Shown here: piece by piece, positions 1 through 64,000 of the stretch
How positions within the stretch are numbered: the first letter of the stretch is position 1
Layout of the letters: each line of letters opens with the position of its first letter
Source of the DNA: Oscillospiraceae bacterium
Lineage (GTDB): Bacteria; Bacillota; Clostridia; Oscillospirales; QAMX01
Direction: 5' to 3'
Assembly (NCBI GenBank): GCA_015067705.1
Contig: SVLW01000007.1
Coordinates: forward strand, 1-64,000
DNA length: 64,000 bases
Position numbers and translations under genes: made by a program
The notes under the pieces: model-generated
What the model was told of the DNA's origin: nothing
The model's input: the letters and a program-made list of their open reading frames with translations, nothing else
Databases searched by the model: none

Positions 1-80
1 CCGAACACGGTAGTTAAGCTCTTCAGTGCCTACGATACTTGGACCGGTGGGTCCTGGGAAAATTGGTCGGCGCCGACACC
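1..80 (+). rRNA. rrf: 5S ribosomal RNA, 3' portion (5' end outside window)
   Basis: CCGAACACGGTAGTTAAGCTC...CCGGTGGGTCCTGGGAAAATTGGTCGGCGCCGACACC matches the conserved 5S 3' half. Confidence 0.9.
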
Positions 81-82
81 TG

Positions 83-114
83 AACCGAATGAGATTTGCT
101 CATTCGGTTTTTTT
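83..114 (+). terminator. Rho-independent terminator of the rRNA operon
   Basis: aaccgaatgagatttgctcattcggttttttt stem-loop plus T-tract. Confidence 0.85.
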
Positions 115-236
115 GTGTCTTCTTTTAGATATCCTGCATATTTCTCAATATTTTTTTCGTATCCTTCTACACTATTCGCTCATCCTCTCTTTTGGTATAC
201 TATGAATACAATATTACTGATAGAAAGGAGCTCTTT

Positions 237-983
237 ATGGAAAACATTGTATTACATACGAAAGACCTGACTAAGACCTATCAGTACACGACTGCGCTTG
301 ACCATGTGAATCTGACGCTTTATCGCGGACACATTTATGGCTTTATCGGTAACAACGGCGCCGGTAAGACTACACTTATGCGTGCGATTATGGGCCTGAC
401 TTTCCCGGATTCTGGCGTGCTTTCGCTCTTTGGTGAAACAGGAATACGGAATCTGGAACGCAACCGCAGCCGCATCGGTGCTCTGATCGAACAGGCGGTT
501 GGGTATGACTACATGACTGCACGTCAGAACATGATCTATCGTCGCATGATCAGTAAGTCGAAAGGCGTGCACGACATTGACGGCCTACTGGATCGACTTT
601 CTATCCACCCAAGAGATGTGGGCAAAAAGACCCTCAAGAATTACTCTGTCGGTATGCGCCAGCGCTATGGCGTGGCGGCGGCTCTTTTGGGGGAACCGGA
701 GTTTCTGGTGCTGGACGAGCCCACCTCCGGTCTCGATCCTGCTGGCACCCGTGATCTGCGAGAGCTCTTTTTGGAGCTGAACCAGCGTCACGGCACTACC
801 ATGCTGATTTCCAGCCACATTCTGGGCGAGCTCTACCAGATTGCCACGGATTTCATTTTCATCAACCGCGGCAAGATCATGTGTGAGATGACCCATGAGG
901 AATTGGAGGCTGCGTGCAAGGGGTATCTTTCCATTGACGATTTCTTCCTGGATCTGGTTGCCCGGGAGGAGGGGAGAAAGTGA
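237..983 (+). CDS. ABC transporter ATP-binding protein
   Basis: Walker A GNNGAGKTT, signature YSVGMRQR, Walker B FLVLDEPT; ATG 237 preceded by gaaaggagc. Confidence 0.93.
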   Translation: MENIVLHTKDLTKTYQYTTALDHVNLTLYRGHIYGFIGNNGAGKTTLMRAIMGLTFPDSGVLSLFGETGIRNLERNRSRIGALIEQAVGYDYMTARQNMIYRRMISKSKGVHDIDGLLDRLSIHPRDVGKKTLKNYSVGMRQRYGVAAALLGEPEFLVLDEPTSGLDPAGTRDLRELFLELNQRHGTTMLISSHILGELYQIATDFIFINRGKIMCEMTHEELEAACKGYLSIDDFFLDLVAREEGRK

Positions 984-1786
984 AGCGGCTTTTTCAGGCG
1001 GAGTGCTATAAGATTCTGAAGAACTGGCTGCTGCTGGGTATGCTGCTGGTGCTCACCGGCTTTTGTGTTTATATCTCTGGCTTACGTACGGGAGGTTTCA
1101 CGCCGAACACTTACGATTCGGTGGAAACGCTCAACCAAGTGTTTGGCAAAGACCTGCGCACGCTACCGGCCCTGTATGACTGGCAGAACAAATATGAAGT
1201 GCGCCTGATTTTCACGGAAATGCTTGTCCCGATCTGGACCGGGCCTATCCTGGCGGCCTTCATCGTCGGACAGGACTTCGCGAATCGCAGTATCACGCTG
1301 CCGCTCCTGATGGGCTATACCCGCACCCGTACTTATTTGGGGAAGGCGCTCTTTTATTTCCTCGCTGGTTTGGCATTATCCCATGTTGCGCTCTATCTGA
1401 CGCTGTTTCTGAATCGTCCCGATTGGATGCAGACGATGAATGCCGCGGTGTATCTTCGCCTCATCCTGTTCCGCACACTGGCCGACCTGGCAACGCTGAG
1501 CATTCCCTGGCTTGCGGCGTTCCTCTTTCGGGATCTGATCAAGACCATGGCGGTGTCTGGCGGATATGCGGCGCTTCTGACTTTTTTGAATGCTTCTGCC
1601 GCGGATAATCCGAATTTTCTGATTCGCATGATCGGCCATCATCCCGCATTTTCCATCCGCGAGATGTGTATCCGCTACATTCCTTTCCCAAGCGATTCCA
1701 TGGAGATGCTTTTGATCGCGCTTTCCATGATCGCCCTGTCAAGCGCGGTGAGTTATCTGATCTTCTGCAAAAGCGAAATGAAATAG
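980..1786 (+). CDS. ABC-2 type transporter permease
   Basis: Hydrophobic multi-TM protein overlapping the stop of the ATPase gene. Confidence 0.8.
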   Translation: MKRLFQAECYKILKNWLLLGMLLVLTGFCVYISGLRTGGFTPNTYDSVETLNQVFGKDLRTLPALYDWQNKYEVRLIFTEMLVPIWTGPILAAFIVGQDFANRSITLPLLMGYTRTRTYLGKALFYFLAGLALSHVALYLTLFLNRPDWMQTMNAAVYLRLILFRTLADLATLSIPWLAAFLFRDLIKTMAVSGGYAALLTFLNASAADNPNFLIRMIGHHPAFSIREMCIRYIPFPSDSMEMLLIALSMIALSSAVSYLIFCKSEMK

Positions 1787-1810
1787 TTCCAATTGAAAGG
1801 AGGCAACCCT

Positions 1811-2677
1811 ATGTGGCAGCTATTCCGCAGTGAATGCTATCAAATACTGCGCAATAAGAGTTTCTATGCATCGATTCTGATCTCCGGCATCGTGTTTTAT
1901 TTGTTCTATAATTCCGACTTGAATATGCGCACAATTGCAGAGCTCCGAGATGTGACGGGAGAGAGTTGGAATTTGGATATGATAAGAAATGTCAGCTTTC
2001 CCGTGTTGCGCCATCAGTTTGGCATAACAGAAGAATCTTTTACCGGACTGGACGATATGATGTCGATATATTTCAAGTATGTCATTTCCTTCCGATTTCT
2101 GGACCCCAATGCCTGTGTGATTACTTCCGCATATTTGTCCACGGTCTTGCTGGGTACTTCGTTTGAACACCGTACGATTGATCTCGGCATCATGCAGGGA
2201 TATTCCCGCAGACAGATTTTTGGGGCAAAAGCGATTCTCTATTATTTGATTGCGCTTTGCAATACGCTGTTCTGGTTTTTTGTGCTTCATATGTACACCT
2301 TTGGCGTCCAGGGGACAGCCATGCTTCCACGTGAGCTGATTTTCAAATGCTATTTGGTGGTCGCATATAATGTTTTGGTCGTATACACCGTTCCTTTCCT
2401 TCTTACCATGTTGACCCGGAATATTCTGAAGAGTGCTCTATTGAATTTCGCGTTCCTCTTTTTGGCGGTGGTAGTCAGCAATCTGCTCCCTCCCGCCGTA
2501 TACACCATCGTTTTCCCATTCCTATCCTATGGACATTTTCTCAGATCGTTTGCTTTCCCGGAGTTCTATCCAATCGATCCCATGAGGACAGTCCAATATC
2601 TGTCTCTGTCCCTGGGATATTTGATCGGCTTCAACTGGCTTGCATACCGCGTGTTCCATAAGGCAGAGTTGAAGTGA
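1811..2677 (+). CDS. ABC-2 type transporter permease (second subunit)
   Basis: Multi-TM; N-term MWQLFRSECYQILRNKSFY resembles the preceding permease; RBS aaaggaggc. Confidence 0.78.
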   Translation: MWQLFRSECYQILRNKSFYASILISGIVFYLFYNSDLNMRTIAELRDVTGESWNLDMIRNVSFPVLRHQFGITEESFTGLDDMMSIYFKYVISFRFLDPNACVITSAYLSTVLLGTSFEHRTIDLGIMQGYSRRQIFGAKAILYYLIALCNTLFWFFVLHMYTFGVQGTAMLPRELIFKCYLVVAYNVLVVYTVPFLLTMLTRNILKSALLNFAFLFLAVVVSNLLPPAVYTIVFPFLSYGHFLRSFAFPEFYPIDPMRTVQYLSLSLGYLIGFNWLAYRVFHKAELK

Positions 2678-2701
2678 CTCATTTGAATCGTATATGCTCA
2701 A

Positions 2702-2733
2702 TCCCGGAGTTTATCTCCGGGATATTTCTTTAT
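2702..2733 (+). terminator. Rho-independent terminator
   Basis: tcccggagtttatctccgggatatttcttt. Confidence 0.7.
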
Positions 2734-2754
2734 AGATATTGCATAAAACCTTCA

Positions 2755-2770
2755 TTATACTTTTGTATAA
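2755..2770. promoter_or_regulatory. Candidate BlaI/MecI-type operator
   Basis: Perfect inverted repeat ttatac-tttt-gtataa upstream of the blaI-like gene; tttgtataa recurs near 2827. Confidence 0.45.
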
Positions 2771-2843
2771 CGACACGATTGTCTTTCATTCATTTCTATG
2801 TTATCATAAAACCATCAAATAACACGTTTGTATAATTGATGAT

Positions 2844-3254
2844 TTGGAGGTGATATCTATGCCTTTTAAGCAGAAACGTCTTGGCGATGCGGAGCTTGAG
2901 ATCATGCAGATCATTTGGACGACGGAGGAGCCGGTGTCTGCCTCCTGGATCCACGAGCGACTGCTTGCATCTCGCAGTTGGCCGCTGCCCTCTGTCATGA
3001 CGTCTCTGACTCGCCTTGTGGAGAAGGGATATGTGCGCTGTGACAAGGCGGGGCGCTCCAATCTTTACTCCGCCTTGATTTCGGAAGCGGCCTATCGCCA
3101 GACGGAGGGATCGAGCTTCCTCTCCCGGGTCTTCGGCAATTCCCTCCCGAACTTCGTGGCCAGTCTTTATGACGCCCACGCGCTGACACAGGAGGATATT
3201 GACGAGCTTCGGGCCTACCTGGATGAATTGGAGGCGAAGTCCCGTGACGATTGA
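2844..3254 (+). CDS. BlaI/MecI/CopY family transcriptional regulator
   Basis: Winged-helix LGDAELEIMQIIWTTEEPVSASWI...PSVMTSLTRLVEKGYV; true start may be ATG 2859. Confidence 0.9.
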   Translation: MEVISMPFKQKRLGDAELEIMQIIWTTEEPVSASWIHERLLASRSWPLPSVMTSLTRLVEKGYVRCDKAGRSNLYSALISEAAYRQTEGSSFLSRVFGNSLPNFVASLYDAHALTQEDIDELRAYLDELEAKSRDD

Positions 3255-4863
3255 GCGTATGTTTGCAGAGATCCTCTTGCTTTCCTTGGGCACTTCCGGG
3301 CTGTTTTTCCTGCTTCGTCCGGTGATGCGCCGTCTTTCGGTTCGCCCCGCCTCCCGGATGGCGGTGTGGTGGCTTTTGACGGTGCGGCTGCTCCTGCCGG
3401 TTCCGATTCGACTCCCCGGACTGCGGGATCGGGTGTCCATCCCGGATCTTCCCCTCCCGGGACTTGCTTCCTCGCCCGTCGAATCTCATCCCGTTGCTTC
3501 GCAGACGGCCATGGATGCCGCGCTGAACCTGACGGCGTCGCCGACGCTTTCTTTGCTGGAAGTGTTGGGCCTCATTTGGATTGCTGGCGTGACGTTGACG
3601 CTGATCTATCTGGCCTCCGCATATATCTTCCAACGTCGCCGTCTACTGCGGCACAGCATCCCCGCATCGGAATCCGTCGCTACGATTCTTGCCGAGCTCT
3701 GCGAAGAACTGCATCTTCACCGCATGCTTCCCGTTCGGGTTTCCGCCGCCGCGCCTATGCCGCTGCTGATAGGCTTCCTGCGCCCCTGCATTCTGCTGCC
3801 GCATGAGGATGATTCACCCATGGTACTTCGCCTGATCCTTCGGCACGAGCTGACCCACTTCCGCCGCCGGGATCTCTGGATTAAACTGGCGCTGCTCCTC
3901 TCCCGCGCGCTCCATTGGTTCAATCCGGTGCTCTTCCTATTGTCCCGGGAGATCGCAGATGACATGGAGCTTGCCTGCGATGCCGCGGTGCTGCAGGGAC
4001 GGGATGCAGACTATGCCCGCGCCTATTCCCACGCGATTCTGTCCGCCATCCAACCTGTGTCGGCCCGGCTCTCCGGTCTGACCACCGGTTTTCATGGAGG
4101 TGCAAATACTATGAAAAAACGCCTTACTGCTATCCGTACCGATTCCCCCATGCGGCGGGGCCGCATGATGGTCGCGCTCGCCGCGGCTCTGCTTCTGTTG
4201 GTCGGCGTTTTGGCCGGCTGCGTGGGAGATGCATTCCCCACGGAACAGAACGGTCTCTATGATTTTGGCTCGATATCCGATCTCTTCCGGGTTCGGGGAC
4301 AGGACGTGCGCGTCCGCTATTTCCCGGAGAGCATGACCATTGACGACTTTCTGACTAATTTTGACCTGACCGCCGAAGAAGCCAATCCCCAGCACGGTAC
4401 CGACTTCCCCATCCAGTCCTATCGTGTCATGGATGCCATCCTCTTTGACGAGACCGGAGACCTGCCCTGGCATCTCAGTGTGAACACATTGGAGGACGGT
4501 CGCCTGCGGAATTTGTCTCTCACCGGTTCCTTCTGGGGCGTCCCTTATGAGGATGCTATGGCACAGGCGGAGATCATTCTTGCCAAAATCGAGGATGCCT
4601 GCGGCAAGGGAATCACCTATGAAGAATGGATGGAGTCCGGCGGCGACAATCGCATGGTGATCCATCCTTACGGCGATCCTTTCGACAGTCTTGAGGAACT
4701 GGGAACCTTTTATACCTGTGAATACCTGTTCTTGAAAACGGGTGACTTCGTCGATGTTTCCGTCAGCCACCGCGCAGTGGAATACGATACCACAGAACGG
4801 CTCGGTGTAGCCTACGACAGCTTGTTTGAGGTTACCATTGGCGTCGTTATCAACAGAGAATGA
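3244..4863 (+). CDS. M56 family (BlaR1/MecR1-like) membrane metallopeptidase
   Basis: HELTHFRRRD zinc motif and EIADDMELACDAAVL; GTG 3244 overlaps the blaI-like stop. Confidence 0.88.
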   Translation: MTIERMFAEILLLSLGTSGLFFLLRPVMRRLSVRPASRMAVWWLLTVRLLLPVPIRLPGLRDRVSIPDLPLPGLASSPVESHPVASQTAMDAALNLTASPTLSLLEVLGLIWIAGVTLTLIYLASAYIFQRRRLLRHSIPASESVATILAELCEELHLHRMLPVRVSAAAPMPLLIGFLRPCILLPHEDDSPMVLRLILRHELTHFRRRDLWIKLALLLSRALHWFNPVLFLLSREIADDMELACDAAVLQGRDADYARAYSHAILSAIQPVSARLSGLTTGFHGGANTMKKRLTAIRTDSPMRRGRMMVALAAALLLLVGVLAGCVGDAFPTEQNGLYDFGSISDLFRVRGQDVRVRYFPESMTIDDFLTNFDLTAEEANPQHGTDFPIQSYRVMDAILFDETGDLPWHLSVNTLEDGRLRNLSLTGSFWGVPYEDAMAQAEIILAKIEDACGKGITYEEWMESGGDNRMVIHPYGDPFDSLEELGTFYTCEYLFLKTGDFVDVSVSHRAVEYDTTERLGVAYDSLFEVTIGVVINRE

Positions 4864-4889
4864 CGCCGCGCTTTGTGCAGGATCACCTA

Positions 4890-4918
4890 TTGACAACAGA
4901 ATTGTTTTCTATTATCCT
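4890..4918 (+). promoter_or_regulatory. Sigma-A promoter for the 65-aa ORF
   Basis: TTGACA - 17 nt - TATCCT. Confidence 0.75.
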
Positions 4919-4967
4919 GTAAGTAGGAACATATCCCCACCGATGTTCACCGAAAGGAGGCACCACT

Positions 4968-5165
4968 ATGACCATTGGTGACAGCAGATTTTCTCATCAG
5001 GACCGCATCCTTGGCGCACAGCTGGTAAGCACGATGAATGCGCGCCGCATGAACCAGGAAGGCTCTGCCCCCGACCGCGGCGGCGCGAGATACCGCGCCT
5101 TACGCTATGAACTGCAGAGTGAAGGCCTCCGCGCCTTCCTCCGGAAGAGACTGACAAAAGCATAA
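4968..5165 (+). CDS. Small Arg-rich protein of unknown function (65 aa)
   Basis: Consensus promoter, strong RBS aaaggaggcaccactATG, followed by terminator. Confidence 0.7.
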   Translation: MTIGDSRFSHQDRILGAQLVSTMNARRMNQEGSAPDRGGARYRALRYELQSEGLRAFLRKRLTKA

Positions 5166-5170
5166 TGAAA

Positions 5171-5210
5171 CGCCCCGCAGAGCTTTACTCTCTGCGGGGT
5201 ATTTTTTATA
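5171..5210. terminator. Bidirectional rho-independent terminator
   Basis: cccc gcagag ctttact ctctgc gggg tattttttat. Confidence 0.85.
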
Positions 5211-5577
5211 AAATGTTCCCCAGCCGGAAGGCCTCCGACCGGGTGATGTGCTCAAGCTGCACTTGGATGAGCCGGTGCGCCGCCAGAAAATCGTCGTCAT
5301 CGTCGCAGAGAGCGGCACTATAAAGGTTTGAGAGCGTAGCGCTGGCCTCCTCCAGATCATTGTGCACGCAGACGCTTTCCAGATACCAGTGCTGCCCCTC
5401 CCAATATGCCTCCATCCGGGTAAGGGTGCGAAGCACTTCCTCCCGGCTTGCCGCCGTCCCGGCCGCGTCCAGATAGTCCTGCATGGTCTCCGTGATCTCT
5501 GCCATATAAAGACTGCTCCACACCGTCACCCCGGCGATCAGCACCAGGATCCCCAAAGATCCCCAGATATAGCGCAT
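5206..5577 (-). CDS. DUF4363-like small membrane-anchored protein
   Basis: N-terminal TM then helical WxxxxHWYLESVCVHNDLEEA; adjacent to DUF421 gene as commonly seen. Confidence 0.7.
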   Translation of the reverse strand: MRYIWGSLGILVLIAGVTVWSSLYMAEITETMQDYLDAAGTAASREEVLRTLTRMEAYWEGQHWYLESVCVHNDLEEASATLSNLYSAALCDDDDDFLAAHRLIQVQLEHITRSEAFRLGNIL

Positions 5578-5580
5578 CCG

Positions 5581-6288
5581 TCATCCCTCCTTCACGCCGG
5601 AGTCCGCGGGAAACTGCGTCCGCGGCACGATCAGGGTCTTGCCCAGATCGTCCAGCACCATGAGAAACACGTCATGGGGCGAGCGCAGTCCCTCCCGGGC
5701 GATCTGCCGCAGCAGCCACGCCCTGTCATGCCCACAGGCCGCCAGATTCACGTCCAGCACCCGCCCCTGGGCAATGAGGGTCATATAAAGCTCCGGCTCG
5801 CTTCGCGTGTCGATCTGCATCTGCCCCGCCGTCACCGGCCGCTCTGCCGCCCGCAGTTGGATACTCAGTGCGCCGTTGGTCTCTAAATACGCCGAGCCCA
5901 CCTGAGAGGGATCGAACACGTCCTTCAGGCGCAGTTCCTCCAAAAGTTCCGTGATGTTGATGCGCTGGCGCTTTAATTCCCGCTGGTTGATGACGCCGTT
6001 TTTGATCAGCACGCTGGTGCGCCCGCAGAAAAATGCGCGAAACCGCGCAGACCGGGCCGACAGAGCTGATACCAGCACTTCCAGGGAAAAAAGCGTCAGA
6101 ATGGGCACCACGCCCTGCACCAGCGGGATCCCCAGATCCTGCATCGGCACCGCCGCCAGATCGGAAATCAGGATGGAGGTCACCAGTTCCGCCGGCTGCA
6201 GCTCGCCCAACTGCCGCTTCCCCATGATGCGAAGGCTCAGAATAATCAAAAAATAGAGTATCAAGGTGCGGATGAGGCTTGTGGCCAT
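5581..6288 (-). CDS. DUF421 (YetF-like) membrane protein
   Basis: LRIMGKRQLGELQPAELVTSILISDLAA motif. Confidence 0.9.
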   Translation of the reverse strand: MATSLIRTLILYFLIILSLRIMGKRQLGELQPAELVTSILISDLAAVPMQDLGIPLVQGVVPILTLFSLEVLVSALSARSARFRAFFCGRTSVLIKNGVINQRELKRQRINITELLEELRLKDVFDPSQVGSAYLETNGALSIQLRAAERPVTAGQMQIDTRSEPELYMTLIAQGRVLDVNLAACGHDRAWLLRQIAREGLRSPHDVFLMVLDDLGKTLIVPRTQFPADSGVKEG

Positions 6289-6334
6289 GGGCTCACTCCT
6301 TTTTCCGAATTGATACTCTATTATGTCCCGATAT

Positions 6335-7474
6335 TTACTTTTCCATGCGGCGCACGGCCTCAATGGTGCGGGTCAGACGCACCGCCGCGCCACGCAGCAT
6401 CTCGTGAGATCGCGCCATGGATTCCTCCGTGGTGATGGGGCACACAATGGTGCTCAGCGCGGCAGTCACGCCGCAGTCATACACCGCGTCATAATCCCGG
6501 CCCAGCGTGCCGGAAATGATGAAGCCGGGCTTTCCGTACTTGGCGCCGCGCTTGCACACGCCCACCGGCGCCTTGCCATAGGCTGTCTGGTAATCCGTGG
6601 CGCCCTCGCCGGAGATCACGATGTCCGCCGCCTCCGCCAGGCGGTCAAAGCCGATGGCGTCCAGCACCAGATCGATGCCCTGCTCCAGCTGCCCGCCGCA
6701 GAATGCCATGAATCCCATGGAGAGTCCGCCCGCTGCGCCGGCGCCCGGCACATTCGCATAATCCGCGCCGATGGTATCGGCCAGAATCGCGGCATAATGG
6801 GCGAGATTCCGGTCCAGAATCGCCACATCCTCGGGGCTTGCGCCCTTCTGCGGCCCAAAAATCGCCGCGGAGCCATGTGCGCCGCAGAGGGGATTATCCA
6901 CATCACAGGCAATGCGGAAGCTGCAGTCTTTCAGACGGGGATCAAGCCCGGCAAGGTCGATGGCCGTCAGCTTCCCAAGTCCGCCGCCGCCGGGAGGAAG
7001 CTCCTCCCCGGCCGCATCCAGGAACCGCACGCCCAGGGCGCGGGCCATGCCGCTGCCGCCGTCGGTGGTGGCGCTGCCGCCCAGACCCACAATAAACTCC
7101 CGGCAGCCCCGGTCAAGGGCCGCCCGCACCAGTTCACCGGTGCCGAAAGTGGTGGCGGCCTTTGCGTCCCGCAGTTCCGGTTCGATCAGAGGCAGGCCGG
7201 ACGCCGCCGCCATTTCAATGACGGCCACTTTCCCGGCTACGCCGAAGCGGGCCCGGATGGGTCGCCCGATGGCGTCCGTCACCGGTACTTCCACGATTTC
7301 GCCGCCCAGTCCCGCCACAATGGCGTCCACGGTGCCCTCGCCGCCGTCGGCAATGGGCACCACCTGCACTTCGGCGTCCTGCGCCACGGAGAGGATCCCC
7401 TCCCGCACAATGGCGCCGGCCTCCTGAGAGGTGAGATTCCCCTTAAAGGAATCCATTGCAACCAAATATTTCAT
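6335..7474 (-). CDS. Glycerate kinase (GarK/GlxK family)
   Basis: MKYLVAMDSFKGNLTSQEAGAIVREGI... VPIADGGEGTVDA... GLGGSATTDGGSGMA. Confidence 0.95.
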   Translation of the reverse strand: MKYLVAMDSFKGNLTSQEAGAIVREGILSVAQDAEVQVVPIADGGEGTVDAIVAGLGGEIVEVPVTDAIGRPIRARFGVAGKVAVIEMAAASGLPLIEPELRDAKAATTFGTGELVRAALDRGCREFIVGLGGSATTDGGSGMARALGVRFLDAAGEELPPGGGGLGKLTAIDLAGLDPRLKDCSFRIACDVDNPLCGAHGSAAIFGPQKGASPEDVAILDRNLAHYAAILADTIGADYANVPGAGAAGGLSMGFMAFCGGQLEQGIDLVLDAIGFDRLAEAADIVISGEGATDYQTAYGKAPVGVCKRGAKYGKPGFIISGTLGRDYDAVYDCGVTAALSTIVCPITTEESMARSHEMLRGAAVRLTRTIEAVRRMEK

Positions 7475-7489
7475 AAAAAGTCCTCTCAA

Positions 7490-9634
7490 TCAGTGAGTGT
7501 CCAGATCAAGCGCCCAGGGATGGCTCTCGAATCCGCCCTCGGAAAGCGGCGAGGGATTCTCGGCCAGCTCCCGCAGAGTCTTCATCCGCATGGCCAGGGT
7601 CACGTCCCGGCGCACTTCGTCGGTATAATAGGAATAGCCAAAGGTCTGGTTCACGCGGGCCATCTGATAGGGCATATAATGCGCCGCCCAGACTTCCGCC
7701 AGCCGCTGCCAGGGCTTCACAGCCTCGCTGAGCTCACGGACGGCCAGTTCCTTCTGCTCCTCATCGCCGGAAAGCTGGAAAACCGCAAGCTGCAGCGCTG
7801 CACGGATCTTCTTCTCATAATAAGCGGACAGCAGGCACCATGCCCGGATATCCTCCAGACAGCAGGCCAGGTCGCCGCCCCGGTATTCCGGCTCAATGGC
7901 CTGATCCAGTGCTTCCGCCACCTCGGCAAGTTCTCTGGCATTATGCCCCACGATTTCGATCACCCGGCGGGCATCCTCGGCCTCGTTCTCCTCGCCCCGC
8001 AGGATCCTCTTTGCGGTATCCATCACGCCGATGGTGCCGGAGCCCGGCATGGCAGGCGTGTCAATAAAGTGCTGAACCGTGTGGAAGCCAAAGGTGGTCA
8101 TACAGCTCTCGGGATGCCACTGGAAATCATAGTCCACCCAGTGAAGTCTCGTGACGGCGCAGATCGTCCGCACGCCCAGCTCCAGTCCGCGCAGCACCAG
8201 ATCCCCGCACACCGCGCCATACCGGCGGAGGCAAACCCGCAGGAAGTGCTCCCGGGGCAGCTCGGGATTGTAGCCCAGTCGGCCAAGGGTGGCAAACTGC
8301 AGGAAATGACGCTCGAAGTCATATTTCCATTCCATGTGCTTATGGGGAACATGCTGGAAATCCCCGGCCCAGACATAGCCGTCCGCGCCCCAATAGAAGC
8401 CCGCCACATAGGATTTCTTCATGCCGCGGATGTACTCCGCGATAAACTCCGGATCACAGCCCCGGAGCGTCTGGAAGTCGTCGTTTCGCACGGTGTAAAT
8501 CACGCGGGACTCTTCTACGTTCATGTCCTTCCATGCACCCCAAAGCTCCTCAAACTGAGGCCGGGGATGGGAATACATATGGGCATTGGAATACTTCCAG
8601 GAGATGAGCTTGTCTTTGCCCGGATATTTTTCGATAAACATCCGCTTGGCCACCTGGCCGTTTGACATATTGGTGCGGTGGATGAAGGGCAGGGGCACAT
8701 TCAGCTCCTGAATGGCTTTTAAGTAGGTATCCGCCACCCATTCCTCCGTCTCCGCGCTGTTGCCGATCAGTTCCTCGCTGTTGGAGGTGCCAAGACCGGT
8801 GAGATTCGGATAGGTGCGGATCAGGGTCTTGATGGCCTCCCGGAAATAATCCCGGATCAGGGGCTCCTGCTGACGCAGGCCCTGACGGAAGCGGTTGGAG
8901 TTGGGGATGGCCGTCTGCTCCGGCAGACCCAGACCCCGGGCAATGGCCGGCGTGATCCGCAGATTCCAGGTGATGAGATAAGTGGCGATGCCGCGGTTTT
9001 TCGCATGGGTGAAGATGAAGTCGAAGACCGTGCGGAAGCGCTCCAACTCCACATCGGAATAGGGCGTGGCCTCCGGGTATTTCGGCACCCGGAACATCAT
9101 CTCAAAGGGATTCATTGACCAGATGGAGAGGAGATTATAGCGATTCTCCGCCAAAAAATCGATATAGTCCCGCCAGAATTCGATATCCAGAACGGTTTTT
9201 TCGTTTTTCTCAAAGGGGTCGCCCTCGCCGAAGGGCTCATAGGGCCAGTTGAACTTGATGCCGCGCTTTTCAAGGAAAGGCGTGCCGTCCCGATCGGTGA
9301 TGGCGTCATAGCCCTCCAGGTCGATGATCTCGGCAAGCTCCAGAAGGCCGTACATGGCGCCGACGCGGTCGGAGGCATTCAAGTAAATTGCCTGATCCCG
9401 CACGCGGATCTGATAGGATTCGCCCGGCAGCGTGGAGGCGGCGCGGAAGCCCGCAAAAGTGAGCACCAATGCCCGCACGCTCTCGTCGCCCACAAATTCG
9501 TCCCGGCGCAGGATCGTGCTGCGGATGCCCGCCCGATCCAGTGCCGCCCGGAATTTCCGCATTCCGAAATGGATGGGATCGTCCGGTGCCGGCCCTTTTT
9601 CAAAGTGACGCAGTCTGTCCCAATAGATCAGCAT
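7490..9634 (-). CDS. Glycoside hydrolase-like protein with GH20b/GH67N-like N-terminal domain (family uncertain)
   Basis: ESYQIRV...AIYLNASDRVGAMYGLLELAEII followed by a TIM-barrel-like region EKRGIKFNWPYEPF. Confidence 0.75.
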   Translation of the reverse strand: MLIYWDRLRHFEKGPAPDDPIHFGMRKFRAALDRAGIRSTILRRDEFVGDESVRALVLTFAGFRAASTLPGESYQIRVRDQAIYLNASDRVGAMYGLLELAEIIDLEGYDAITDRDGTPFLEKRGIKFNWPYEPFGEGDPFEKNEKTVLDIEFWRDYIDFLAENRYNLLSIWSMNPFEMMFRVPKYPEATPYSDVELERFRTVFDFIFTHAKNRGIATYLITWNLRITPAIARGLGLPEQTAIPNSNRFRQGLRQQEPLIRDYFREAIKTLIRTYPNLTGLGTSNSEELIGNSAETEEWVADTYLKAIQELNVPLPFIHRTNMSNGQVAKRMFIEKYPGKDKLISWKYSNAHMYSHPRPQFEELWGAWKDMNVEESRVIYTVRNDDFQTLRGCDPEFIAEYIRGMKKSYVAGFYWGADGYVWAGDFQHVPHKHMEWKYDFERHFLQFATLGRLGYNPELPREHFLRVCLRRYGAVCGDLVLRGLELGVRTICAVTRLHWVDYDFQWHPESCMTTFGFHTVQHFIDTPAMPGSGTIGVMDTAKRILRGEENEAEDARRVIEIVGHNARELAEVAEALDQAIEPEYRGGDLACCLEDIRAWCLLSAYYEKKIRAALQLAVFQLSGDEEQKELAVRELSEAVKPWQRLAEVWAAHYMPYQMARVNQTFGYSYYTDEVRRDVTLAMRMKTLRELAENPSPLSEGGFESHPWALDLDTH

Positions 9635-9645
9635 AGTCGTCCTCC

Positions 9646-11649
9646 TTAATAATCAATCACCACAGACTCAAAGAGTCCTACCTGCGGCACCGTAATAGTG
9701 ATGCGGCTGCCGTCAAATTCATAGGCAAGGTCTTCTCCGGTCACCATGCTGTATACCCGCACCGGCGGCTTCGGAATGGCCATGTTGCAGGTGACGTCCG
9801 TGGGAATGGGCTCGAAGAAAGAGTTGCCGAAGTGGCCGCTGCTATTCACCAGGCTCAAAAGCTCCGTCTTGATGTCCGGCGTGATCATCACCGCCACCTC
9901 GATCATGGGGCTGAAGTCGCCCTTCACCCGGCGGGCAGAGGCATAGCGCTCCAGAATGCCGTTCATGAACTTGAAGGAATTGGAGTATCCCTGCCGGTAG
10001 TAGAACTCACCGGCGTACCACGGCACATAGATGGCAGTTCCCTTTGCGGTATAGCCCGGCAGATCCGTGACTTGGGTGTAATAACAGCGCTCCGGCGGGC
10101 CGAAGTGAGAAGGCGGAATGAAGGAAAGATGCCGCTCCACCGCGTCCTCATACTCCTGATAGAGATAGGTGCCGTCCAGGGCAATCAGTTTCTCATCCGC
10201 GGCAAAGCCGGGCATGGGATCGTCAGAGGAAATCTTGAAGTAAGAGCCCCGGGCGTCGTCCCGCACCTGCAGGGTGCGGCGAATGCCAAGGCAGGGGAGG
10301 GCGGGAACCGTGCGGCGCTCATAATGCTCGTCGTACATGCCGGTCTCGCCGGTGGCGATGAGGGTGCCGCCCCGGGCCACAAAGTCCTCGATGAGGGCGG
10401 CGCGGGAATCGGACATATACCGATCATCCGGCAGGATCATGGTGGTATACCGGGCAAGGCCCACCGCCTCCATGCGGGAGGCATAGATCACGTCAAAGGG
10501 GAAATGCCCCTCCGTCAGTGCCCGATACCAGCCCCGGTATTCCGGCGTGGTGTGGCCGTTATGGGATTCCGGACAAATGAGCGCCACCTTGGAACAGGGC
10601 ACCACACCGTCCAGAAGCTTTTCATTCTTCTTGTGGAACTGGAACAGTTCCTGCACCCGCTTCTGGGCGCTCTTGTCCTCGGCGTTGTCAAGACGGCCGA
10701 TGAGGTAATAGTCCGGGCTGCCGCCATTGGCAAAGCCCTGCACCAGTCTAAGCGCGTGCTGTGCCGGGGAGACGGACACCAGACGAATGGGGAAGTCGAT
10801 GAAGTCCACGTCGCAGTTGGACTGGCGATAGCCGGGATAGCTCACCCGCACCGCCTTGGACTGTTCAGAACCGATATACTGCCAGTGGGGCAGACCGCGA
10901 TCCAGCGCGGTGGAGTCCTCTTCCCGCATATAGGCGCTGTCGATGGTATAGGTGTCCCGATGGATCAGAATGTCCGGGCGGATGGCGCGGATCATCTCGC
11001 ACACCCGTCTGCCGTGCTCGGCCTCGGTCTCCTTCTTGAATTCCAGATAACGGCGGTATGCCGGGTCCGCCATATCTTCCTTTTTCGGCAGTTCCATACC
11101 ATAGCGCTCCCGGAACATTCGCTTACAGTTTTCACAGTGGCAGATGCCGTGATAGACGCCGGAATAATCTCTGGTCTGATAGCCCGCCATATTGAAGTAG
11201 ATGCCGTCCACCGGCAGCTCCGTCAGAGTCTCCCGCAGGATCTCCAGCATATACTCCCGCTGGAAGCCGCCGTTGATGCAGGCGTGCACATCGCCGTTAT
11301 AATCGACGATCTCGCCGTCCACGGTGCGGTATGCCCACTCGGGATGCTGTTCGTACACTTCCCGGCGGATTTTCGAGAAGTCCGTGCGGGCGATGACCCG
11401 GATGCCCTCCCGATGACAGGCCTCGATCATATCGCGGACGCTGTCGGCCTTGAGATAGGGGCTCTGCGGATGATATTTCAGCTTGGTCGGATAGCTCGCC
11501 AGGATGCCGGAGGTGTTGATCATGGTGATCTTGGCGTCGAACTTTTTCAGTTCCGCCACATAAGTCTCCGCATCCATGTCCAGCATATCGATCTGGCGCA
11601 GATTGGTCTGGATATAGCGCCAGGGAATGTCTTGCCACCAGTATTTCAT
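9646..11649 (-). CDS. Hypothetical glycosyl hydrolase (GHL6-like) with beta-galactosidase trimerisation-like domain
   Basis: GIRVIARTDFSKI...EHPEWAYRTVDGEIVDYNG...NPDGIYFN-type barrel; C-terminal Rossmann-like ARYTTMILPDDRYMSDSRAALIEDFVARGGTLIATGETG. Confidence 0.72.
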   Translation of the reverse strand: MKYWWQDIPWRYIQTNLRQIDMLDMDAETYVAELKKFDAKITMINTSGILASYPTKLKYHPQSPYLKADSVRDMIEACHREGIRVIARTDFSKIRREVYEQHPEWAYRTVDGEIVDYNGDVHACINGGFQREYMLEILRETLTELPVDGIYFNMAGYQTRDYSGVYHGICHCENCKRMFRERYGMELPKKEDMADPAYRRYLEFKKETEAEHGRRVCEMIRAIRPDILIHRDTYTIDSAYMREEDSTALDRGLPHWQYIGSEQSKAVRVSYPGYRQSNCDVDFIDFPIRLVSVSPAQHALRLVQGFANGGSPDYYLIGRLDNAEDKSAQKRVQELFQFHKKNEKLLDGVVPCSKVALICPESHNGHTTPEYRGWYRALTEGHFPFDVIYASRMEAVGLARYTTMILPDDRYMSDSRAALIEDFVARGGTLIATGETGMYDEHYERRTVPALPCLGIRRTLQVRDDARGSYFKISSDDPMPGFAADEKLIALDGTYLYQEYEDAVERHLSFIPPSHFGPPERCYYTQVTDLPGYTAKGTAIYVPWYAGEFYYRQGYSNSFKFMNGILERYASARRVKGDFSPMIEVAVMITPDIKTELLSLVNSSGHFGNSFFEPIPTDVTCNMAIPKPPVRVYSMVTGEDLAYEFDGSRITITVPQVGLFESVVIDY

Positions 11650-11730
11650 AATAACCTCCCAAAAGTATTTCTATCTTCATTGTACTGTCCTGTTCCCGGA
11701 AAGTCAATAAAAAGGCAGAGAGAAGAAAAA

Positions 11731-11765
11731 CCGCAGGAAATCCCTTGGATTTCCTGCGGTTTGCA
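11731..11765. terminator. Rho-independent terminator
   Basis: aaaaaccgcaggaaatcccttggatttcctgcggttt. Confidence 0.85.
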
Positions 11766-11768
11766 GTG

Positions 11769-12215
11769 TCAGGTATTGATCGTGAAAAGCTGATCCGTGG
11801 TGCCGTAAATCGTGGGGAACTCCCCGATTTTCTGGAACCCGTATTTTTCATAAAGTCCCTGCTCGCCGCTCATGAGATACACTTTCGGGAAGGTGCGCTC
11901 ACGGGCATAGGCCAGCACGCAGCGGATCAAAAACTGCGACAGCCGCTGTCCGCGGAATTTCTCATCGATAAAGACAAATCCGATGAACGGCGCATAGTCA
12001 TAACCCTCTATCAGCTCGTCTTTCTCGAAAAGTGTGCAGTATCCCGCCACTTCGCCGCCATCCAGCAGAATGAATACGCGCTCCCAGGGCAGGAATTCGC
12101 CCTGCCGCATGCGCTTTGCCAGCACAGGGCCGGCCTTCCACGAACAGGCGTCGGCATATGTGATCAATTTTTCCCAGTGCTCATGACCGGGGGTCATGGG
12201 ATATACTTCCAGCAT
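11769..12215 (-). CDS. GNAT family N-acetyltransferase
   Basis: PFIGFVFIDEKFRGQRLSQFLIRCVLAYAR...VYLMSGEQGLYEKYGFQKIG. Confidence 0.85.
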   Translation of the reverse strand: MLEVYPMTPGHEHWEKLITYADACSWKAGPVLAKRMRQGEFLPWERVFILLDGGEVAGYCTLFEKDELIEGYDYAPFIGFVFIDEKFRGQRLSQFLIRCVLAYARERTFPKVYLMSGEQGLYEKYGFQKIGEFPTIYGTTDQLFTINT

Positions 12216-12230
12216 AGGAACCCGACTCCT

Positions 12231-14222
12231 TTAGATCGTGAAACGCAGTGCGCCGGACTTCTTTAAGTACACCGGGCAGCGCTCCAGCGGGGCATCCGCC
12301 AGAATGGTCTGGCCGCCGGCATATTCCTCGCCGGTGTGGGCGTCGATCCAGGTCTCGCCCGCCGGGAGATAGACCTCACGCTGCCGCTGACCCAGCTCGA
12401 ACACCGGGCAGACCAGCACGTCGTCGCCGTACATCATCTGGTCCTCTACGCCGATGGTCTTGGCATCGCACGGGAAATCGTAGTAAAGCGGACGGATGAC
12501 CGGGGCGCCGGTCTCGGCGGTTTTCTTCATAGTGGCGGCGGTGTAGGGACGCATCTCCTCACGCAGGAAGAGGTACTTCTTCAGGATCTCGTACACTTCC
12601 TCGCCATAGCTCCAGACTTCGTTGGGGCCGCCGGTGTGGGCCTTGGAGGTGATGCCGGAGGGCTTGCCGTTCTTGCGGTCGCCGTGGAGACGGAACACCG
12701 GGCAGAACAGACCGAACTGGAACCAACGCACCAGAAGCTCCCGGAAAGCGGGATCATTCTGGTCGCCGCCGTCAAAGCCGCCGATGTCGGAGGTCCACCA
12801 CGGAATACCGGACATGGCCATGGAAAGGCCGGAGGTGAACTGCTCACGGAAGGAGCGGAAGGTGGTGTCCGTGTCGCCGGACCAGACCAGAGCGCCGTAG
12901 CGCTGGCTGCCTGCCCAGGCACAGCGCAGCAGGTTTAAGGGATTCTCCATGCCCTCTGCCTGCATGCCCTCATAGAAGGTCTGGGCATAGACCAGCGGGA
13001 AGATGTTGCCCACTGCCAGGTCGGAACCCATGGCATAACGATAGTTATCAAAGTCATAGACCGCATACTCCGGCTCGGCCTCATCCAGCCAGAAGATCTG
13101 GATTCCCTTGTCGAAGTAGTTCTTCTTGATGATGCTCCACACATACTTGCGGGCCTCGGGATTGGTGGGGTCAAAGGGCACGGTCTCGCCGCAGAAGGTC
13201 ATGGCGATACGCACGCCGCGCTCGGTGCGGATCAGATAACCGTTTTCCAGCATCTCCCGATAGTTCTCGCTGCGGGTGTCCACATAGGGCCATACGGAGA
13301 CCATGAGCTTGATGCCCATTTCCTCCAGTTCTTTCACCATGGCGTCGGGATCCGGCCACTCGCTCTCGTCAAAGCGCCAGTCGCCCTGCATGGGCCAGTG
13401 GAAGAAATCGGACACGATGACGTCCATGGGCAGGCCCAGGGACTTGTGCTTGCGGGCAACTTCCATCAGCTCGTCCTGGGTCTGATAGCGCAGCTTGCAC
13501 TGCCAATAGCCCATGCCGTAATCCGGCATCATGGGTGCATGGCCGGTGGCGTCGGCGTAGGCAGACATGATATCGGCGGGGGTGTCGCCCACGGTGATCC
13601 AATAGTCCAGGGTCTTGGTGCTGGATGCCACCCATTCGGTGATGTTGCGGGAGAAGGTCACGCGGCCGATGGAGGGATTATTCCAGAGGAAGCCATAGCC
13701 GTTGGTGGAAATATAGAAGGGGACGGAAGCCTGAGAATTGCGGTGGGCAAGCTCCAAGGTGCAGCCCATCTTGTCAATGAGACCGTCCTGATACTGACCC
13801 ATACCGAAGATATGCTCGTCGGGATTGGGCTCAAAGCGCATATGCAGCTCATAGTCGCCGCCGCGATGGGGCACAAAGTCACGGCCCTTGATCTCCAGGG
13901 CGCTGATGGTCTCAAAGCCCTTGGTGCGGGTGCGCCAGCGTTCCTTTAAGAGCAGCTTGCCGTCTGCATCCTCCAGCGTGATGAGGCCGACTTTGGAGAC
14001 CTTGGCCACGATCTTGCCGTTGCGGATCCGGGCGCCGTTTTCGCCGATCTCGATCTCGGTTTCCACCGCGGGAACGGGCAGCAGTGCCCAGTCATCGGCG
14101 GGCATCTCCAGCATATGCGTGGCACGCACGCGGAAGCTGTTCTTCCCCCAGGGCTCGATCCAGACCTGTTCCGTATCGTTACGAATCATCAGACGATTGC
14201 CGTCTTTTTTCAGAATAGCCAT
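12231..14222 (-). CDS. GH31 family alpha-xylosidase/alpha-glucosidase
   Basis: MGYWQCKLRYQTQDEL, IFWLDEAEPEY, WTSDIGGFDGGDQNDPAFRELLVRWFQFGLFCPVFRLHG. Confidence 0.93.
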   Translation of the reverse strand: MAILKKDGNRLMIRNDTEQVWIEPWGKNSFRVRATHMLEMPADDWALLPVPAVETEIEIGENGARIRNGKIVAKVSKVGLITLEDADGKLLLKERWRTRTKGFETISALEIKGRDFVPHRGGDYELHMRFEPNPDEHIFGMGQYQDGLIDKMGCTLELAHRNSQASVPFYISTNGYGFLWNNPSIGRVTFSRNITEWVASSTKTLDYWITVGDTPADIMSAYADATGHAPMMPDYGMGYWQCKLRYQTQDELMEVARKHKSLGLPMDVIVSDFFHWPMQGDWRFDESEWPDPDAMVKELEEMGIKLMVSVWPYVDTRSENYREMLENGYLIRTERGVRIAMTFCGETVPFDPTNPEARKYVWSIIKKNYFDKGIQIFWLDEAEPEYAVYDFDNYRYAMGSDLAVGNIFPLVYAQTFYEGMQAEGMENPLNLLRCAWAGSQRYGALVWSGDTDTTFRSFREQFTSGLSMAMSGIPWWTSDIGGFDGGDQNDPAFRELLVRWFQFGLFCPVFRLHGDRKNGKPSGITSKAHTGGPNEVWSYGEEVYEILKKYLFLREEMRPYTAATMKKTAETGAPVIRPLYYDFPCDAKTIGVEDQMMYGDDVLVCPVFELGQRQREVYLPAGETWIDAHTGEEYAGGQTILADAPLERCPVYLKKSGALRFTI

Positions 14223-14378
14223 ATGGGAAAACCTCCTTGGTTTTACTTTACTGGTTCTATGGTAACAAAAGAAAAGTGCTCTGTCAATTCATTCGGGAAA
14301 ACGTGCAAAAATATTTCCAAATAGACAGAAGAAAGGAACTCTGCTATACTGAAGACAACTGAGAGAAGGAGAGATACT

Positions 14379-16337
14379 ATGCGGCGATTTATGGCAGTTT
14401 GTCTGGCTCTTCTGGTGCTTTTGTCTCTGCAGGTTCCGTCCCATGCCGTGAACCGGGAGGCAGAGACAGCGGCGGAGACACTCTATCAAAAGGGACTTTT
14501 CCGGGGCACCGGTACGGATCCCTCTGCCCCGCCGGTCTTTGAACTGGAGCGGGTGCCCTCCCGCACGGAGGCCATCACCATGCTGGTGCGCCTGTTGGGC
14601 GCAGAAGAGGAGGCGCTCTCCGGCGCCTGGCCCATGCCCTTCCGGGATGTGGAGGACTGGGCCCGGCCCTATGTGGGCTATGCCTATGCCCACGGCCTCA
14701 CCGCCGGTACCTCTGCCGCCGCCTATGGCGGCGACGCCCCGGTGACGGCGGCGCAGTATCTCACCTTCATGCTCCGCGTTCTGGGGTATGAGAGCGGCCG
14801 GGACTTTGCCTGGGATCGCGCCTGGGACTTCGCCGATGAGATCGGCCTGACGGACGGCCGCTATACGGCGGCAAATGACGCCGCCTTCACCCGGGGCGAC
14901 GCGGCCATCGTATCCCTGGCCCTCTATGAACGGCAGCAGTCCGGCGTCTCCGCCGGTACGGCGGAGTGGACCCATGAGGATGTGATGACCCGTACCCTGG
15001 ATGACGCCGCCATTGCAAAGCTGCAGCGCATTGCGCTGCCCCGCCTGAAAGACGCTATTTCCACTTACGGCGACTTCGCCGCATGGGCCGCGGGGCAGAC
15101 GGCGGAATACCGCCGGGAGAGCGGCGACCGCTCCGGCGCGGGGGTGCTCTTTGATGCGGCGCTTCAGTATGTATTCACCGAGGAGTATCTTTGCAGCAAT
15201 ATGCTCGCCGCCCTGGCGGTTTACTGCCTGGAAGATGATTATGAAGGCATCGGGATCCTGGCGGGCCTTGCCTATGACGAGCAGTGGCAGGGCGTACTTG
15301 CCGGAAATTATATCCCGGTGGCGGGCGGGTATCTGGTGCTGCCCGCCGGCGGCGCGGCAGAGCTCTCCCGCCGCCACGGCACGGAGAGCATGACCTTCCG
15401 CGCCGGCAGTGTGGAGCGGCTTGCAGACGCTGCCGCGCTCCTGCCGTCCGGATGGGATCTGGGCCAGCTCTGGCAGATCTCCACCTCGGACAGCCGCTAT
15501 TTCGCCTTTAGCAAGGGTGCGCTGCTCCCGGAGGAACGCGCCGACACGCGCCTGCTCTATGAAAACCCCGAGGCCGCCCTCCGGCGAACGTCTCTGGATC
15601 AATCCACCTTCGGCTTCGCCACCCCGGCGGAGACCGCCACCGCCCTGACGCCCGCCTCCGGCCTGGCCCTCAGCCGGGGCAGCATCGACCAGGCGGCGGC
15701 CGAGGTAAACACCATGGCGGACTTCTTCGCCTATCTTTACTACAGCGGGTTCCACGCCTATGGCAGCGATCTCTATCTGGACGATCGGGAAAGCGGTCTC
15801 AACTGGCATTTCAACTGCCTGCCGGAGCGGGTGTTTGCCGATAACGCCGGCAACTGCGGCGGCACCGCCGGTCTCGCCGCGTATCTTCTGGACGGCGATT
15901 ATGACGAGGTGGGCCTCATCGGCATCACCTTCGCCGCCGGGGAAGGCGGCGGCCACGTCATCAACTATGTGCGCGACGGCGGGCGATACTATGTGTTCGA
16001 CCCGGTGAATCTGGTCTCCGGCGGCTTTGACGCCCGGGGCCTGAATCTCCAGAGCGCCGCCACACTGGAGGCGGCGGCGGAAAAATGGGCTGCGCGCAGC
16101 CACTGGACAGAAAAACTCATGATGGCCTATGAGAGCACCACCGGCGATTCCCCCGTGGGCTGGGGCGAAACCAATGTGACCTTCATGTTCCAGAATGATA
16201 AGGCCAATATGCGTATCCTTCTGGAAACCGAAAGTCAGGGCTATCAGTTTGTCCTGCAAAGCGGCAAGGATGACCTGCGCGCCGCCATCGAGGCCGCCCG
16301 TGCCCGCGGAAAGAGCGGCGTTTATGACCCGAACTGA
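14379..16337 (+). CDS. Secreted protein with N-terminal SLH-like repeats and C-terminal transglutaminase-like domain
   Basis: Signal peptide; SRTEAITMLVRLLGAEEEA...FRDVEDWARPYVGYAYAHGLTAG; putative Cys/His/Asp triad NCGG / GGHVINY / YYVFDPVN. Confidence 0.78.
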   Translation: MRRFMAVCLALLVLLSLQVPSHAVNREAETAAETLYQKGLFRGTGTDPSAPPVFELERVPSRTEAITMLVRLLGAEEEALSGAWPMPFRDVEDWARPYVGYAYAHGLTAGTSAAAYGGDAPVTAAQYLTFMLRVLGYESGRDFAWDRAWDFADEIGLTDGRYTAANDAAFTRGDAAIVSLALYERQQSGVSAGTAEWTHEDVMTRTLDDAAIAKLQRIALPRLKDAISTYGDFAAWAAGQTAEYRRESGDRSGAGVLFDAALQYVFTEEYLCSNMLAALAVYCLEDDYEGIGILAGLAYDEQWQGVLAGNYIPVAGGYLVLPAGGAAELSRRHGTESMTFRAGSVERLADAAALLPSGWDLGQLWQISTSDSRYFAFSKGALLPEERADTRLLYENPEAALRRTSLDQSTFGFATPAETATALTPASGLALSRGSIDQAAAEVNTMADFFAYLYYSGFHAYGSDLYLDDRESGLNWHFNCLPERVFADNAGNCGGTAGLAAYLLDGDYDEVGLIGITFAAGEGGGHVINYVRDGGRYYVFDPVNLVSGGFDARGLNLQSAATLEAAAEKWAARSHWTEKLMMAYESTTGDSPVGWGETNVTFMFQNDKANMRILLETESQGYQFVLQSGKDDLRAAIEAARARGKSGVYDPN

Positions 16338-16350
16338 CAAGAAATCCCCG

Positions 16351-16385
16351 GTAAAACCAACACGGTTTTACCGGGGATCATTTTA
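16351..16385. terminator. Bidirectional rho-independent terminator
   Basis: ccccggtaaaaccaacacggttttaccggggatcatttta. Confidence 0.85.
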
Positions 16386-16604
16386 TGCCCGGGGGAAGAG
16401 GCCGGAGCCCAGGATCATGGCCTCCGCCTTTTCTTTCATGATGAGCTTTTCCATACCGTTTTTCAGGGTATCAAGCTCCTCTGCCGTCACGTCGCAGGAG
16501 AGGATCTCCCGAATCACGGCGGCAGGGTCTTTTTCAAAACGCTCCATGCGCTGCGGCTCGCTTTTCAGTGCCGCGTACAGTTCCCGTATCTCCATGGCGC
16601 TCAC
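16383..16604 (-). CDS. Small protein of unknown function, paralogous to the upstream ORF
   Basis: GTG start overlaps upstream stop (GTGA); aligns to the 75-aa ORF over most of its length; ATG 16595 is an alternative start. Confidence 0.75.
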   Translation of the reverse strand: MSAMEIRELYAALKSEPQRMERFEKDPAAVIREILSCDVTAEELDTLKNGMEKLIMKEKAEAMILGSGLFPRA

Positions 16605-16828
16605 TTCTTGCCGAAGAGGCCGCCGAGGCCGCCCAGTGCGTCGCCCAGCTTGTCGAGGCCGATCTTGGCCTTGACGCCGTCCACGATTTTCTCAAGCTGC
16701 TCATTGGGCAGATCGATGCCCAGAAGCTTTTCCACCGTGGCAATGGGGTCGTCCTTGAATTCCTTTGCGATCTTGGGATCGTCCTTGATCTTGTCTACCA
16801 GTTCACCGATTTTTTCCTTGATATCCAT
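16601..16828 (-). CDS. Small helical protein of unknown function ending GGLGGLFGKK (75 aa)
   Basis: RBS-like aaagga; coding-quality composition; paralogous downstream neighbour. Confidence 0.8.
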   Translation of the reverse strand: MDIKEKIGELVDKIKDDPKIAKEFKDDPIATVEKLLGIDLPNEQLEKIVDGVKAKIGLDKLGDALGGLGGLFGKK

Positions 16829-16850
16829 ACGTTTTATCCTTTCTATTGTG

Positions 16851-16870
16851 GACAGGGATCCATCCCTGTC
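16851..16870. repeat. Perfect inverted repeat between ppa and the small ORFs
   Basis: gacagggat-cc-atccctgtc. Confidence 0.85.
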
Positions 16871-16877
16871 GATTGTC

Positions 16878-17411
16878 TTAGCGGCAGTAGCAGTCGATGT
16901 AGTGATCGAGGGCCTGACGGATCACCTGCAGTGCGGCCTCCCGGCCGTTCACGTCGCCGGCCACGGCCTCTTTGCCCTCCAGCGCCTTATAAATGGAGAA
17001 GAAATGGGCCATCTCGTCGAAGATATGCCCCGGCAGCTCCGTAATGTCGTGGTAGGTATTATAGGTGGGATCGGCAAAGGGAATGGCGATGATCTTTTCG
17101 TCATAGCGTCCGCCGTCCATCATGGAGATATACCCGATGGGGAAGCACCGCACCAGCGTCAGGGGATCCAGTTCCTCGCTGCACAGCACCAGCACGTCCA
17201 ACGGGTCGCCGTCGTCGCCAAAAGAGCGGGGGATAAAGCCATAGTTTGCCGGATAATGCGTAGAGGTGTGGAGGATCCGGTCCAGCATAATGAGGCCGGT
17301 CTCCTTATCCAGTTCGTATTTCTTCTTGCTGCCCTTTGAAATCTCAATGACCGCCATAAAATCCTCCGGCGTAATGCGCTTCGGATCAATATCATGCCAA
17401 ATGTTCCCCAT
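16878..17411 (-). CDS. ppa: Inorganic pyrophosphatase (family I)
   Basis: KYELDKETGLIMLDRIL, YPANYGFIP, GDGDPLDVLVL-type motif (DDGDPLDVLVL). Confidence 0.95.
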   Translation of the reverse strand: MGNIWHDIDPKRITPEDFMAVIEISKGSKKKYELDKETGLIMLDRILHTSTHYPANYGFIPRSFGDDGDPLDVLVLCSEELDPLTLVRCFPIGYISMMDGGRYDEKIIAIPFADPTYNTYHDITELPGHIFDEMAHFFSIYKALEGKEAVAGDVNGREAALQVIRQALDHYIDCYCR

Positions 17412-17450
17412 AAAAACCCCTCTTTCCAAATGATGTACCTGTCTGTCCCT

Positions 17451-17456
17451 ATTATA
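17451..17456 (-). promoter_or_regulatory. -10 element upstream of ppa
   Basis: revcomp CGGTATAATAGG. Confidence 0.55.
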
Positions 17457-17507
17457 CCGAATGAAAGCCCGTAAATCAACGGCGGAGTGATGGAAATCAG
17501 AAAAATA

Positions 17508-17537
17508 GGTCCCGGAGCCGAAAGACTCCGGGACTTT
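17508..17537 (-). terminator. Rho-independent terminator
   Basis: gtcccggagccgaaagactccgggac. Confidence 0.7.
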
Positions 17538-17555
17538 CCATCATTCTTTATTTCT

Positions 17556-18107
17556 TCATCTGTGCCCGTACGGCATGCACAGGATCTCCTTCACGTCGGT
17601 GTCGAAGAAATCCTGAGAGTGGCCGGGGCGGAGGACCATAGCGGTGTCGGCGCCGCGGCCGGTGCCGCCGATGGCGATGACATCCTCATCCGCGTTGAGA
17701 CAGCCTGCATCCAGCGCCATCACCGCGCACTCAATGCCCACCTTCACGCCTGCGCCAAACAGCCGCAGGGTGTGGGCGATGAGCTCTGCCGGATACACGC
17801 CGCCGAACTTCCGGGCAATGGCCCGGTCGGGGCCCGCCAGGAAGTGGGTGGTGGTGACCACCTGCATGCCGGCGTCAATGAGCTCCCGGCGCACTTCTTC
17901 CGTCATCTCCTGCTGTCCGCGCTCCCGGAAACCGGTCTGATGGGTGACGACGGTGACCTTCAGGCCGCAGTCCTTGAGATACCGGGCGGTGACGCCTTCG
18001 TTTGAGGCCACCACGATCTGGTGGATATCATGAGCCTTCGCATAGGCAACGGCGGTTTTGATGGTTTCTTCCGTGTTCTTCGGGCCCTTTTCGGGGAAAG
18101 TCAGCAT
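17556..18107 (-). CDS. Stand-alone pyruvate kinase alpha/beta (C-terminal)-like domain protein
   Basis: NTEETIKTAVAYAKAHDIHQIVVASNEGVTARYLKDCGLKVTVVTHQTGF; RBS ggaggaacg before ATG 18107. Confidence 0.75.
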   Translation of the reverse strand: MLTFPEKGPKNTEETIKTAVAYAKAHDIHQIVVASNEGVTARYLKDCGLKVTVVTHQTGFRERGQQEMTEEVRRELIDAGMQVVTTTHFLAGPDRAIARKFGGVYPAELIAHTLRLFGAGVKVGIECAVMALDAGCLNADEDVIAIGGTGRGADTAMVLRPGHSQDFFDTDVKEILCMPYGHR

Positions 18108-18123
18108 TTTTCGTTCCTCCTTC

Positions 18124-18645
18124 TCAGTCTTTGGCGTAGACCTTAAGGATCTCGCCCACATACATGTCATGGAAATCGCGCTCCGGATACATGGCGTCCA
18201 CGATCTCCCGGTCGCAGAAGCCCTCTTCGAGAATCGGTGCGCGGTAAAGCTTCCGGCATACAAAGGTCAGCCTTGCCTCGGCAAAGCCCGTGGTGCCGTC
18301 CATGAAGACCGGCGTAAAGCCCACGGCCGCCACTTTATCCTCGTCCCGGCCGGACTTGGTGCCCAGATATCCCAGGGCCTTGTGATGTTCCCAGTCAAAC
18401 ACCGTCAGCGTGAAAAGCTCTTCCCGATCCACAAACTCTTTGGTATAGCGCTGGGGACGGACATACACCACGATGGTGGGTAAGTTCCCGTGGCCCGGAC
18501 GGCCCCAGATGGAGCCCATGTGGCCCCAGGACGCCGTCATGGTGTTATAGCCGCGCTCCTCATTGCCGGCCGTGATGAGCCACCAGTCATCCGCAATCAT
18601 GGTCATGGGATTGAGCTGCAGGCTTTCCAGTGCAATTTCTTTCAT
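18124..18645 (-). CDS. Flavin reductase family protein
   Basis: YNTMTASWGHMGSIWGRPGHGNLPTIVVYVRPQRYTKEFVDREELFTLTVF. Confidence 0.88.
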   Translation of the reverse strand: MKEIALESLQLNPMTMIADDWWLITAGNEERGYNTMTASWGHMGSIWGRPGHGNLPTIVVYVRPQRYTKEFVDREELFTLTVFDWEHHKALGYLGTKSGRDEDKVAAVGFTPVFMDGTTGFAEARLTFVCRKLYRAPILEEGFCDREIVDAMYPERDFHDMYVGEILKVYAKD

Positions 18646-18717
18646 AAATGATCCTCCCATAAGTGGCTTTTCTTTATCATAGCACAGAAACGGGAAGATG
18701 AAAAGAAAAAATCCGCG

Positions 18718-19089
18718 TCAGTATTTGATGGCATAATAAATCACATAGGCCCAGCCGAAGATGCCGTGGAGGATCGCCCAACCGATGGATTTCCAGGCGG
18801 TATAGGAAATAATCATGGCAAGCACTGCGCCAAATCCAACTCCCGTTTCTGCGGAGTTTTTCACAGTAATATGCCTCCTTGTTTTCTTTTCGCCATAGAG
18901 CACACGTTCAATAGGAACCTCAAAAATCTCTGCAATTCGGGTCAACGTATCAATGTCCGGTTCTGTCTTGCCGTTTTCCCAATTACTGACAGCCTGACGG
19001 GTGACATGGAGCTCCTCTGCCAGCTGATCCTGCGTCCTGCCTTTTTCATTTCGCAAGTCACGGATATGTTTCCCTATTTGATTGTTCAT
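18718..19089 (-). CDS. XRE family HTH transcriptional regulator with C-terminal TM helices
   Basis: IGKHIRDLRNEKGRTQDQLAEELHVTRQAVSNWENGKTEPDIDTL. Confidence 0.9.
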   Translation of the reverse strand: MNNQIGKHIRDLRNEKGRTQDQLAEELHVTRQAVSNWENGKTEPDIDTLTRIAEIFEVPIERVLYGEKKTRRHITVKNSAETGVGFGAVLAMIISYTAWKSIGWAILHGIFGWAYVIYYAIKY

Positions 19090-19187
19090 GGTATCACCTC
19101 TTGTGCTCATCATACCGCGAATTCCCATAAAAAGGCAAGCAATAGTTTGTTGCATCGGTCAATTCACGGGGAATTCGGTTGAAAAAG

Positions 19188-19225
19188 TAAAAAACCGGGC
19201 AAGGAATCTCCTTGCCCGGATTCGG
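19188..19225 (-). terminator. Rho-independent terminator
   Basis: aaaaaccgggcaaggaatctccttgcccgg. Confidence 0.85.
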
Positions 19226-19233
19226 CTGCAAAT

Positions 19234-19743
19234 TCAGATGACGAGGGACGGTGCGGTGTAGACGCGGGTGCCCAGCTCCTGATTCAGGAGATACAGGCTG
19301 CGGGGATCGTTGCCGTAGAGGCGATACTTCTTGATGAGGGAGTCGGCGTTGGTCTCCTCCTCGCCCTGCTCCTTAACAAACCAGTCGAGGAACTGCATGG
19401 CGCGGAAATCCTTCACGCTGTAGGCCGCATCGTAAATGTCGTGGATCAGAGAAGTGACGTACTGCTCGTGCTCATAACCTGCCAGCAGGGGATCGATGGG
19501 GTTCTCGAACACGAGGTTCGGCTTTGCAATGGCGTCCAGCTCCACCTTCACGCCGTTATTCTGCAGGTACTTGATGAAGAGCATGGCATGGTCGCGCTCT
19601 TCCTGTGCCTGGATGGTGTACCAGTTGCCAAAACCGTCCAGATCGATATCAATAAAATAGTTTGCAAAGTCCAGATAGAGATAGGCACTGTAAAATTCCT
19701 TGTTGATCTGCTGCATCAGAAGATCCTGTACTCGTTTATCCAT
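19234..19743 (-). CDS. ftnA: Ferritin
   Basis: QQINKEFYSAYLYLDFANYF, QEERDHAMLFIKYLQNN, FLDWFVKEQGEEETNADSLIKKY. Confidence 0.93.
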   Translation of the reverse strand: MDKRVQDLLMQQINKEFYSAYLYLDFANYFIDIDLDGFGNWYTIQAQEERDHAMLFIKYLQNNGVKVELDAIAKPNLVFENPIDPLLAGYEHEQYVTSLIHDIYDAAYSVKDFRAMQFLDWFVKEQGEEETNADSLIKKYRLYGNDPRSLYLLNQELGTRVYTAPSLVI

Positions 19744-19900
19744 AATGTCCGCCTTTCCGCATCCAGAAAAGGATGCCTGCTATGATAGAATATCAAATTC
19801 CGTCTATATGATACCATAAGCGTATAGCTTTCGCAAGATGGTTTTTCTTGTGTTTGCCGGAATTATTTGCTACAATGAAGAAAAATCGAGGTGAAAAAGA

Positions 19901-20362
19901 ATGACTGACAATCATGCACTTTGCGCTGCCCTTTCTGCGCTGACGGAGGGAGTGCCCCATCGGATCGCCAATCTGGCAAACGCTTCTGCGCTTTTATATG
20001 ACGTCCTGCCGGACCTGAACTGGGCGGGATTCTATCTCATGGAGGGCGGACGGCTGGTGCTGGGGCCCTTCCAGGGCAAGCCCGCCTGTATCGAGATCGC
20101 CGTGGGCCGCGGCGTCTGCGGCACCGCCGTGGCAGAGAACGCCGCCCAGCGTGTGCCGGATGTGCACGCCTTCCCCGGCCACATCGCCTGTGACGGCGCC
20201 TCCAATTCCGAGCTTGTGATCCCTATTCACATGGGCGGAGCGGTCGTGGGTGTACTGGATCTGGACAGCCCGGTGTTCGACCGCTTCTCCGAGGCGGATC
20301 AGGCGGGCCTTGAGGCCTTTGTCCGCATTCTGGAAGAAACCGTGTTTGGCGGGGACGCATAA
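19901..20362 (+). CDS. GAF-domain free methionine-(R)-sulfoxide reductase-like protein
   Basis: LNWAGFYLMEGGRLVLGPFQGKPACIEIAVGRGVCGTAVAE...HIACDGASNSELVIPI; conserved Cys positions. Confidence 0.93.
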   Translation: MTDNHALCAALSALTEGVPHRIANLANASALLYDVLPDLNWAGFYLMEGGRLVLGPFQGKPACIEIAVGRGVCGTAVAENAAQRVPDVHAFPGHIACDGASNSELVIPIHMGGAVVGVLDLDSPVFDRFSEADQAGLEAFVRILEETVFGGDA

Positions 20363-20386
20363 GCCGCCATGGAAAGGAACGAGTCT

Positions 20387-21139
20387 ATGAAATCCTATCA
20401 GGAGGAAAACGCCAGAATCATCGACAGCTGGTGCGAAGAGGGCTGGGAATGGGGCGAGCCCATTCCCCATGAAGTCTTTGAAAAAGCCAAAGCAGGGGAG
20501 TGGGACGTGCTCCTGACCCCCACGAAGCCGGTGCCCCACGAGTGGTTCGGGGATCTTTCCGGCCGGCGCGTCCTGGGTCTCGCCAGCGGCGGCGGACAGC
20601 AGATCCCTATTTTCTCCGCCCTGGGCGCCGATTGTACCCTGCTTGATTACTCCGAAAAGCAGTGCGAGAGCGACCGCATGGTGGCCCGGCGGGAGGGCTA
20701 TGCCGTGGAGATTCTCCGGGCCGACATGACAAAGCCTCTGCCCTTCCCGGACGAGAGCTTTGACCTGATCTTTCATCCCGTCTCCAACTGCTATGTGGAG
20801 GAGATCGCGCCCATCTTCCGGGAGTGTTACCGCGTGCTGAAAAAGGGCGGCGCGCTGCTGGGCGGCTATGACATCGGCATCAATTATCTCTTCGACGAGG
20901 AGGAGACCACGGTGACCAATTCTCTGCCCTTCAACCCCCTGAAGGATCCGGCTCTTTACGAAAAGTCCATGCAGTACGATTGGGGCATCCAGTTCTCCCA
21001 CACCGTAGAGGAACAGCTCCGCAGCCAGCTCCGCGCCGGCTTCGCCCTGGCCGATCTCTACGAGGACACCAACGGCTCCGGCCGCCTCCACGAACTGGGC
21101 GTCCCGTGCTTTTTGGCCGTGCGCGCGGTGAAGGTATAA
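20387..21139 (+). CDS. Class I SAM-dependent methyltransferase
   Basis: GRRVLGLASGGGQQIPIFSALGADCTLLDYSEKQ...DMTKPLPFPDESFDLIFHPV. Confidence 0.92.
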   Translation: MKSYQEENARIIDSWCEEGWEWGEPIPHEVFEKAKAGEWDVLLTPTKPVPHEWFGDLSGRRVLGLASGGGQQIPIFSALGADCTLLDYSEKQCESDRMVARREGYAVEILRADMTKPLPFPDESFDLIFHPVSNCYVEEIAPIFRECYRVLKKGGALLGGYDIGINYLFDEEETTVTNSLPFNPLKDPALYEKSMQYDWGIQFSHTVEEQLRSQLRAGFALADLYEDTNGSGRLHELGVPCFLAVRAVKV

Positions 21140-21183
21140 AGAAATCTAAGGATTGATCAACCGCAATTTGACGGAGGACAAAA

Positions 21184-21543
21184 ATGCCTTTAGTTCGTAT
21201 AGAAATCATAAAAGGAAAAAGTTTTGAATATAAAAAAGAAATGCTCAATGCTGTTCATACAGCATTAATGAATGCTATTCAAATTGAGGACTGGGATAGA
21301 TTTCAAAGAATATATGAAATTGAAGATGAGTTGTTTGAAAGAAGTGAAAATAAGTCTGAAAAATTTACGATGATAGAGATCACAATGTTTCAAGGGCGTA
21401 CAAAAGAGCAAAAGGCGAGAATATATGAGGAAATCGTAAAAGAATTATTTGAAAGACTTGAAATACAAGCGTCTGATGTTTTTATCGTCATACATGAACC
21501 TCAAAATGAAAATTGGGGATTGGCCGGTAAACAAAGAAAATAA
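21184..21543 (+). CDS. Tautomerase (4-OT/MIF-like) family protein
   Basis: MPLVRIEIIKGKS (N-terminal Pro after Met) and internal second half MIEITMFQGRTKEQKARIYEEIVKELFERL. Confidence 0.85.
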   Translation: MPLVRIEIIKGKSFEYKKEMLNAVHTALMNAIQIEDWDRFQRIYEIEDELFERSENKSEKFTMIEITMFQGRTKEQKARIYEEIVKELFERLEIQASDVFIVIHEPQNENWGLAGKQRK

Positions 21544-21589
21544 ATGTGTGGAGTGGTTGAAATTCCAAACAAGATCATATCAAATGATA

Positions 21590-21618
21590 AAGCCAAGGCG
21601 TATGCCTTGGCTTTTTAT
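21590..21618. terminator. Rho-independent terminator
   Basis: aagccaaggcgtatgccttggctttttat. Confidence 0.85.
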
Positions 21619-21622
21619 CATT

Positions 21623-22471
21623 TTATTCTTCTTCTCCCAAGAACAAAAACCGCAGTGCTTCCGGCAGAACCTTTGCCCAGGCGGCCTCGGTATGTGCCTG
21701 ACGGGTGTCAAGCAGGAACATCAGATGGCGATTGTCAAATCCTGCTGCTTTCAGCTTGCGGTAAACTGCCAGCACATAATCGACACTTGTAGCGTCGATC
21801 CCCTGATCGCCGTTATAGAAGGCGAAGCGATGGCCCTCCAGACGCTTCATATCGTACTCGTCCAGATGCTGCAGGAGTCCTTCCATGGTGAACATGGGGA
21901 AACCGGGGGAGAACACGATGGCGCGGGAGAACACCTCCGGATGCCGCAGCATCATGTAATAGGAGCAGGAACCGCCGGCGGAAATGCCGCCGATGCCGGT
22001 ATGGACGGCGTCCGGCAGAGTCCGGAAATTCTCATCGATCAGCGGTTTTAAGGTGTGCACGATGAAATCGGCGTAGAGATCCGTGGTGCTCTCGCCGGGG
22101 ATGCGCGGCACCGGGAAGCCATGCACCACGATGCCTTCCTCGGCTCTCGGCAGAGGCGGCGTCAGCTCCGTACCCCGGGTGGGCGCGGTATCCACCGCCA
22201 CCACGATGGCGGAAAATCCCTCATCCCGCAGGGACGTCACGGCCCGGTCGGCGTCCAGCTTGGGCTTGTCGTCGCCGCAGCGGAACACGCCCTGACCGTC
22301 ATGCATATAAAGCACCGGGAAGCGGCGCTCGCCGTCGTATTCCTCCGGCAGCCACACCCGGATCAGACGGCGGCGGCCGTCCGGATAGGGCGTCATTTCC
22401 AGTTCAAAGGTCACGATTTTGCCCTGGGGGATCAGGTCGCCGTGTTCATACGGCATCAGATGGAGTTTCAT
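21623..22471 (-). CDS. Esterase / alpha-beta hydrolase (esterase D-like)
   Basis: FPVLYMHDGQGVF...HTGIGGISAGGSCSYYMMLRHPEVFSRAIVFSPGF (GxSxG-type). Confidence 0.88.
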   Translation of the reverse strand: MKLHLMPYEHGDLIPQGKIVTFELEMTPYPDGRRRLIRVWLPEEYDGERRFPVLYMHDGQGVFRCGDDKPKLDADRAVTSLRDEGFSAIVVAVDTAPTRGTELTPPLPRAEEGIVVHGFPVPRIPGESTTDLYADFIVHTLKPLIDENFRTLPDAVHTGIGGISAGGSCSYYMMLRHPEVFSRAIVFSPGFPMFTMEGLLQHLDEYDMKRLEGHRFAFYNGDQGIDATSVDYVLAVYRKLKAAGFDNRHLMFLLDTRQAHTEAAWAKVLPEALRFLFLGEEE

Positions 22472-22686
22472 TTGGCACACCTCGCTTTTTTCTTTCAGTA
22501 TACCGAAAAACGGAAGGACGCGCAAGTCTCCCACGCCGGAGAATGCGGAATGCGGAAGAGTTCCATTGGATGATCTTCACAGGAAAATAACAGGAATATA
22601 GTGTCAGATTTGGCGAACACCTTGATTCTCGCCCCTGTTATGATAAACTGAACATAGACTTCGACTCTTTATTATGAGGTGAAACC

Positions 22687-25125
22687 ATGAGTAAGATCAC
22701 TGTCAAAACCAGCGAAAAACGTTTCCCCATCGCACCGGATCTTTATGGTATCTTCTTCGAGGATATCAGCCACGCCGGTGACGGCGGTATTTATCCCGAA
22801 ATGCTCCGCAACCGTTCCTTCGAGGACTCTCTCCTGCCGGAAGGCTGCGTCACGAATGACGGCGGCAAGACCTTTGTTTCTCCCACCGGCTGGATCGATG
22901 AGTTCAACGGCGGCGAGGGCATGAATAACTGGGTGGAGAAGAACCAGATCGTTCCCACGCCCGTTCCTGCCTGGTACACCGAAAACGCCGAGATGACGCT
23001 CGATGCCGAGAACACCTTAAACGCCAAGCGTAAGGTCTCCCTGAAGGTGGACTTCCAGCCCGGCGGCCGCATCCGCAACATCGGCTATGCAGGTGTGCCC
23101 CAGCACGCCGGCAAGGCCTATCACTTCTATGTTTTCCTGAAAACCGAAAAGCCCGTGACTCTCGATATCACCATTGAGGAAGACGGCGTCGTGCTTTCCT
23201 CCGCGGAGATCGAGGCCAAGGGCAATGGCTGGGTGCGTTATGACTGCTCTTTGGTCGGCACCAAGACCACCGGCAATGCGGCCTTCTACATCACCTGCCG
23301 CGAGGGCGGTACGGTGCGCTTTGGCTTCAGCTCCCTGATGCCTGCCGACACTTTCAATGGCCACGGCCTGCGCCGCGACCTGGTGGAAAAGCTCCGCGAC
23401 ATGAATCCCGCCTTCCTGCGCTTCCCCGGCGGCTGTATCGTAGAGGGCTTCACCAAGGAGACCGCCATGTACTTCCGCAATGTGGTGGGCCCCGTTTGGG
23501 AGCGTCCCAGCCACTGGCTCCTGTGGCACTATCGCGCCACCAATGGTCTGGGCTTCCATGAGTATCTCCAGCTCTGTGAGGACCTGAACCTGTCCCCGCT
23601 TTATGTCTGTAACTGCGGCATGACCTGCCAGGGCCGTGGACCGTACTACTATAACGACGAAGAGCAGGAGGACATGATCCAGGATACCCTGAACGCCATC
23701 GAGTATGCCGTTGGTCCCGCCGATTCCGAGTGGGGCAGCCTGCGCGCCAAGATGGGCCATGAGGCGCCCTTCGGCCTCGAGTATCTGGAGATCGGTAACG
23801 AGAACAGCGGCCCCGAGTACGAGCGTCGGTATAACCTCGTCCGTGACGCCGTTCTTGCCCGTTATCCCAATCTGAAGATCATCGCCAACGACCGCGGCCG
23901 CGACGAAAAGCTCAAGACCGACATCGCTGACGACCATTACTACAACATGCCGGAGTTCTTCGCCGAGAACTACGATATGTACAAAGACTATGACCGCAAC
24001 GAGCCCGATATCTTCGTGGGCGAATTCGCCGTCAACCAGACCTATGAGGGCCAGCTCCGCGCCGCCATCTCCGAGGCCATGTACATGGTGGGTATGGAGC
24101 GCAATCAGGACGTGGTGAAGCTTGCCTCCTATGCACCGCTTTTCGAGCATGTGAACTTCTCCTCCTGGTACCCGAACCTGCTCATTTACGATAACTATAG
24201 AAGCTACACCATCCCCACTTACTACGCATGGCGTCTCTTCGGCGGCAGCCGCGGTAAGGACGTGGTGGAATCCTCTGAGGAATTCCGGAAGATTTATCTG
24301 AAGCTGGCCGGTCTGCCCGCCATCACCGGCGACTACGGTATGCGTTACCGCGGCGCCAAGTGGAACGGCGAGGCCGTCGCCGCCACCCATGAGGTCTTCG
24401 GCAAGCTGGTGGCCGAGGGCGAGGATCTGGTGCTCACCGAAGTGCCGCCCAAGCGCGTCCGTCCCTTCAAGCTCCCGTCTCTGGTCGCCATGGGCGAGGA
24501 TGTGGAAGCCAAGGCTGGTACCTTTGAGGTGGAAGTGCTGGCAGACGGCGGCCGCGAAGTGGGCGTCGGCATCCTGTGCGCACCCAAGCCTCTGAGCTTC
24601 TATGACCGCAACAACCCCAACCCCGTGGATCCGTGGGAGATGCGCTTCCTCGAGATGTTCCGCTGGGTCATCCGTGATGGCAAGTCCTGTGTCCTCCGCG
24701 GCATGCGCGGTACCGCCATCAGCGAGGAAAAGGAAGTAAAGCTCCTGGACGGCCAGTACAACAAGCTGTCCTACATCGTCAAGCAGCCCTATGTGGAGCT
24801 TTACCTGAACGGCGAGCTCATCGACACCGTGGAACTGCCTCACTATCAGTCCATGTGCTCCGTGGTCACCGATACCGAGGATGAGATCATCATCAAGGCT
24901 GTCAACTTCGACGACGTGGCTGACGACATCGAGATCACTCTGGACTGCGACGTGGCGTCCGAGTATACCGTGGGTCTCCTCACCGGCAATGCCGAAGATG
25001 AGAACACCATCGAGAACCCGGACAACGTCCATGACGTCCTGCTCAATAAGACCGGCGCCGCCCGTACCTTCACTTACACCGCACCGGCCCTCTCCGTGAA
25101 TATCCTGACCCTCAAGAAGGCATAA
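22687..25125 (+). CDS. Alpha-L-arabinofuranosidase, GH51, with carbohydrate-binding-like N-terminal insertion
   Basis: GIFFEDISHAGDGGIYPEMLRNRSFED; PAFLRFPGGCIVEG; EIGNENSG; EFAVN. Confidence 0.94.
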   Translation: MSKITVKTSEKRFPIAPDLYGIFFEDISHAGDGGIYPEMLRNRSFEDSLLPEGCVTNDGGKTFVSPTGWIDEFNGGEGMNNWVEKNQIVPTPVPAWYTENAEMTLDAENTLNAKRKVSLKVDFQPGGRIRNIGYAGVPQHAGKAYHFYVFLKTEKPVTLDITIEEDGVVLSSAEIEAKGNGWVRYDCSLVGTKTTGNAAFYITCREGGTVRFGFSSLMPADTFNGHGLRRDLVEKLRDMNPAFLRFPGGCIVEGFTKETAMYFRNVVGPVWERPSHWLLWHYRATNGLGFHEYLQLCEDLNLSPLYVCNCGMTCQGRGPYYYNDEEQEDMIQDTLNAIEYAVGPADSEWGSLRAKMGHEAPFGLEYLEIGNENSGPEYERRYNLVRDAVLARYPNLKIIANDRGRDEKLKTDIADDHYYNMPEFFAENYDMYKDYDRNEPDIFVGEFAVNQTYEGQLRAAISEAMYMVGMERNQDVVKLASYAPLFEHVNFSSWYPNLLIYDNYRSYTIPTYYAWRLFGGSRGKDVVESSEEFRKIYLKLAGLPAITGDYGMRYRGAKWNGEAVAATHEVFGKLVAEGEDLVLTEVPPKRVRPFKLPSLVAMGEDVEAKAGTFEVEVLADGGREVGVGILCAPKPLSFYDRNNPNPVDPWEMRFLEMFRWVIRDGKSCVLRGMRGTAISEEKEVKLLDGQYNKLSYIVKQPYVELYLNGELIDTVELPHYQSMCSVVTDTEDEIIIKAVNFDDVADDIEITLDCDVASEYTVGLLTGNAEDENTIENPDNVHDVLLNKTGAARTFTYTAPALSVNILTLKKA

Positions 25126-25139
25126 ACGCTTTCATACAG

Positions 25140-25176
25140 AAAAAGTCCCCGGCCAATCGGCCGGGGACTTTTTTAT
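25140..25176. terminator. Bidirectional rho-independent terminator
   Basis: aaaaagtccccggccaatcggccggggactttttta. Confidence 0.9.
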
Positions 25177-25712
25177 ATCTTTTTGCAAAATTCCAATATT
25201 TCGTCTTTTCTGCCTTCCACATCTTCCCGGTATTCCACCGAACAGAGGCACAGACTGCCGCAGCAGTCGATTTCCATGTGCCCGTAAAAATGCTCGATGC
25301 TCTCCACCAGGCGGAGACATTCCCGCATGCTGGGGCCGGTGCGCAGGGTGACGGCATAACCTTTCTTCCCGGCGCCGATGGTGGCGTGGGGTTCGTGGGT
25401 GTTGCACCAGGGGGTGCAGCGATCGATGAAGGCCTTGAACTGCCCGGGCACATCCGCCCAGTAAGAAGGCGCGACAGAGACGATCACATCCGCCCATGCA
25501 TATTCCGCGACCAGCGCATCCACATCGTCCTTCTGCACGCATTTCGCAGTCTCGTGACAGGCGCGGCAGCCCAGGCAGAAGTGGAACTGATAATCGTCGA
25601 TGCAAACGCTGTGTACCTCATACCGCGCGGCCAGCTGCTCCGCAACCAGTTCTGCGATCCGCGCCGTAGCCCCGGTTCTCACCGGACTGCAGTTGATGAC
25701 AAGTGCTTTCAT
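25173..25712 (-). CDS. Flavodoxin-fold NAD(P)H-dependent FMN reductase family protein
   Basis: MKALVINCSPVRTGATARIAELVAEQL; CLGCRACHETAKCVQKDDVDAL. Confidence 0.9.
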   Translation of the reverse strand: MKALVINCSPVRTGATARIAELVAEQLAARYEVHSVCIDDYQFHFCLGCRACHETAKCVQKDDVDALVAEYAWADVIVSVAPSYWADVPGQFKAFIDRCTPWCNTHEPHATIGAGKKGYAVTLRTGPSMRECLRLVESIEHFYGHMEIDCCGSLCLCSVEYREDVEGRKDEILEFCKKI

Positions 25713-25730
25713 ACTTTCCCTCCTGGTTCC

Positions 25731-26273
25731 TCACCATTCCACTTCCATCGCGCAGCGTTCGCCGCCGCTTTTGATGCTTTCCCGCAAGGTGATCGTCACG
25801 TCCTTCTGCAAAAGCTCCCGGAAGATCCCCTCGGCATTCCCGACCGTACAGTAACACCACGTCATGGGAAGCTGCTGCCCGACGCGTTTCACGCAGGCAC
25901 AATAACATTCCGGATAACAGAACAGGATCTTATTTTCCGAGATATATTCCAGTGAAGCAAAGCTTTCCTTCGCGTTAAAGGCGTCAACAAATGCCTGCAC
26001 GCTGTCGGCTCGCTTCCAATAGGTGCTCAGTTTACGGGCGATGGATTTTCCGTCGTTGCAGCGGCAGGGTTTGCGAATGTCCTGTCGAGTTTTTGGATCG
26101 AAATTTTCGTCCAGATACTGACAGACTTCCGCAGCCCACTGGAATTTTTTGTCGACCGTGGCGCTTTTGGAGAGGGGATGCGCCTCTGCAAATTGCGCCG
26201 CCGCCTCCGCCCCTGCATATTTGCTCAGACTGTCTGCAAAGCGCAGTGCATGGGCGTTGTCATTCTTCGTCAT
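25731..26273 (-). CDS. Cys-rich conserved hypothetical protein (V4R-like C-terminus?)
   Basis: CYPECYCACVKR...TWCYCTVGNAEGIFRELL...SIKSGGERCAMEV. Confidence 0.72.
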   Translation of the reverse strand: MTKNDNAHALRFADSLSKYAGAEAAAQFAEAHPLSKSATVDKKFQWAAEVCQYLDENFDPKTRQDIRKPCRCNDGKSIARKLSTYWKRADSVQAFVDAFNAKESFASLEYISENKILFCYPECYCACVKRVGQQLPMTWCYCTVGNAEGIFRELLQKDVTITLRESIKSGGERCAMEVEW

Positions 26274-26277
26274 CCCC

Positions 26278-27003
26278 TTACACCTCGATCTCCAGCCCGT
26301 CTGTGGCGATCAGCATGGGCTTATTAAGCTCGTCCAGGTGCTTCTGGAGGGCATAGACCGTATCCGTAAAGCGCGGGGCATAGTGGGTGATGCAGATCTT
26401 CCGGATGTCCTCGCGCTCGTAGAGCGGGAGATACTCGCTTGCCGGGAAGTGGGCGCATTCACTGATGACCAGGTCCAGCGGCGCCGCCAGCGCCTCCACC
26501 GGGAAATCCTCTCTGGGATTTTTCAGGTCGCCGGTGATCACCACGCGCTTGCCCTCGGCCTCCAGGAGATAGGCATAGGACACCGCCAGATGCTTCGTGC
26601 GGATGGCCGTGACCTTCAGAACGCCGTCGTCAAACACCACGCCGGCCTCCACCGGGCGGAACTGATACTCCCGCAGACGGCCAATGGTGGTCATCTGAAG
26701 CCAGCGGTCAAAAATCTCCACCGCGCCCATGTCCGGCAGACAGATCACCGGATCCGCCTTAGTGAACCACCAGTTCATGAGATCGATGAACTGGAAGAGG
26801 CCATTTGAATGGTCGCCGTGCATATGGGTGAGGAAGATACCGCGCACATCCTCCACGCGCTTGCCCCGGCGGCGCAGCTCGTCAATGACCATGGTGCCCA
26901 TGTCCACGAAATAGATGCGGCCGCCCACCTCAACCATGGTGCTGCTGCATCTGCGGTTTGCCTCCGGCACGCCGTGACTGCTGCCGATAATGGTGAGTTT
27001 CAT
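26278..27003 (-). CDS. MBL-fold metallo-hydrolase (RNase Z-like)
   Basis: GIFLTHMHGDHSNGLFQFIDLM; VITGDLKNP; SECAHFP. Confidence 0.92.
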   Translation of the reverse strand: MKLTIIGSSHGVPEANRRCSSTMVEVGGRIYFVDMGTMVIDELRRRGKRVEDVRGIFLTHMHGDHSNGLFQFIDLMNWWFTKADPVICLPDMGAVEIFDRWLQMTTIGRLREYQFRPVEAGVVFDDGVLKVTAIRTKHLAVSYAYLLEAEGKRVVITGDLKNPREDFPVEALAAPLDLVISECAHFPASEYLPLYEREDIRKICITHYAPRFTDTVYALQKHLDELNKPMLIATDGLEIEV

Positions 27004-27125
27004 ACGCAGTTCCTCCGATATTCGATGAATTTTCTAAGAAAATTGTACCATAGGAGGGATGGTGCTGTCAATTACGACACAGAATGTCTCCGTTTGTTTC
27101 CCACCGGAAGCGATAAAAAACACAG

Positions 27126-27144
27126 CCACCGGCGTAGCCGGTGG
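27126..27144. repeat. IS200 hairpin on the tnpA 3' side, also terminator-like on minus strand
   Basis: ccaccggcgtagccggtgg; minus strand followed by CTGTGTTTTTTAT. Confidence 0.7.
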
Positions 27145-27226
27145 TTGTTCATTTGCGGGCATAGCCCTCTGTTCCTCGCGTACGCGTCAAACGCGTAAGT
27201 ACGATCTGCCAGCTGCGCCAGGACTG

Positions 27227-27688
27227 TTACTTGCCGCCCGTAAACGGGCCATCGGGCGTCATTCTTAACTGTTCCCCCAGTTCATCTTCCTTCAGCTGAT
27301 TCCTGATATACTCCGCAATTCGGCTCTCGTTTTTCCCCACCGTATCGACATAGTATCCTCGACACCAAAATTCTCGATTTCGGTATTTATATTTCAAGTC
27401 GCCGAATTGCTCATAAAGCATCGTACTACTTTTTCCTTTGAGATACCCCATAAAGCTTGATACTGCCAGTTTCGGCGGTATTTCCACATACAAATGGATA
27501 TGATCCGGGCACGCTTCCGCTTCTATTACACGAACGCCCTTCCATTCACACAGCTGTCGTAGGATCTTTCCTATTGCGGATCGTTTCTCCTTGTAAAAGA
27601 CTTTGCGGCGGTACTTCGGTGCAAACACGATGTGATATTTGCAATTCCATTTTGTGTGTGATAAACTATTTACGTCATTCATTCCCAT
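27227..27688 (-). CDS. tnpA: IS200/IS605 family transposase TnpA
   Basis: TKWNCKYHIVFAPKYRRKVFY; CPDHIHLYVEIPP (HUH motif); YYVDTVGKNESRIAEYIRNQ. Confidence 0.95.
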   Translation of the reverse strand: MGMNDVNSLSHTKWNCKYHIVFAPKYRRKVFYKEKRSAIGKILRQLCEWKGVRVIEAEACPDHIHLYVEIPPKLAVSSFMGYLKGKSSTMLYEQFGDLKYKYRNREFWCRGYYVDTVGKNESRIAEYIRNQLKEDELGEQLRMTPDGPFTGGK

Positions 27689-27780
27689 AATGAATGCCTC
27701 CCTGTTATTTTCTCTGTGCAGTTGGCAGACCGCACCTTGATTCTAACAGGGATTTTTACTCTTCGCCATAGGCTCTTTTG

Positions 27781-27803
27781 AACCACTCGTTTAACGAGTG
27801 GTT
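27781..27803. repeat. IS200 hairpin on the tnpA 5' side
   Basis: aaccactcgtttaacgagtggtt. Confidence 0.7.
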
Positions 27804-27814
27804 TTCGTTATGCA

Positions 27815-27845
27815 AAAAGGAAGCAGAATTTCTTCTGCTTCCTCT
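27815..27845 (-). terminator. Terminator copy 1
   Basis: aaaaaggaagcagaatttcttctgcttcctct; same hairpin sequence as 28284-28316. Confidence 0.8.
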
Positions 27846-27864
27846 AGAAAATACAACGCTTCGT

Positions 27865-28212
27865 TTATTGGTCCTTCTTCTGATAGATGTCCGACAGAAT
27901 TTGCTGATACTTTTGCGGATCAGTAGACTGCAGCTTTTGAATTTCCTTCAAGCACTTTTCATCCAATTTGCGGGACCCGATTTTCCGGATATATTTCAGA
28001 AGAAAATATAACAAAACCAGAGAACCAAAAGAAATGAGCATGGCGGGATTATCAGACATGCCGGCTGACGTCAGAAGTGCAAATGCAACCGCCACCCAAA
28101 TCAAGGCATATAAAGCAAACGTAGGGCCACCGGTGAAATAGCCCAGCACCTTACTACGTCTGGTGAGTTTTGGGAAATATTTGTAAGATTTGTATGAGTA
28201 ACTGATTCGCAT
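27865..28212 (-). CDS. Small membrane protein of unknown function (115 aa)
   Basis: Two hydrophobic segments and a charged C-terminus; own terminator. Confidence 0.65.
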   Translation of the reverse strand: MRISYSYKSYKYFPKLTRRSKVLGYFTGGPTFALYALIWVAVAFALLTSAGMSDNPAMLISFGSLVLLYFLLKYIRKIGSRKLDEKCLKEIQKLQSTDPQKYQQILSDIYQKKDQ

Positions 28213-28283
28213 ATAGATCCCTCCTCTTTATTTATTATAGGCAGAAACAGAATGAAGTCAATATAATTGCGTACAGAAACAAA

Positions 28284-28316
28284 AAAGAGGAAGCAGAATT
28301 TCTTCTGCTTCCTCTC
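28284..28316 (-). terminator. Terminator copy 2 (rubrerythrin gene)
   Basis: aaaaaagaggaagcagaatttcttctgcttcctct. Confidence 0.85.
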
Positions 28317-28334
28317 TGTAAACCTTGCTATATC

Positions 28335-28877
28335 TTACTTGAAGTATCTTGCCAGCAGGCCTTCGAATGCCTTGCCGTGTCTTGCCTCGTCGCGGGCCAT
28401 CTCGTGGACGGTGTCATGGATGGCGTCCAGATTCAGCTCCTTGGCGCGCTTTGCAAGCTCGAACTTACCGGCGGTAGCGCCGTTCTCGGCGTCAACGCGG
28501 AGCTCCAGATTCTTCTTGGTGGAGGCGGTCACGACCTCGCCCAGAAGCTCTGCAAACTTAGCGGCATGCTCTGCCTCTTCATAAGCGGCCTTTTCCCAAT
28601 AGAGGCCGATCTCCGGATAACCCTCGCGGTGAGCGACGCGGGCCATGGCCAGATACATACCAACCTCAGTGCACTCGCCCTGGAAATTCTCGCGGAGGCC
28701 CTGCATGACATCTTCGGGAGCACCCTGTGCTACGCCAACCACATGCTCGGCAGCCCAAACCTTGTCAGCAGCCTGCTCGTTGAACTTTTCCTTCTTGGCC
28801 TTGCAGATGGGGCAGAAATCGGGAGCCTCGTTACCTTCGTGAACATAACCGCAGATGGAGCAAACAAACTTCTTCAT
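28335..28877 (-). CDS. Rubrerythrin with N-terminal rubredoxin-like domain (reverse rubrerythrin type)
   Basis: [31 protein letters not shown] then ferritin-like [18 protein letters not shown] / [17 protein letters not shown]. Confidence 0.95.
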
Positions 28878-28940
28878 AATCAAATCTCCTTTAATAAATT
28901 GTTTTTTTGCGCCTTATTTTTTTGAAGCCTTTTCGGCATT

Positions 28941-29324
28941 TCAAACTGTATCATTGGCCGAGACCCGGCAGTCAGGGCAGATGCCCCGATATTCCACCGC
29001 GTACTCTTCCAGGGTGAAGCCCGCCGTATCGTCCGGATCGGCGATGGCCACCGCGGGGATATCCGCCACGCGGCCACATAGTCGGCATCTCACATGTCCG
29101 TGCTGGAACGTGTTGCCGTCAAAGCGGGCGTCGCTTCCGGCCAGTCCCAGATGAAGGATCGTTCCGTCCTCTGCCATCTGCCCAAGCACCCGGTATACCG
29201 TGGAGCGGCTGATGGAGGGATGTTCCCGATGCACCTCTTCATAGACCATTGCGGCCGTAGGATGGTTCCTCATCTGACACAGAGCCGTTAATATGATCTC
29301 TTTTTGAATGGTATTTCTGGTCAT
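28941..29324 (-). CDS. Fur/PerR family transcriptional regulator
   Basis: SRSTVYRVLGQMAEDGTI; HGHVRCRLCGRVADI; CPDC. Confidence 0.93.
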   Translation of the reverse strand: MTRNTIQKEIILTALCQMRNHPTAAMVYEEVHREHPSISRSTVYRVLGQMAEDGTILHLGLAGSDARFDGNTFQHGHVRCRLCGRVADIPAVAIADPDDTAGFTLEEYAVEYRGICPDCRVSANDTV

Positions 29325-29383
29325 ATCAGCGTTCCTTGTTATCAGTTGGGTTTAAGTTTTATTTAGTACTTCGTCCTGATAAG

Positions 29384-29412
29384 AATATACCATAGGACAA
29401 AGGATTTGTCAA
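29384..29412 (-). promoter_or_regulatory. Promoter of perR-like gene
   Basis: TTGACA - 17 nt - TATATT on minus strand. Confidence 0.8.
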
Positions 29413-29435
29413 CACCTTTTTTCAAAAAAGTTTTA

Positions 29436-29464
29436 TTGAATTTTCCGGCGGCACTTGGTATAAT
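29436..29464 (+). promoter_or_regulatory. Promoter of the GT-CsaB fusion gene
   Basis: TTGAAT - 17 nt - TATAAT. Confidence 0.75.
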
Positions 29465-29561
29465 AAACTTGTTATTTTGTGCTCTGATTTTCCCGGAGGT
29501 TCCCGGCTTTTTCGGGGACTTTTCGGTATTTTTGAAACTGATTTCGGAAAGAGGACGCGTT

Positions 29562-31787
29562 ATGCGGATACTGCATATGATTGGCGGCGGCGATGTGGGC
29601 GGCGCCAAAACTCATGTCATCGGACTGACCTCCCGGCTTAATAGGGACTATGCCACGATCAAGATGGTGAGCTTCCGGGAGGGACCCTTTGCCGAGGACT
29701 GCCGCAAGGCAGGGCTCGACACGGTGGTGGTGGAGCATTCCGGCCTCACGGCCTCCCTGCACCAGCTCTCCGCCATCGTCCGGGACTATCGCCCCGACGT
29801 GATCCACTGCCACGGCGCCCGCGCCAATATGATGGGCGTGCTCTTAAAGCGGCGCTTCCATATCCCCACGGTGACCACCGTTCATTCGGATTATCGTCTG
29901 GACTATATGGGGAATCTCCGCAAGCATCTGACCTTTGGCATGATCAACCGGTACTGCCTGCGGCAGATCGATTACTATACCTGCGTGGCGGACCGTACCG
30001 TGCGGATGATGATCTCCCGGGGCTTTTCCCCCTCCCGCGCCTTTCCGATATATAATGGTATTGATTTCGACGGCCCGGGACAGAGCGTGGACCGGGCGGA
30101 ATATCTCGCCCGCTTCGGCGGGACTTATGCCCCCGGCGACGTGCTCTGCGGCATCGGCGCCAGATTAACGCCCATTAAGGATGTGCCCACGCTGATCCGT
30201 GCCTGCGCCAGTGCAGTGGCAAGCGGTGCGCCGCTGAAGCTGGTGATCGCCGGTGACGGCGAGGATCGGGAGAGTCTCGAGGCACTCGCCCGGGAGCTGG
30301 GCATTGCCGACCGGGTGATCTTTGCCGGGTGGATCGAGGATGTCCACGAATTCTTCGGCGCCATGGATATCAATGTGCTCTGCTCCCTGTCCGAAACCTT
30401 CCCTTATAGTGTCCTGGAGGGCATTTACGAGAACTGCGCCACCATCACCTCCGATGTAGGCGGTATGCCGGAGCTTATCGATCACGGCGAGAACGGCTAT
30501 ATCTTCCCGCCCCGGGATGTGGATGCCCTGGCCGGGTATCTCACCCGCCTGGCTACCGACCGGGACCTGCGGGAGACTTTTGCGAAACGCCTGCGGGAAA
30601 AGGCAGAGGCCCGCTTCTCCTTGGATTATATGGCAAAGACCCAGTTTAAGATCTATCAGAAGATCCTGCGCCGGGAGGAAATCGCCAGGGAAAAGCGCGC
30701 CGGGGTGCTGATCTGCGGCGCCTATGGCAAGGGCAACGCCGGCGACGACGCGATCCTGCGCGCCATCGTCAACGAAATGCGTACGATCGACCCGGATATG
30801 CCCCTCACCGTCATGTCCCGCAGTCCCCGTGATACCAGGATGGACTATCGGGTGGACGCGATCTTTATGTTTGACCTGCCCCGGATGCACCGCGTCATGC
30901 GCCATGCAAAGCTCTTCTTAAACGGCGGCGGCAGTCTCATCCAGAACGTCACTTCCAATCGCTCACTTTACTTTTATTTATATACCCTTCGCGCTGCCCA
31001 TCGCCGTGGGGCGAAGGTGCAGATGTATGGCTGCGGCATCGGCCCGGTGAGCGCCCCCCGCAACCGAAAGAATGCTGCGAATACCATCAATCGCTATGTG
31101 GATACCATCACCCTGCGGGAGGATGACTCCGCCGCAGAACTCGCCAGCATGGGCATCACCTATCCCCGCATCACCATGGCGGCGGATCCGGCCCTGACGC
31201 TGGCCCCGGCGGACGACGCCCGTATCGACGCGGCCTTCCAGGAGGCGGGTATCCCCGCGGACGGTCGCTATCTCTGCCTCTGTGTCCGCAACTGGCCCAC
31301 CTATGCCCCCGCAGTACCCGCCATTGCCGCGGCGGCTAAATATGCTAAGGAAACGTATGGTCTTAGGGCGGTGCTCCTGCCCATTGAAATGCCCGGCGAC
31401 GGCGCGGCAGGGGAGCGGATCGAGGCAGAACTGGGCGAGTCGGTCTACGCGTTCCGCCGCCGCTTTGATACGGAGACCACCATCGGCATCCTGTCCCGGA
31501 TGCAGTGCGTGCTGTCCATGCGGCTGCATGCCCTGATATTCGCCGCCCGGGTGGGCGTGCCCCATGCGGGCATCGTCTATGACCAGAAGGTCAAGGGCTT
31601 TATGCGCTATATGAACGCCGAGCTCTATACGGACCTCGAGGGCGTGCAGGCCGGGACGCTTTATGGCTTTATCGATGAAATGATGCGCTGTGACCGGGCG
31701 GAGCTTTCCGCCAACGCCCGGCGTCTGCAGCAGCTGGAACAGAAGAATGTAGAAGAGGCCCGACGCCTCATGGGAGAAACAACATGA
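29562..31787 (+). CDS. Fusion: GT4-type glycosyltransferase + CsaB-like polysaccharide pyruvyl transferase
   Basis: GT: GGGDVGGAKTHVIGL...IYNGIDF...SLSETFPYSVLEGI; CsaB: VLICGAYGKGNAGDDAILRAIV...LFLNGGGSLIQNVTSNRSLYFYL...MRLHALIFAARVGVPHAGIVYDQKVKGFM. Confidence 0.9.
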   Translation: MRILHMIGGGDVGGAKTHVIGLTSRLNRDYATIKMVSFREGPFAEDCRKAGLDTVVVEHSGLTASLHQLSAIVRDYRPDVIHCHGARANMMGVLLKRRFHIPTVTTVHSDYRLDYMGNLRKHLTFGMINRYCLRQIDYYTCVADRTVRMMISRGFSPSRAFPIYNGIDFDGPGQSVDRAEYLARFGGTYAPGDVLCGIGARLTPIKDVPTLIRACASAVASGAPLKLVIAGDGEDRESLEALARELGIADRVIFAGWIEDVHEFFGAMDINVLCSLSETFPYSVLEGIYENCATITSDVGGMPELIDHGENGYIFPPRDVDALAGYLTRLATDRDLRETFAKRLREKAEARFSLDYMAKTQFKIYQKILRREEIAREKRAGVLICGAYGKGNAGDDAILRAIVNEMRTIDPDMPLTVMSRSPRDTRMDYRVDAIFMFDLPRMHRVMRHAKLFLNGGGSLIQNVTSNRSLYFYLYTLRAAHRRGAKVQMYGCGIGPVSAPRNRKNAANTINRYVDTITLREDDSAAELASMGITYPRITMAADPALTLAPADDARIDAAFQEAGIPADGRYLCLCVRNWPTYAPAVPAIAAAAKYAKETYGLRAVLLPIEMPGDGAAGERIEAELGESVYAFRRRFDTETTIGILSRMQCVLSMRLHALIFAARVGVPHAGIVYDQKVKGFMRYMNAELYTDLEGVQAGTLYGFIDEMMRCDRAELSANARRLQQLEQKNVEEARRLMGETT

Positions 31788-32284
31788 AACAGTATCTGGA
31801 AACCGGTAAAATCGTCAACACCCATGCCCTGCAGGGCGCGGTGAAGATCCAGCCCTGGAGCGACGACCCTGCTTTCTTGAAAAAGCTGAAGCGGGTATAT
31901 ATTGACGGGCAGGAATATCGCGTGGTCTCCGCCAGTATTCAGAAGTCTTTTGTGCTGATGAAGTTTGAAGGGATTGAGACCGTGGAGGCCGCCATGCGCT
32001 TCCGCAATAAAATCGTCTATATCGACCGGGAAGATATCCATCTGCCCGAGGGCCGCTATTTTGTCCAGGATATCATTGGCCTCACCGTCCATGATCTCCG
32101 GGGCGACCGCGACATCGGCACGCTGCAGGAAGTGATGAATCTCCCGGCGGGCGATATCTATCTGGTGAAAAACGGCAACGCGGAGTATATGATCCCCGCA
32201 AACCCGGTGTTTGTGAAGAATATCGACCTGGATACCGGCGTCATCACAGTGGAAACGATCGGAGGCATGACCGGCGATGAATGA
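31784..32284 (+). CDS. rimM: Ribosome maturation factor RimM
   Basis: GKIVNTHALQGAVKIQPWSDDPAFL; LPEGRYFVQDIIGLTV. Confidence 0.95.
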   Translation: MKQYLETGKIVNTHALQGAVKIQPWSDDPAFLKKLKRVYIDGQEYRVVSASIQKSFVLMKFEGIETVEAAMRFRNKIVYIDREDIHLPEGRYFVQDIIGLTVHDLRGDRDIGTLQEVMNLPAGDIYLVKNGNAEYMIPANPVFVKNIDLDTGVITVETIGGMTGDE

Positions 32285-33029
32285 GAGCGGCATGACCATC
32301 GATATTATGACGCTGTTCCCGGATATGATCGATACGGTCATGAAAACCAGCGTCATCGGCAAGGCGCAGATGAAGGGACTCATCGATATCCGCGCCACCA
32401 ATATCCGCGACTATTCCCCCACCTATAACCGCCGCACCGATGACTATCCCTATGGCGGCGGCAAGGGCCTCGTCATGCTGGCGGAGCCTTTATACCTCTG
32501 CCACAAGGCCATCTGTGAAAAGGCCGGCGGCCATGTACATACGGTCTTTATGGGCCCCCAGGGACGGCAGTTCAATCAGGAGATCGCCCGGGAACTCTTA
32601 GCCCGCAAGCACGTCATCTTCGTCTGCGGCCACTATGAGGGCGTGGACGAGCGCTTCCTGGAGGAATGCGTGGACGAGGAGATCTCTCTGGGGGACTTCG
32701 TGCTCACCGGCGGCGAGATCCCGGCCATGGCCATGGCGGACGCCATCTGCCGCATGGTGCCCGGCGTTCTGGCAGAGGAGGTCTGCTTCACCGACGAGAG
32801 CCATTGGGACGGCCTTCTGGAATACCCCCAGTACACCCGCCCCGAGGAATGGCGCGGCAGAAAAGTGCCGGATATTCTCCTCTCCGGCCATCATGTGAAC
32901 ATCGAAAAGTGGCGCCGCCGCCAGTCCATCCTGCGTACCCTGAAACGCCGCCCCGCCCTCCTCAAAAAAGCACACCTCAGCGTGGCGGATGAAATGACAC
33001 TTCTGGATATCGCCGAAAAAGGCGAATAG
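32277..33029 (+). CDS. trmD: tRNA (guanine-N1)-methyltransferase TrmD
   Basis: DIMTLFPDMIDTVMKTSVIGKA; DDYPYGGGKGLVM; CGHYEGVDERFLE; GDFVLTGGEIPAM. Confidence 0.97.
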   Translation: MNESGMTIDIMTLFPDMIDTVMKTSVIGKAQMKGLIDIRATNIRDYSPTYNRRTDDYPYGGGKGLVMLAEPLYLCHKAICEKAGGHVHTVFMGPQGRQFNQEIARELLARKHVIFVCGHYEGVDERFLEECVDEEISLGDFVLTGGEIPAMAMADAICRMVPGVLAEEVCFTDESHWDGLLEYPQYTRPEEWRGRKVPDILLSGHHVNIEKWRRRQSILRTLKRRPALLKKAHLSVADEMTLLDIAEKGE

Positions 33030-33040
33030 GGGAGGACGCA

Positions 33041-34126
33041 ATGCCTGACATGATTCCCGGCAAAACCCTCAGCCGGAACTTTTTCCATGAAATTGCAAAG
33101 CCGATTCTGGATCGGCATTTTCCTGGGCTTTCGTATACGGCGGGCTTTTTGGGCTATGGCTCGGATGTGCTGGGCTATGACGACGAGACCTCAAGAGACC
33201 ATATGTGGGGTCCTCGGTTCTATCTCTTCCTGCGCCCGCTGGATCTGGTATGCGAGGACGAGATCCGCGCGGTCTTCTCCCGGGAACTGCCCTATACCTA
33301 TTGCGGCTACAGCGTGAATTTCTCTGCGCCCAATCCCGACGACCACGGCGTCCAGTTGGCCCGGTACATCACGGAAGGGCCGGTGAATCCCCTGATCTGG
33401 ATTCAGACGGTTTCGGAATATCTGTCGGAACAGTTGGGCCGCGCCGATATCGGCAACTTCACCGCCGCCGACTGGCTCTCCATCTCGGAGCATCGCCTGT
33501 TATCTCTGGCATCGGGGGAGCTTTACCACGACGATCTGGGTATGCAGGCGATTCTCGACCGGCTTGCCCACTATCCCGACGCCGTGCGGCGTTATCTTCT
33601 GGCCTCCTCCTGGGATGCCATCGCCTGTGAAGAGGCATTTGCCAAGCGCACCGGCACCTATGGGGACGAGATCGGCTCCCGCCTGATCTGCGCCCGGATT
33701 GTGGAGCGCCTGATGCGGCTCTGCTTCCTCTATCGGAATACCTATGCCCCCTACAGCAAATGGTTCGGCACCGCCTTTGACCGGCTGGATGTGCCGGAGA
33801 AATTGAAAACCACCCTGCGGGATGCCCTTCGCGCCGACGATGTGCTCTCACGGGAGCGGCTTTTGACGGAAGCGCAGGCACAGGTGGCGGCGCTTCATAA
33901 CGAGAGTGGCCTCACCGCCCCGCTGCCTGCGGAGATCGTCCCGTATTTCCGCAAGGAGATCCTTGTGATCTGGGCGGAACGCTATGCCGAGGCGCTGCAG
34001 GAGACCCTCCGCGGCACGGAACTGGAGCATACGCCCCTCATGGGCACGCTCAGTCAGGTGGCCAATCTCTCCACCATCTCCGACGATCCCGCCCACTATC
34101 GCCGGATCCGGAAACTCTATGAATGA
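33041..34126 (+). CDS. DUF4037-like protein with nucleotidyltransferase-like N-terminus
   Basis: AGFLGYGSDVLGYDDETSRDHMWGPRFYLFL. Confidence 0.8.
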   Translation: MPDMIPGKTLSRNFFHEIAKPILDRHFPGLSYTAGFLGYGSDVLGYDDETSRDHMWGPRFYLFLRPLDLVCEDEIRAVFSRELPYTYCGYSVNFSAPNPDDHGVQLARYITEGPVNPLIWIQTVSEYLSEQLGRADIGNFTAADWLSISEHRLLSLASGELYHDDLGMQAILDRLAHYPDAVRRYLLASSWDAIACEEAFAKRTGTYGDEIGSRLICARIVERLMRLCFLYRNTYAPYSKWFGTAFDRLDVPEKLKTTLRDALRADDVLSRERLLTEAQAQVAALHNESGLTAPLPAEIVPYFRKEILVIWAERYAEALQETLRGTELEHTPLMGTLSQVANLSTISDDPAHYRRIRKLYE

Positions 34127-34159
34127 AAAAAGGACACGACTATAAGTCGTGTCCTTTTA
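34127..34159. terminator. Bidirectional rho-independent terminator
   Basis: aaaaaaggacacgactataagtcgtgtcctttta. Confidence 0.9.
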
Positions 34160-34167
34160 TGTATCTG

Positions 34168-35034
34168 TTACTTGATAATGGGAGCGGGCTGGGCGTTATA
34201 GACCCGGGAGTAGGGCGGGACGGAATGGGTGAGCCAGACGTTACCGCCGATGATGCTGCCCCGGCCGATGCGGGTGTCGCCGCCCAGAATGGACGCACCG
34301 GAATAAATGATGACGTCGTCCTCGATATCCGGGTGACGCTTGATGCCCTTGACGGGATTGCCGTTTTCGTCCAGGTCAAAGCTGCGTGCGCCCAGGGTCA
34401 CGCCCTGGTACATCTTCACGTTGTCGCCGATGACACAGGTTTCGCCGATGACCACGCCGGTGCCGTGGTCAATGAAGAAGCGGCGGCCGATGGTGGCACC
34501 GGGATGGATGTCGATACCGGTGCGCTGGTGGGCATACTCCGTCATGATACGGGGGATCACCGGCACCTGCAGGGTATAGAGCACATGGGCGAAGCGGTAG
34601 ATCATCACCGCCTCAAAGCCGGGATAGGACAGCAGGATCTCCTCCTCACAGCGGGCGGCAGGGTCGCCGTCATAGGCCGCCTGGATATCCAGCGCCAGAA
34701 GCTCCCGGATTTCGGGCAGGGCATCCAGGAAGGTGCCCACGATCTCCTCGGGATCGCCTGCGCCCCGCATGGAGTCGCAGAGCAGGGTGTAAAGCCGCAT
34801 CCCCGCGTCCCGCAGACGGGCGGATACATAGACGTCCAGCGTATCGGGGTCTACAGGCGCTGCCTCATAAATCCCAGGGAAGAAGGCGCTGCGCAGGCAC
34901 TCGATCACCTCGATGACGCGGGCGCTGCCCGCGCTGCCGATGCCGCAGTTACAGCCCAGCACATCCTGATGCGCTTCCACCAGACGGGTGGTGATATCGG
35001 GGAGTTTCCGGTCGAAAAGTTCACTCAGTCTCAT
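34168..35034 (-). CDS. cysE: Serine O-acetyltransferase
   Basis: GIDIHPGATIGRRFFIDHGTGVVIGETCVIGDNVKMYQGVTLG. Confidence 0.95.
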   Translation of the reverse strand: MRLSELFDRKLPDITTRLVEAHQDVLGCNCGIGSAGSARVIEVIECLRSAFFPGIYEAAPVDPDTLDVYVSARLRDAGMRLYTLLCDSMRGAGDPEEIVGTFLDALPEIRELLALDIQAAYDGDPAARCEEEILLSYPGFEAVMIYRFAHVLYTLQVPVIPRIMTEYAHQRTGIDIHPGATIGRRFFIDHGTGVVIGETCVIGDNVKMYQGVTLGARSFDLDENGNPVKGIKRHPDIEDDVIIYSGASILGGDTRIGRGSIIGGNVWLTHSVPPYSRVYNAQPAPIIK

Positions 35035-35954
35035 AGGGTTTCCTCATACAGTTCTGTGGAGAAATAGCGCTCGCCGCTGTCCGGCAGCAACACTGCCACC
35101 GTCTGCCCGGCAAAGCGGGATGCGATTTTGGACGCGGCATGAAGCGCCGCACCGGAGGAAATGCCGGTCAGTACGCCGTCCTCCCGGGCGGCGGTGCGCG
35201 CGGCACGGTATGCCTCTTCCGCCGTCACCGTGATGACCTCGTCATACACGCTTCTGTTCAGTGCGTCCGGGATGAAGTTGGCGCCGATGCCCTGGATCTT
35301 ATGGGGTGCGGCCACGCCGCCGGAGAGCAGGGGAGAGTCCGCCGGTTCCACGGCAAAGACTTTGATGGCGGGATTCTGCTCTTTCAGGTAACGGCCGGTG
35401 CCGGTGATGGTGCCGCCGGTACCCACGGTGCAGACAAAGGCGGCAATGTCGCCGTCACAGTCCCGCCAGAGCTCCGGGCCGGTGGTCTTATAATGGGCGG
35501 CAGGGCCCGCGGGATTGGCAAACTGGTCCGGGATGAATCCGCTGCGCTGTGCGGCGATCTCCTTTGCGGCCGCAACGCTGCCCGCCATGCCGTCCGCGGC
35601 GGGGGTCAGCACCAGTTCCGCCCCCAGGGCGGAGAGCAGGCGCCGGCGCTCCACGCTCATGCTGTCCGGCATGGTAAGCACCACCTGATATCCCATGTGC
35701 CGCGCCACATACGCAAGACCCACGCCGGTGTTGCCGGAGGTGGGTTCCACAATGCACATGCCTGGTTTGAGCTGTCCCGCGGCAATGGCGGTCTCCAGCA
35801 TTTCCCGGGCGATGCGGTCCTTGGCAGAACCCAGCGGATTGAATGATTCGATCTTCGCGGCGATCCGGGCGGGGAGTCCATAGCTCTTTTCAAAGCCCGA
35901 AAGCCGAACCACCGGCGTATTGCCGATGAGTTCGGAAATATGAGAATAGATCAT
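35031..35954 (-). CDS. cysK: Cysteine synthase A
   Basis: IGNTPVVRL; FNPLGSAKDRIA; EPTSGNTGVGLAYVA; GTGGTITGTGRYLKEQ. Confidence 0.96.
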   Translation of the reverse strand: MIYSHISELIGNTPVVRLSGFEKSYGLPARIAAKIESFNPLGSAKDRIAREMLETAIAAGQLKPGMCIVEPTSGNTGVGLAYVARHMGYQVVLTMPDSMSVERRRLLSALGAELVLTPAADGMAGSVAAAKEIAAQRSGFIPDQFANPAGPAAHYKTTGPELWRDCDGDIAAFVCTVGTGGTITGTGRYLKEQNPAIKVFAVEPADSPLLSGGVAAPHKIQGIGANFIPDALNRSVYDEVITVTAEEAYRAARTAAREDGVLTGISSGAALHAASKIASRFAGQTVAVLLPDSGERYFSTELYEETL

Positions 35955-35966
35955 AGAAAATCGTCC

Positions 35967-37436
35967 TTATCTTCTTCTGGGATTGGTGGCGATGCGCGCC
36001 TCGGTGATGAGCTGGTTCTTGATGTCCCACAGGGGTTTCGAGAGATCCACATAATAGGTATGCGGGTTTTCGAAGCGCAAGACCTCATCCCAAAGGGTGT
36101 CCACCTGGCGGGCACAATATGCCCGGATCTCCGAAACGTCCGGGGATTCATAACAGCATTCGCCCTTCCGGAAGATCTGCACCGGCAGACGCACCGCGTG
36201 GAAATCGTCCACCCACTGGCTCTTCCAGACATGCTCCGGATCAAAGAGCAGATAGGGCTCGTCGTTATTGATCTCCTCGTCGTGGAGGGTTACCACGTCG
36301 GCAATGGCGTGACCCGTGGCGTTGTCATAAAGACGCCAGACGCTCTTAAAGCCGGGGGTGGTCATCTTGCCCACGTTTTCGGAGAGCTTCAGCTTCGGGA
36401 TCAGCTCGTCGCCCTTCACCACGGCGGAGAGCTTATAGACGCCGCCGAACACCGGCTCACTGCGGGAGGTGATGAGCCGCTCGCCCACGCCAAAGGAATC
36501 GATGGGCGCGTCCTGAGAGAGAAGATCCTTGATGATGAATTCGTCCAGGGCGTTGGAGGCAATGATCTTGCAGTCGGGATAGCCGGCTTCGTCCAGGGTG
36601 CGGCGAATCTCCCGGGAGAGATAGGCCAGGTCGCCGGAGTCGATACGCACGCCCTTCGGTCGCTTGCCCATGGGCGCCAGCACTTCGTCAAACACCCGGA
36701 TGGCATTGGGCAGACCGGATTTCAAGACGCTGTAGGTATCAATGAGCAGAGTACAGGCGTCCGGATACTCCTCCGCATAAGCGCGGAAGGCATCGTATTC
36801 CGAATCAAACATCATGACCCAGCTGTGGGCCATGGTGCCGGTGGCGGGAATGCCGTAGTCCCGGTCGGCAATGGTGCAGGCCGTGGCGGCACAGCCGCCG
36901 ATATAGGCCGCGCGGGCGCCTAAAATAGCGCCGTCGCCGCCCTGGGCCCGACGGGTGCCAAACTCCATCACGGCGCGGCCCTTGGCCGCCCGGCAGACAC
37001 GGTTGGCCTTGGTGGCGATGAGGCTCTGGTGATTGATTAAGAGGAGCAGCATGGTCTCAATAAACTGCGCCTGGATCACCGGGCCCCGCACCGTGACAAT
37101 GGGCTCTGAGGGGAAGATGGGCGTGCCCTCCGGAATGGCCCACACGTCACAGGCAAACTTGAAATTACGCAGATATGTCAGGAATTCCTCCGAGAAACAG
37201 TGCTTTCCCCGGAGATATTCGATGTCTTCGTCGTCAAAACAGATATTTTTGATATAGTCAATGAACTGCTCCACGCCTGCCATAATGGCATAGCCGCCGC
37301 CGTCCGGGACGGAGCGGAAGAACATATCAAAGCAGACTTCCCGGTCGCCGATGCCGCGGACGAAATAGCCGTTGGCCATGGTCAGTTCATAAAAGTCGGT
37401 CAAAAGCGTGGAATTTAAGTAAATGCTCTTATTCAT
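35967..37436 (-). CDS. pncB: Nicotinate phosphoribosyltransferase
   Basis: LTDFYELTMANGYF; MEFGTRRAQGGDGAILGARAAYIGG; GVRIDSGDLAYLS. Confidence 0.96.
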   Translation of the reverse strand: MNKSIYLNSTLLTDFYELTMANGYFVRGIGDREVCFDMFFRSVPDGGGYAIMAGVEQFIDYIKNICFDDEDIEYLRGKHCFSEEFLTYLRNFKFACDVWAIPEGTPIFPSEPIVTVRGPVIQAQFIETMLLLLINHQSLIATKANRVCRAAKGRAVMEFGTRRAQGGDGAILGARAAYIGGCAATACTIADRDYGIPATGTMAHSWVMMFDSEYDAFRAYAEEYPDACTLLIDTYSVLKSGLPNAIRVFDEVLAPMGKRPKGVRIDSGDLAYLSREIRRTLDEAGYPDCKIIASNALDEFIIKDLLSQDAPIDSFGVGERLITSRSEPVFGGVYKLSAVVKGDELIPKLKLSENVGKMTTPGFKSVWRLYDNATGHAIADVVTLHDEEINNDEPYLLFDPEHVWKSQWVDDFHAVRLPVQIFRKGECCYESPDVSEIRAYCARQVDTLWDEVLRFENPHTYYVDLSKPLWDIKNQLITEARIATNPRRR

Positions 37437-37504
37437 AATCGATTCCCCAATCAGGATTGCCGCTCTGTCCTGTTAACAGGCAAAAGCGTTGTCTTTGAGA
37501 AAAG

Positions 37505-37533
37505 GGGGAGCCGCATGCGGCTCCCCGGATTTT
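37505..37533 (-). terminator. Rho-independent terminator
   Basis: ggggagccgcatgcggctcccc. Confidence 0.75.
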
Positions 37534-37564
37534 TGGAAATGCGGATGATACTTGCGGATGATCC

Positions 37565-38134
37565 TTACTTGATGATCTCGCCGTAAAGCTCGCCGGAAAC
37601 GCCTGCGGCATTGCACTCATCCACGTCGATGTGCATGGCGGGCATGAAGGACTCGCTGACGCGAACGACCACGTCGCCGTAAACCAGGGGACGGCCTGCA
37701 TCCAGCTTCACGCTGACGATCTGGCCATTCTCAACGCCGAACTCCTCGGCATCGCAGGGACGCAGATGGATGTGACGCTTGGCGCAGATGACGCCTTCCT
37801 CGATGGTGACGCTGCCCTTCGGGCCGATCAGGGTGCAGGAGCCGGAACCGGCGATGTCGCCGCTCTCACGGACAGGAGCAGTCACGCCGATGGCGCGTGC
37901 ATCGGTCAGGGTGATCTCTACCTGAGTGGCCTTACGCACCGGACCCAGGATGGAAACGCCGGGGAACTCGCTCTTGGCGCCAACAACGCGAACCTTTTCG
38001 CCGGAGAGGTACTGGCCGGGCTGGGACAGTTCCTTCTTCACGGTGAGCTCATAGCCCTCGCCGAACAGGATATCGAGCACCTCGCGGGAAACGTGCAGAT
38101 GACGTGCGGAAGTTTCAACTAAAACCTTGGACAT
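37565..38134 (-). CDS. pduL: Phosphate propanoyltransferase/phosphotransacylase PduL
   Basis: SARHLHVSREVLDILFG; CAKRHIHLRPCDAEEFGV; MHIDVDECNAAG. Confidence 0.95.
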   Translation of the reverse strand: MSKVLVETSARHLHVSREVLDILFGEGYELTVKKELSQPGQYLSGEKVRVVGAKSEFPGVSILGPVRKATQVEITLTDARAIGVTAPVRESGDIAGSGSCTLIGPKGSVTIEEGVICAKRHIHLRPCDAEEFGVENGQIVSVKLDAGRPLVYGDVVVRVSESFMPAMHIDVDECNAAGVSGELYGEIIK

Positions 38135-38192
38135 GATGGGGTTCCTCCTTCTAAAATAGCCGAAAAAGGCTTCATTTCTGACTCTTCACGTC

Positions 38193-38221
38193 ATTTTACC
38201 ACACCTGTAAATTTTTTTCAA
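38193..38221 (-). promoter_or_regulatory. Promoter of pduL
   Basis: TTGAAA - 17 nt - TAAAAT, minus strand. Confidence 0.7.
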
Positions 38222-38317
38222 GGGAGGCCGGAACATTTTCGCCGTGCCGTGCGTCAAATAAGTACCAAAACATTTGGGACAAAGTCCCGATCCTTTGTGC
38301 AGACAGGAGGAAACACT

Positions 38318-39388
38318 ATGAAACGCCGTACACTCGCTTATTTTCTGCTTTTCGCATTACTCCTGACGGTTCTGACCGGCTGTGCCTCTGCCGATAAAAT
38401 GGCCATGGACAGCGCCGCCGCAGAGACCGAGAGCTATTACTACACGGATAACGATTATGTGTCCGCCCCCACCGAGGAAATGAAGGCTGAGGAAATGGTG
38501 GAGGATGAGGTGGAGTATGACGACTCTGCCACGCTCGCCGGCGATGCTCTGGTCAGCACCGGCAACATTGCCGAGGGCCGCAAGGTGATCCGCAATGCGG
38601 AGATCTGGCTGGAAACGAAGGAATTCGACGCCTCTGTTGCCCGCCTGCAGCAGATCATTGAGGAACTGGGCGGCTATGTCTCCCGCGCCGACGTCTATGT
38701 ACGCAATTCTACTTATTCCCTCCACACCGGCAATTACACCGTCCGCATCCCCTCCGAGAACTTCGACCGCTTTATCTCCTATCGGGAGGATATCGGCTCC
38801 GTCTCTTCCACCAATGTCTGGACGGATGACGTCACCGATACATATTATGACAAGGCCGCCCGCCTCCAGTCTCTGGAGACCAAACAGGCCCGCCTCATCG
38901 AACTGCTGGAAAAAGCAGAGGATATGGAATCCATCATCGCCCTGGAGTCCGAGCTCTCCGATACCATCTATGAGATCGAGCTTCTGACCGGCTCTCTCCG
39001 GAAACTGGATAACCAGATCGCCTATTCCACCATCAGCATCTATCTGGACGAGGTCCGCGAGGTGACGGAGCCTGTGGCTCTGCCCAAGACCCTGGGTGAG
39101 CGCATGAGCTATCGCTTCTCGAGAACCATGGAAAACCTGAGCGATTTCTGTGAGGAAGCCCTTATCTGGTTCGTGGGTGCCCTGCCGGTTCTGGTGATCC
39201 TGCTGGTGATCGCCCTGATCGCGTGGATCATCTTCCGCGCCACCGCGCCCCGTCGTGCCGCCCGCCGTGCAGAGCGCGCCCGCAAGAGCGAGGAAGCTCT
39301 AGCCAAATGGAATGCCACCCCCCGCGCCACCACCTCTCCGGTGGTCGATCAGCTGGAAGAACAGAAGTCCGAAAAGTCTGAGCAGTAA
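38318..39388 (+). CDS. DUF4349 domain lipoprotein
   Basis: Lipobox LLTVLTGCAS; VIRNAEIWLETKEFDASVARLQQIIEELGGYVSRADVYV...VTDTYYDKAARLQSLETKQARLIELLEKAEDMESIIALESELS. Confidence 0.9.
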   Translation: MKRRTLAYFLLFALLLTVLTGCASADKMAMDSAAAETESYYYTDNDYVSAPTEEMKAEEMVEDEVEYDDSATLAGDALVSTGNIAEGRKVIRNAEIWLETKEFDASVARLQQIIEELGGYVSRADVYVRNSTYSLHTGNYTVRIPSENFDRFISYREDIGSVSSTNVWTDDVTDTYYDKAARLQSLETKQARLIELLEKAEDMESIIALESELSDTIYEIELLTGSLRKLDNQIAYSTISIYLDEVREVTEPVALPKTLGERMSYRFSRTMENLSDFCEEALIWFVGALPVLVILLVIALIAWIIFRATAPRRAARRAERARKSEEALAKWNATPRATTSPVVDQLEEQKSEKSEQ

Positions 39389-39430
39389 GACCAATCCCTG
39401 AAAAGCCAAAACCACCAACAAAGAAACCGC

Positions 39431-39467
39431 CTTCCCGGGATTTCCCCGGGAAGGCGGTTTTTCATAT
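39431..39467. terminator. Bidirectional rho-independent terminator
   Basis: ccgccttcccgggatttccccgggaaggcggttttt. Confidence 0.9.
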
Positions 39468-39469
39468 TT

Positions 39470-39781
39470 TTACTTATCAAGCAGTGCTTCGATCTCTTCC
39501 TTGGGACGGAAGCCGATGATGGTGCCCTTCACTTCGCCGCCTTTGAAGACCAGCAGGGAGGGGATGGACATGATCTGGAACTGCATGGCCAGCTCGCGCT
39601 CATTATCCACGTTCACCTTGGCCAGCACCATGGAGTCGCGGCGCTCCGCGGCGATCTCATCCAGAACCGGGGCCACCATGCGGCAGGGGCCGCACCAGGG
39701 CGCCCAGAAGTCCAAAAGAACCGTTTTCTCAGACTGTAATACTTCTTTATCAAAATTGTCACGGGTGATCTCAAGTGCCAT
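39470..39781 (-). CDS. trxA: Thioredoxin
   Basis: VLLDFWAPWCGPCRMVAPVLDEIA. Confidence 0.97.
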   Translation of the reverse strand: MALEITRDNFDKEVLQSEKTVLLDFWAPWCGPCRMVAPVLDEIAAERRDSMVLAKVNVDNERELAMQFQIMSIPSLLVFKGGEVKGTIIGFRPKEEIEALLDK

Positions 39782-39868
39782 AATTTGTTCTCCTTTCGGA
39801 ATCTTTTTCTTTCTGTCTATATTATACCAAATAGGTATTGATTTGTCCATAGGACAAATTGCACAAAA

Positions 39869-41008
39869 TTATTCCTGCGCCGTGATCTGCGGCACCGCGA
39901 TGGACATACGCATCACATACTGCCGGGCGAAGGGACGGCGTGTTTCCTCCCGCCGGAAGCGCAGACGGGTGTAAAACCGCTGGGCAGATTGGTTGACGCT
40001 GGCCACGTTCAGTCTTAGTGTATCCATTCCGCGCCGCCGATATTCCACCACGGCCTTGCCGATGAGCTGGGCGCCAAGGCCCATGCCCCGGAATTCCGGC
40101 TGAAGATAAATGAGCGAGATGTGGCCGGTGGCGGGCTCGTCCTGCTGGCGGGAATCCAGAAGCAGGATGCCAGCCGGCTGGCCGTCCGCCAGAGGAATGA
40201 TGCCGTTCCGGGAGTGATCCAGCAGAAGCCCCCGGGCGTTCTCATAAAACCGCTCCATGGAGAAGAGCCGCAGATTGCCGTATACGGCCTGCCATGCCGC
40301 TTCGCCGCAGTGGCAGATCCAGTCCCGATCCCGGACGGGATCCGCAAAGCGATAGGAAAACTCCACCTTGGGGCGGGTGGTGAAATGGTCGCCGACGGGG
40401 AGGTGAGAAAGATGCGAGGTGTCGTTATAGCGCACCATGTGGAATCGTTCCCCGTCCCAGTCCATCACCGTCACAGAGGCGTTTTTCATATACTGCAGCT
40501 CCCGCACCTGGTCAAAGGGCATCTGCACCGCGGGGAAAAAGGTGCCCATGGCGGCGCTGTGACCCACGATGACGATGCTGCCGCCCGGATGCCGGTTCGC
40601 CAGTCGCTTCACCGTATCGGTCATGCGCTGTGCCACGCACGCTGCGCTCTCGCCGCCCGGCGCACGGAAGCCCCGGAGGTCATGATAAAAATGATGCTGC
40701 TCCTCCGGGAATCGGCGGTTGATATCGCCCCAGGATTCGCCTTCATAGCTGCCGAAATCGTATTCCCGAAGGCCCCGGCAGGGGATCACCGGCAGGCCGG
40801 AGGCCGATGCCGCCGCCTGAGCGGTGCGGTATGCCCGGTATAAATCGCTGGAATACACTGCATCCAGCGGGATATCCGCAAAATAGGCGCTGACGCAGGA
40901 AAGCTGCGCTTCCCCCCGGGGACTCAGCGCACCATTATATTGTCCCTCGCAGATGCGGTAGAGATTCCCCTCCGCCTCCACATGGCGGACAAAATAAAGA
41001 CGGGTCAT
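39869..41008 (-). CDS. Fusion: histidine phosphatase (phosphoglycerate mutase-like) + GNAT acetyltransferase
   Basis: TRLYFVRHVEAEGNLYRICEGQYNGALSPRGEAQL...VIVGHSAAMGTFFPA; then ISLIYLQPEFRGMGLGAQLIGKAVVEYRRRG. Confidence 0.9.
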   Translation of the reverse strand: MTRLYFVRHVEAEGNLYRICEGQYNGALSPRGEAQLSCVSAYFADIPLDAVYSSDLYRAYRTAQAAASASGLPVIPCRGLREYDFGSYEGESWGDINRRFPEEQHHFYHDLRGFRAPGGESAACVAQRMTDTVKRLANRHPGGSIVIVGHSAAMGTFFPAVQMPFDQVRELQYMKNASVTVMDWDGERFHMVRYNDTSHLSHLPVGDHFTTRPKVEFSYRFADPVRDRDWICHCGEAAWQAVYGNLRLFSMERFYENARGLLLDHSRNGIIPLADGQPAGILLLDSRQQDEPATGHISLIYLQPEFRGMGLGAQLIGKAVVEYRRRGMDTLRLNVASVNQSAQRFYTRLRFRREETRRPFARQYVMRMSIAVPQITAQE

Positions 41009-41134
41009 ATGCTCCTCCGATGCTCTTCGGCAAGATCTGATTAAATTCAGTATACCCTGTTTTGCCCCATCTGTAAAGAGGGGAGGAAACTGAAAAAAGA
41101 GCGGCAGAATGCCGCTCCCAACCAGTTTTTTCCA

Positions 41135-41917
41135 TCAATCCTGTGCGATCCGTTCGGTCATTTCCGCAATGTGATCTCCCACGTCCTCCGGGCAATGGGC
41201 GTCCGATACCGTGACGATAGGGATGTGATGACGCTTCATGCACGACAGAAGCGCCGCGTCCATGCCCGGCGCGGCCGTTTCGGGACAGCGGCGGAAGATC
41301 CCGCTGCTCTCCTCGGCATACATCCGCTGCGCCGCCAGGGCCTGTGCCAGGCGTTCGTAATACGCCGTCAGATCAAAGGACGCCTTGTGCCCGAACAGCT
41401 TGATGCAGTCCGGATGGGCGATGCCGTCGAAAAGACCGCTCTGCGCCAGGGAAATGGAGGTCTCAAAATACGTCCGATAGGCCGAATCCACGTCCACGCC
41501 CTCCCAGTGCTCCGCCTTGTGGTCAAACGCAAAGCGATCAATGAAATGCACACTGCCCAACAGGAAGTCGAGCCCGCATCCGCGGGTCTCTTTTTTCACG
41601 AATGCCTCGTATTCCGGGAAATAACAGATCTCGAGACCGAACCGGATGGAAACCGGGAAATCGGTGCGCCGAACCTGTTCGATCAGGGTCAGATAGTCCG
41701 AAAGCCTCAGCTTCCCGGCCTTCCGGTGGAACCATGCGTCCACATAGCTGCTGTGCGCGCACACCGCGCCATACATGGGTACAAACTCCGCAAAGAGATA
41801 GCAGTGCTCCAAAAGCCAGATCTCCCGCATCCCCGTCTCCACCGCACGATCCGCAAAGCGCCGGATCCAGTCAAGGGTATAGTCTCCCTGTTCGATGTGA
41901 ATGTGTCCGTCCCGCAT
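41135..41917 (-). CDS. PHP-domain phosphoesterase (histidinol-phosphatase-like)
   Basis: MRDGHIHIEQGDYTLD; FGLEICYFPEYEAFVKKE; GIAHPDCIKLFG; VSDAHCPEDVG. Confidence 0.87.
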   Translation of the reverse strand: MRDGHIHIEQGDYTLDWIRRFADRAVETGMREIWLLEHCYLFAEFVPMYGAVCAHSSYVDAWFHRKAGKLRLSDYLTLIEQVRRTDFPVSIRFGLEICYFPEYEAFVKKETRGCGLDFLLGSVHFIDRFAFDHKAEHWEGVDVDSAYRTYFETSISLAQSGLFDGIAHPDCIKLFGHKASFDLTAYYERLAQALAAQRMYAEESSGIFRRCPETAAPGMDAALLSCMKRHHIPIVTVSDAHCPEDVGDHIAEMTERIAQD

Positions 41918-41943
41918 TTCTCGTCACCTCCTGTATACTAGAC

Positions 41944-41980
41944 GAAAAACCCCGATAAGGAATTTCCTTACCGGGGTTTT
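41944..41980 (-). terminator. Rho-independent terminator of the rpmG-rplA operon
   Basis: aaaaaccccgataaggaatttccttaccggggtttt. Confidence 0.88.
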
Positions 41981-41991
41981 GATTCGTTTGC

Positions 41992-42690
41992 TTACTTGCT
42001 CTCGATACGAGCGGGGTTGACCTTGACACCGGGGCCCATGGTGGAAGCGACCACGCAGGAGCGGATGTACTGGCCCTTTGCAGCGGCCGGCTTAGCGCGG
42101 ACAACTGCACCCAGCAGAGTGTCAAAGTTCTCACGGAGCTTTTCAACACCGAAAGAAACCTTGCCGATCGGGCAGTGGATGATGTTGGTCTTGTCGAGAC
42201 GATACTCGATCTTACCGGCCTTTGCCTCGGCAACAGCACGGGCAACGTCAGGAGTGACGGTACCGGCCTTGGGGTTCGGCATCAGGCCCTTCGGACCCAG
42301 GACACGACCCAGACGACCGACGACGCCCATCATATCCGGAGAAGCGATGACGACGTCAAAGTCGAACCAGTTTTCCTTCTGGATCTTCTCGACGAGATCG
42401 GTGTCGCCGACATACTCGGCGCCGGCCTCGCGGGCAGCGGCTGCACGGTCATCCTTGGCGAAAACCAGGACGCGGACAGACTTACCGGTGCCGTTCGGAA
42501 GAACGATAGCACCACGAACCTGCTGGTCAGCGTGACGGGAGTCAACACCCAGCTTGATATGAACTTCGACGGTCTCGTCGAACTTTGCCTTTGCGATCTT
42601 AACGACGTTGTCGAGAGCCTCGCTCGGATCATACAGATGGAGCTTCTCAATCTGCTTCATGCTCTCGATATAATTCTTACCTCTATGCAC
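41992..42690 (-). CDS. rplA: 50S ribosomal protein L1
   Basis: [72 protein letters not shown]. Confidence 0.98.
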
Positions 42691-42707
42691 GTTATTTCCT
42701 CCTAATA

Positions 42708-42757
42708 GTGGTTAGTCGGGCGAATACACGCGGATCGCGGTATTCTTATCCTCCCAC
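42708..42757 (-). promoter_or_regulatory. Candidate L1-binding (23S L1-stalk mimic) leader upstream of rplA
   Basis: Minus strand GTGGGAG-[GAATACCGCG..CGCGTGTATTC]-TAACCAC resembles the 23S H76 base. Confidence 0.6.
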
Positions 42758-42778
42758 ATTGTGGATAAGGCCTCTGCC

Positions 42779-43204
42779 TTATTCCTCAACTAAAATGCCC
42801 ATGCTGCGGGCGGTACCAGCGATCATGCTCATAGCAGTCTCGATGGAAGCAGCATTCAGGTCAGGCATCTTCTGCTCTGCGATCTTGCGGCAGTCAGCCT
42901 TGGACAGGGTAGCGACCTTGGTCTTGTTGGGTTCACCGGAACCACTCTCAATGCCGCAGGCCTTCTTGATGAGAACGGGTGCGGGCGGGGTCTTGGTGAT
43001 AAAGCTGAAGGAACGGTCGGCATAGATCGTGATGATAACCGGGATGATCAGGCCGATGTCATTCTTCGTACGCTCGTTGAATTCTTTCGTAAAGCCCATG
43101 ATGTTGATGCCGTGCGGGCCAAGTGCGGAACCTACCGGAGGGGCGGGAGTTGCCTTACCAGCCGGAATCTGCAGTTTAACGTAACCAATAACCTTCTGTG
43201 CCAC
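42779..43204 (-). CDS. rplK: 50S ribosomal protein L11
   Basis: [49 protein letters not shown] start 43204 with RBS aggaggtg. Confidence 0.98.
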
Positions 43205-43232
43205 CTTGAGGTGCACCTCCTTAGATGTAAAT

Positions 43233-43268
43233 GTGGTGATTCATACGGACGCTCTCGCGTCCTCCCAC
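43233..43268 (-). promoter_or_regulatory. Candidate L1-binding leader upstream of rplK
   Basis: Minus strand GTGGGAGGACGC-GAGA-GCGTCCGTATGAATCACCAC. Confidence 0.6.
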
Positions 43269-43304
43269 GTTGCGCGGGGCGTTTTCTGCGGGGATCCCGC
43301 AGAC

Positions 43305-43829
43305 TTATATCGCTGTGACCTGATGAAGCTCCAGCTCCACCGGGGTCTCGCGGCCAAACATGGAGACGATCACGCGAACACGGTTCTCGTTCTCGTCGAT
43401 TTCGTCCACCGTACCGGTAAAGTTCGTAATGGGACCTTCCGTTACGCGGACCTGGTCGCCCACCTTGTAGGAAAGGGAGACCTTCGGCTCTCTCTTATCG
43501 ATGCCGAGTGCGGCGACTTCCTCATCCGTCAGTGCCACGGGTTTGCTCCCGGGGCCGACAAAGCCGGTCACGCCGCGGGTGTTGCGAACCACATGCCAGC
43601 TGTCATCCGTCATGATCATCTTGACCAGGACATAGCCCGGGAAGATCTTGCGCTCCACTTCCTTCTGGGAGGTTTCGCGGACTTCCAGAACCGTCTCGGT
43701 GGGAATGTTGACTGCAAAGATGAGGTCGTGCAGCTTTCTGTTCTCAATCGTTTTTTCAATTGTTGCGGCTACTTTGTTTTCATAGCCGGAATAGGTATGC
43801 ACAACATACCATCTTGCTTCATCAGCCAT
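43305..43829 (-). CDS. nusG: Transcription termination/antitermination protein NusG
   Basis: RWYVVHTYSGYENKVAATIEKTIENR; FPGYVLVKMIMTDDSWHVVRNTRGVTGFVG. Confidence 0.97.
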   Translation of the reverse strand: MADEARWYVVHTYSGYENKVAATIEKTIENRKLHDLIFAVNIPTETVLEVRETSQKEVERKIFPGYVLVKMIMTDDSWHVVRNTRGVTGFVGPGSKPVALTDEEVAALGIDKREPKVSLSYKVGDQVRVTEGPITNFTGTVDEIDENENRVRVIVSMFGRETPVELELHQVTAI

Positions 43830-43871
43830 TTTGCACCATCCTTCAAACTGAATCAACCGACGATGCAGTGA

Positions 43872-44180
43872 TTAATAACCGGTAGCAAGCTTCAGAATCT
43901 GTTCCAAAATCAGCTTCTCGAATGCGAAGTCCAGAAGACCGACCACGATGGCGACTGCAACCAGCACCACCAGCACCACACAGGTGTTCTTGATGACCTG
44001 CTTCTTGGTGGGCCAAACGATCTTCTTGAATTCACTCTTGAGCTCGCGGAACCATTTGCTGGCTTTGGCCATGGCGTCGCGGAACGTCATTTTCTTCTTG
44101 TTCGGCTTTGCTGCAGGCTTATTCGTCTTGGCTGCTTCTGCTGCCGGCTCAATAGCCTGAGCGATTTTCTTCTTAAACAT
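43872..44180 (-). CDS. secE: Preprotein translocase subunit SecE
   Basis: KWFRELKSEFKKIVWPTKKQVIKNTCVVLVVLVAVAIVVGLLDF. Confidence 0.94.
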   Translation of the reverse strand: MFKKKIAQAIEPAAEAAKTNKPAAKPNKKKMTFRDAMAKASKWFRELKSEFKKIVWPTKKQVIKNTCVVLVVLVAVAIVVGLLDFAFEKLILEQILKLATGY

Positions 44181-44193
44181 AAGTGCAGCTCCC

Positions 44194-44343
44194 TTATCTG
44201 GATTCTCTGTGAACAGTATGCTTTCTGCAGAAACGGCAATACTTGTTCATCTCAAGACGATCGGGATCGTTCTTCTTGTTCTTGAACGTATTGTAGTTGC
44301 GCTGCTTGCACTCTGAACAGGCAAGAGTGATCTTCGTACGCAT
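44194..44343 (-). CDS. rpmG: 50S ribosomal protein L33 (not in supplied ORF track)
   Basis: Own translation: [49 protein letters not shown]. Confidence 0.97.
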
Positions 44344-44428
44344 AAACGGCACCTCCTGTAATATTAGCCTCCCTGAACCGGGCTAACTGAAATTTGAACA
44401 AAAAAAAGAACCCGGACAGGTATCATCA

Positions 44429-44456
44429 ATATACCATATCTCCGGGAAAAGGTCAA
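44429..44456 (-). promoter_or_regulatory. Promoter P1 of rpmG-secE-nusG-rplKA
   Basis: TTGACC - 17 nt - TATATT. Confidence 0.8.
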
Positions 44457-44603
44457 GTCTTTTTTTCAATTTTCACGTTTTTCATGGGTTTCCGGGGCAG
44501 ATTCGGCCCGGATTCGACAAAGTTCACAATGCCGCCCCACCGCGCCGCGGAGCGACCGCAAATTTCGCCGGGATCCGCCCGCCGTGCGGTTCGTCTAGAG
44601 TCC

Positions 44604-44632
44604 ATGATACCAGGGATGCGGGAAAAAGTCAA
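44604..44632 (-). promoter_or_regulatory. Promoter P2 (minus strand, upstream of P1)
   Basis: TTGACT - 17 nt - TATCAT. Confidence 0.65.
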
Positions 44633-44663
44633 AAACTTTTTTTCAAAAACCTGCAAATTATGC

Positions 44664-44692
44664 TTGACAACTGGATGAAACTCTGGTATCAT
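44664..44692 (+). promoter_or_regulatory. Promoter of rplJL
   Basis: TTGACA - 17 nt - TATCAT. Confidence 0.85.
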
Positions 44693-44704
44693 ACTCATGT
44701 TGTG

Positions 44705-44864
44705 TAAAACAACACTTGAGTTTTCCGAAGACAGTACGGGGCATCCGGTATCCGGGTTCCTTAATCGGTGTTACTCACCGCCGTACCGAGGAGGCCGCTT
44801 CTTATCTTAGGTAAGTTTCGCCTTTTGTCTTTGGGATAACCCATGGACAAAAGGTTTTTTTATT
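44705..44864 (+). ncRNA. Ribosomal protein L10 leader with internal attenuator
   Basis: gtacggggcatccggtatccgggttccttaatcggtgttactcaccgccgtaccgaggag typical L10 leader core; ccttttgtct...ggacaaaaggttttttt terminator. Confidence 0.85.
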
Positions 44865-44882
44865 ACTCAGGAGGTGACTGAT

Positions 44883-45419
44883 TTGCCGAACGCAGCAGTT
44901 CTCAAGGAGAAACAGGCAATCGTTGCACAGCTTGCTGAAAAGATGAAGACCGCAAGCGCCGGTGTCCTCGTTGACTATAAGGGCATCACCGTTGCAAACG
45001 ATACCAAACTGCGTCGTGATCTCAGAACCGCCGGTGTTGAGTACAGCGTCGTCAAGAACACTCTGACCAAGCTGGCAGCTCACGAAGTCGGTTTTGATGC
45101 ATTCGACGAACATTTAAACGGCACGACGGCTCTTGCCATCAGCCCCGAAGATCCGATTGCCGCCGCAAAGATCCTGGACAAGTATGCCAAGGATTCGGGC
45201 GGTGCTTTCACGATCAAGTGCGGCTTTGTTGACGGTAAGGTCATCAGCGCTCAGGAAGTAGAAGCTCTGGCATCCATTCCGGGCCGCGAGGGTCTGCTTA
45301 CCCAGCTGCTTTACTGCCTGTCCCATGGCCCGCGCAGCCTTGCAATCGCTCTTAACGCAGTTGCAGAACAGAAAGCCGGCGGTTCCGCCCCCGCGGAAGA
45401 AGCTCCGGCAGAAGCCTAA
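44883..45419 (+). CDS. rplJ: 50S ribosomal protein L10
   Basis: LPNAAVLKEKQAIVAQLAEKMKTASAGVLVDYKGITV; TTG start placed from aggaggtg. Confidence 0.97.
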   Translation: MPNAAVLKEKQAIVAQLAEKMKTASAGVLVDYKGITVANDTKLRRDLRTAGVEYSVVKNTLTKLAAHEVGFDAFDEHLNGTTALAISPEDPIAAAKILDKYAKDSGGAFTIKCGFVDGKVISAQEVEALASIPGREGLLTQLLYCLSHGPRSLAIALNAVAEQKAGGSAPAEEAPAEA

Positions 45420-45452
45420 TCACGTATTATTTTCAAACGGAGGATATTTAAT

Positions 45453-45827
45453 ATGGCTACCGAGAAGATCACTAACATTCTTGAGACTATTGACAGCATG
45501 ACCATCCTCGAGCTGAACGAGCTCGTTAAGGCTATCGAAGAGAAGTACGGTGTTTCCGCTGCTGCTGCTGTTGTCGCCGCTCCCGCTGCTGGCGCTGCTG
45601 CTGCTGTTGAAGAGAAGACCGAGTTCGATGCTATCCTGGTTGACCACGGCGCACAGAAGATCGGCGTCATCAAGGTCGTCCGTGAGATCACTGGCCTGGG
45701 CCTGAAGGAAGCTAAGGACCTGGTTGACAACTGCCCGAAGCCCATCAAGGAAGGCATCTCCAAGGAAGACGCAGAAGAGATCAAGAAGAAGCTGGAAGAT
45801 GCCGGCGCAAAGGTCGAAATCAAGTAA
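45453..45827 (+). CDS. rplL: 50S ribosomal protein L7/L12
   Basis: [71 protein letters not shown]. Confidence 0.99.
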
Positions 45828-45886
45828 GTTTCTATTTATCTCTGTTCCTTCCGGAACGCAAAACGCTGCATAATCGTAGTGACTGG

Positions 45887-45917
45887 GACTCATGGCTCTG
45901 CCGTGAGTCCTTTTTGC
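45887..45917 (+). terminator. Terminator of rplJL
   Basis: ggactcatggctctgccgtgagtcctttttg. Confidence 0.85.
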
Positions 45918-45919
45918 AT

Positions 45920-45955
45920 GAAAAAAAGCCCGGGAAAATGGCCGGGGCTTTTTCT
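45920..45955 (-). terminator. Terminator of the MerR-RDD gene
   Basis: aaaaaaagcccgggaaaatggccggggcttttt. Confidence 0.75.
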
Positions 45956-47382
45956 TATGCTATTTTCTCCATGGAGAACGCGAAATGATAGGCACAGTCC
46001 GCGCCTTCAATGGGGATCAGGTATCCGTTATACACCATCTCATCCAGATACCCCTCGTATTCTACATCGCACACGATCCGCACACCCGCCAGATCCAGGG
46101 TAAAGCTCTCGTAGGGGTGCCGCCGGATGGTCTCCGCCAGGCGTTCCTGATCTCCCGCCATGATGCGGAAGTCCTCCTGCGCGCCCGCAAAGGACAGCGC
46201 CGCCAGATACATCTGCGTCCGGAAATTCGGCATCCAGTTTTCCTCATTCACCGCGTGATAGGAGAAACCGACGGCGGTGAGAACCCCATCTTTCTCCGCA
46301 AATACGAAATCCTGGGGCCCGTCGGCGATGGACACCATCATGTGCGGCGTCAGCACCCGTTCCCAGGTGCCGTCCCCGGTGAGCACCGCGCCGAAGTCAT
46401 AGTCGTGATAGGCCGCCAGCTTGTTGAAATTCTGTGCAAACTCCTCTGCGGTGATCTCGCCCCGATGCCGCGGCAGCTCTGCCCGCACCATGGCGGCACC
46501 CAGCAGCACCCCCACCAGCACATACCCCACCACCAGCGCCCATGCCCGCCACCGGCGGCTGTCCCGCAGCGTCAGCGTGGAGTCATATTCCCAGGGCAGG
46601 GTCTCGCCGTCAGAATGGGCGGTGTAGCTCTTCCACAGCCGTACGATCTGGAAAATGGGGATCCCCGCGCCCTCGCCCCACCAGAGCGCGGACAGTGTGC
46701 GGGAAAAGCCCTCGGCATAGCGAAGCCGCCTGCCGTCGTCCGCAGTGACGGAGAGCCCCAGAATCCACTTGCCCGGCGTTGTCGAAAAGAGCCGCAGCCA
46801 CAAGGGCTCCAAAAACAGCATCAGCGCCATAGGGATCAGCGCCCCGAAGAAGCCGCCGGTGCCGGCGGAAATCCGGACATTGCACACGGCGATGAGGAAA
46901 AGATCCCAGAAAAGCACATAGAGGGTGTAATCAAAGCCTCTGGCAAAATAACGCCGCCAGGGCGCCACCAGCGGCGGCAGCACATCCTCATAGATGGCCG
47001 CCTCGCTCTGCTCCGGCTGGCGTTTCAGATCCTCGAGATACCGCTCCGCGTCCAGACTGCGATAACCGCTGTGGGATTCCCGGATCTCCCCGCAGACCGT
47101 GCGGGACCGGCTCAGCTCCTGCTGTTCCTGCTGCAGCCATTCCATGTGCTGCGCCATGGTATCGTGGAGCGACCGCTCGCCCCGGTGCATGGCTTTGATG
47201 TCCTCAAGCGGCAGGCGCAGCATCCGCAGCAGATGGATCCGCTGCAGCACCAGGAGATCCTCCTCCGTATACTCCCGGTATCCGTTGGCGCTCCGGGCAG
47301 GGGAGAGCAGTCCCTCCGATTCATAAAAGCGGATATTTGCCCGCGTCATGCCGCTGCGGGCCTCCATTTCCTTGCTGGTCAA
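45955..47382 (-). CDS. Fusion: MerR-type HTH + RDD-like membrane domain + extracytoplasmic C-terminus
   Basis: MTSKEMEARSGMTRANIRFYESEGLLSPARSANGYREYTEEDL; RYFARGFDYTLYVLFWDLF...STTPGKWILGLSVTADDGRRL. Confidence 0.85.
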   Translation of the reverse strand: MTSKEMEARSGMTRANIRFYESEGLLSPARSANGYREYTEEDLLVLQRIHLLRMLRLPLEDIKAMHRGERSLHDTMAQHMEWLQQEQQELSRSRTVCGEIRESHSGYRSLDAERYLEDLKRQPEQSEAAIYEDVLPPLVAPWRRYFARGFDYTLYVLFWDLFLIAVCNVRISAGTGGFFGALIPMALMLFLEPLWLRLFSTTPGKWILGLSVTADDGRRLRYAEGFSRTLSALWWGEGAGIPIFQIVRLWKSYTAHSDGETLPWEYDSTLTLRDSRRWRAWALVVGYVLVGVLLGAAMVRAELPRHRGEITAEEFAQNFNKLAAYHDYDFGAVLTGDGTWERVLTPHMMVSIADGPQDFVFAEKDGVLTAVGFSYHAVNEENWMPNFRTQMYLAALSFAGAQEDFRIMAGDQERLAETIRRHPYESFTLDLAGVRIVCDVEYEGYLDEMVYNGYLIPIEGADCAYHFAFSMEKIA

Positions 47383-47468
47383 ACGCCTTCATCTCCTTTC
47401 ACCGGGGACAGTATAGCGTATCAAGTCACTTTACAGTCAAGGGTTTTCTTCGAAAAAAAACACATTTT

Positions 47469-48323
47469 TCAAAAGGCCGGGGAGTCCCCGGCCTTTTCCT
47501 TACTTTTTTCCAATACATACTTCTCCGGCACGCTGACGCCGAAGGCGCGGCTCACATCCCGCAGACCGTCGCCGGGGATGGTCTGGCGCTTGCCGCCCAT
47601 GGACAGCACCTTCACCAGGATCTCCGCCGCCTTCTCTACGGTGTGCATGAGACCGAAGGTGAGGTCAAAATCCTCGCCGGAGCAGAAGAGCCCGTGGTGG
47701 GCCCAGACCGCCACATCATGCTCCTGCATGAGCTTTGAGGTCTCCACGGCGATTTCGCGGCCGCCCGGAATCATCCACGGCACCACGCCGATGCCCGCCG
47801 GGAAGACAATGGGGCACTCCGTCTCCATCTCAAAAAGCTCCCGGGTGAAGGTCACGTCATCCAGCGGCAGCACAAAGGTCAGTGCCACAATATTGGTGGG
47901 ATGGGCGTGATAGATCACGCGGTGACGGCCGTGTGATGCGGCCTTTTTCACCTCATGGTTCATGAGATGGGTGGGCAGTTCGCTGGTGGGTCTGCCGCCG
48001 TTTACGAGGCCCCACACAATACGGTACTGCGTACCGGTTTCATCGATCTCCACGATCGTGAGGGCATCCTCGGGATCCAGGCTGGCATTCCGGAAAAACT
48101 TGCCGGAACCGGTCACCAGGAAGTATTCGCCGGAAAGGCCCGGCACCTCCGTGCCGATCTCCCGCCATTCGCCTGGATGCAGCGATTCCCGGATCTCCTG
48201 AATTTCTTCTTCCCGGATCCGATAGCTCAGATTGCCGCCGTTTCGCTCGTGCCATCCCTGCTGCCATCCGTCGTCTGCCATCCGGATAAAGCCCTGTACA
48301 AAGGGCGCTTTCAGTACGTTCAT
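47469..48323 (-). CDS. rhaD: Rhamnulose-1-phosphate aldolase
   Basis: GWHERNGGNLSYRI; PTSELPTHLMNHEVKKAASHGRHRVIYHAHPTNIVALTF. Confidence 0.94.
   Translation of the reverse strand: MNVLKAPFVQGFIRMADDGWQQGWHERNGGNLSYRIREEEIQEIRESLHPGEWREIGTEVPGLSGEYFLVTGSGKFFRNASLDPEDALTIVEIDETGTQYRIVWGLVNGGRPTSELPTHLMNHEVKKAASHGRHRVIYHAHPTNIVALTFVLPLDDVTFTRELFEMETECPIVFPAGIGVVPWMIPGGREIAVETSKLMQEHDVAVWAHHGLFCSGEDFDLTFGLMHTVEKAAEILVKVLSMGGKRQTIPGDGLRDVSRAFGVSVPEKYVLEKSKEKAGDSPAF
47471..47498 (-). terminator. Terminator overlapping the 3' end of rhaD
   Basis: aaaaggccggggagtccccggccttttcc. Confidence 0.8.
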
Positions 48324-48337
48324 ACGCTGTGCCTCGT

Positions 48338-49585
48338 TCAGACGCGCTGACTCAGCACGTCGCGCTCATAGGTCTCGATGGTGTCGAACCAGCTCTCATC
48401 CGCCGGCACGTCATACTGTCTGCAGTATTCCTCCCACACGTCGCCGAAGGGATAGACCTTCAATGCCTCCTGCAGCACCATGAGCTTGGTGAACTGTTCC
48501 TCGTCCTGCAGTTTTTTCAGGAGCTCATTGGGCTGGAGCAGGGCGAAGAGCAGAGACTTCTGCACATTGCGGAAGCCCATGACCCAGGCCGCCACGCGGT
48601 TGATGGAGGCGTCGAAATAGTCGGTTGCAATGAACACCCGGTCGAGCGCGCCGCAGCGCACGATCTCCCGGCAGATCTCGCGGGTCTCGTCGTCAAAGAG
48701 CACCACATGGTCGCTGTCCCAGCGCACGGAACGGGTGATGTGCAGGGCCATGTGCTTGTCAAAGGTCAGAATGGAGGAGATCTTATCGCTGACCACTTCC
48801 GTGGGATGATAGTGGCCGTTGTCCATCAGGGTGATGCAGTCGTCCCGGCTGGAGGCATATTTCAGGCACCACTCCGCAGAACCCACGGTATAGCTCTCCA
48901 CGCCGATGCCAAAGGTCTTGCTCTCGGCGCAGGGGAACACCTTGGTCTTGTCAAAGGGCTCCTCTAAAATCTCGTCAAAGGACTGCTTATAGCGCATACG
49001 GGGGCCGATGCGGTCTCCGGGGATGTCCTTATAGCCATCGCCGGCCCACATATTCATGACGCAGGGCTCCCCCAGCTCGTCTGCCAGATACTGAGAGATG
49101 CGGACGCAGGCGCGGCCATGCTCCACCCAGAAGCGGCGGGTCTCTTCATTCACGGAAGAGAGCGTCATGGGGTCGCACTTGGGATGGGAGAAGAAGGTGG
49201 GATTGAAGTCACAGCCCATGCCGCGCGCTTTACAATAGTCCACCCATTTCTTGAAATGCTTCGGCTCGATCTTGTCGCGGTCCACCCAGGGGTTCTCCTC
49301 GTCAAAGATGGCATAGCTGGCGTGGAGGTTCATCTTCATCTTGCCGGGCACCAGACGGCGCACCAGATCCAGATCCGCCATCAGTTCTTCCGGATTCCGG
49401 GCGCGGCCGGGATAATTGCCGGTGGTCTGAATGCCGCCGGTGAGGGGGCCGTCGTTGTCAAAGCCCCGGAGATCGTCGCCCTGCCAGCAGTGCAGCGCCA
49501 CCGGAACGGTCTTTAATTTTTCGATGACGGCATCGGTGTCGATGCCGATGGCCGCATATTTGGCCTTTGCTTCCTGATAACTCAT
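48338..49585 (-). CDS. rhaA: L-rhamnose isomerase
   Basis: ALHCWQGDDLRGFDNDGPLTGGIQTTGNYPGRARNPEEL; MNLHASYAIFDE; CDFNPTFFSHP. Confidence 0.97.
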   Translation of the reverse strand: MSYQEAKAKYAAIGIDTDAVIEKLKTVPVALHCWQGDDLRGFDNDGPLTGGIQTTGNYPGRARNPEELMADLDLVRRLVPGKMKMNLHASYAIFDEENPWVDRDKIEPKHFKKWVDYCKARGMGCDFNPTFFSHPKCDPMTLSSVNEETRRFWVEHGRACVRISQYLADELGEPCVMNMWAGDGYKDIPGDRIGPRMRYKQSFDEILEEPFDKTKVFPCAESKTFGIGVESYTVGSAEWCLKYASSRDDCITLMDNGHYHPTEVVSDKISSILTFDKHMALHITRSVRWDSDHVVLFDDETREICREIVRCGALDRVFIATDYFDASINRVAAWVMGFRNVQKSLLFALLQPNELLKKLQDEEQFTKLMVLQEALKVYPFGDVWEEYCRQYDVPADESWFDTIETYERDVLSQRV

Positions 49586-51036
49586 GCTTTTACCTCCCGC
49601 ACAATAAAACTGTCTCGTATGAGCTGCCGCGCCGCGGCAAGAGTTTTTATTTCACCCGCTGTCATCATCTGCACGATCAGATTGCCCAGCGCAGTTCCTT
49701 CAATGGGCCCGGCATACACCGGCAGGCCCGTGGCCTCCGCCGTAAGCCGGTTTAAGTAATCGTCCTGACTGCCGCCGCCCACGATATGGATGGCGGTGTA
49801 TGTTTTTCCGGTCAGGCCGGAGAGCGCCGTCACGGCCTCCCGGTAACAACGCGCCAGACTGCGATAGACACACTGCATCAGTTCGCCTACGGTTTCCGGT
49901 ACGGCCTGGCCGCTTCTGCGGCAGTAGTCCCGCACGGCCTCCTGCATATTCTCCGGCGCCAGGAAACAGTCGTTGTTGACGTCCACAAGAGAGGGGAAAT
50001 CCGCTGCCTGCTCCGCCTCTGCGATCAGATCCGGATAGCTCCATTGCCGTCCGTCCTTTTCCCGGATCTCTCTGCCCGCCACATACGCCGTGCCGTTTAA
50101 CTCCCGGCGAATGGACTGGATCATCCAGAGGCCCATGATGTTTTTGAGATACCGCCAGTTGCCGAAGGCGCCGCCTTCGTTGGTAAAATTCTGCAGACGC
50201 GAGGCTTCTGTCAGGATCGGTACGTCGTTTTCCACACCCAAAAGACTCCAGGTGCCGCTGGAGAGATAGACCGCGTGCTCGTCCTGTGCCGGAACCGCCA
50301 GAAAGGCCGATCCTGTGTCGTGCGTAGCCGGTAGAATCACCTCGGTCTGATATCCCACGATCTCCGCAATCCCCGGCAAAAGCGGCCCCAGCCGTTCTCC
50401 AGGCTGTGCCGGCGGTACAAAAAGCCGCTCCGGCAGTCCCAGACGCCGGATCAGATCATAATCCCAGTTCCGCGCACCGGCGTCCAGAAGCCCGGTGGAG
50501 GAGGCGTTGGTGTATTCCTGCCGCATCTGCCCGGTGAGCCGGTAATGGAAATAATCCGGGAGCATCAATAAATGCGCCGCCCGATCCAGCAGGGCCGGAT
50601 CCTCGGCCTTCTGCGCCATGAGCTGAAAGACCGTATTGAAGATCTGCTTCTGAATGCCCGTCCGGGCATAAAGCTCCGACTCCGGCACGATGCGGTACGT
50701 CGCCGCGTCCATGCCCTCCGTCCGGCTGTCCCGATAGGCGATGGCGGGGCCCAGTGCCTGGCCGGACTTGTCCAAAAGCACATAGTCCACCGCCCAGGTG
50801 TCGATCCCGACGGACGCGGGAATCATCCCAAGCTCGCCGCAGCGCCGCATCCCGGCCAGAATATTCTCCCAGAGATGCGCCATGTCCCAACAGTCGTGTC
50901 CCTGCTGCCGCAGCTGGCGGTTTTCAAAGCGATAGATTTCCTGGAGGACCAGTTTGCCGTCTTCCAGCCATCCCAGAATATGCCGTCCGCTGGACGCGCC
51001 GATATCAATGGCAAGGGTATAGGATCTCACGGTCAT
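49582..51036 (-). CDS. rhaB: Rhamnulokinase
   Basis: LAIDIGASSGRHILGWLEDGKLVLQEIYRFENRQ; GIDTWAVDYVLLD; IHIVGGGSQDDYLNRLTAEATGLPVYAGPIEGTALGN. Confidence 0.95.
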   Translation of the reverse strand: MTVRSYTLAIDIGASSGRHILGWLEDGKLVLQEIYRFENRQLRQQGHDCWDMAHLWENILAGMRRCGELGMIPASVGIDTWAVDYVLLDKSGQALGPAIAYRDSRTEGMDAATYRIVPESELYARTGIQKQIFNTVFQLMAQKAEDPALLDRAAHLLMLPDYFHYRLTGQMRQEYTNASSTGLLDAGARNWDYDLIRRLGLPERLFVPPAQPGERLGPLLPGIAEIVGYQTEVILPATHDTGSAFLAVPAQDEHAVYLSSGTWSLLGVENDVPILTEASRLQNFTNEGGAFGNWRYLKNIMGLWMIQSIRRELNGTAYVAGREIREKDGRQWSYPDLIAEAEQAADFPSLVDVNNDCFLAPENMQEAVRDYCRRSGQAVPETVGELMQCVYRSLARCYREAVTALSGLTGKTYTAIHIVGGGSQDDYLNRLTAEATGLPVYAGPIEGTALGNLIVQMMTAGEIKTLAAARQLIRDSFIVREVKA

Positions 51037-51118
51037 CGCTTCCTTTCCTGTCAAGTCGGGGGAACTTCGAACACCCTCATGATAACAAAATATCCCCGGA
51101 ATAGCAAGCGGTACGGAT

Positions 51119-51150
51119 AGAAAAAATCCCGGTATCTTATGATACCGGGA
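51119..51150 (-). terminator. Rho-independent terminator
   Basis: aaaaaatcccggtatcttatgataccgggactg. Confidence 0.8.
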
Positions 51151-51167
51151 CTGTTGTTTATGCGTTC

Positions 51168-51815
51168 TTAATCCACCGTGTAGGAACCATAGACCATGAT
51201 CTTGGAGTCAGAGGTGGCGGTAAAGCCGCGCTCTTCCACGGTGACCAGGTAAAGATGGTTCTTCTGGAGGGCGCCGCCGCCTTCCAGCTCGTTGCCTGCG
51301 GTGCAGTCAATGATGCCGGGGGAGGAGGGGGTATAGCAGGATGCGCTGCCGATCCGCAGGAGAATCATGCCGCCCACTGCGAACTTATAGGTCTCGCCCT
51401 TGCTGACCTGTACCAGCTGCCAGCCGCTGCCGGGGAGTGCTGCCGTACCGCCTTCACCGGTGGTGCCGCCGCTGCCCAGCTGTGCCAGAACAGAATTGGT
51501 GACCGCGGCCACAAAGCTCGAGTCCGTGGCGATATTCTCGTTGCGGGATTCAAACTCTGCGATCTTGGCTTCCAGCTGTGTGGTATAGTCGGTGAGGATC
51601 TGGTTCATCTGGGTCTCCATCTGCTCTGCCTTCAGATCAATGGCGGAGTTGACCTTTTCAATGGTCTCCGGCGCCAGAACGTCGGTCAGATAACTGAGTG
51701 CCACCAGGGGATCCTCGCGTTCCGTGGTTTCTGCGGCAACTGCCATGTAGCTGGCCAGCAGTAAAAGGACCAATAAGACGGCACTGGTGCCGGCGATCCA
51801 TTTTCTCTTTGCCAT
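51168..51815 (-). CDS. Secreted/membrane-anchored coiled-coil protein of unknown function
   Basis: Signal-anchor MAKRKWIAGTSAVLLVLLLLASYMAVAAE, heptad-like AIDLKAEQMETQMNQILTDYTTQLEAKIAEFESR. Confidence 0.75.
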   Translation of the reverse strand: MAKRKWIAGTSAVLLVLLLLASYMAVAAETTEREDPLVALSYLTDVLAPETIEKVNSAIDLKAEQMETQMNQILTDYTTQLEAKIAEFESRNENIATDSSFVAAVTNSVLAQLGSGGTTGEGGTAALPGSGWQLVQVSKGETYKFAVGGMILLRIGSASCYTPSSPGIIDCTAGNELEGGGALQKNHLYLVTVEERGFTATSDSKIMVYGSYTVD

Positions 51816-51844
51816 AACTTTTTCCCTCCATTGTATAGCGGCGG

Positions 51845-52219
51845 TTATTTCCGTTCCGCCTGGTATAAAACGTCTTCTCCGAGACCGAAACTCACCGCAA
51901 GGGCTTCATCCACGCGGTTCATCACGCCCTCGTCCAGCTTGCCCATTCGTTCCAGCAAGCGCCGTTTGTCGATGGTGCGAATCTGTTCCAGTAATACCAC
52001 GCTGTCTCTCGTCAGTCCAAAGGACTGTCCGGAAAGCTCAATGTGTGTCGGCAGTCTCGCTTTGTTGATCTGCGACGTAATGGCCGCCGCGATCACCGTG
52101 GGGCTGTGCCGGTTTCCCACATTGTTCTGCACGATAAGTACCGGTCTGATGCCGCCCTGTTCACTGCCCACCACGGGGCTCAGGTCGGCGAAGTAAATAT
52201 CGCCGCGTCTGACGCTCAT
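51845..52219 (-). CDS. mazF: MazF/PemK (EndoA-like) endoribonuclease toxin
   Basis: [49 protein letters not shown]. Confidence 0.95.
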
Positions 52220-52403
52220 ATCCACTGCATTTCACGCTCCGTCGGAATCGTATACGGTGAAGTCCTCACCATACCGACTGTATCTTTCCCCAAAAGTTTC
52301 CCGGATATAATCCACCGCAGAAAAATTCTGCCGGGGATGCCATCCCGGTCACTTCTCGGAGCATGATCAGTATATGCCGCGCATATGGGATCTGCCACCG
52401 GCC

Positions 52404-53561
52404 TTAGATATAACTCAGCCGGGAGACGATCTTGCCGTCGCGGAGATAGAGCCGCAGGACACGCTTTGAAATGCCGGTGATGACCTCCCAGGAGATCGTT
52501 CCGGCCAGCCGCGCCAGATCATCCGGCGTGGTATGAGGGGCAGCGCCGAAAATCACGGCGGTGTCGCCCTCCCGCACTTCGGGGATATCGGTGACGTCCA
52601 GCATGCAGAGATCCATGCAAATCCGTCCGATCACCGGCGCGGGTTTTCCGCATACCGTCATGGCCGCGCCCGCAAAGGAACGGAGATATCCGTCGCCGTA
52701 CCCAACCGGAACCGTAGCCACCCGGGTCTCCCGGGCCGCGTGATAGGTCATGCCATAGCTCACCGGCGTACCGGCGGGAATGGTCTTTAATTGGGTAATG
52801 GGGGTTTTCATGGTCATGGCGGGCTTTAAGTTGCCATAGGGCACGCCGGGAACCGGCTCCAGCCCATAAAGCGCCAGACCAAGACGGACCATATCGAAAT
52901 GCGTACAGCTATATTGTAACATAGCTGCGCTGTTTGCGCAATGTTTTACGGCGTTTTTTATGCCGCGGGCCTCAATTTTCTCTAAAACCGCCTCGAAATC
53001 CGCCAGCTGCGCCATGGTGGGGCCGTCTTCCTCGCTGTCGGCATAGGCAAAATGGGTGAAAATTCCCTCAAGCGCCAGATTCTCCAGGCGGTGAATGGAG
53101 AGGACTTCCTCCACCGCCTCCTCCACGCGCCCGTGGCAGAGAATGCCGTGGCGGGACATGCCGGTGTCCAGCTTTACATGGATCTTCAAAGTCTGCCCCA
53201 GCTTGGCAGCGGCCGCCTGATACCGCTCCGCCGCGTCCCGGCTGGGGACACACTGGGTGATATCATAGCGGATCAGGTCGCCCGTCAAAGCGACGGGGGT
53301 ATAGCCCAGGATCAGGATCGGCACCGTGATGCCGGAATCCCGGAGACTGGCCGCCTCGAACAGGTTGGCGACGCCCAGGTAATCGATCCCCGCGTCCTCG
53401 AGACAGCGCGCCACCGGAATGGCGCCATGCCCATAGGCATCGGCTTTCACCATGGCCATTACGCGGCATCCCGGCTGCAGCCGTTCCCGGATGACCCGCA
53501 GATTATGTTCGATCGCGTCCAGATCAATTTCTGCCCGCGTCCAGTTATTGTAGTAAATCAT
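52404..53561 (-). CDS. alr: Alanine racemase
   Basis: NWTRAEIDLDAIEHNLRVIRERL; MAMVKADAYGHGAIPVA; HVKLDTGMSRHGI; RICMDLCMLDVTD. Confidence 0.97.
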   Translation of the reverse strand: MIYYNNWTRAEIDLDAIEHNLRVIRERLQPGCRVMAMVKADAYGHGAIPVARCLEDAGIDYLGVANLFEAASLRDSGITVPILILGYTPVALTGDLIRYDITQCVPSRDAAERYQAAAAKLGQTLKIHVKLDTGMSRHGILCHGRVEEAVEEVLSIHRLENLALEGIFTHFAYADSEEDGPTMAQLADFEAVLEKIEARGIKNAVKHCANSAAMLQYSCTHFDMVRLGLALYGLEPVPGVPYGNLKPAMTMKTPITQLKTIPAGTPVSYGMTYHAARETRVATVPVGYGDGYLRSFAGAAMTVCGKPAPVIGRICMDLCMLDVTDIPEVREGDTAVIFGAAPHTTPDDLARLAGTISWEVITGISKRVLRLYLRDGKIVSRLSYI

Positions 53562-53596
53562 ATCGTCTTGCCTCGAATGAAAAAGTGGCAATGGAA

Positions 53597-54163
53597 TTAT
53601 TGAAACGTCAGAAAGGTACAGCACATGGTGAGCCGGTCATCCTGATACACCTCCGCATAGAGCGGGGTGTAGCGGCCCCGGTCAAACCATACCCTTTGGT
53701 GAAGCGTTCTCCCGCCGCGCTCCATGGAATAGCTCACCGCCATCGCCTCGGCGCCCTCCCAGGTGTCCCGGCAGGCATCCTCCACGATGCCGCCGCTCCA
53801 TCCAAAGAGCAGCTCCGGCAGGGCCTCCAGCGGGGACAGCACCGCCCCGGCGGGATCCACGGTCAGGACCGCATCCTCATAAAGAAAGTTCAGTCCCTGG
53901 TCGCTGGTCTCCACGGTGATCCCGGCGATTTCCTCCGGTTCCGCCACGGTGAGACGGCTGATGCCGCGGTCATAGCTCCAGTCGATCACATAGTCCGCCG
54001 CGCGGTCCGGCAGCTCCACCCGCACCGCGGTTTTCGCGGTGAACGCAGAGTCCGGCGTATAGCGCAGACGGATCTCTTCCAGAAAAGCCTCTTGGTCTCC
54101 CGCGCCGCATCCGGCCAGCAGGAGCATCATCAGTACGCAGATCAAAAGGAATCCGCGCCGCAT
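53597..54163 (-). CDS. Lipoprotein, LolA/GerS-like
   Basis: Lipobox MMLLLAGCGAG; located with alr. Confidence 0.7.
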   Translation of the reverse strand: MRRGFLLICVLMMLLLAGCGAGDQEAFLEEIRLRYTPDSAFTAKTAVRVELPDRAADYVIDWSYDRGISRLTVAEPEEIAGITVETSDQGLNFLYEDAVLTVDPAGAVLSPLEALPELLFGWSGGIVEDACRDTWEGAEAMAVSYSMERGGRTLHQRVWFDRGRYTPLYAEVYQDDRLTMCCTFLTFQ

Positions 54164-54178
54164 GGGCCCTCCTTACCT

Positions 54179-55708
54179 TTAGAAATACAGAGTGGAATTG
54201 CGTCCGCGCAGGAGCCGCGGCACGGCACGGATCAGATCCGTGGCCGCCATGCCGTATTCGCTGAGGGTGCGGGCGCATTCATCGCCCGCCGCGCCATGGA
54301 GCCACACCGCCGCACAGGCCGCCTCATAGGCGGGGATCCCCTGTGCCCGGAAGGACACCACAAGGCCGGCCAGCACATCGCCGCTGCCGCCGGAGGCCAT
54401 ACCGGGATTGCCCGTGGGATTCACGGCCACCCGTCCGTCCGGGGACGCGATGATGGTGCGATAGCCCTTCAGCACGATGACGCTGCCGCTCTTCTTCGCG
54501 GCCTCCAGGGCAGTCAGCACCCGGGCGCGGGCCGCATCGGGAGGCGGCGCACCGAAGAGGCGGGCGAACTCGCCGTCATGGGGCGTCAGCACCGGCGTCT
54601 GCTGCATACGGGACAGAATATCCATATGCCCGATGAGGGCATTTATGCCATCGGCGTCAAATACCACGGGAAGCGTCAGCATGGAGGCCAGATCCCGCAC
54701 GGTTGCGGCGGTTGCCTCCTCCCGGCCCAGACCCGGCCCCACCAACACGGCGGAGGCGCCGGCACACAGCGCCAGAAGATCGTAAAGGGAGGCCTGCCCC
54801 AGGGCGTTCTGATCCGGCAGGGCATAGGCCATGGCCTCGGTGAGCTTTACAGCCATGGTGCTGTGAATAGCGGCGGGCACCGCCGCGGTCACAAGCCCCG
54901 CGCCGCTGCGTACCGCGGCCTCGGCGGCCAGATAAGCCGCACCCGTATACCGGGCGCTGCCTGCCACCACCAGTGCATGGCCAAAATGGCTCTTGTGCGC
55001 CCGACGATCCCGACGGGGCAGCACCTCCAGCGTGGACTGGTCACACATGGTGAAGGACGGGGTATAACGATCGGAAATTTCTTTGGGAATGCCAATGTCC
55101 GCCACGATGATGCGGCCGCAGTTGGCGGCGGCCGGCAGCAGCAGACAGGAAGGCTTCGGGAAGGAGAAGGTGACGGTGGCGTCGGCGCACACGGCGTCCT
55201 CGCACATCCCGCCGTAATCGGAATAAAGGCCGGAGGGCAGATCCGCCGCCAGGCGGAAGCCCGGGAAGCGGTTCATCAGTTTGGCCGCCTCGCCGCAGTC
55301 ACCGGTGAGCTTGCCCCGGAATCCGGTGCCGTACATGGCGTCCACACAGGCGTCTGCGCCCACAAGACAATCCGGGGTGAATTCCAGGATCTCGCCGTCT
55401 GACTCGATAAAGCGGCTGCACATGGCGCTGCAGTCCGGGGTCATGCGGGTGCGATCCCCCACGAAGATCACCACCGGATTTCCGCCGGCCCCCAGAATCA
55501 GGGAAGCCAGGGCAAAGCCGTCGCCGCCGTTATTGCCGGAACCGCAGAAAATCACCACCCGGCGTCCTGCGATGCCGGAAAGCGCCCGGTCCAGCGTGTC
55601 AAAAAGGGCCGATGCCGCCGCGTCCATGAGACTCAGACTGGGGATCCCGCTCTCGATGGCGGCACGGTCCATATCCCGCACATCGGCGGAGGAATATACA
55701 TTGATCAT
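54179..55708 (-). CDS. nnr: Bifunctional NAD(P)H-hydrate epimerase/dehydratase
   Basis: VVIFCGSGNNGGDGFALASLI; VLVGPGLG; LTPHDGEFARLFG; GNPGMASGGSGDVLAGLV. Confidence 0.96.
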   Translation of the reverse strand: MINVYSSADVRDMDRAAIESGIPSLSLMDAAASALFDTLDRALSGIAGRRVVIFCGSGNNGGDGFALASLILGAGGNPVVIFVGDRTRMTPDCSAMCSRFIESDGEILEFTPDCLVGADACVDAMYGTGFRGKLTGDCGEAAKLMNRFPGFRLAADLPSGLYSDYGGMCEDAVCADATVTFSFPKPSCLLLPAAANCGRIIVADIGIPKEISDRYTPSFTMCDQSTLEVLPRRDRRAHKSHFGHALVVAGSARYTGAAYLAAEAAVRSGAGLVTAAVPAAIHSTMAVKLTEAMAYALPDQNALGQASLYDLLALCAGASAVLVGPGLGREEATAATVRDLASMLTLPVVFDADGINALIGHMDILSRMQQTPVLTPHDGEFARLFGAPPPDAARARVLTALEAAKKSGSVIVLKGYRTIIASPDGRVAVNPTGNPGMASGGSGDVLAGLVVSFRAQGIPAYEAACAAVWLHGAAGDECARTLSEYGMAATDLIRAVPRLLRGRNSTLYF

Positions 55709-55735
55709 AAAAGGGTTCTCCTGCTTGAAAAACGC

Positions 55736-56299
55736 TTAGTCGTCCAGTTCGTCTTCGTCGTCCTCGTACTCTTCCGGCGGGCCGTAGAGCACCGCCATTT
55801 GGCGGGGGACATACTGGGAAAAGATGTAGAGCATCTTGGGCGTGGGTTCAAAGCGCACCCGGACGCGGCCCACGTTGCGGACGTTTGCAATGACGAAGAA
55901 TCCGTCGATATCGGGCTTGGAGCGGGCGTCGATGGTTTTCACAAACTCGCCCTCTTCATAGGCGGCCTTGTGCGCGTCGTCATAGGGGGCGATCAGCTCA
56001 TAGGCGTTGGTCTTGATATTGATCTGGCGCTTGCGGCCCCGGCGGGCAATGACCCGGTCGATGTCCAGCTCACCATTGGTGACGATGTACTCGTACTCAA
56101 TGCTCAGCATCAGATAGGCGCGATAGCCCAGCCAGCCAAAAAGCGCCACCGCCGCCGGCAGCAAGAAGAGGATCTCCTGGGTCAGCATCATGGCCAGATA
56201 CACCAGCACGGCGGTCGCCACCATGACCAGCACCTTTAATAAAGACGTTTTGATGCCGTCGTGACGTTTCACAATATATTCGGCGTACATATCCTGCAT
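55736..56299 (-). CDS. Conserved membrane protein with PH-like domain (DUF6106-like)
   Basis: Two TM segments then SIEYEYIVTNGELDIDRVIARRGRKRQINI. Confidence 0.7.
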   Translation of the reverse strand: MQDMYAEYIVKRHDGIKTSLLKVLVMVATAVLVYLAMMLTQEILFLLPAAVALFGWLGYRAYLMLSIEYEYIVTNGELDIDRVIARRGRKRQINIKTNAYELIAPYDDAHKAAYEEGEFVKTIDARSKPDIDGFFVIANVRNVGRVRVRFEPTPKMLYIFSQYVPRQMAVLYGPPEEYEDDEDELDD

Positions 56300-56421
56300 A
56301 CGATCATACCTCGGTCTTTCGAAAATAGAATATCATATTATACCAGAAAACTGCGATTCTGTCAATTTCTGCGGTTTTTTCCGGCTTTTCCGGGAGCGGG
56401 AAAATGCCCCATCATACGGGG

Positions 56422-56460
56422 AAAACCCTCTCCGCCGGTTTTTTCGGCGAAGAGGGCTCT
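56422..56460 (-). terminator. Rho-independent terminator
   Basis: accctctccgccggttttttcggcgaagagggct. Confidence 0.7.
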
Positions 56461-56481
56461 GGAATCGTGCTTTCCTGCGGT

Positions 56482-57603
56482 TTATGCGTTGGCGCCGTTT
56501 TTGATGGCATTCATCTTGAGATAGGCGGAGATGAAGCCGTCGATATCGCCGTCCATCACGGCATTGATGTTGCCGTTTTCAAAGCCGGTACGGTGATCTT
56601 TTGCCAGGGTGTAGGGCATAAAGACATAGGAGCGGATCTGGCTGCCCCATTCGATCTTCTTCTGCTCGCCCTTGATGTCCTCGATCTTGTCGTAATGCTC
56701 GCGCTCCTTGATCTCCATGAGCTTGGACATGAGCATACGCATGGCCACCTGACGGTTCTGCACCTGGCTGCGCTCGTTCTGACAGCTGACCACGATGCCG
56801 GTGGGGATGTGAGTGATGCGGATGGCGGACTCGGTCTTATTGACGTGCTGGCCGCCTGCACCGGAGGAACGATAGGTATCCACCCGGAGATCCTCGTCGC
56901 GGATATCGATCTTCATATCGTCGCCCATTTCCGGCATGACTTCCACGGCGGCAAAGGAGGTGTGGCGGCGGCCGGAGGAGTCAAAGGGGGAGACGCGCAC
57001 CAGACGGTGGACGCCCATCTCGGACTTTAAGAAGCCAAAGGCATTCTCGCCCTCGATGATGATGTCGGCACTCTTGAGGCCGGCTTCTTCGCCGTCCAGA
57101 TAGTTGATGATCTTATACTTATAGCCATGGCTCTCGGCCCAGTGGGTGTACATACGATAGAGCATGGAGGCCCAGTCCTGTGCCTCGGTGCCGCCGGCGC
57201 CTGCATGGAAGCTCATGATGGCGTTGTTGCGGTCATATTCACCGGACAGCAGCGTCTGCATCCGCACATCTTCAAGATGCTTGGTGAGTCTGGCCATACC
57301 GGCGGTGACTTCGTCGGAAAGACTCTCGTCGTTTTCCTCAAGAGCCATTTCACACATTAAGAGCAGATCCTCTGCCTCGTTTTTCAGAGAGGCATAGATG
57401 CTGTGACGATCCTTCAGCTGCTTGATGCGCTGGAGCACCTTCTGGGAATTTTCGAGATCGCTCCAGAAATCCTGTTCGGCGGCCTTGGCCTCCAGTTCCT
57501 CGATCTCACGGGAAGCGGCCTCCAGGTCGAGCGCCGCGCCGATTTCTTCTATTTCAGGACGCATGGCATTGAGCTGCTGCTTGAATTCTTCAAATTGTAA
57601 CAC
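56482..57603 (-). CDS. prfB: Peptide chain release factor 2
   Basis: GAGGTEAQDWASMLYRMY; SPFDSSGRRHTSFAAVEVMPE; RSSGAGGQHVNKTESAIRITHIPTG; GTG start with ggaggg RBS. Confidence 0.97.
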   Translation of the reverse strand: MLQFEEFKQQLNAMRPEIEEIGAALDLEAASREIEELEAKAAEQDFWSDLENSQKVLQRIKQLKDRHSIYASLKNEAEDLLLMCEMALEENDESLSDEVTAGMARLTKHLEDVRMQTLLSGEYDRNNAIMSFHAGAGGTEAQDWASMLYRMYTHWAESHGYKYKIINYLDGEEAGLKSADIIIEGENAFGFLKSEMGVHRLVRVSPFDSSGRRHTSFAAVEVMPEMGDDMKIDIRDEDLRVDTYRSSGAGGQHVNKTESAIRITHIPTGIVVSCQNERSQVQNRQVAMRMLMSKLMEIKEREHYDKIEDIKGEQKKIEWGSQIRSYVFMPYTLAKDHRTGFENGNINAVMDGDIDGFISAYLKMNAIKNGANA

Positions 57604-57680
57604 GGATAACCCTCCGAAAACATAGATACTATATGATAGCACAATTTCCATGGAAATGCAACGGGTTTTCCTGGATTCCC

Positions 57681-58190
57681 TTATAGTTTCTTCTCATAGT
57701 AGAGCACCGGCTCGCCATCCTCCAGTTCCCGGAAGAGCAGATCCCGATAGCCCCAGTGGTGATAAATGGCCCGGTTTCGCAGTTCCTGTTCTTCCACGCC
57801 GATGGAGATGCGCCGATACCCCTGCGCCCGGGCGGCCTCCTCCATAAGCCGCACCAGGCGGGAAATGTGTCCCTGCCCCTCGTATGCCTTCTCGATCCGC
57901 AGGGCATTGATGTTCGTCACGGTTTTCCCGTCCGCCAGTGCCGTCCGGCCCCGGATGGCGCCGCATTCCGGAGAAAAGAGCAGCGTCCCTTCTCCCACAG
58001 GGATGCCGTCCGCAATCACCAAAAAGGTCTGGCTGCGTCCGGTGCGATTGTTCAGAAGCGCTTCCTCCCGCCAGAATTCCCACCGAGGGTCATCGGGATG
58101 GCGCGCGATGGTGCGTGCCCAGATTTGTTCCAGCAGCGCGGGCGTTGCCGGACAGCAGACAACGGATAAAGACTCCTGCAAGTCGTGCAT
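57681..58190 (-). CDS. GNAT family N-acetyltransferase
   Basis: INALRIEKAYEGQGHISRLVRLMEEAARAQGYRRISIGVEEQELRNRAIYHHWGY. Confidence 0.88.
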   Translation of the reverse strand: MHDLQESLSVVCCPATPALLEQIWARTIARHPDDPRWEFWREEALLNNRTGRSQTFLVIADGIPVGEGTLLFSPECGAIRGRTALADGKTVTNINALRIEKAYEGQGHISRLVRLMEEAARAQGYRRISIGVEEQELRNRAIYHHWGYRDLLFRELEDGEPVLYYEKKL

Positions 58191-58339
58191 CTCCCTTCGA
58201 AACAGAATGAATATGGGCTTGGCTCGAACGGCAATTTGGCGAAAAACCGTGCATTGACAAACCTTCTCTTTTTGACTACAATAAAGTAGATGGAAATAGT
58301 GTACAATTCATGCCGGAGGACCGGCGGAGGAAACGAACC

Positions 58340-58759
58340 ATGAGACTGACGAACGAAACAGACTATGCCCTGCGGATCACCGGAGAACTGGCGGCCATCG
58401 GTGCGGTGATCAGTGCCAAGGAACTGGCGGAGCGCACCGACGTGACCCTGCGCTTTGCCCTGAAGATCCTGCACAAGCTGTCCCAGGCCGGGATCGTGGA
58501 CGCAAAAAAAGGTGCCCAGGGCGGATATTATCTGAAAAAGTCCCCGTCGGAGATCAGTCTCGGGGAAGTGGTGGAGACCATCGAGGGCCCCATCCATGTG
58601 TCCAACTGCTCCCAGCCGGATTATCTCTGCCCCCGTGCCTCCGCGGAGGAGGCCTGCCGCTTCCATCACTACTTCTGCGACCTCAACAGTCGCATCCGCC
58701 GGGAACTCTATGAGACCCATCTCTCCGACCTGATGCGGGACCCCGCCAAAACCCTCTGA
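58340..58759 (+). CDS. Rrf2 family transcriptional regulator
   Basis: MRLTNETDYALRITGELA...GIVDAKKGAQGGYYLKKSPSEISLGEVVETIEGP; cysteine cluster C-x7-C-x8-C. Confidence 0.93.
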   Translation: MRLTNETDYALRITGELAAIGAVISAKELAERTDVTLRFALKILHKLSQAGIVDAKKGAQGGYYLKKSPSEISLGEVVETIEGPIHVSNCSQPDYLCPRASAEEACRFHHYFCDLNSRIRRELYETHLSDLMRDPAKTL

Positions 58760-58769
58760 GAAAAAGAGA

Positions 58770-58806
58770 ACCCCAGAACCGAAGAAACCGGTTCTGGGGT
58801 ATTTTT
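58770..58806. terminator. Bidirectional rho-independent terminator
   Basis: accccagaaccgaagaaaccggttctggggtattttta. Confidence 0.9.
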
Positions 58807-58807
58807 A

Positions 58808-60154
58808 TTATGCCAGGCTCTTGCGTACTGCGTCTGCGGCCTCTTCCGCCACACGCTGCACCTTCTCCAGGTCGCGGCCCTCCACCATGACACGCACCAG
58901 GGGTTCCGTACCGGATACGCGGATGACGATGCGGCCTTCCTTGCCCAGTTCTGTCTTGGCGCGCTCCGTGGCGGCGCGGACACAGGGATCGGTATAGAAG
59001 GCGATCTTGCCCTCCGGCGAGACCTTGACGTTAATCATCACCTGGGGGTATTTCTCCATAATGCTGCCCAGCTCCGAGAGCTTCTTCTTGCTGCGGGCCA
59101 TCATGGATAAAAGCTGTATGGCGGTCAGCTGACCGTCGCCGGTGGTGGCGAAGTCACGGAAGATCAGATGGCCGGACTGCTCGCCGCCGAAGCTGTAATC
59201 CTCCAAAAGCATCTCCTCCAGCACATAGCGGTCGCCCACCTTGGTGGCGGAGAAGCGCAGGCCCTCCTCCTCACAGAACACCATAAAGCCCATGTTGGTC
59301 ATAATGGTGCCCACCACGGTGTTGTGGTTCAGCTTGCCGCGTTCCTTCATATCCTTGGCGCAGATGGCCATGATGATATCGCCGTCGATCTCCCGGCCCT
59401 TGTCATCCACACAGAGACAGCGGTCGGCGTCGCCGTCAAAGGCGATACCGGCGTCCAGACCATGCTCCACCACATAGGCCTTCAAGGCCTCCAGATGGGT
59501 GGAACCGCAGCCATCGTTGATATTGGTGCCGTCGGGCTGGTCAAAGAGGATCTCTGCCTCCGCGCCCAGTTCCGCAAAGAGCTTTCTTGCGGTGGCGCTG
59601 GCAGAACCGTTTGCACAGTCCACGGCAATATGCAGACCGTCCAAAGAATTGGGAACGGTGGTCTTTAAGTAATTGACGTAATCCAGCACCGCGTTCTCCG
59701 CGTGGGAGGACTTGCCCAGATCGGTGCCGACGGAGGGCTTCCGCACCGGCACGTCGTCCAGTACGATGGCCTCGATCTGCTCTTCCAGAGCGTCCGCCAG
59801 CTTATAGCCGTCGCCGCCGAAGATCTTGATGCCGTTGAATTCCGCAGAGTTATGAGAGGCAGAGATCATCACGCCCGCATCGGCCTTATACTTGCCCACC
59901 AGATAGGCAACCGCCGGGGTGGGCACCACGCCCACAAAGATCACGTCTGCGCCCACGGAGCAGAGACCTGCCGCAATGGCGCATTCCAGCATGTCGGAGG
60001 ACATCCGGGTATCCTTGCCGATGACGAAGAGGGGACGGCGGCGCAGACCGGACAGCACTTCCGCCGCGGCCCGGCCGATCTCCATGGCCAGTTCACACGT
60101 TAATTTCTCACCCGCGATGCCGCGGATGCCATCGGTACCAAAGAGTCTGCCCAT
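58808..60154 (-). CDS. glmM: Phosphoglucosamine mutase
   Basis: MGRLFGTDGIRGIAGEKLT; GVMISASHNSAEFNGIKIFG; AFDGDADRCLCVDD. Confidence 0.98.
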   Translation of the reverse strand: MGRLFGTDGIRGIAGEKLTCELAMEIGRAAAEVLSGLRRRPLFVIGKDTRMSSDMLECAIAAGLCSVGADVIFVGVVPTPAVAYLVGKYKADAGVMISASHNSAEFNGIKIFGGDGYKLADALEEQIEAIVLDDVPVRKPSVGTDLGKSSHAENAVLDYVNYLKTTVPNSLDGLHIAVDCANGSASATARKLFAELGAEAEILFDQPDGTNINDGCGSTHLEALKAYVVEHGLDAGIAFDGDADRCLCVDDKGREIDGDIIMAICAKDMKERGKLNHNTVVGTIMTNMGFMVFCEEEGLRFSATKVGDRYVLEEMLLEDYSFGGEQSGHLIFRDFATTGDGQLTAIQLLSMMARSKKKLSELGSIMEKYPQVMINVKVSPEGKIAFYTDPCVRAATERAKTELGKEGRIVIRVSGTEPLVRVMVEGRDLEKVQRVAEEAADAVRKSLA

Positions 60155-60820
60155 TTATCGGACCTCCTTTTTTACGATCACGCCGGTGTTTTTATGGATA
60201 TGCTCCGGCGGCAGATAGCCGCGGACACAGGAGGTGGGATACACATTGCTGTGCGGCCCGATCACCGTGCCGGGATTTAAGACAGAATTGCAGCCCACTT
60301 CCACAAAGTCGCCCAGGATCGCACCGAATTTCTTCAGGCCGGTTTCCATCGGTTCCCCTGCGCCGTGCACCACAACCAGAGTTTTGTCGCTTTTCACGTT
60401 GGACGTCACCGCGCCCGCGCCCATATGGGCCTTATAGCCCAGAATGGAGTCGCCCACATAATTGAAGTGAGGCACCTGGACACCATCAAAGAGAATGACG
60501 TTCTTGAGCTCCGTGGAATTGCCCACCACGGCGCCGGCGCCCACCAGAGCACTGCCCCGGATGAAGGCGGAGTGGCGCACCTCGGTCTCCGGCCCGATGA
60601 TGCAGGGCCCGGCAATATAGGCAGAGGGGAAGATCTTCGCGCTCTTCGCGATCCAAACGTCCTCCGCCGGATGGTCATATTCCGCCGGGTCAAGGGTGGG
60701 GCCCAATGCGAGGATCAGAGCCTTGATCCCGGCAAGTGCCTGCCAGGGATAGGCGAACTGCTCAAGATACTCCGCCGCCAGGGTGTGGGAAAGATCAAAG
60801 AAAGATTTGGTTTCCAGCAT
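60155..60820 (-). CDS. Left-handed beta-helix UDP-GlcNAc pyrophosphorylase-like/acyltransferase protein
   Basis: IAGPCIIGPETEVRHSAFIRGSALVGAGAVVGNSTELKNVILFDGVQVPHFNYVGDSILG hexapeptides; no N-terminal nucleotidyltransferase domain. Confidence 0.85.
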   Translation of the reverse strand: MLETKSFFDLSHTLAAEYLEQFAYPWQALAGIKALILALGPTLDPAEYDHPAEDVWIAKSAKIFPSAYIAGPCIIGPETEVRHSAFIRGSALVGAGAVVGNSTELKNVILFDGVQVPHFNYVGDSILGYKAHMGAGAVTSNVKSDKTLVVVHGAGEPMETGLKKFGAILGDFVEVGCNSVLNPGTVIGPHSNVYPTSCVRGYLPPEHIHKNTGVIVKKEVR

Positions 60821-60828
60821 AAAATATG

Positions 60829-61389
60829 TTACTCCTTCACGCTGCCGTCGGCGTTGAAGAGCGGCAGCTTCTCCAGGAAGAGGATGTCGTCACGGTTTGC
60901 GGCGTCGCCCTCGGCCAGTACGCTCATGCGGCCCACCACATTGCCCTGGGCCTTTTCTACCAGAGCCTCCACGGCGCGCAGAGATTCGCCGGTGCTGATC
61001 ACATCGTCCACGATCAGGACGCGCTTGCCCTGGATGTACTCCACCTCATCCTCTGCCAGATACAGGGTCTGCTCCTTGTCGGTGGTGATGGAGCGCACCT
61101 TCACGGACACCACGTTTTTCATATAAAGCTTCGGATACTTGCGGGCCACGATGTAGTGATACTTGCCGGACTGGCGTGCCATTTCATAGGCCAAGGGAAT
61201 GCTCTTGGCCTCGGCGGTGACAATCACATCAAATTCCGGCGCTTTTTTCAGAAGCGCTTCGGCAGAAGCCACCGTGATTTCCACGTCGCCGAAGATCACG
61301 AAGGCGCCAATATAGAGATCATCTGTGACACGGCACAGCGGCAGATCCCGCCGCAGTCCCGCGATGTTCATTTCGTAAGTCATACCCAT
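60829..61389 (-). CDS. Phosphoribosyltransferase (APRT/OPRT-like)
   Basis: VLIVDDVISTGESLRAVEALVEKA PRPP-binding motif. Confidence 0.9.
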   Translation of the reverse strand: MGMTYEMNIAGLRRDLPLCRVTDDLYIGAFVIFGDVEITVASAEALLKKAPEFDVIVTAEAKSIPLAYEMARQSGKYHYIVARKYPKLYMKNVVSVKVRSITTDKEQTLYLAEDEVEYIQGKRVLIVDDVISTGESLRAVEALVEKAQGNVVGRMSVLAEGDAANRDDILFLEKLPLFNADGSVKE

Positions 61390-61725
61390 TTTTCTCGTCT
61401 CCTTTTGCAGGCGGACGGCCTGCTCCTCGAAATCAGCTGGGGCGTTCAAACGGCAAATCCGGGAGAATCCGTCAAACCGTGCGGAATCCTATCCGGAAAT
61501 CCTTTTTTTTGCCACCCTAGTATATCATATGCTGTCAAATTCCGCAAGTCTTGCAGGAAAGAAATGACAATCCGGTTACAAGAGTTTACAATATAAAAAT
61601 CTTGGGAAAAAGACTTGTATTATGTTAATTTATTCTGTAGAATCATAATAGATTATGTAGACCGATTTATATTCTGTTATTTCAGGCCGTGCGGTGCTTT
61701 GCCGCATGATGCGGGGGTGTGTATC

Positions 61726-62289
61726 ATGAAGAAAATCATGAACGGAATTGGCGTTGCAGCGCTTAGTTTAGGTGCTGGACTGCTGTTTTCCCTGCTCTCC
61801 GGCCTCCGTTACACCGTCTCGGGAACAGAGGGTGCACTTCAGACCATCGGCGTAATTATGTCTACTGTTTATTTGGCGGCTTTCCTGCTCTTCCCGGTAT
61901 GGCTTGGTTATCATAAAAAGATCGCCTGTTTCGTGACCTACGGCATCCTGTTTGCCGTGGTGGGCGTCATGGGTCTTGTGGGATTCATGGGCTATGGCTT
62001 CCTCCTGGGCGGCCTCTCCTCCATCTATTTCCTGCTGATCACGCCCTTTGCCGCACTGGTGGAACAGATCGCCCTTTCCTGCAATATCTATTATGCCGCG
62101 GACCGCATTCTGCTGATCCTGCCGGCGGCGGTATACTTCCTCACCATGGTGTCCTATATCGTCGGCACCATCCTCCGCGCACACGAGCGCGCCCTCTATT
62201 ATTCCCTGGTACGTCTGGACAGCCGCTATGCCTATCGTCTGCCCGCCGTGGAAGAACCCCAGACCTTTGAAGAACGTCACCCTGCATAA
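61726..62289 (+). CDS. Multi-TM membrane protein of unknown function
   Basis: Several hydrophobic segments; start placed at MKKIMNGIGV. Confidence 0.65.
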   Translation: MKKIMNGIGVAALSLGAGLLFSLLSGLRYTVSGTEGALQTIGVIMSTVYLAAFLLFPVWLGYHKKIACFVTYGILFAVVGVMGLVGFMGYGFLLGGLSSIYFLLITPFAALVEQIALSCNIYYAADRILLILPAAVYFLTMVSYIVGTILRAHERALYYSLVRLDSRYAYRLPAVEEPQTFEERHPA

Positions 62290-62311
62290 CACCAACTATG
62301 CTTGCACAAAC

Positions 62312-62357
62312 GGAATCCCCGTGGGAGCCTCCTCCCCGCGGGGATTCAATTTTTTTA
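62312..62357 (+). terminator. Rho-independent terminator
   Basis: gaatccccgtgggagcctcctccccgcggggattcaattttttt. Confidence 0.88.
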
Positions 62358-62377
62358 CTCTTTTTCCCGGAATGCAG

Positions 62378-62406
62378 TGACCGCTTTGGAAAAAGATACG
62401 TCTATA
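62378..62406 (+). promoter_or_regulatory. Candidate ECF-type autoregulatory promoter
   Basis: tgacc - 16 nt - cgtctata upstream of the ECF sigma gene. Confidence 0.5.
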
Positions 62407-62451
62407 AGGACATCAGCGGCTGAGAAAGAACTTGGGAAAAGGAGGGGAGTC

Positions 62452-63006
62452 ATGGACGAAGAGACACTTTTGCAGGGCATCGGGAAGAAAGACCCTGCCG
62501 CGCTGGAGGCGGTCATTGATCGCTATGGTACCTATATTCGCGCCATCATTCATGGAAAAGCCGACGGACACTTAAGTCTACAAGATGAGGAAGAGATCGC
62601 CTCGGATGTCTTTCTGTCACTCTGGAAGCAGAGCGATAGTCTGTTGACAGGCCATCTGCGGGCTTGGCTGGCTGCGACTGCCCGGAATCGAACGGTGGAT
62701 TTCCTACGCCGCAGAAAACTGACTCTTCCACTGGAAGAGGACTGCTTTCTGGTAGAAGATGCAGTCTGGCAGGAAATATCCGACCAGACGCTGCGGGAAA
62801 TCGTTCGATCGGCACTTGATGAACTCTCGTCCGAAGATCGGGAGATTTTCCTGCGGCACTATGAACTGGAACAGTCTATTCCCGCCATTGCGCGGGAACT
62901 GGCACTGAGTCCGTCCGCCGTGAAAATGCGGCTCTTCCGGGGCCGCCGCGCCATCCGAAAACAACTGGAAGAAAGGGGAATTACCATTGAAGATTGCTTA
63001 TCATGA
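62452..63006 (+). CDS. RNA polymerase sigma-70 family (ECF) factor
   Basis: ASDVFLSLWKQSDSLLTGHLRAWLAATARNRTVDFLRRRK; SSEDREIFLRHYELEQSIPAIARELALSPSAVKMRLFRGRRAIRKQL. Confidence 0.94.
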   Translation: MDEETLLQGIGKKDPAALEAVIDRYGTYIRAIIHGKADGHLSLQDEEEIASDVFLSLWKQSDSLLTGHLRAWLAATARNRTVDFLRRRKLTLPLEEDCFLVEDAVWQEISDQTLREIVRSALDELSSEDREIFLRHYELEQSIPAIARELALSPSAVKMRLFRGRRAIRKQLEERGITIEDCLS

Positions 63007-64000
63007 ACTACTCGACCGCACCGGATTTCCCGATGCGGAGCAGTATATCAAAAACGAATCCCAAAACATCCTGAAAGCCCGCGTGCGGGCAGAACTCACG
63101 TCATCGCGTCCATCCCGGCGCCTGTTTGCAAAACCGCGTATCCGTACGGCATTGATTCTGGCGGCGGCACTGGCTCTGCTTACCGTCACGGCGGTAGCGG
63201 GCTATTCCTTGCTGCCGGAGCGCGCGGCGGAGCTCTTCCGGCTTGCTTCCTTCCGGGGCACGACGCAGAAGGTTGGAGAGCGCAGCATGGACGTGCTGGC
63301 GGAAGAAGTGATAGCAGTAGATCAGGCTGTTACCTCAGGCGGCACCACCGTGGTGCTGGAATCTGTCATGGGTTATACCTCAGAATTGGAGTCCTTGCTC
63401 TACGCAGTTTTGCAGATTCGCCCAGCGCCTGGACTGGAATTACCGGAGGATCTGTCGGATCTGTGCTTTATTCCATCCCTGCAGGCATCGGATATGGCTT
63501 ACTCGTCCGGCGGATTACAGCAGACTTTCCGCCGGGAGGACGGAACATTTTCCGCTCTGCTGTTTCTGCGGCTGAACGGCCCTGTTTCGTCGGACCAAGA
63601 CTACACGCTGACACTTGATAAGCTTACCAATCGTCACACGATCCTGCAAAATGCCGTATGGCAGTTCAATCTGCCCAGTCTCGCCCTGCCGGAATTGCAG
63701 ACGATACCGCTGGACCCGTCCCAGTATGCAGATGCGCCGATTCGTCCGCTGGAACTGGCGCTCTCGCCCTTTGGCGGGTATCTCCGGGTGGAAGGTTATG
63801 ACGAGACGATCCGCGCCGAGGTGTTGGCATATGTGCAGGAACACTATCCTCATGCGAATCTCACCGCTTACGAGGACTGGTATCAGATCGATGCCCTCTA
63901 TCATGCGGGAATATTGACCCTGGAGGAATTTGAGGACATCAATGACTTCCGGGTAGGCGTGAATGCCCACACCCATCGGAGGATCTCCCTACTCTATCCC
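62987..64000 (+). CDS. Partial ORF running off the window: single-pass membrane protein, putative anti-sigma/DUF4179-like partner
   Basis: Own translation from TTG 62987: LKIAYHELLDRTGFPDAEQYIKNESQNILKARVRAEL...RTALILAAALALLTVTAVAGYSLLPERAAELF...; open to end; overlaps the sigma stop. Confidence 0.75.
   Translation, partial: MKIAYHELLDRTGFPDAEQYIKNESQNILKARVRAELTSSRPSRRLFAKPRIRTALILAAALALLTVTAVAGYSLLPERAAELFRLASFRGTTQKVGERSMDVLAEEVIAVDQAVTSGGTTVVLESVMGYTSELESLLYAVLQIRPAPGLELPEDLSDLCFIPSLQASDMAYSSGGLQQTFRREDGTFSALLFLRLNGPVSSDQDYTLTLDKLTNRHTILQNAVWQFNLPSLALPELQTIPLDPSQYADAPIRPLELALSPFGGYLRVEGYDETIRAEVLAYVQEHYPHANLTAYEDWYQIDALYHAGILTLEEFEDINDFRVGVNAHTHRRISLLYP

Follow-up and report, generated by a model that had tools for sequence, protein, structure and literature searches.

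We found that a three-gene operon in the window, by which we mean the whole 64,000-nucleotide stretch of Oscillospiraceae DNA analysed here, encodes two glycosidase-like proteins, P1 (P0001) and P2 (P0002), together with a glycerate kinase. Judged from their sequences, P1 and P2 are distantly related to enzymes that take fucose and galacturonic acid off pectin and other glycans. They are best filed as variants on the plans of GH151 (P1) and GH138 (P2), each failing a catalytic-residue test of its reference family, and both probably belong to uncharacterised enzyme families. Sequence comparisons and the predicted fold of P2 lead us, with moderate confidence, to regard P2 as alpha-uronidase-like and P1 as fucosidase-like and probably inverting.

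Organization and conservation of the operon

The open reading frames of P1, P2 and the glycerate kinase (Table 1) are spaced 11 bp and 15 bp apart. Ribosome-binding (Shine-Dalgarno) sites are present in the operon (...TATTAAGGAGGACGACTATG... and ...TTGAGAGGACTTTTTATG...), and the kinase has an alternative start at a TTG at position 7489. With its own promoter and an upstream terminator, the arrangement bears out the co-transcription of the three genes that had been proposed in an earlier, sequence-only reading of this DNA. The same reading had placed the GH31 gene upstream of the operon behind a terminator. The terminator is real, with the correction that GH31 and the operon are separated by a GNAT gene in the window. 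In the sister species L006 and L007 the GNAT gene was not found at the corresponding place, and GH31 lies directly 5' of the P1 gene; a terminator, followed by a TTGACTTTCC...TGTA(C/A)AAT promoter block, again stands ahead of the operon. The recurrence of the terminator and of the same promoter block in both sister species makes the operon a unit of its own, apart from GH31. L006 and L007 carry, in the stretch from the promoter to the start codon, a palindromic TGTATATACA-like sequence, a possible operator; no such palindrome was seen in the window. Downstream, the transcription unit probably extends beyond the glycerate kinase through the DUF421 and DUF4363 genes to a strong hairpin.

All three genes are intact. 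Among the three species of the genus, dN/dS (where dS could be estimated) was 0.035-0.08 for P1, 0.04-0.09 for P2 and 0.05-0.13 for the kinase, an overall range of about 0.03-0.13. These low values indicate that P1, P2 and the kinase are under purifying selection for function.

Table 1. Positions of the features discussed, in the window and at related loci
Feature	Source	Position	Strand	Basis or remark
Protein 1 (P1), 667 aa	window	9646-11649	minus	ORF; GHL6 TIM barrel and GH42-type middle domain
Protein 2 (P2), 714 aa	window	7490-9634	minus	ORF; GH138-fold relative
Glycerate kinase, 379 aa from ATG	window	6335-7474	minus	ORF; PF02595, 464 bits
Sigma-A-type promoter, TTGACT-17-TACAAT	window	11707-11679	minus	Sequence; kept in L006 and L007
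Intrinsic terminator, 16-pair stem and T-rich tail	window	11762-11728	minus	Isolates operon from upstream GNAT gene
GNAT acetyltransferase	window	11769-12215	minus	Between GH31 and operon
GH31 glycosidase, alpha-xylosidase/alpha-glucosidase type	window	12231-14222	minus	Separate transcription unit
DUF421 (YetF-type) protein	window	5581-6288	minus	Probable read-through part of unit
DUF4363 protein	window	5206-5577	minus	Probable last gene of unit
Strong hairpin	window	5199-5173	minus	Sequence; probable end of unit
Rhamnose cluster: class II aldolase (RhaD-type), RhaA (576 bits), FGGY kinase (RhaB-type)	window	47469-51054	minus	
GH51-type alpha-L-arabinofuranosidase	window	22687-25125	plus	
GT4 glycosyltransferase/polysaccharide pyruvyl transferase fusion, 793 aa	window	29406-31787	plus	Heads a run of further ORFs
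Palindromic sequence	L006	~5940-5975		Possible operator
Palindromic sequence	L007	~5945-5980		Possible operator
Three tandem GHL6 paralogues	L054	7664-13918	minus	
P1 homologue and following genes	L053	6916-12640	plus	
Distant GH138-like protein, 1087 aa	L018	2262-5525	plus	
Run of sugar-acid pathway genes	C26 (L077)	458-4538		

P2 is predicted to have a GH138 fold with different candidate catalytic residues

Pfam gave nothing above threshold for P2, the sub-threshold match being to GH20 domain 2 (17 bits). A phmmer search of P2 against solved structures found the GH138 alpha-galacturonidase BPa0997 (4.5e-16), and a profile built from 16 P2 homologues, mostly from Clostridia and including one Planctomycetota and one Spirochaetales MAG, matched BPa0997 at E=1e-39 over positions 12-648, the whole catalytic part. 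The AlphaFold model of P2 reached a pLDDT of 85.7 and a pTM of 0.89. With this model, the top five Foldseek matches in the PDB were GH138 chains (E down to 1.4e-30, TM up to 0.77); GH84 O-GlcNAcase and GH67 alpha-glucuronidase came next. We therefore rejected an assignment of P2 to GH67 or GH20, and with it the GH67N/GH20b-like label that the sequence-only reading had given it, because the GH20 match is so low and both sequence and fold favour GH138 first. Against the curated NCBIfam alpha-galacturonidase model NF049878, P2 scored 85.5 bits and did not reach the cut-off of 1300.

The catalytic pair of GH138 is presumably E294 and E361, the latter located after strand 6; an E361S mutant of GH138 has been deposited (PDB 6HZG). 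The E361 position is occupied by Ala351 in P2 and by Ala in 16/16 homologues. HMMER and three modes of MAFFT agree in placing E361 and Ala351 in the same column. The P2 loop around Ala351, KYSNAHMYSHP, contains no acidic residue. E294, after strand 4, aligns with E288 of P2, which forms an EE pair with the invariant E287. The invariant residues of P2 are Glu287, Lys347, His352, Arg383, Asp385, Asp386, Asp418 and His428, the acids among them lying after strand 4 (E287), after strand 7 (R383-N384-D385-D386) and after strand 8 (W415-G-A-D418). The loops after strands 4, 6, 7 and 8 rank among the most conserved parts of the protein, and the basic residues R254, K347, R383, R391 and H428 would suit a carboxylate-binding pocket. 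Alignments and model together indicate that P2 represents a GH138-fold family outside GH138 proper, with a different set of candidate catalytic residues.

The P2 family is rare. Sampling of 391 class-level and 399 phylum-level genomes yielded one non-own match in total (L011). Scans of viral contigs for the P1 and P2 families found no relatives.

P1 resembles GH151 fucosidases and carries Asn at the nucleophile position

Pfam identified in P1 a GHL6 domain (115 bits), in agreement with the earlier description of this protein as GHL6-like, and a GH42 trimerisation-type domain. A GH42 beta-galactosidase was considered and rejected, as nothing pointed to it beyond the trimerisation domain and some marginal matches to the barrel. 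The nearest solved relative of P1 is the GH151 alpha-L-fucosidase ALfuk2 (6TVK); the single-sequence match is weak (8.5e-7), and a profile of the P1 clade matched 6TVK at 3.8e-30 in three stretches that cover most of the length. The domain layout of P1, with a GHL6 barrel, a Rossmann/GH42M domain and a C-terminal sheet, matches that of GH151, for which the ALfuk2 layout and the nucleophile, D154, have been described (PMC10154630).

D154 aligns with Asn153 of P1, and Asn is present in 8/8 clade sequences, whereas Asp is retained at this position by most of the other GHL6 proteins in the sample. The sequence-only reading could make out in neither large protein a catalytic signature assignable to a defined GH family, which agrees with the loss of D154 (to Asn) in P1 and of E361 (to Ala) in P2. 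E244 of P1, invariant in five core rows, is a candidate acid; the 6TVK alignment stops short of the region of the general acid/base E235. Cys124, Cys170, Cys172 and Cys175 are invariant. H515 of the window P1 aligns with GH151 His503, a residue of the neighbouring subunit, and is replaced by a residue other than His in L007, L053 and L054. No signal peptide was apparent in P1 on inspection by eye. A structure model of P1 made from three near-identical sequences had a pLDDT of 41 and was too poor to use.

Genomic neighbourhoods of P1 and P2

Three species share the order GH31-P1-P2-glycerate kinase. They belong to a single genus, the only one in which P1 and P2 co-occur, and the DUF421/DUF4363 genes are likewise syntenic in it. 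Neighbourhood conservation, which had been put forward earlier as a check, therefore gives a mixed outcome: the gene order holds within the genus and not beyond it. We fetched 15 further P2 loci from outside the genus, one of them (L009) from the same bacterial family, and counted the 14 that were at least 7 kb long or otherwise informative. P1 and the glycerate kinase occurred in the fetched flanks of 0/14 of these loci, absences that are lower bounds because some flanks are short where contigs end. Parts of a sugar ABC importer were present at seven of the 14 loci, some of the matches being weak, and a GH29 fucosidase at four (L010, L011, L014 and L015); GH42 was found at L011 and L012, and GH2 at L012. 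Sugar-acid dehydratases of the galactonate-dehydratase type scored above the curated cut-off at L010 and L011, and a xylose-isomerase-like protein together with a D-2-hydroxyacid dehydrogenase was encoded at 3/14 loci (L014, L015 and L017). None of these neighbours, the isomerase and dehydrogenase pair included, occurred in 20 control stretches (224 kb), which held a single unrelated glycerate kinase. No importer gene adjoins the operon of the window. We rejected a role of the xylose-isomerase-like gene as hydroxypyruvate isomerase, as it had no NCBIfam match to that function and weak matches to ketogluconate epimerase.

At L054, a large locus, a P1 relative is accompanied by an importer and two more GHL6 genes, as well as by genes for two 2-hydroxyacid dehydrogenases and for the xylose-isomerase-like protein found beside P2. 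Its three tandem GHL6 paralogues, which stand behind the sugar ABC importer, have Asn at the nucleophile position. At L053, the P1 homologue is followed by genes for an alpha/beta hydrolase and for AllG/CoA-ligase-like proteins (oxamate carbamoyltransferase type), an odd context for a glycosidase. At L018, from a Planctomycetota MAG, the P2 homologue overlaps at its end with the gene of a protein distantly similar to GH138; with only 51 bits, this neighbour was rejected as a standard GH138.

Sugar metabolism of the genome and the glycerate kinase

The genome is probably able to use galacturonate and rhamnose. Contig C11 carries a group of UxaC, UxaB-type and UxaA-type genes, which a glucuronyl-esterase-like gene accompanies, and a rhamnose cluster is present in the window. 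The genome also has two fucose-isomerase-type genes and an apiosidase-family (PF13204) protein. The GH31 protein of the window scores highest against an alpha-xylosidase model, yet stays below its cut-off. Elsewhere in the window are an arabinofuranosidase gene and a gene for a glycosyltransferase fusion (Table 1).

The glycerate kinase is well above the curated cut-offs for PF02595 (464 against 23.3 bits) and TIGR00045 (431 against 168 bits), and one copy was found in its own genome. Within the bacterial family, 18 of 21 genomes have a glycerate kinase, in most cases with neither P1 nor P2; full-length P2 was found in only 4/21. The contexts of the kinase differ among eight relatives. Because the kinase is general in the family, its coupling to P1 and P2 is weak evidence for the product of the pathway; its operonic place is a genus-level feature that proves little. 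In one relative (L120) the kinase gene overlaps a gene of the dehydrogenase subfamily seen at the P1 and P2 loci, and an HpcH/HpaI aldolase gene comes after the dehydrogenase gene, a set that recalls sugar-diacid routes. The genome of the window has the isomerase and D-2-hydroxyacid dehydrogenase pair as well, on contig C26. This contig was chosen because it held the best dehydrogenase match, a choice in which the isomerase-like neighbour played no part. The run of genes there encodes permease-like, sugar-acid-dehydratase-like (enolase), xylose-isomerase-like and D-2-hydroxyacid dehydrogenase proteins, as in a sugar-acid pathway. The earlier suggestion that the kinase points to a sugar-acid-derived product is thus weakened by the kinase's wide occurrence, its unrelated contexts and its absence from the fetched flanks of 14 non-genus P2 loci, and gains some support from the sugar-acid dehydratases and the isomerase and dehydrogenase genes at other P1 or P2 loci and from the L120 operon. 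A role for the kinase in a sugar-acid branch is possible.

Discussion

The explanation that we prefer, tentatively and at somewhat less than an even chance, is that P1 and P2 are cytoplasmic exo-enzymes that trim a plant oligosaccharide taken up by the cell, one that is acidic and contains fucose and is perhaps like rhamnogalacturonan-II (RG-II), P2 being alpha-uronidase-like and P1 fucosidase-like. An acidic and probably fucose-containing oligosaccharide would enter the cell, where P1 and P2 would take sugars off its non-reducing ends in the cytoplasm. P2 would be an exo-alpha-uronidase, with galacturonic acid as its most likely substrate; its general acid would be a Glu after barrel strand 4, and its base the Asp pair of strand 7 or the Asp of strand 8, replacing the strand-6 Glu of GH138. 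P1, with its GH151-like barrel, would have as its substrate an alpha-L-fucoside or else a comparable sugar of the 6-deoxy or methylated kind, and because the nucleophile position is Asn we expect an inverting, Asn-assisted mechanism rather than a retaining one. One catalytic acid is replaced with respect to each reference family, which makes the transfer of substrates from GH138 and GH151 uncertain. Freed galacturonate would enter the UxaC-UxaB-UxaA route, for which the genome has the genes, and the glycerate kinase would complete a sugar-acid branch or simply share the promoter. A more far-reaching version, in which two undescribed glycosidase families with rewired active sites (strand-7/8 Asp in P2, Asn for the nucleophile in P1) jointly give Clostridia a cytoplasmic route for a pectin fragment that is acidic and fucosylated, with a sugar-acid branch with glycerate at its end, seems to us rather doubtful.

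A specific form of the preferred explanation concerns chain A of RG-II, which contains 2-O-Me-Xyl-alpha1,3-Fuc-alpha1,4-(GalA-alpha1,2)-Rha (PMC7939467). As these sugars are adjacent, three enzyme types fit neighbouring linkages: GH31 would free alpha-xylose, P1 (or a GH29 elsewhere) alpha-fucose, and P2 alpha-GalA from rhamnose, mirroring the Bacteroides enzyme set in a Clostridia cell. The GH31, fucosidase-like and galacturonidase-like proteins and the sugar genes are compatible with chain A; the synteny of GH31 in three species, its best (sub-cut-off) score against the alpha-xylosidase model, the apiosidase-family protein, the two fucose-isomerase-type genes and the RhaD-RhaA-RhaB-type genes all speak for it. 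We nevertheless consider it unlikely, given that the P2 family lacks the E361 of GH138, that the GH31 gene is transcribed separately and may just as well encode an alpha-glucosidase, and that rhamnose and uronate genes are common among plant-degrading bacteria. We also consider it unlikely that P1 and P2 are not hydrolases and have binding, regulatory, phosphorylase or lyase functions: the changes of D154 to Asn and E361 to Ala, invariant in their clades, would suit such proteins, but the catalytic end of the P2 barrel still has other invariant acids (E287, D385, D386 and D418), the loops after strands 4, 6, 7 and 8 of P2 count among its best conserved parts, and E244 of P1 is invariant in the core rows.

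Two further alternatives turn on the glycerate kinase. There is a real possibility, compatible with the preferred explanation, that the kinase, along with DUF421 and DUF4363, is a bystander that shares the promoter and has no metabolic link to P1 and P2. The distribution of the kinase and of full-length P2 in the bacterial family, the differing contexts among eight relatives and the synteny of DUF421/DUF4363 in the genus fit this well; the isomerase and dehydrogenase pair on contig C26, beside a sugar-acid-dehydratase-like gene, and the overlap of kinase and dehydrogenase genes ahead of an aldolase gene at L120 argue for a link. Conversely, the operon might free glycerate for the kinase from glucosylglycerate, mannosylglycerate or a like compound. 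The direct inclusion of the kinase in the operon, kept in three species, speaks for such a route, but the route is very unlikely: none of the 14 P2 loci fetched from other genera has the kinase, which is general in the family, and the closest relatives of P1 and P2 have fucose and uronic acid, rather than glycerate glycosides, as their targets.

If the preferred explanation holds, two families akin to pectin- and fucose-acting enzymes, with different catalytic residues, would be assayable from one three-gene operon. A fucosidase-like enzyme of the TIM-barrel type in which Asn takes the place of the nucleophile would offer a direct test of a change in glycosidase mechanism, and a catalytic acid relocated within the GH138 fold would offer another. 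Complex pectin degradation has been described so far mostly in Bacteroides, and the operon would hint at how some Clostridia join in it.

Comparison with known glycosidases

P2 shares with GH138 (BPa0997, PDB 6HZE/6HZF/6HZG; BT0997) the layout of N-terminal domain, TIM barrel and helical C-terminal part over ~640 residues. Fold-wide identity is ~16%, and the strand-7 Asp-Asp and strand-8 Asp of P2 are without counterpart in the alignment. GH67 alpha-glucuronidase, among the next-best fold matches, has a similar overall layout, but its Foldseek match to P2 is weaker (E ~1e-15, TM ~0.5) and it gave no sequence match. P1 has in common with GH151 (ALfuk2, 6TVK) the barrel, the GH42-type middle domain and the C-terminal sheet, as well as the CxCxxC loop and the length; it differs in having Asn153 for D154, and His503 is not conserved in the P1 clade. 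For inverting fucosidases of GH95 and GH139, Asn has been proposed as catalytic base (PMC12282258). These enzymes have an (alpha/alpha)6 fold and no homology to P1, and they provide, by analogy only, a precedent for an amide base acting on alpha-fucosides.
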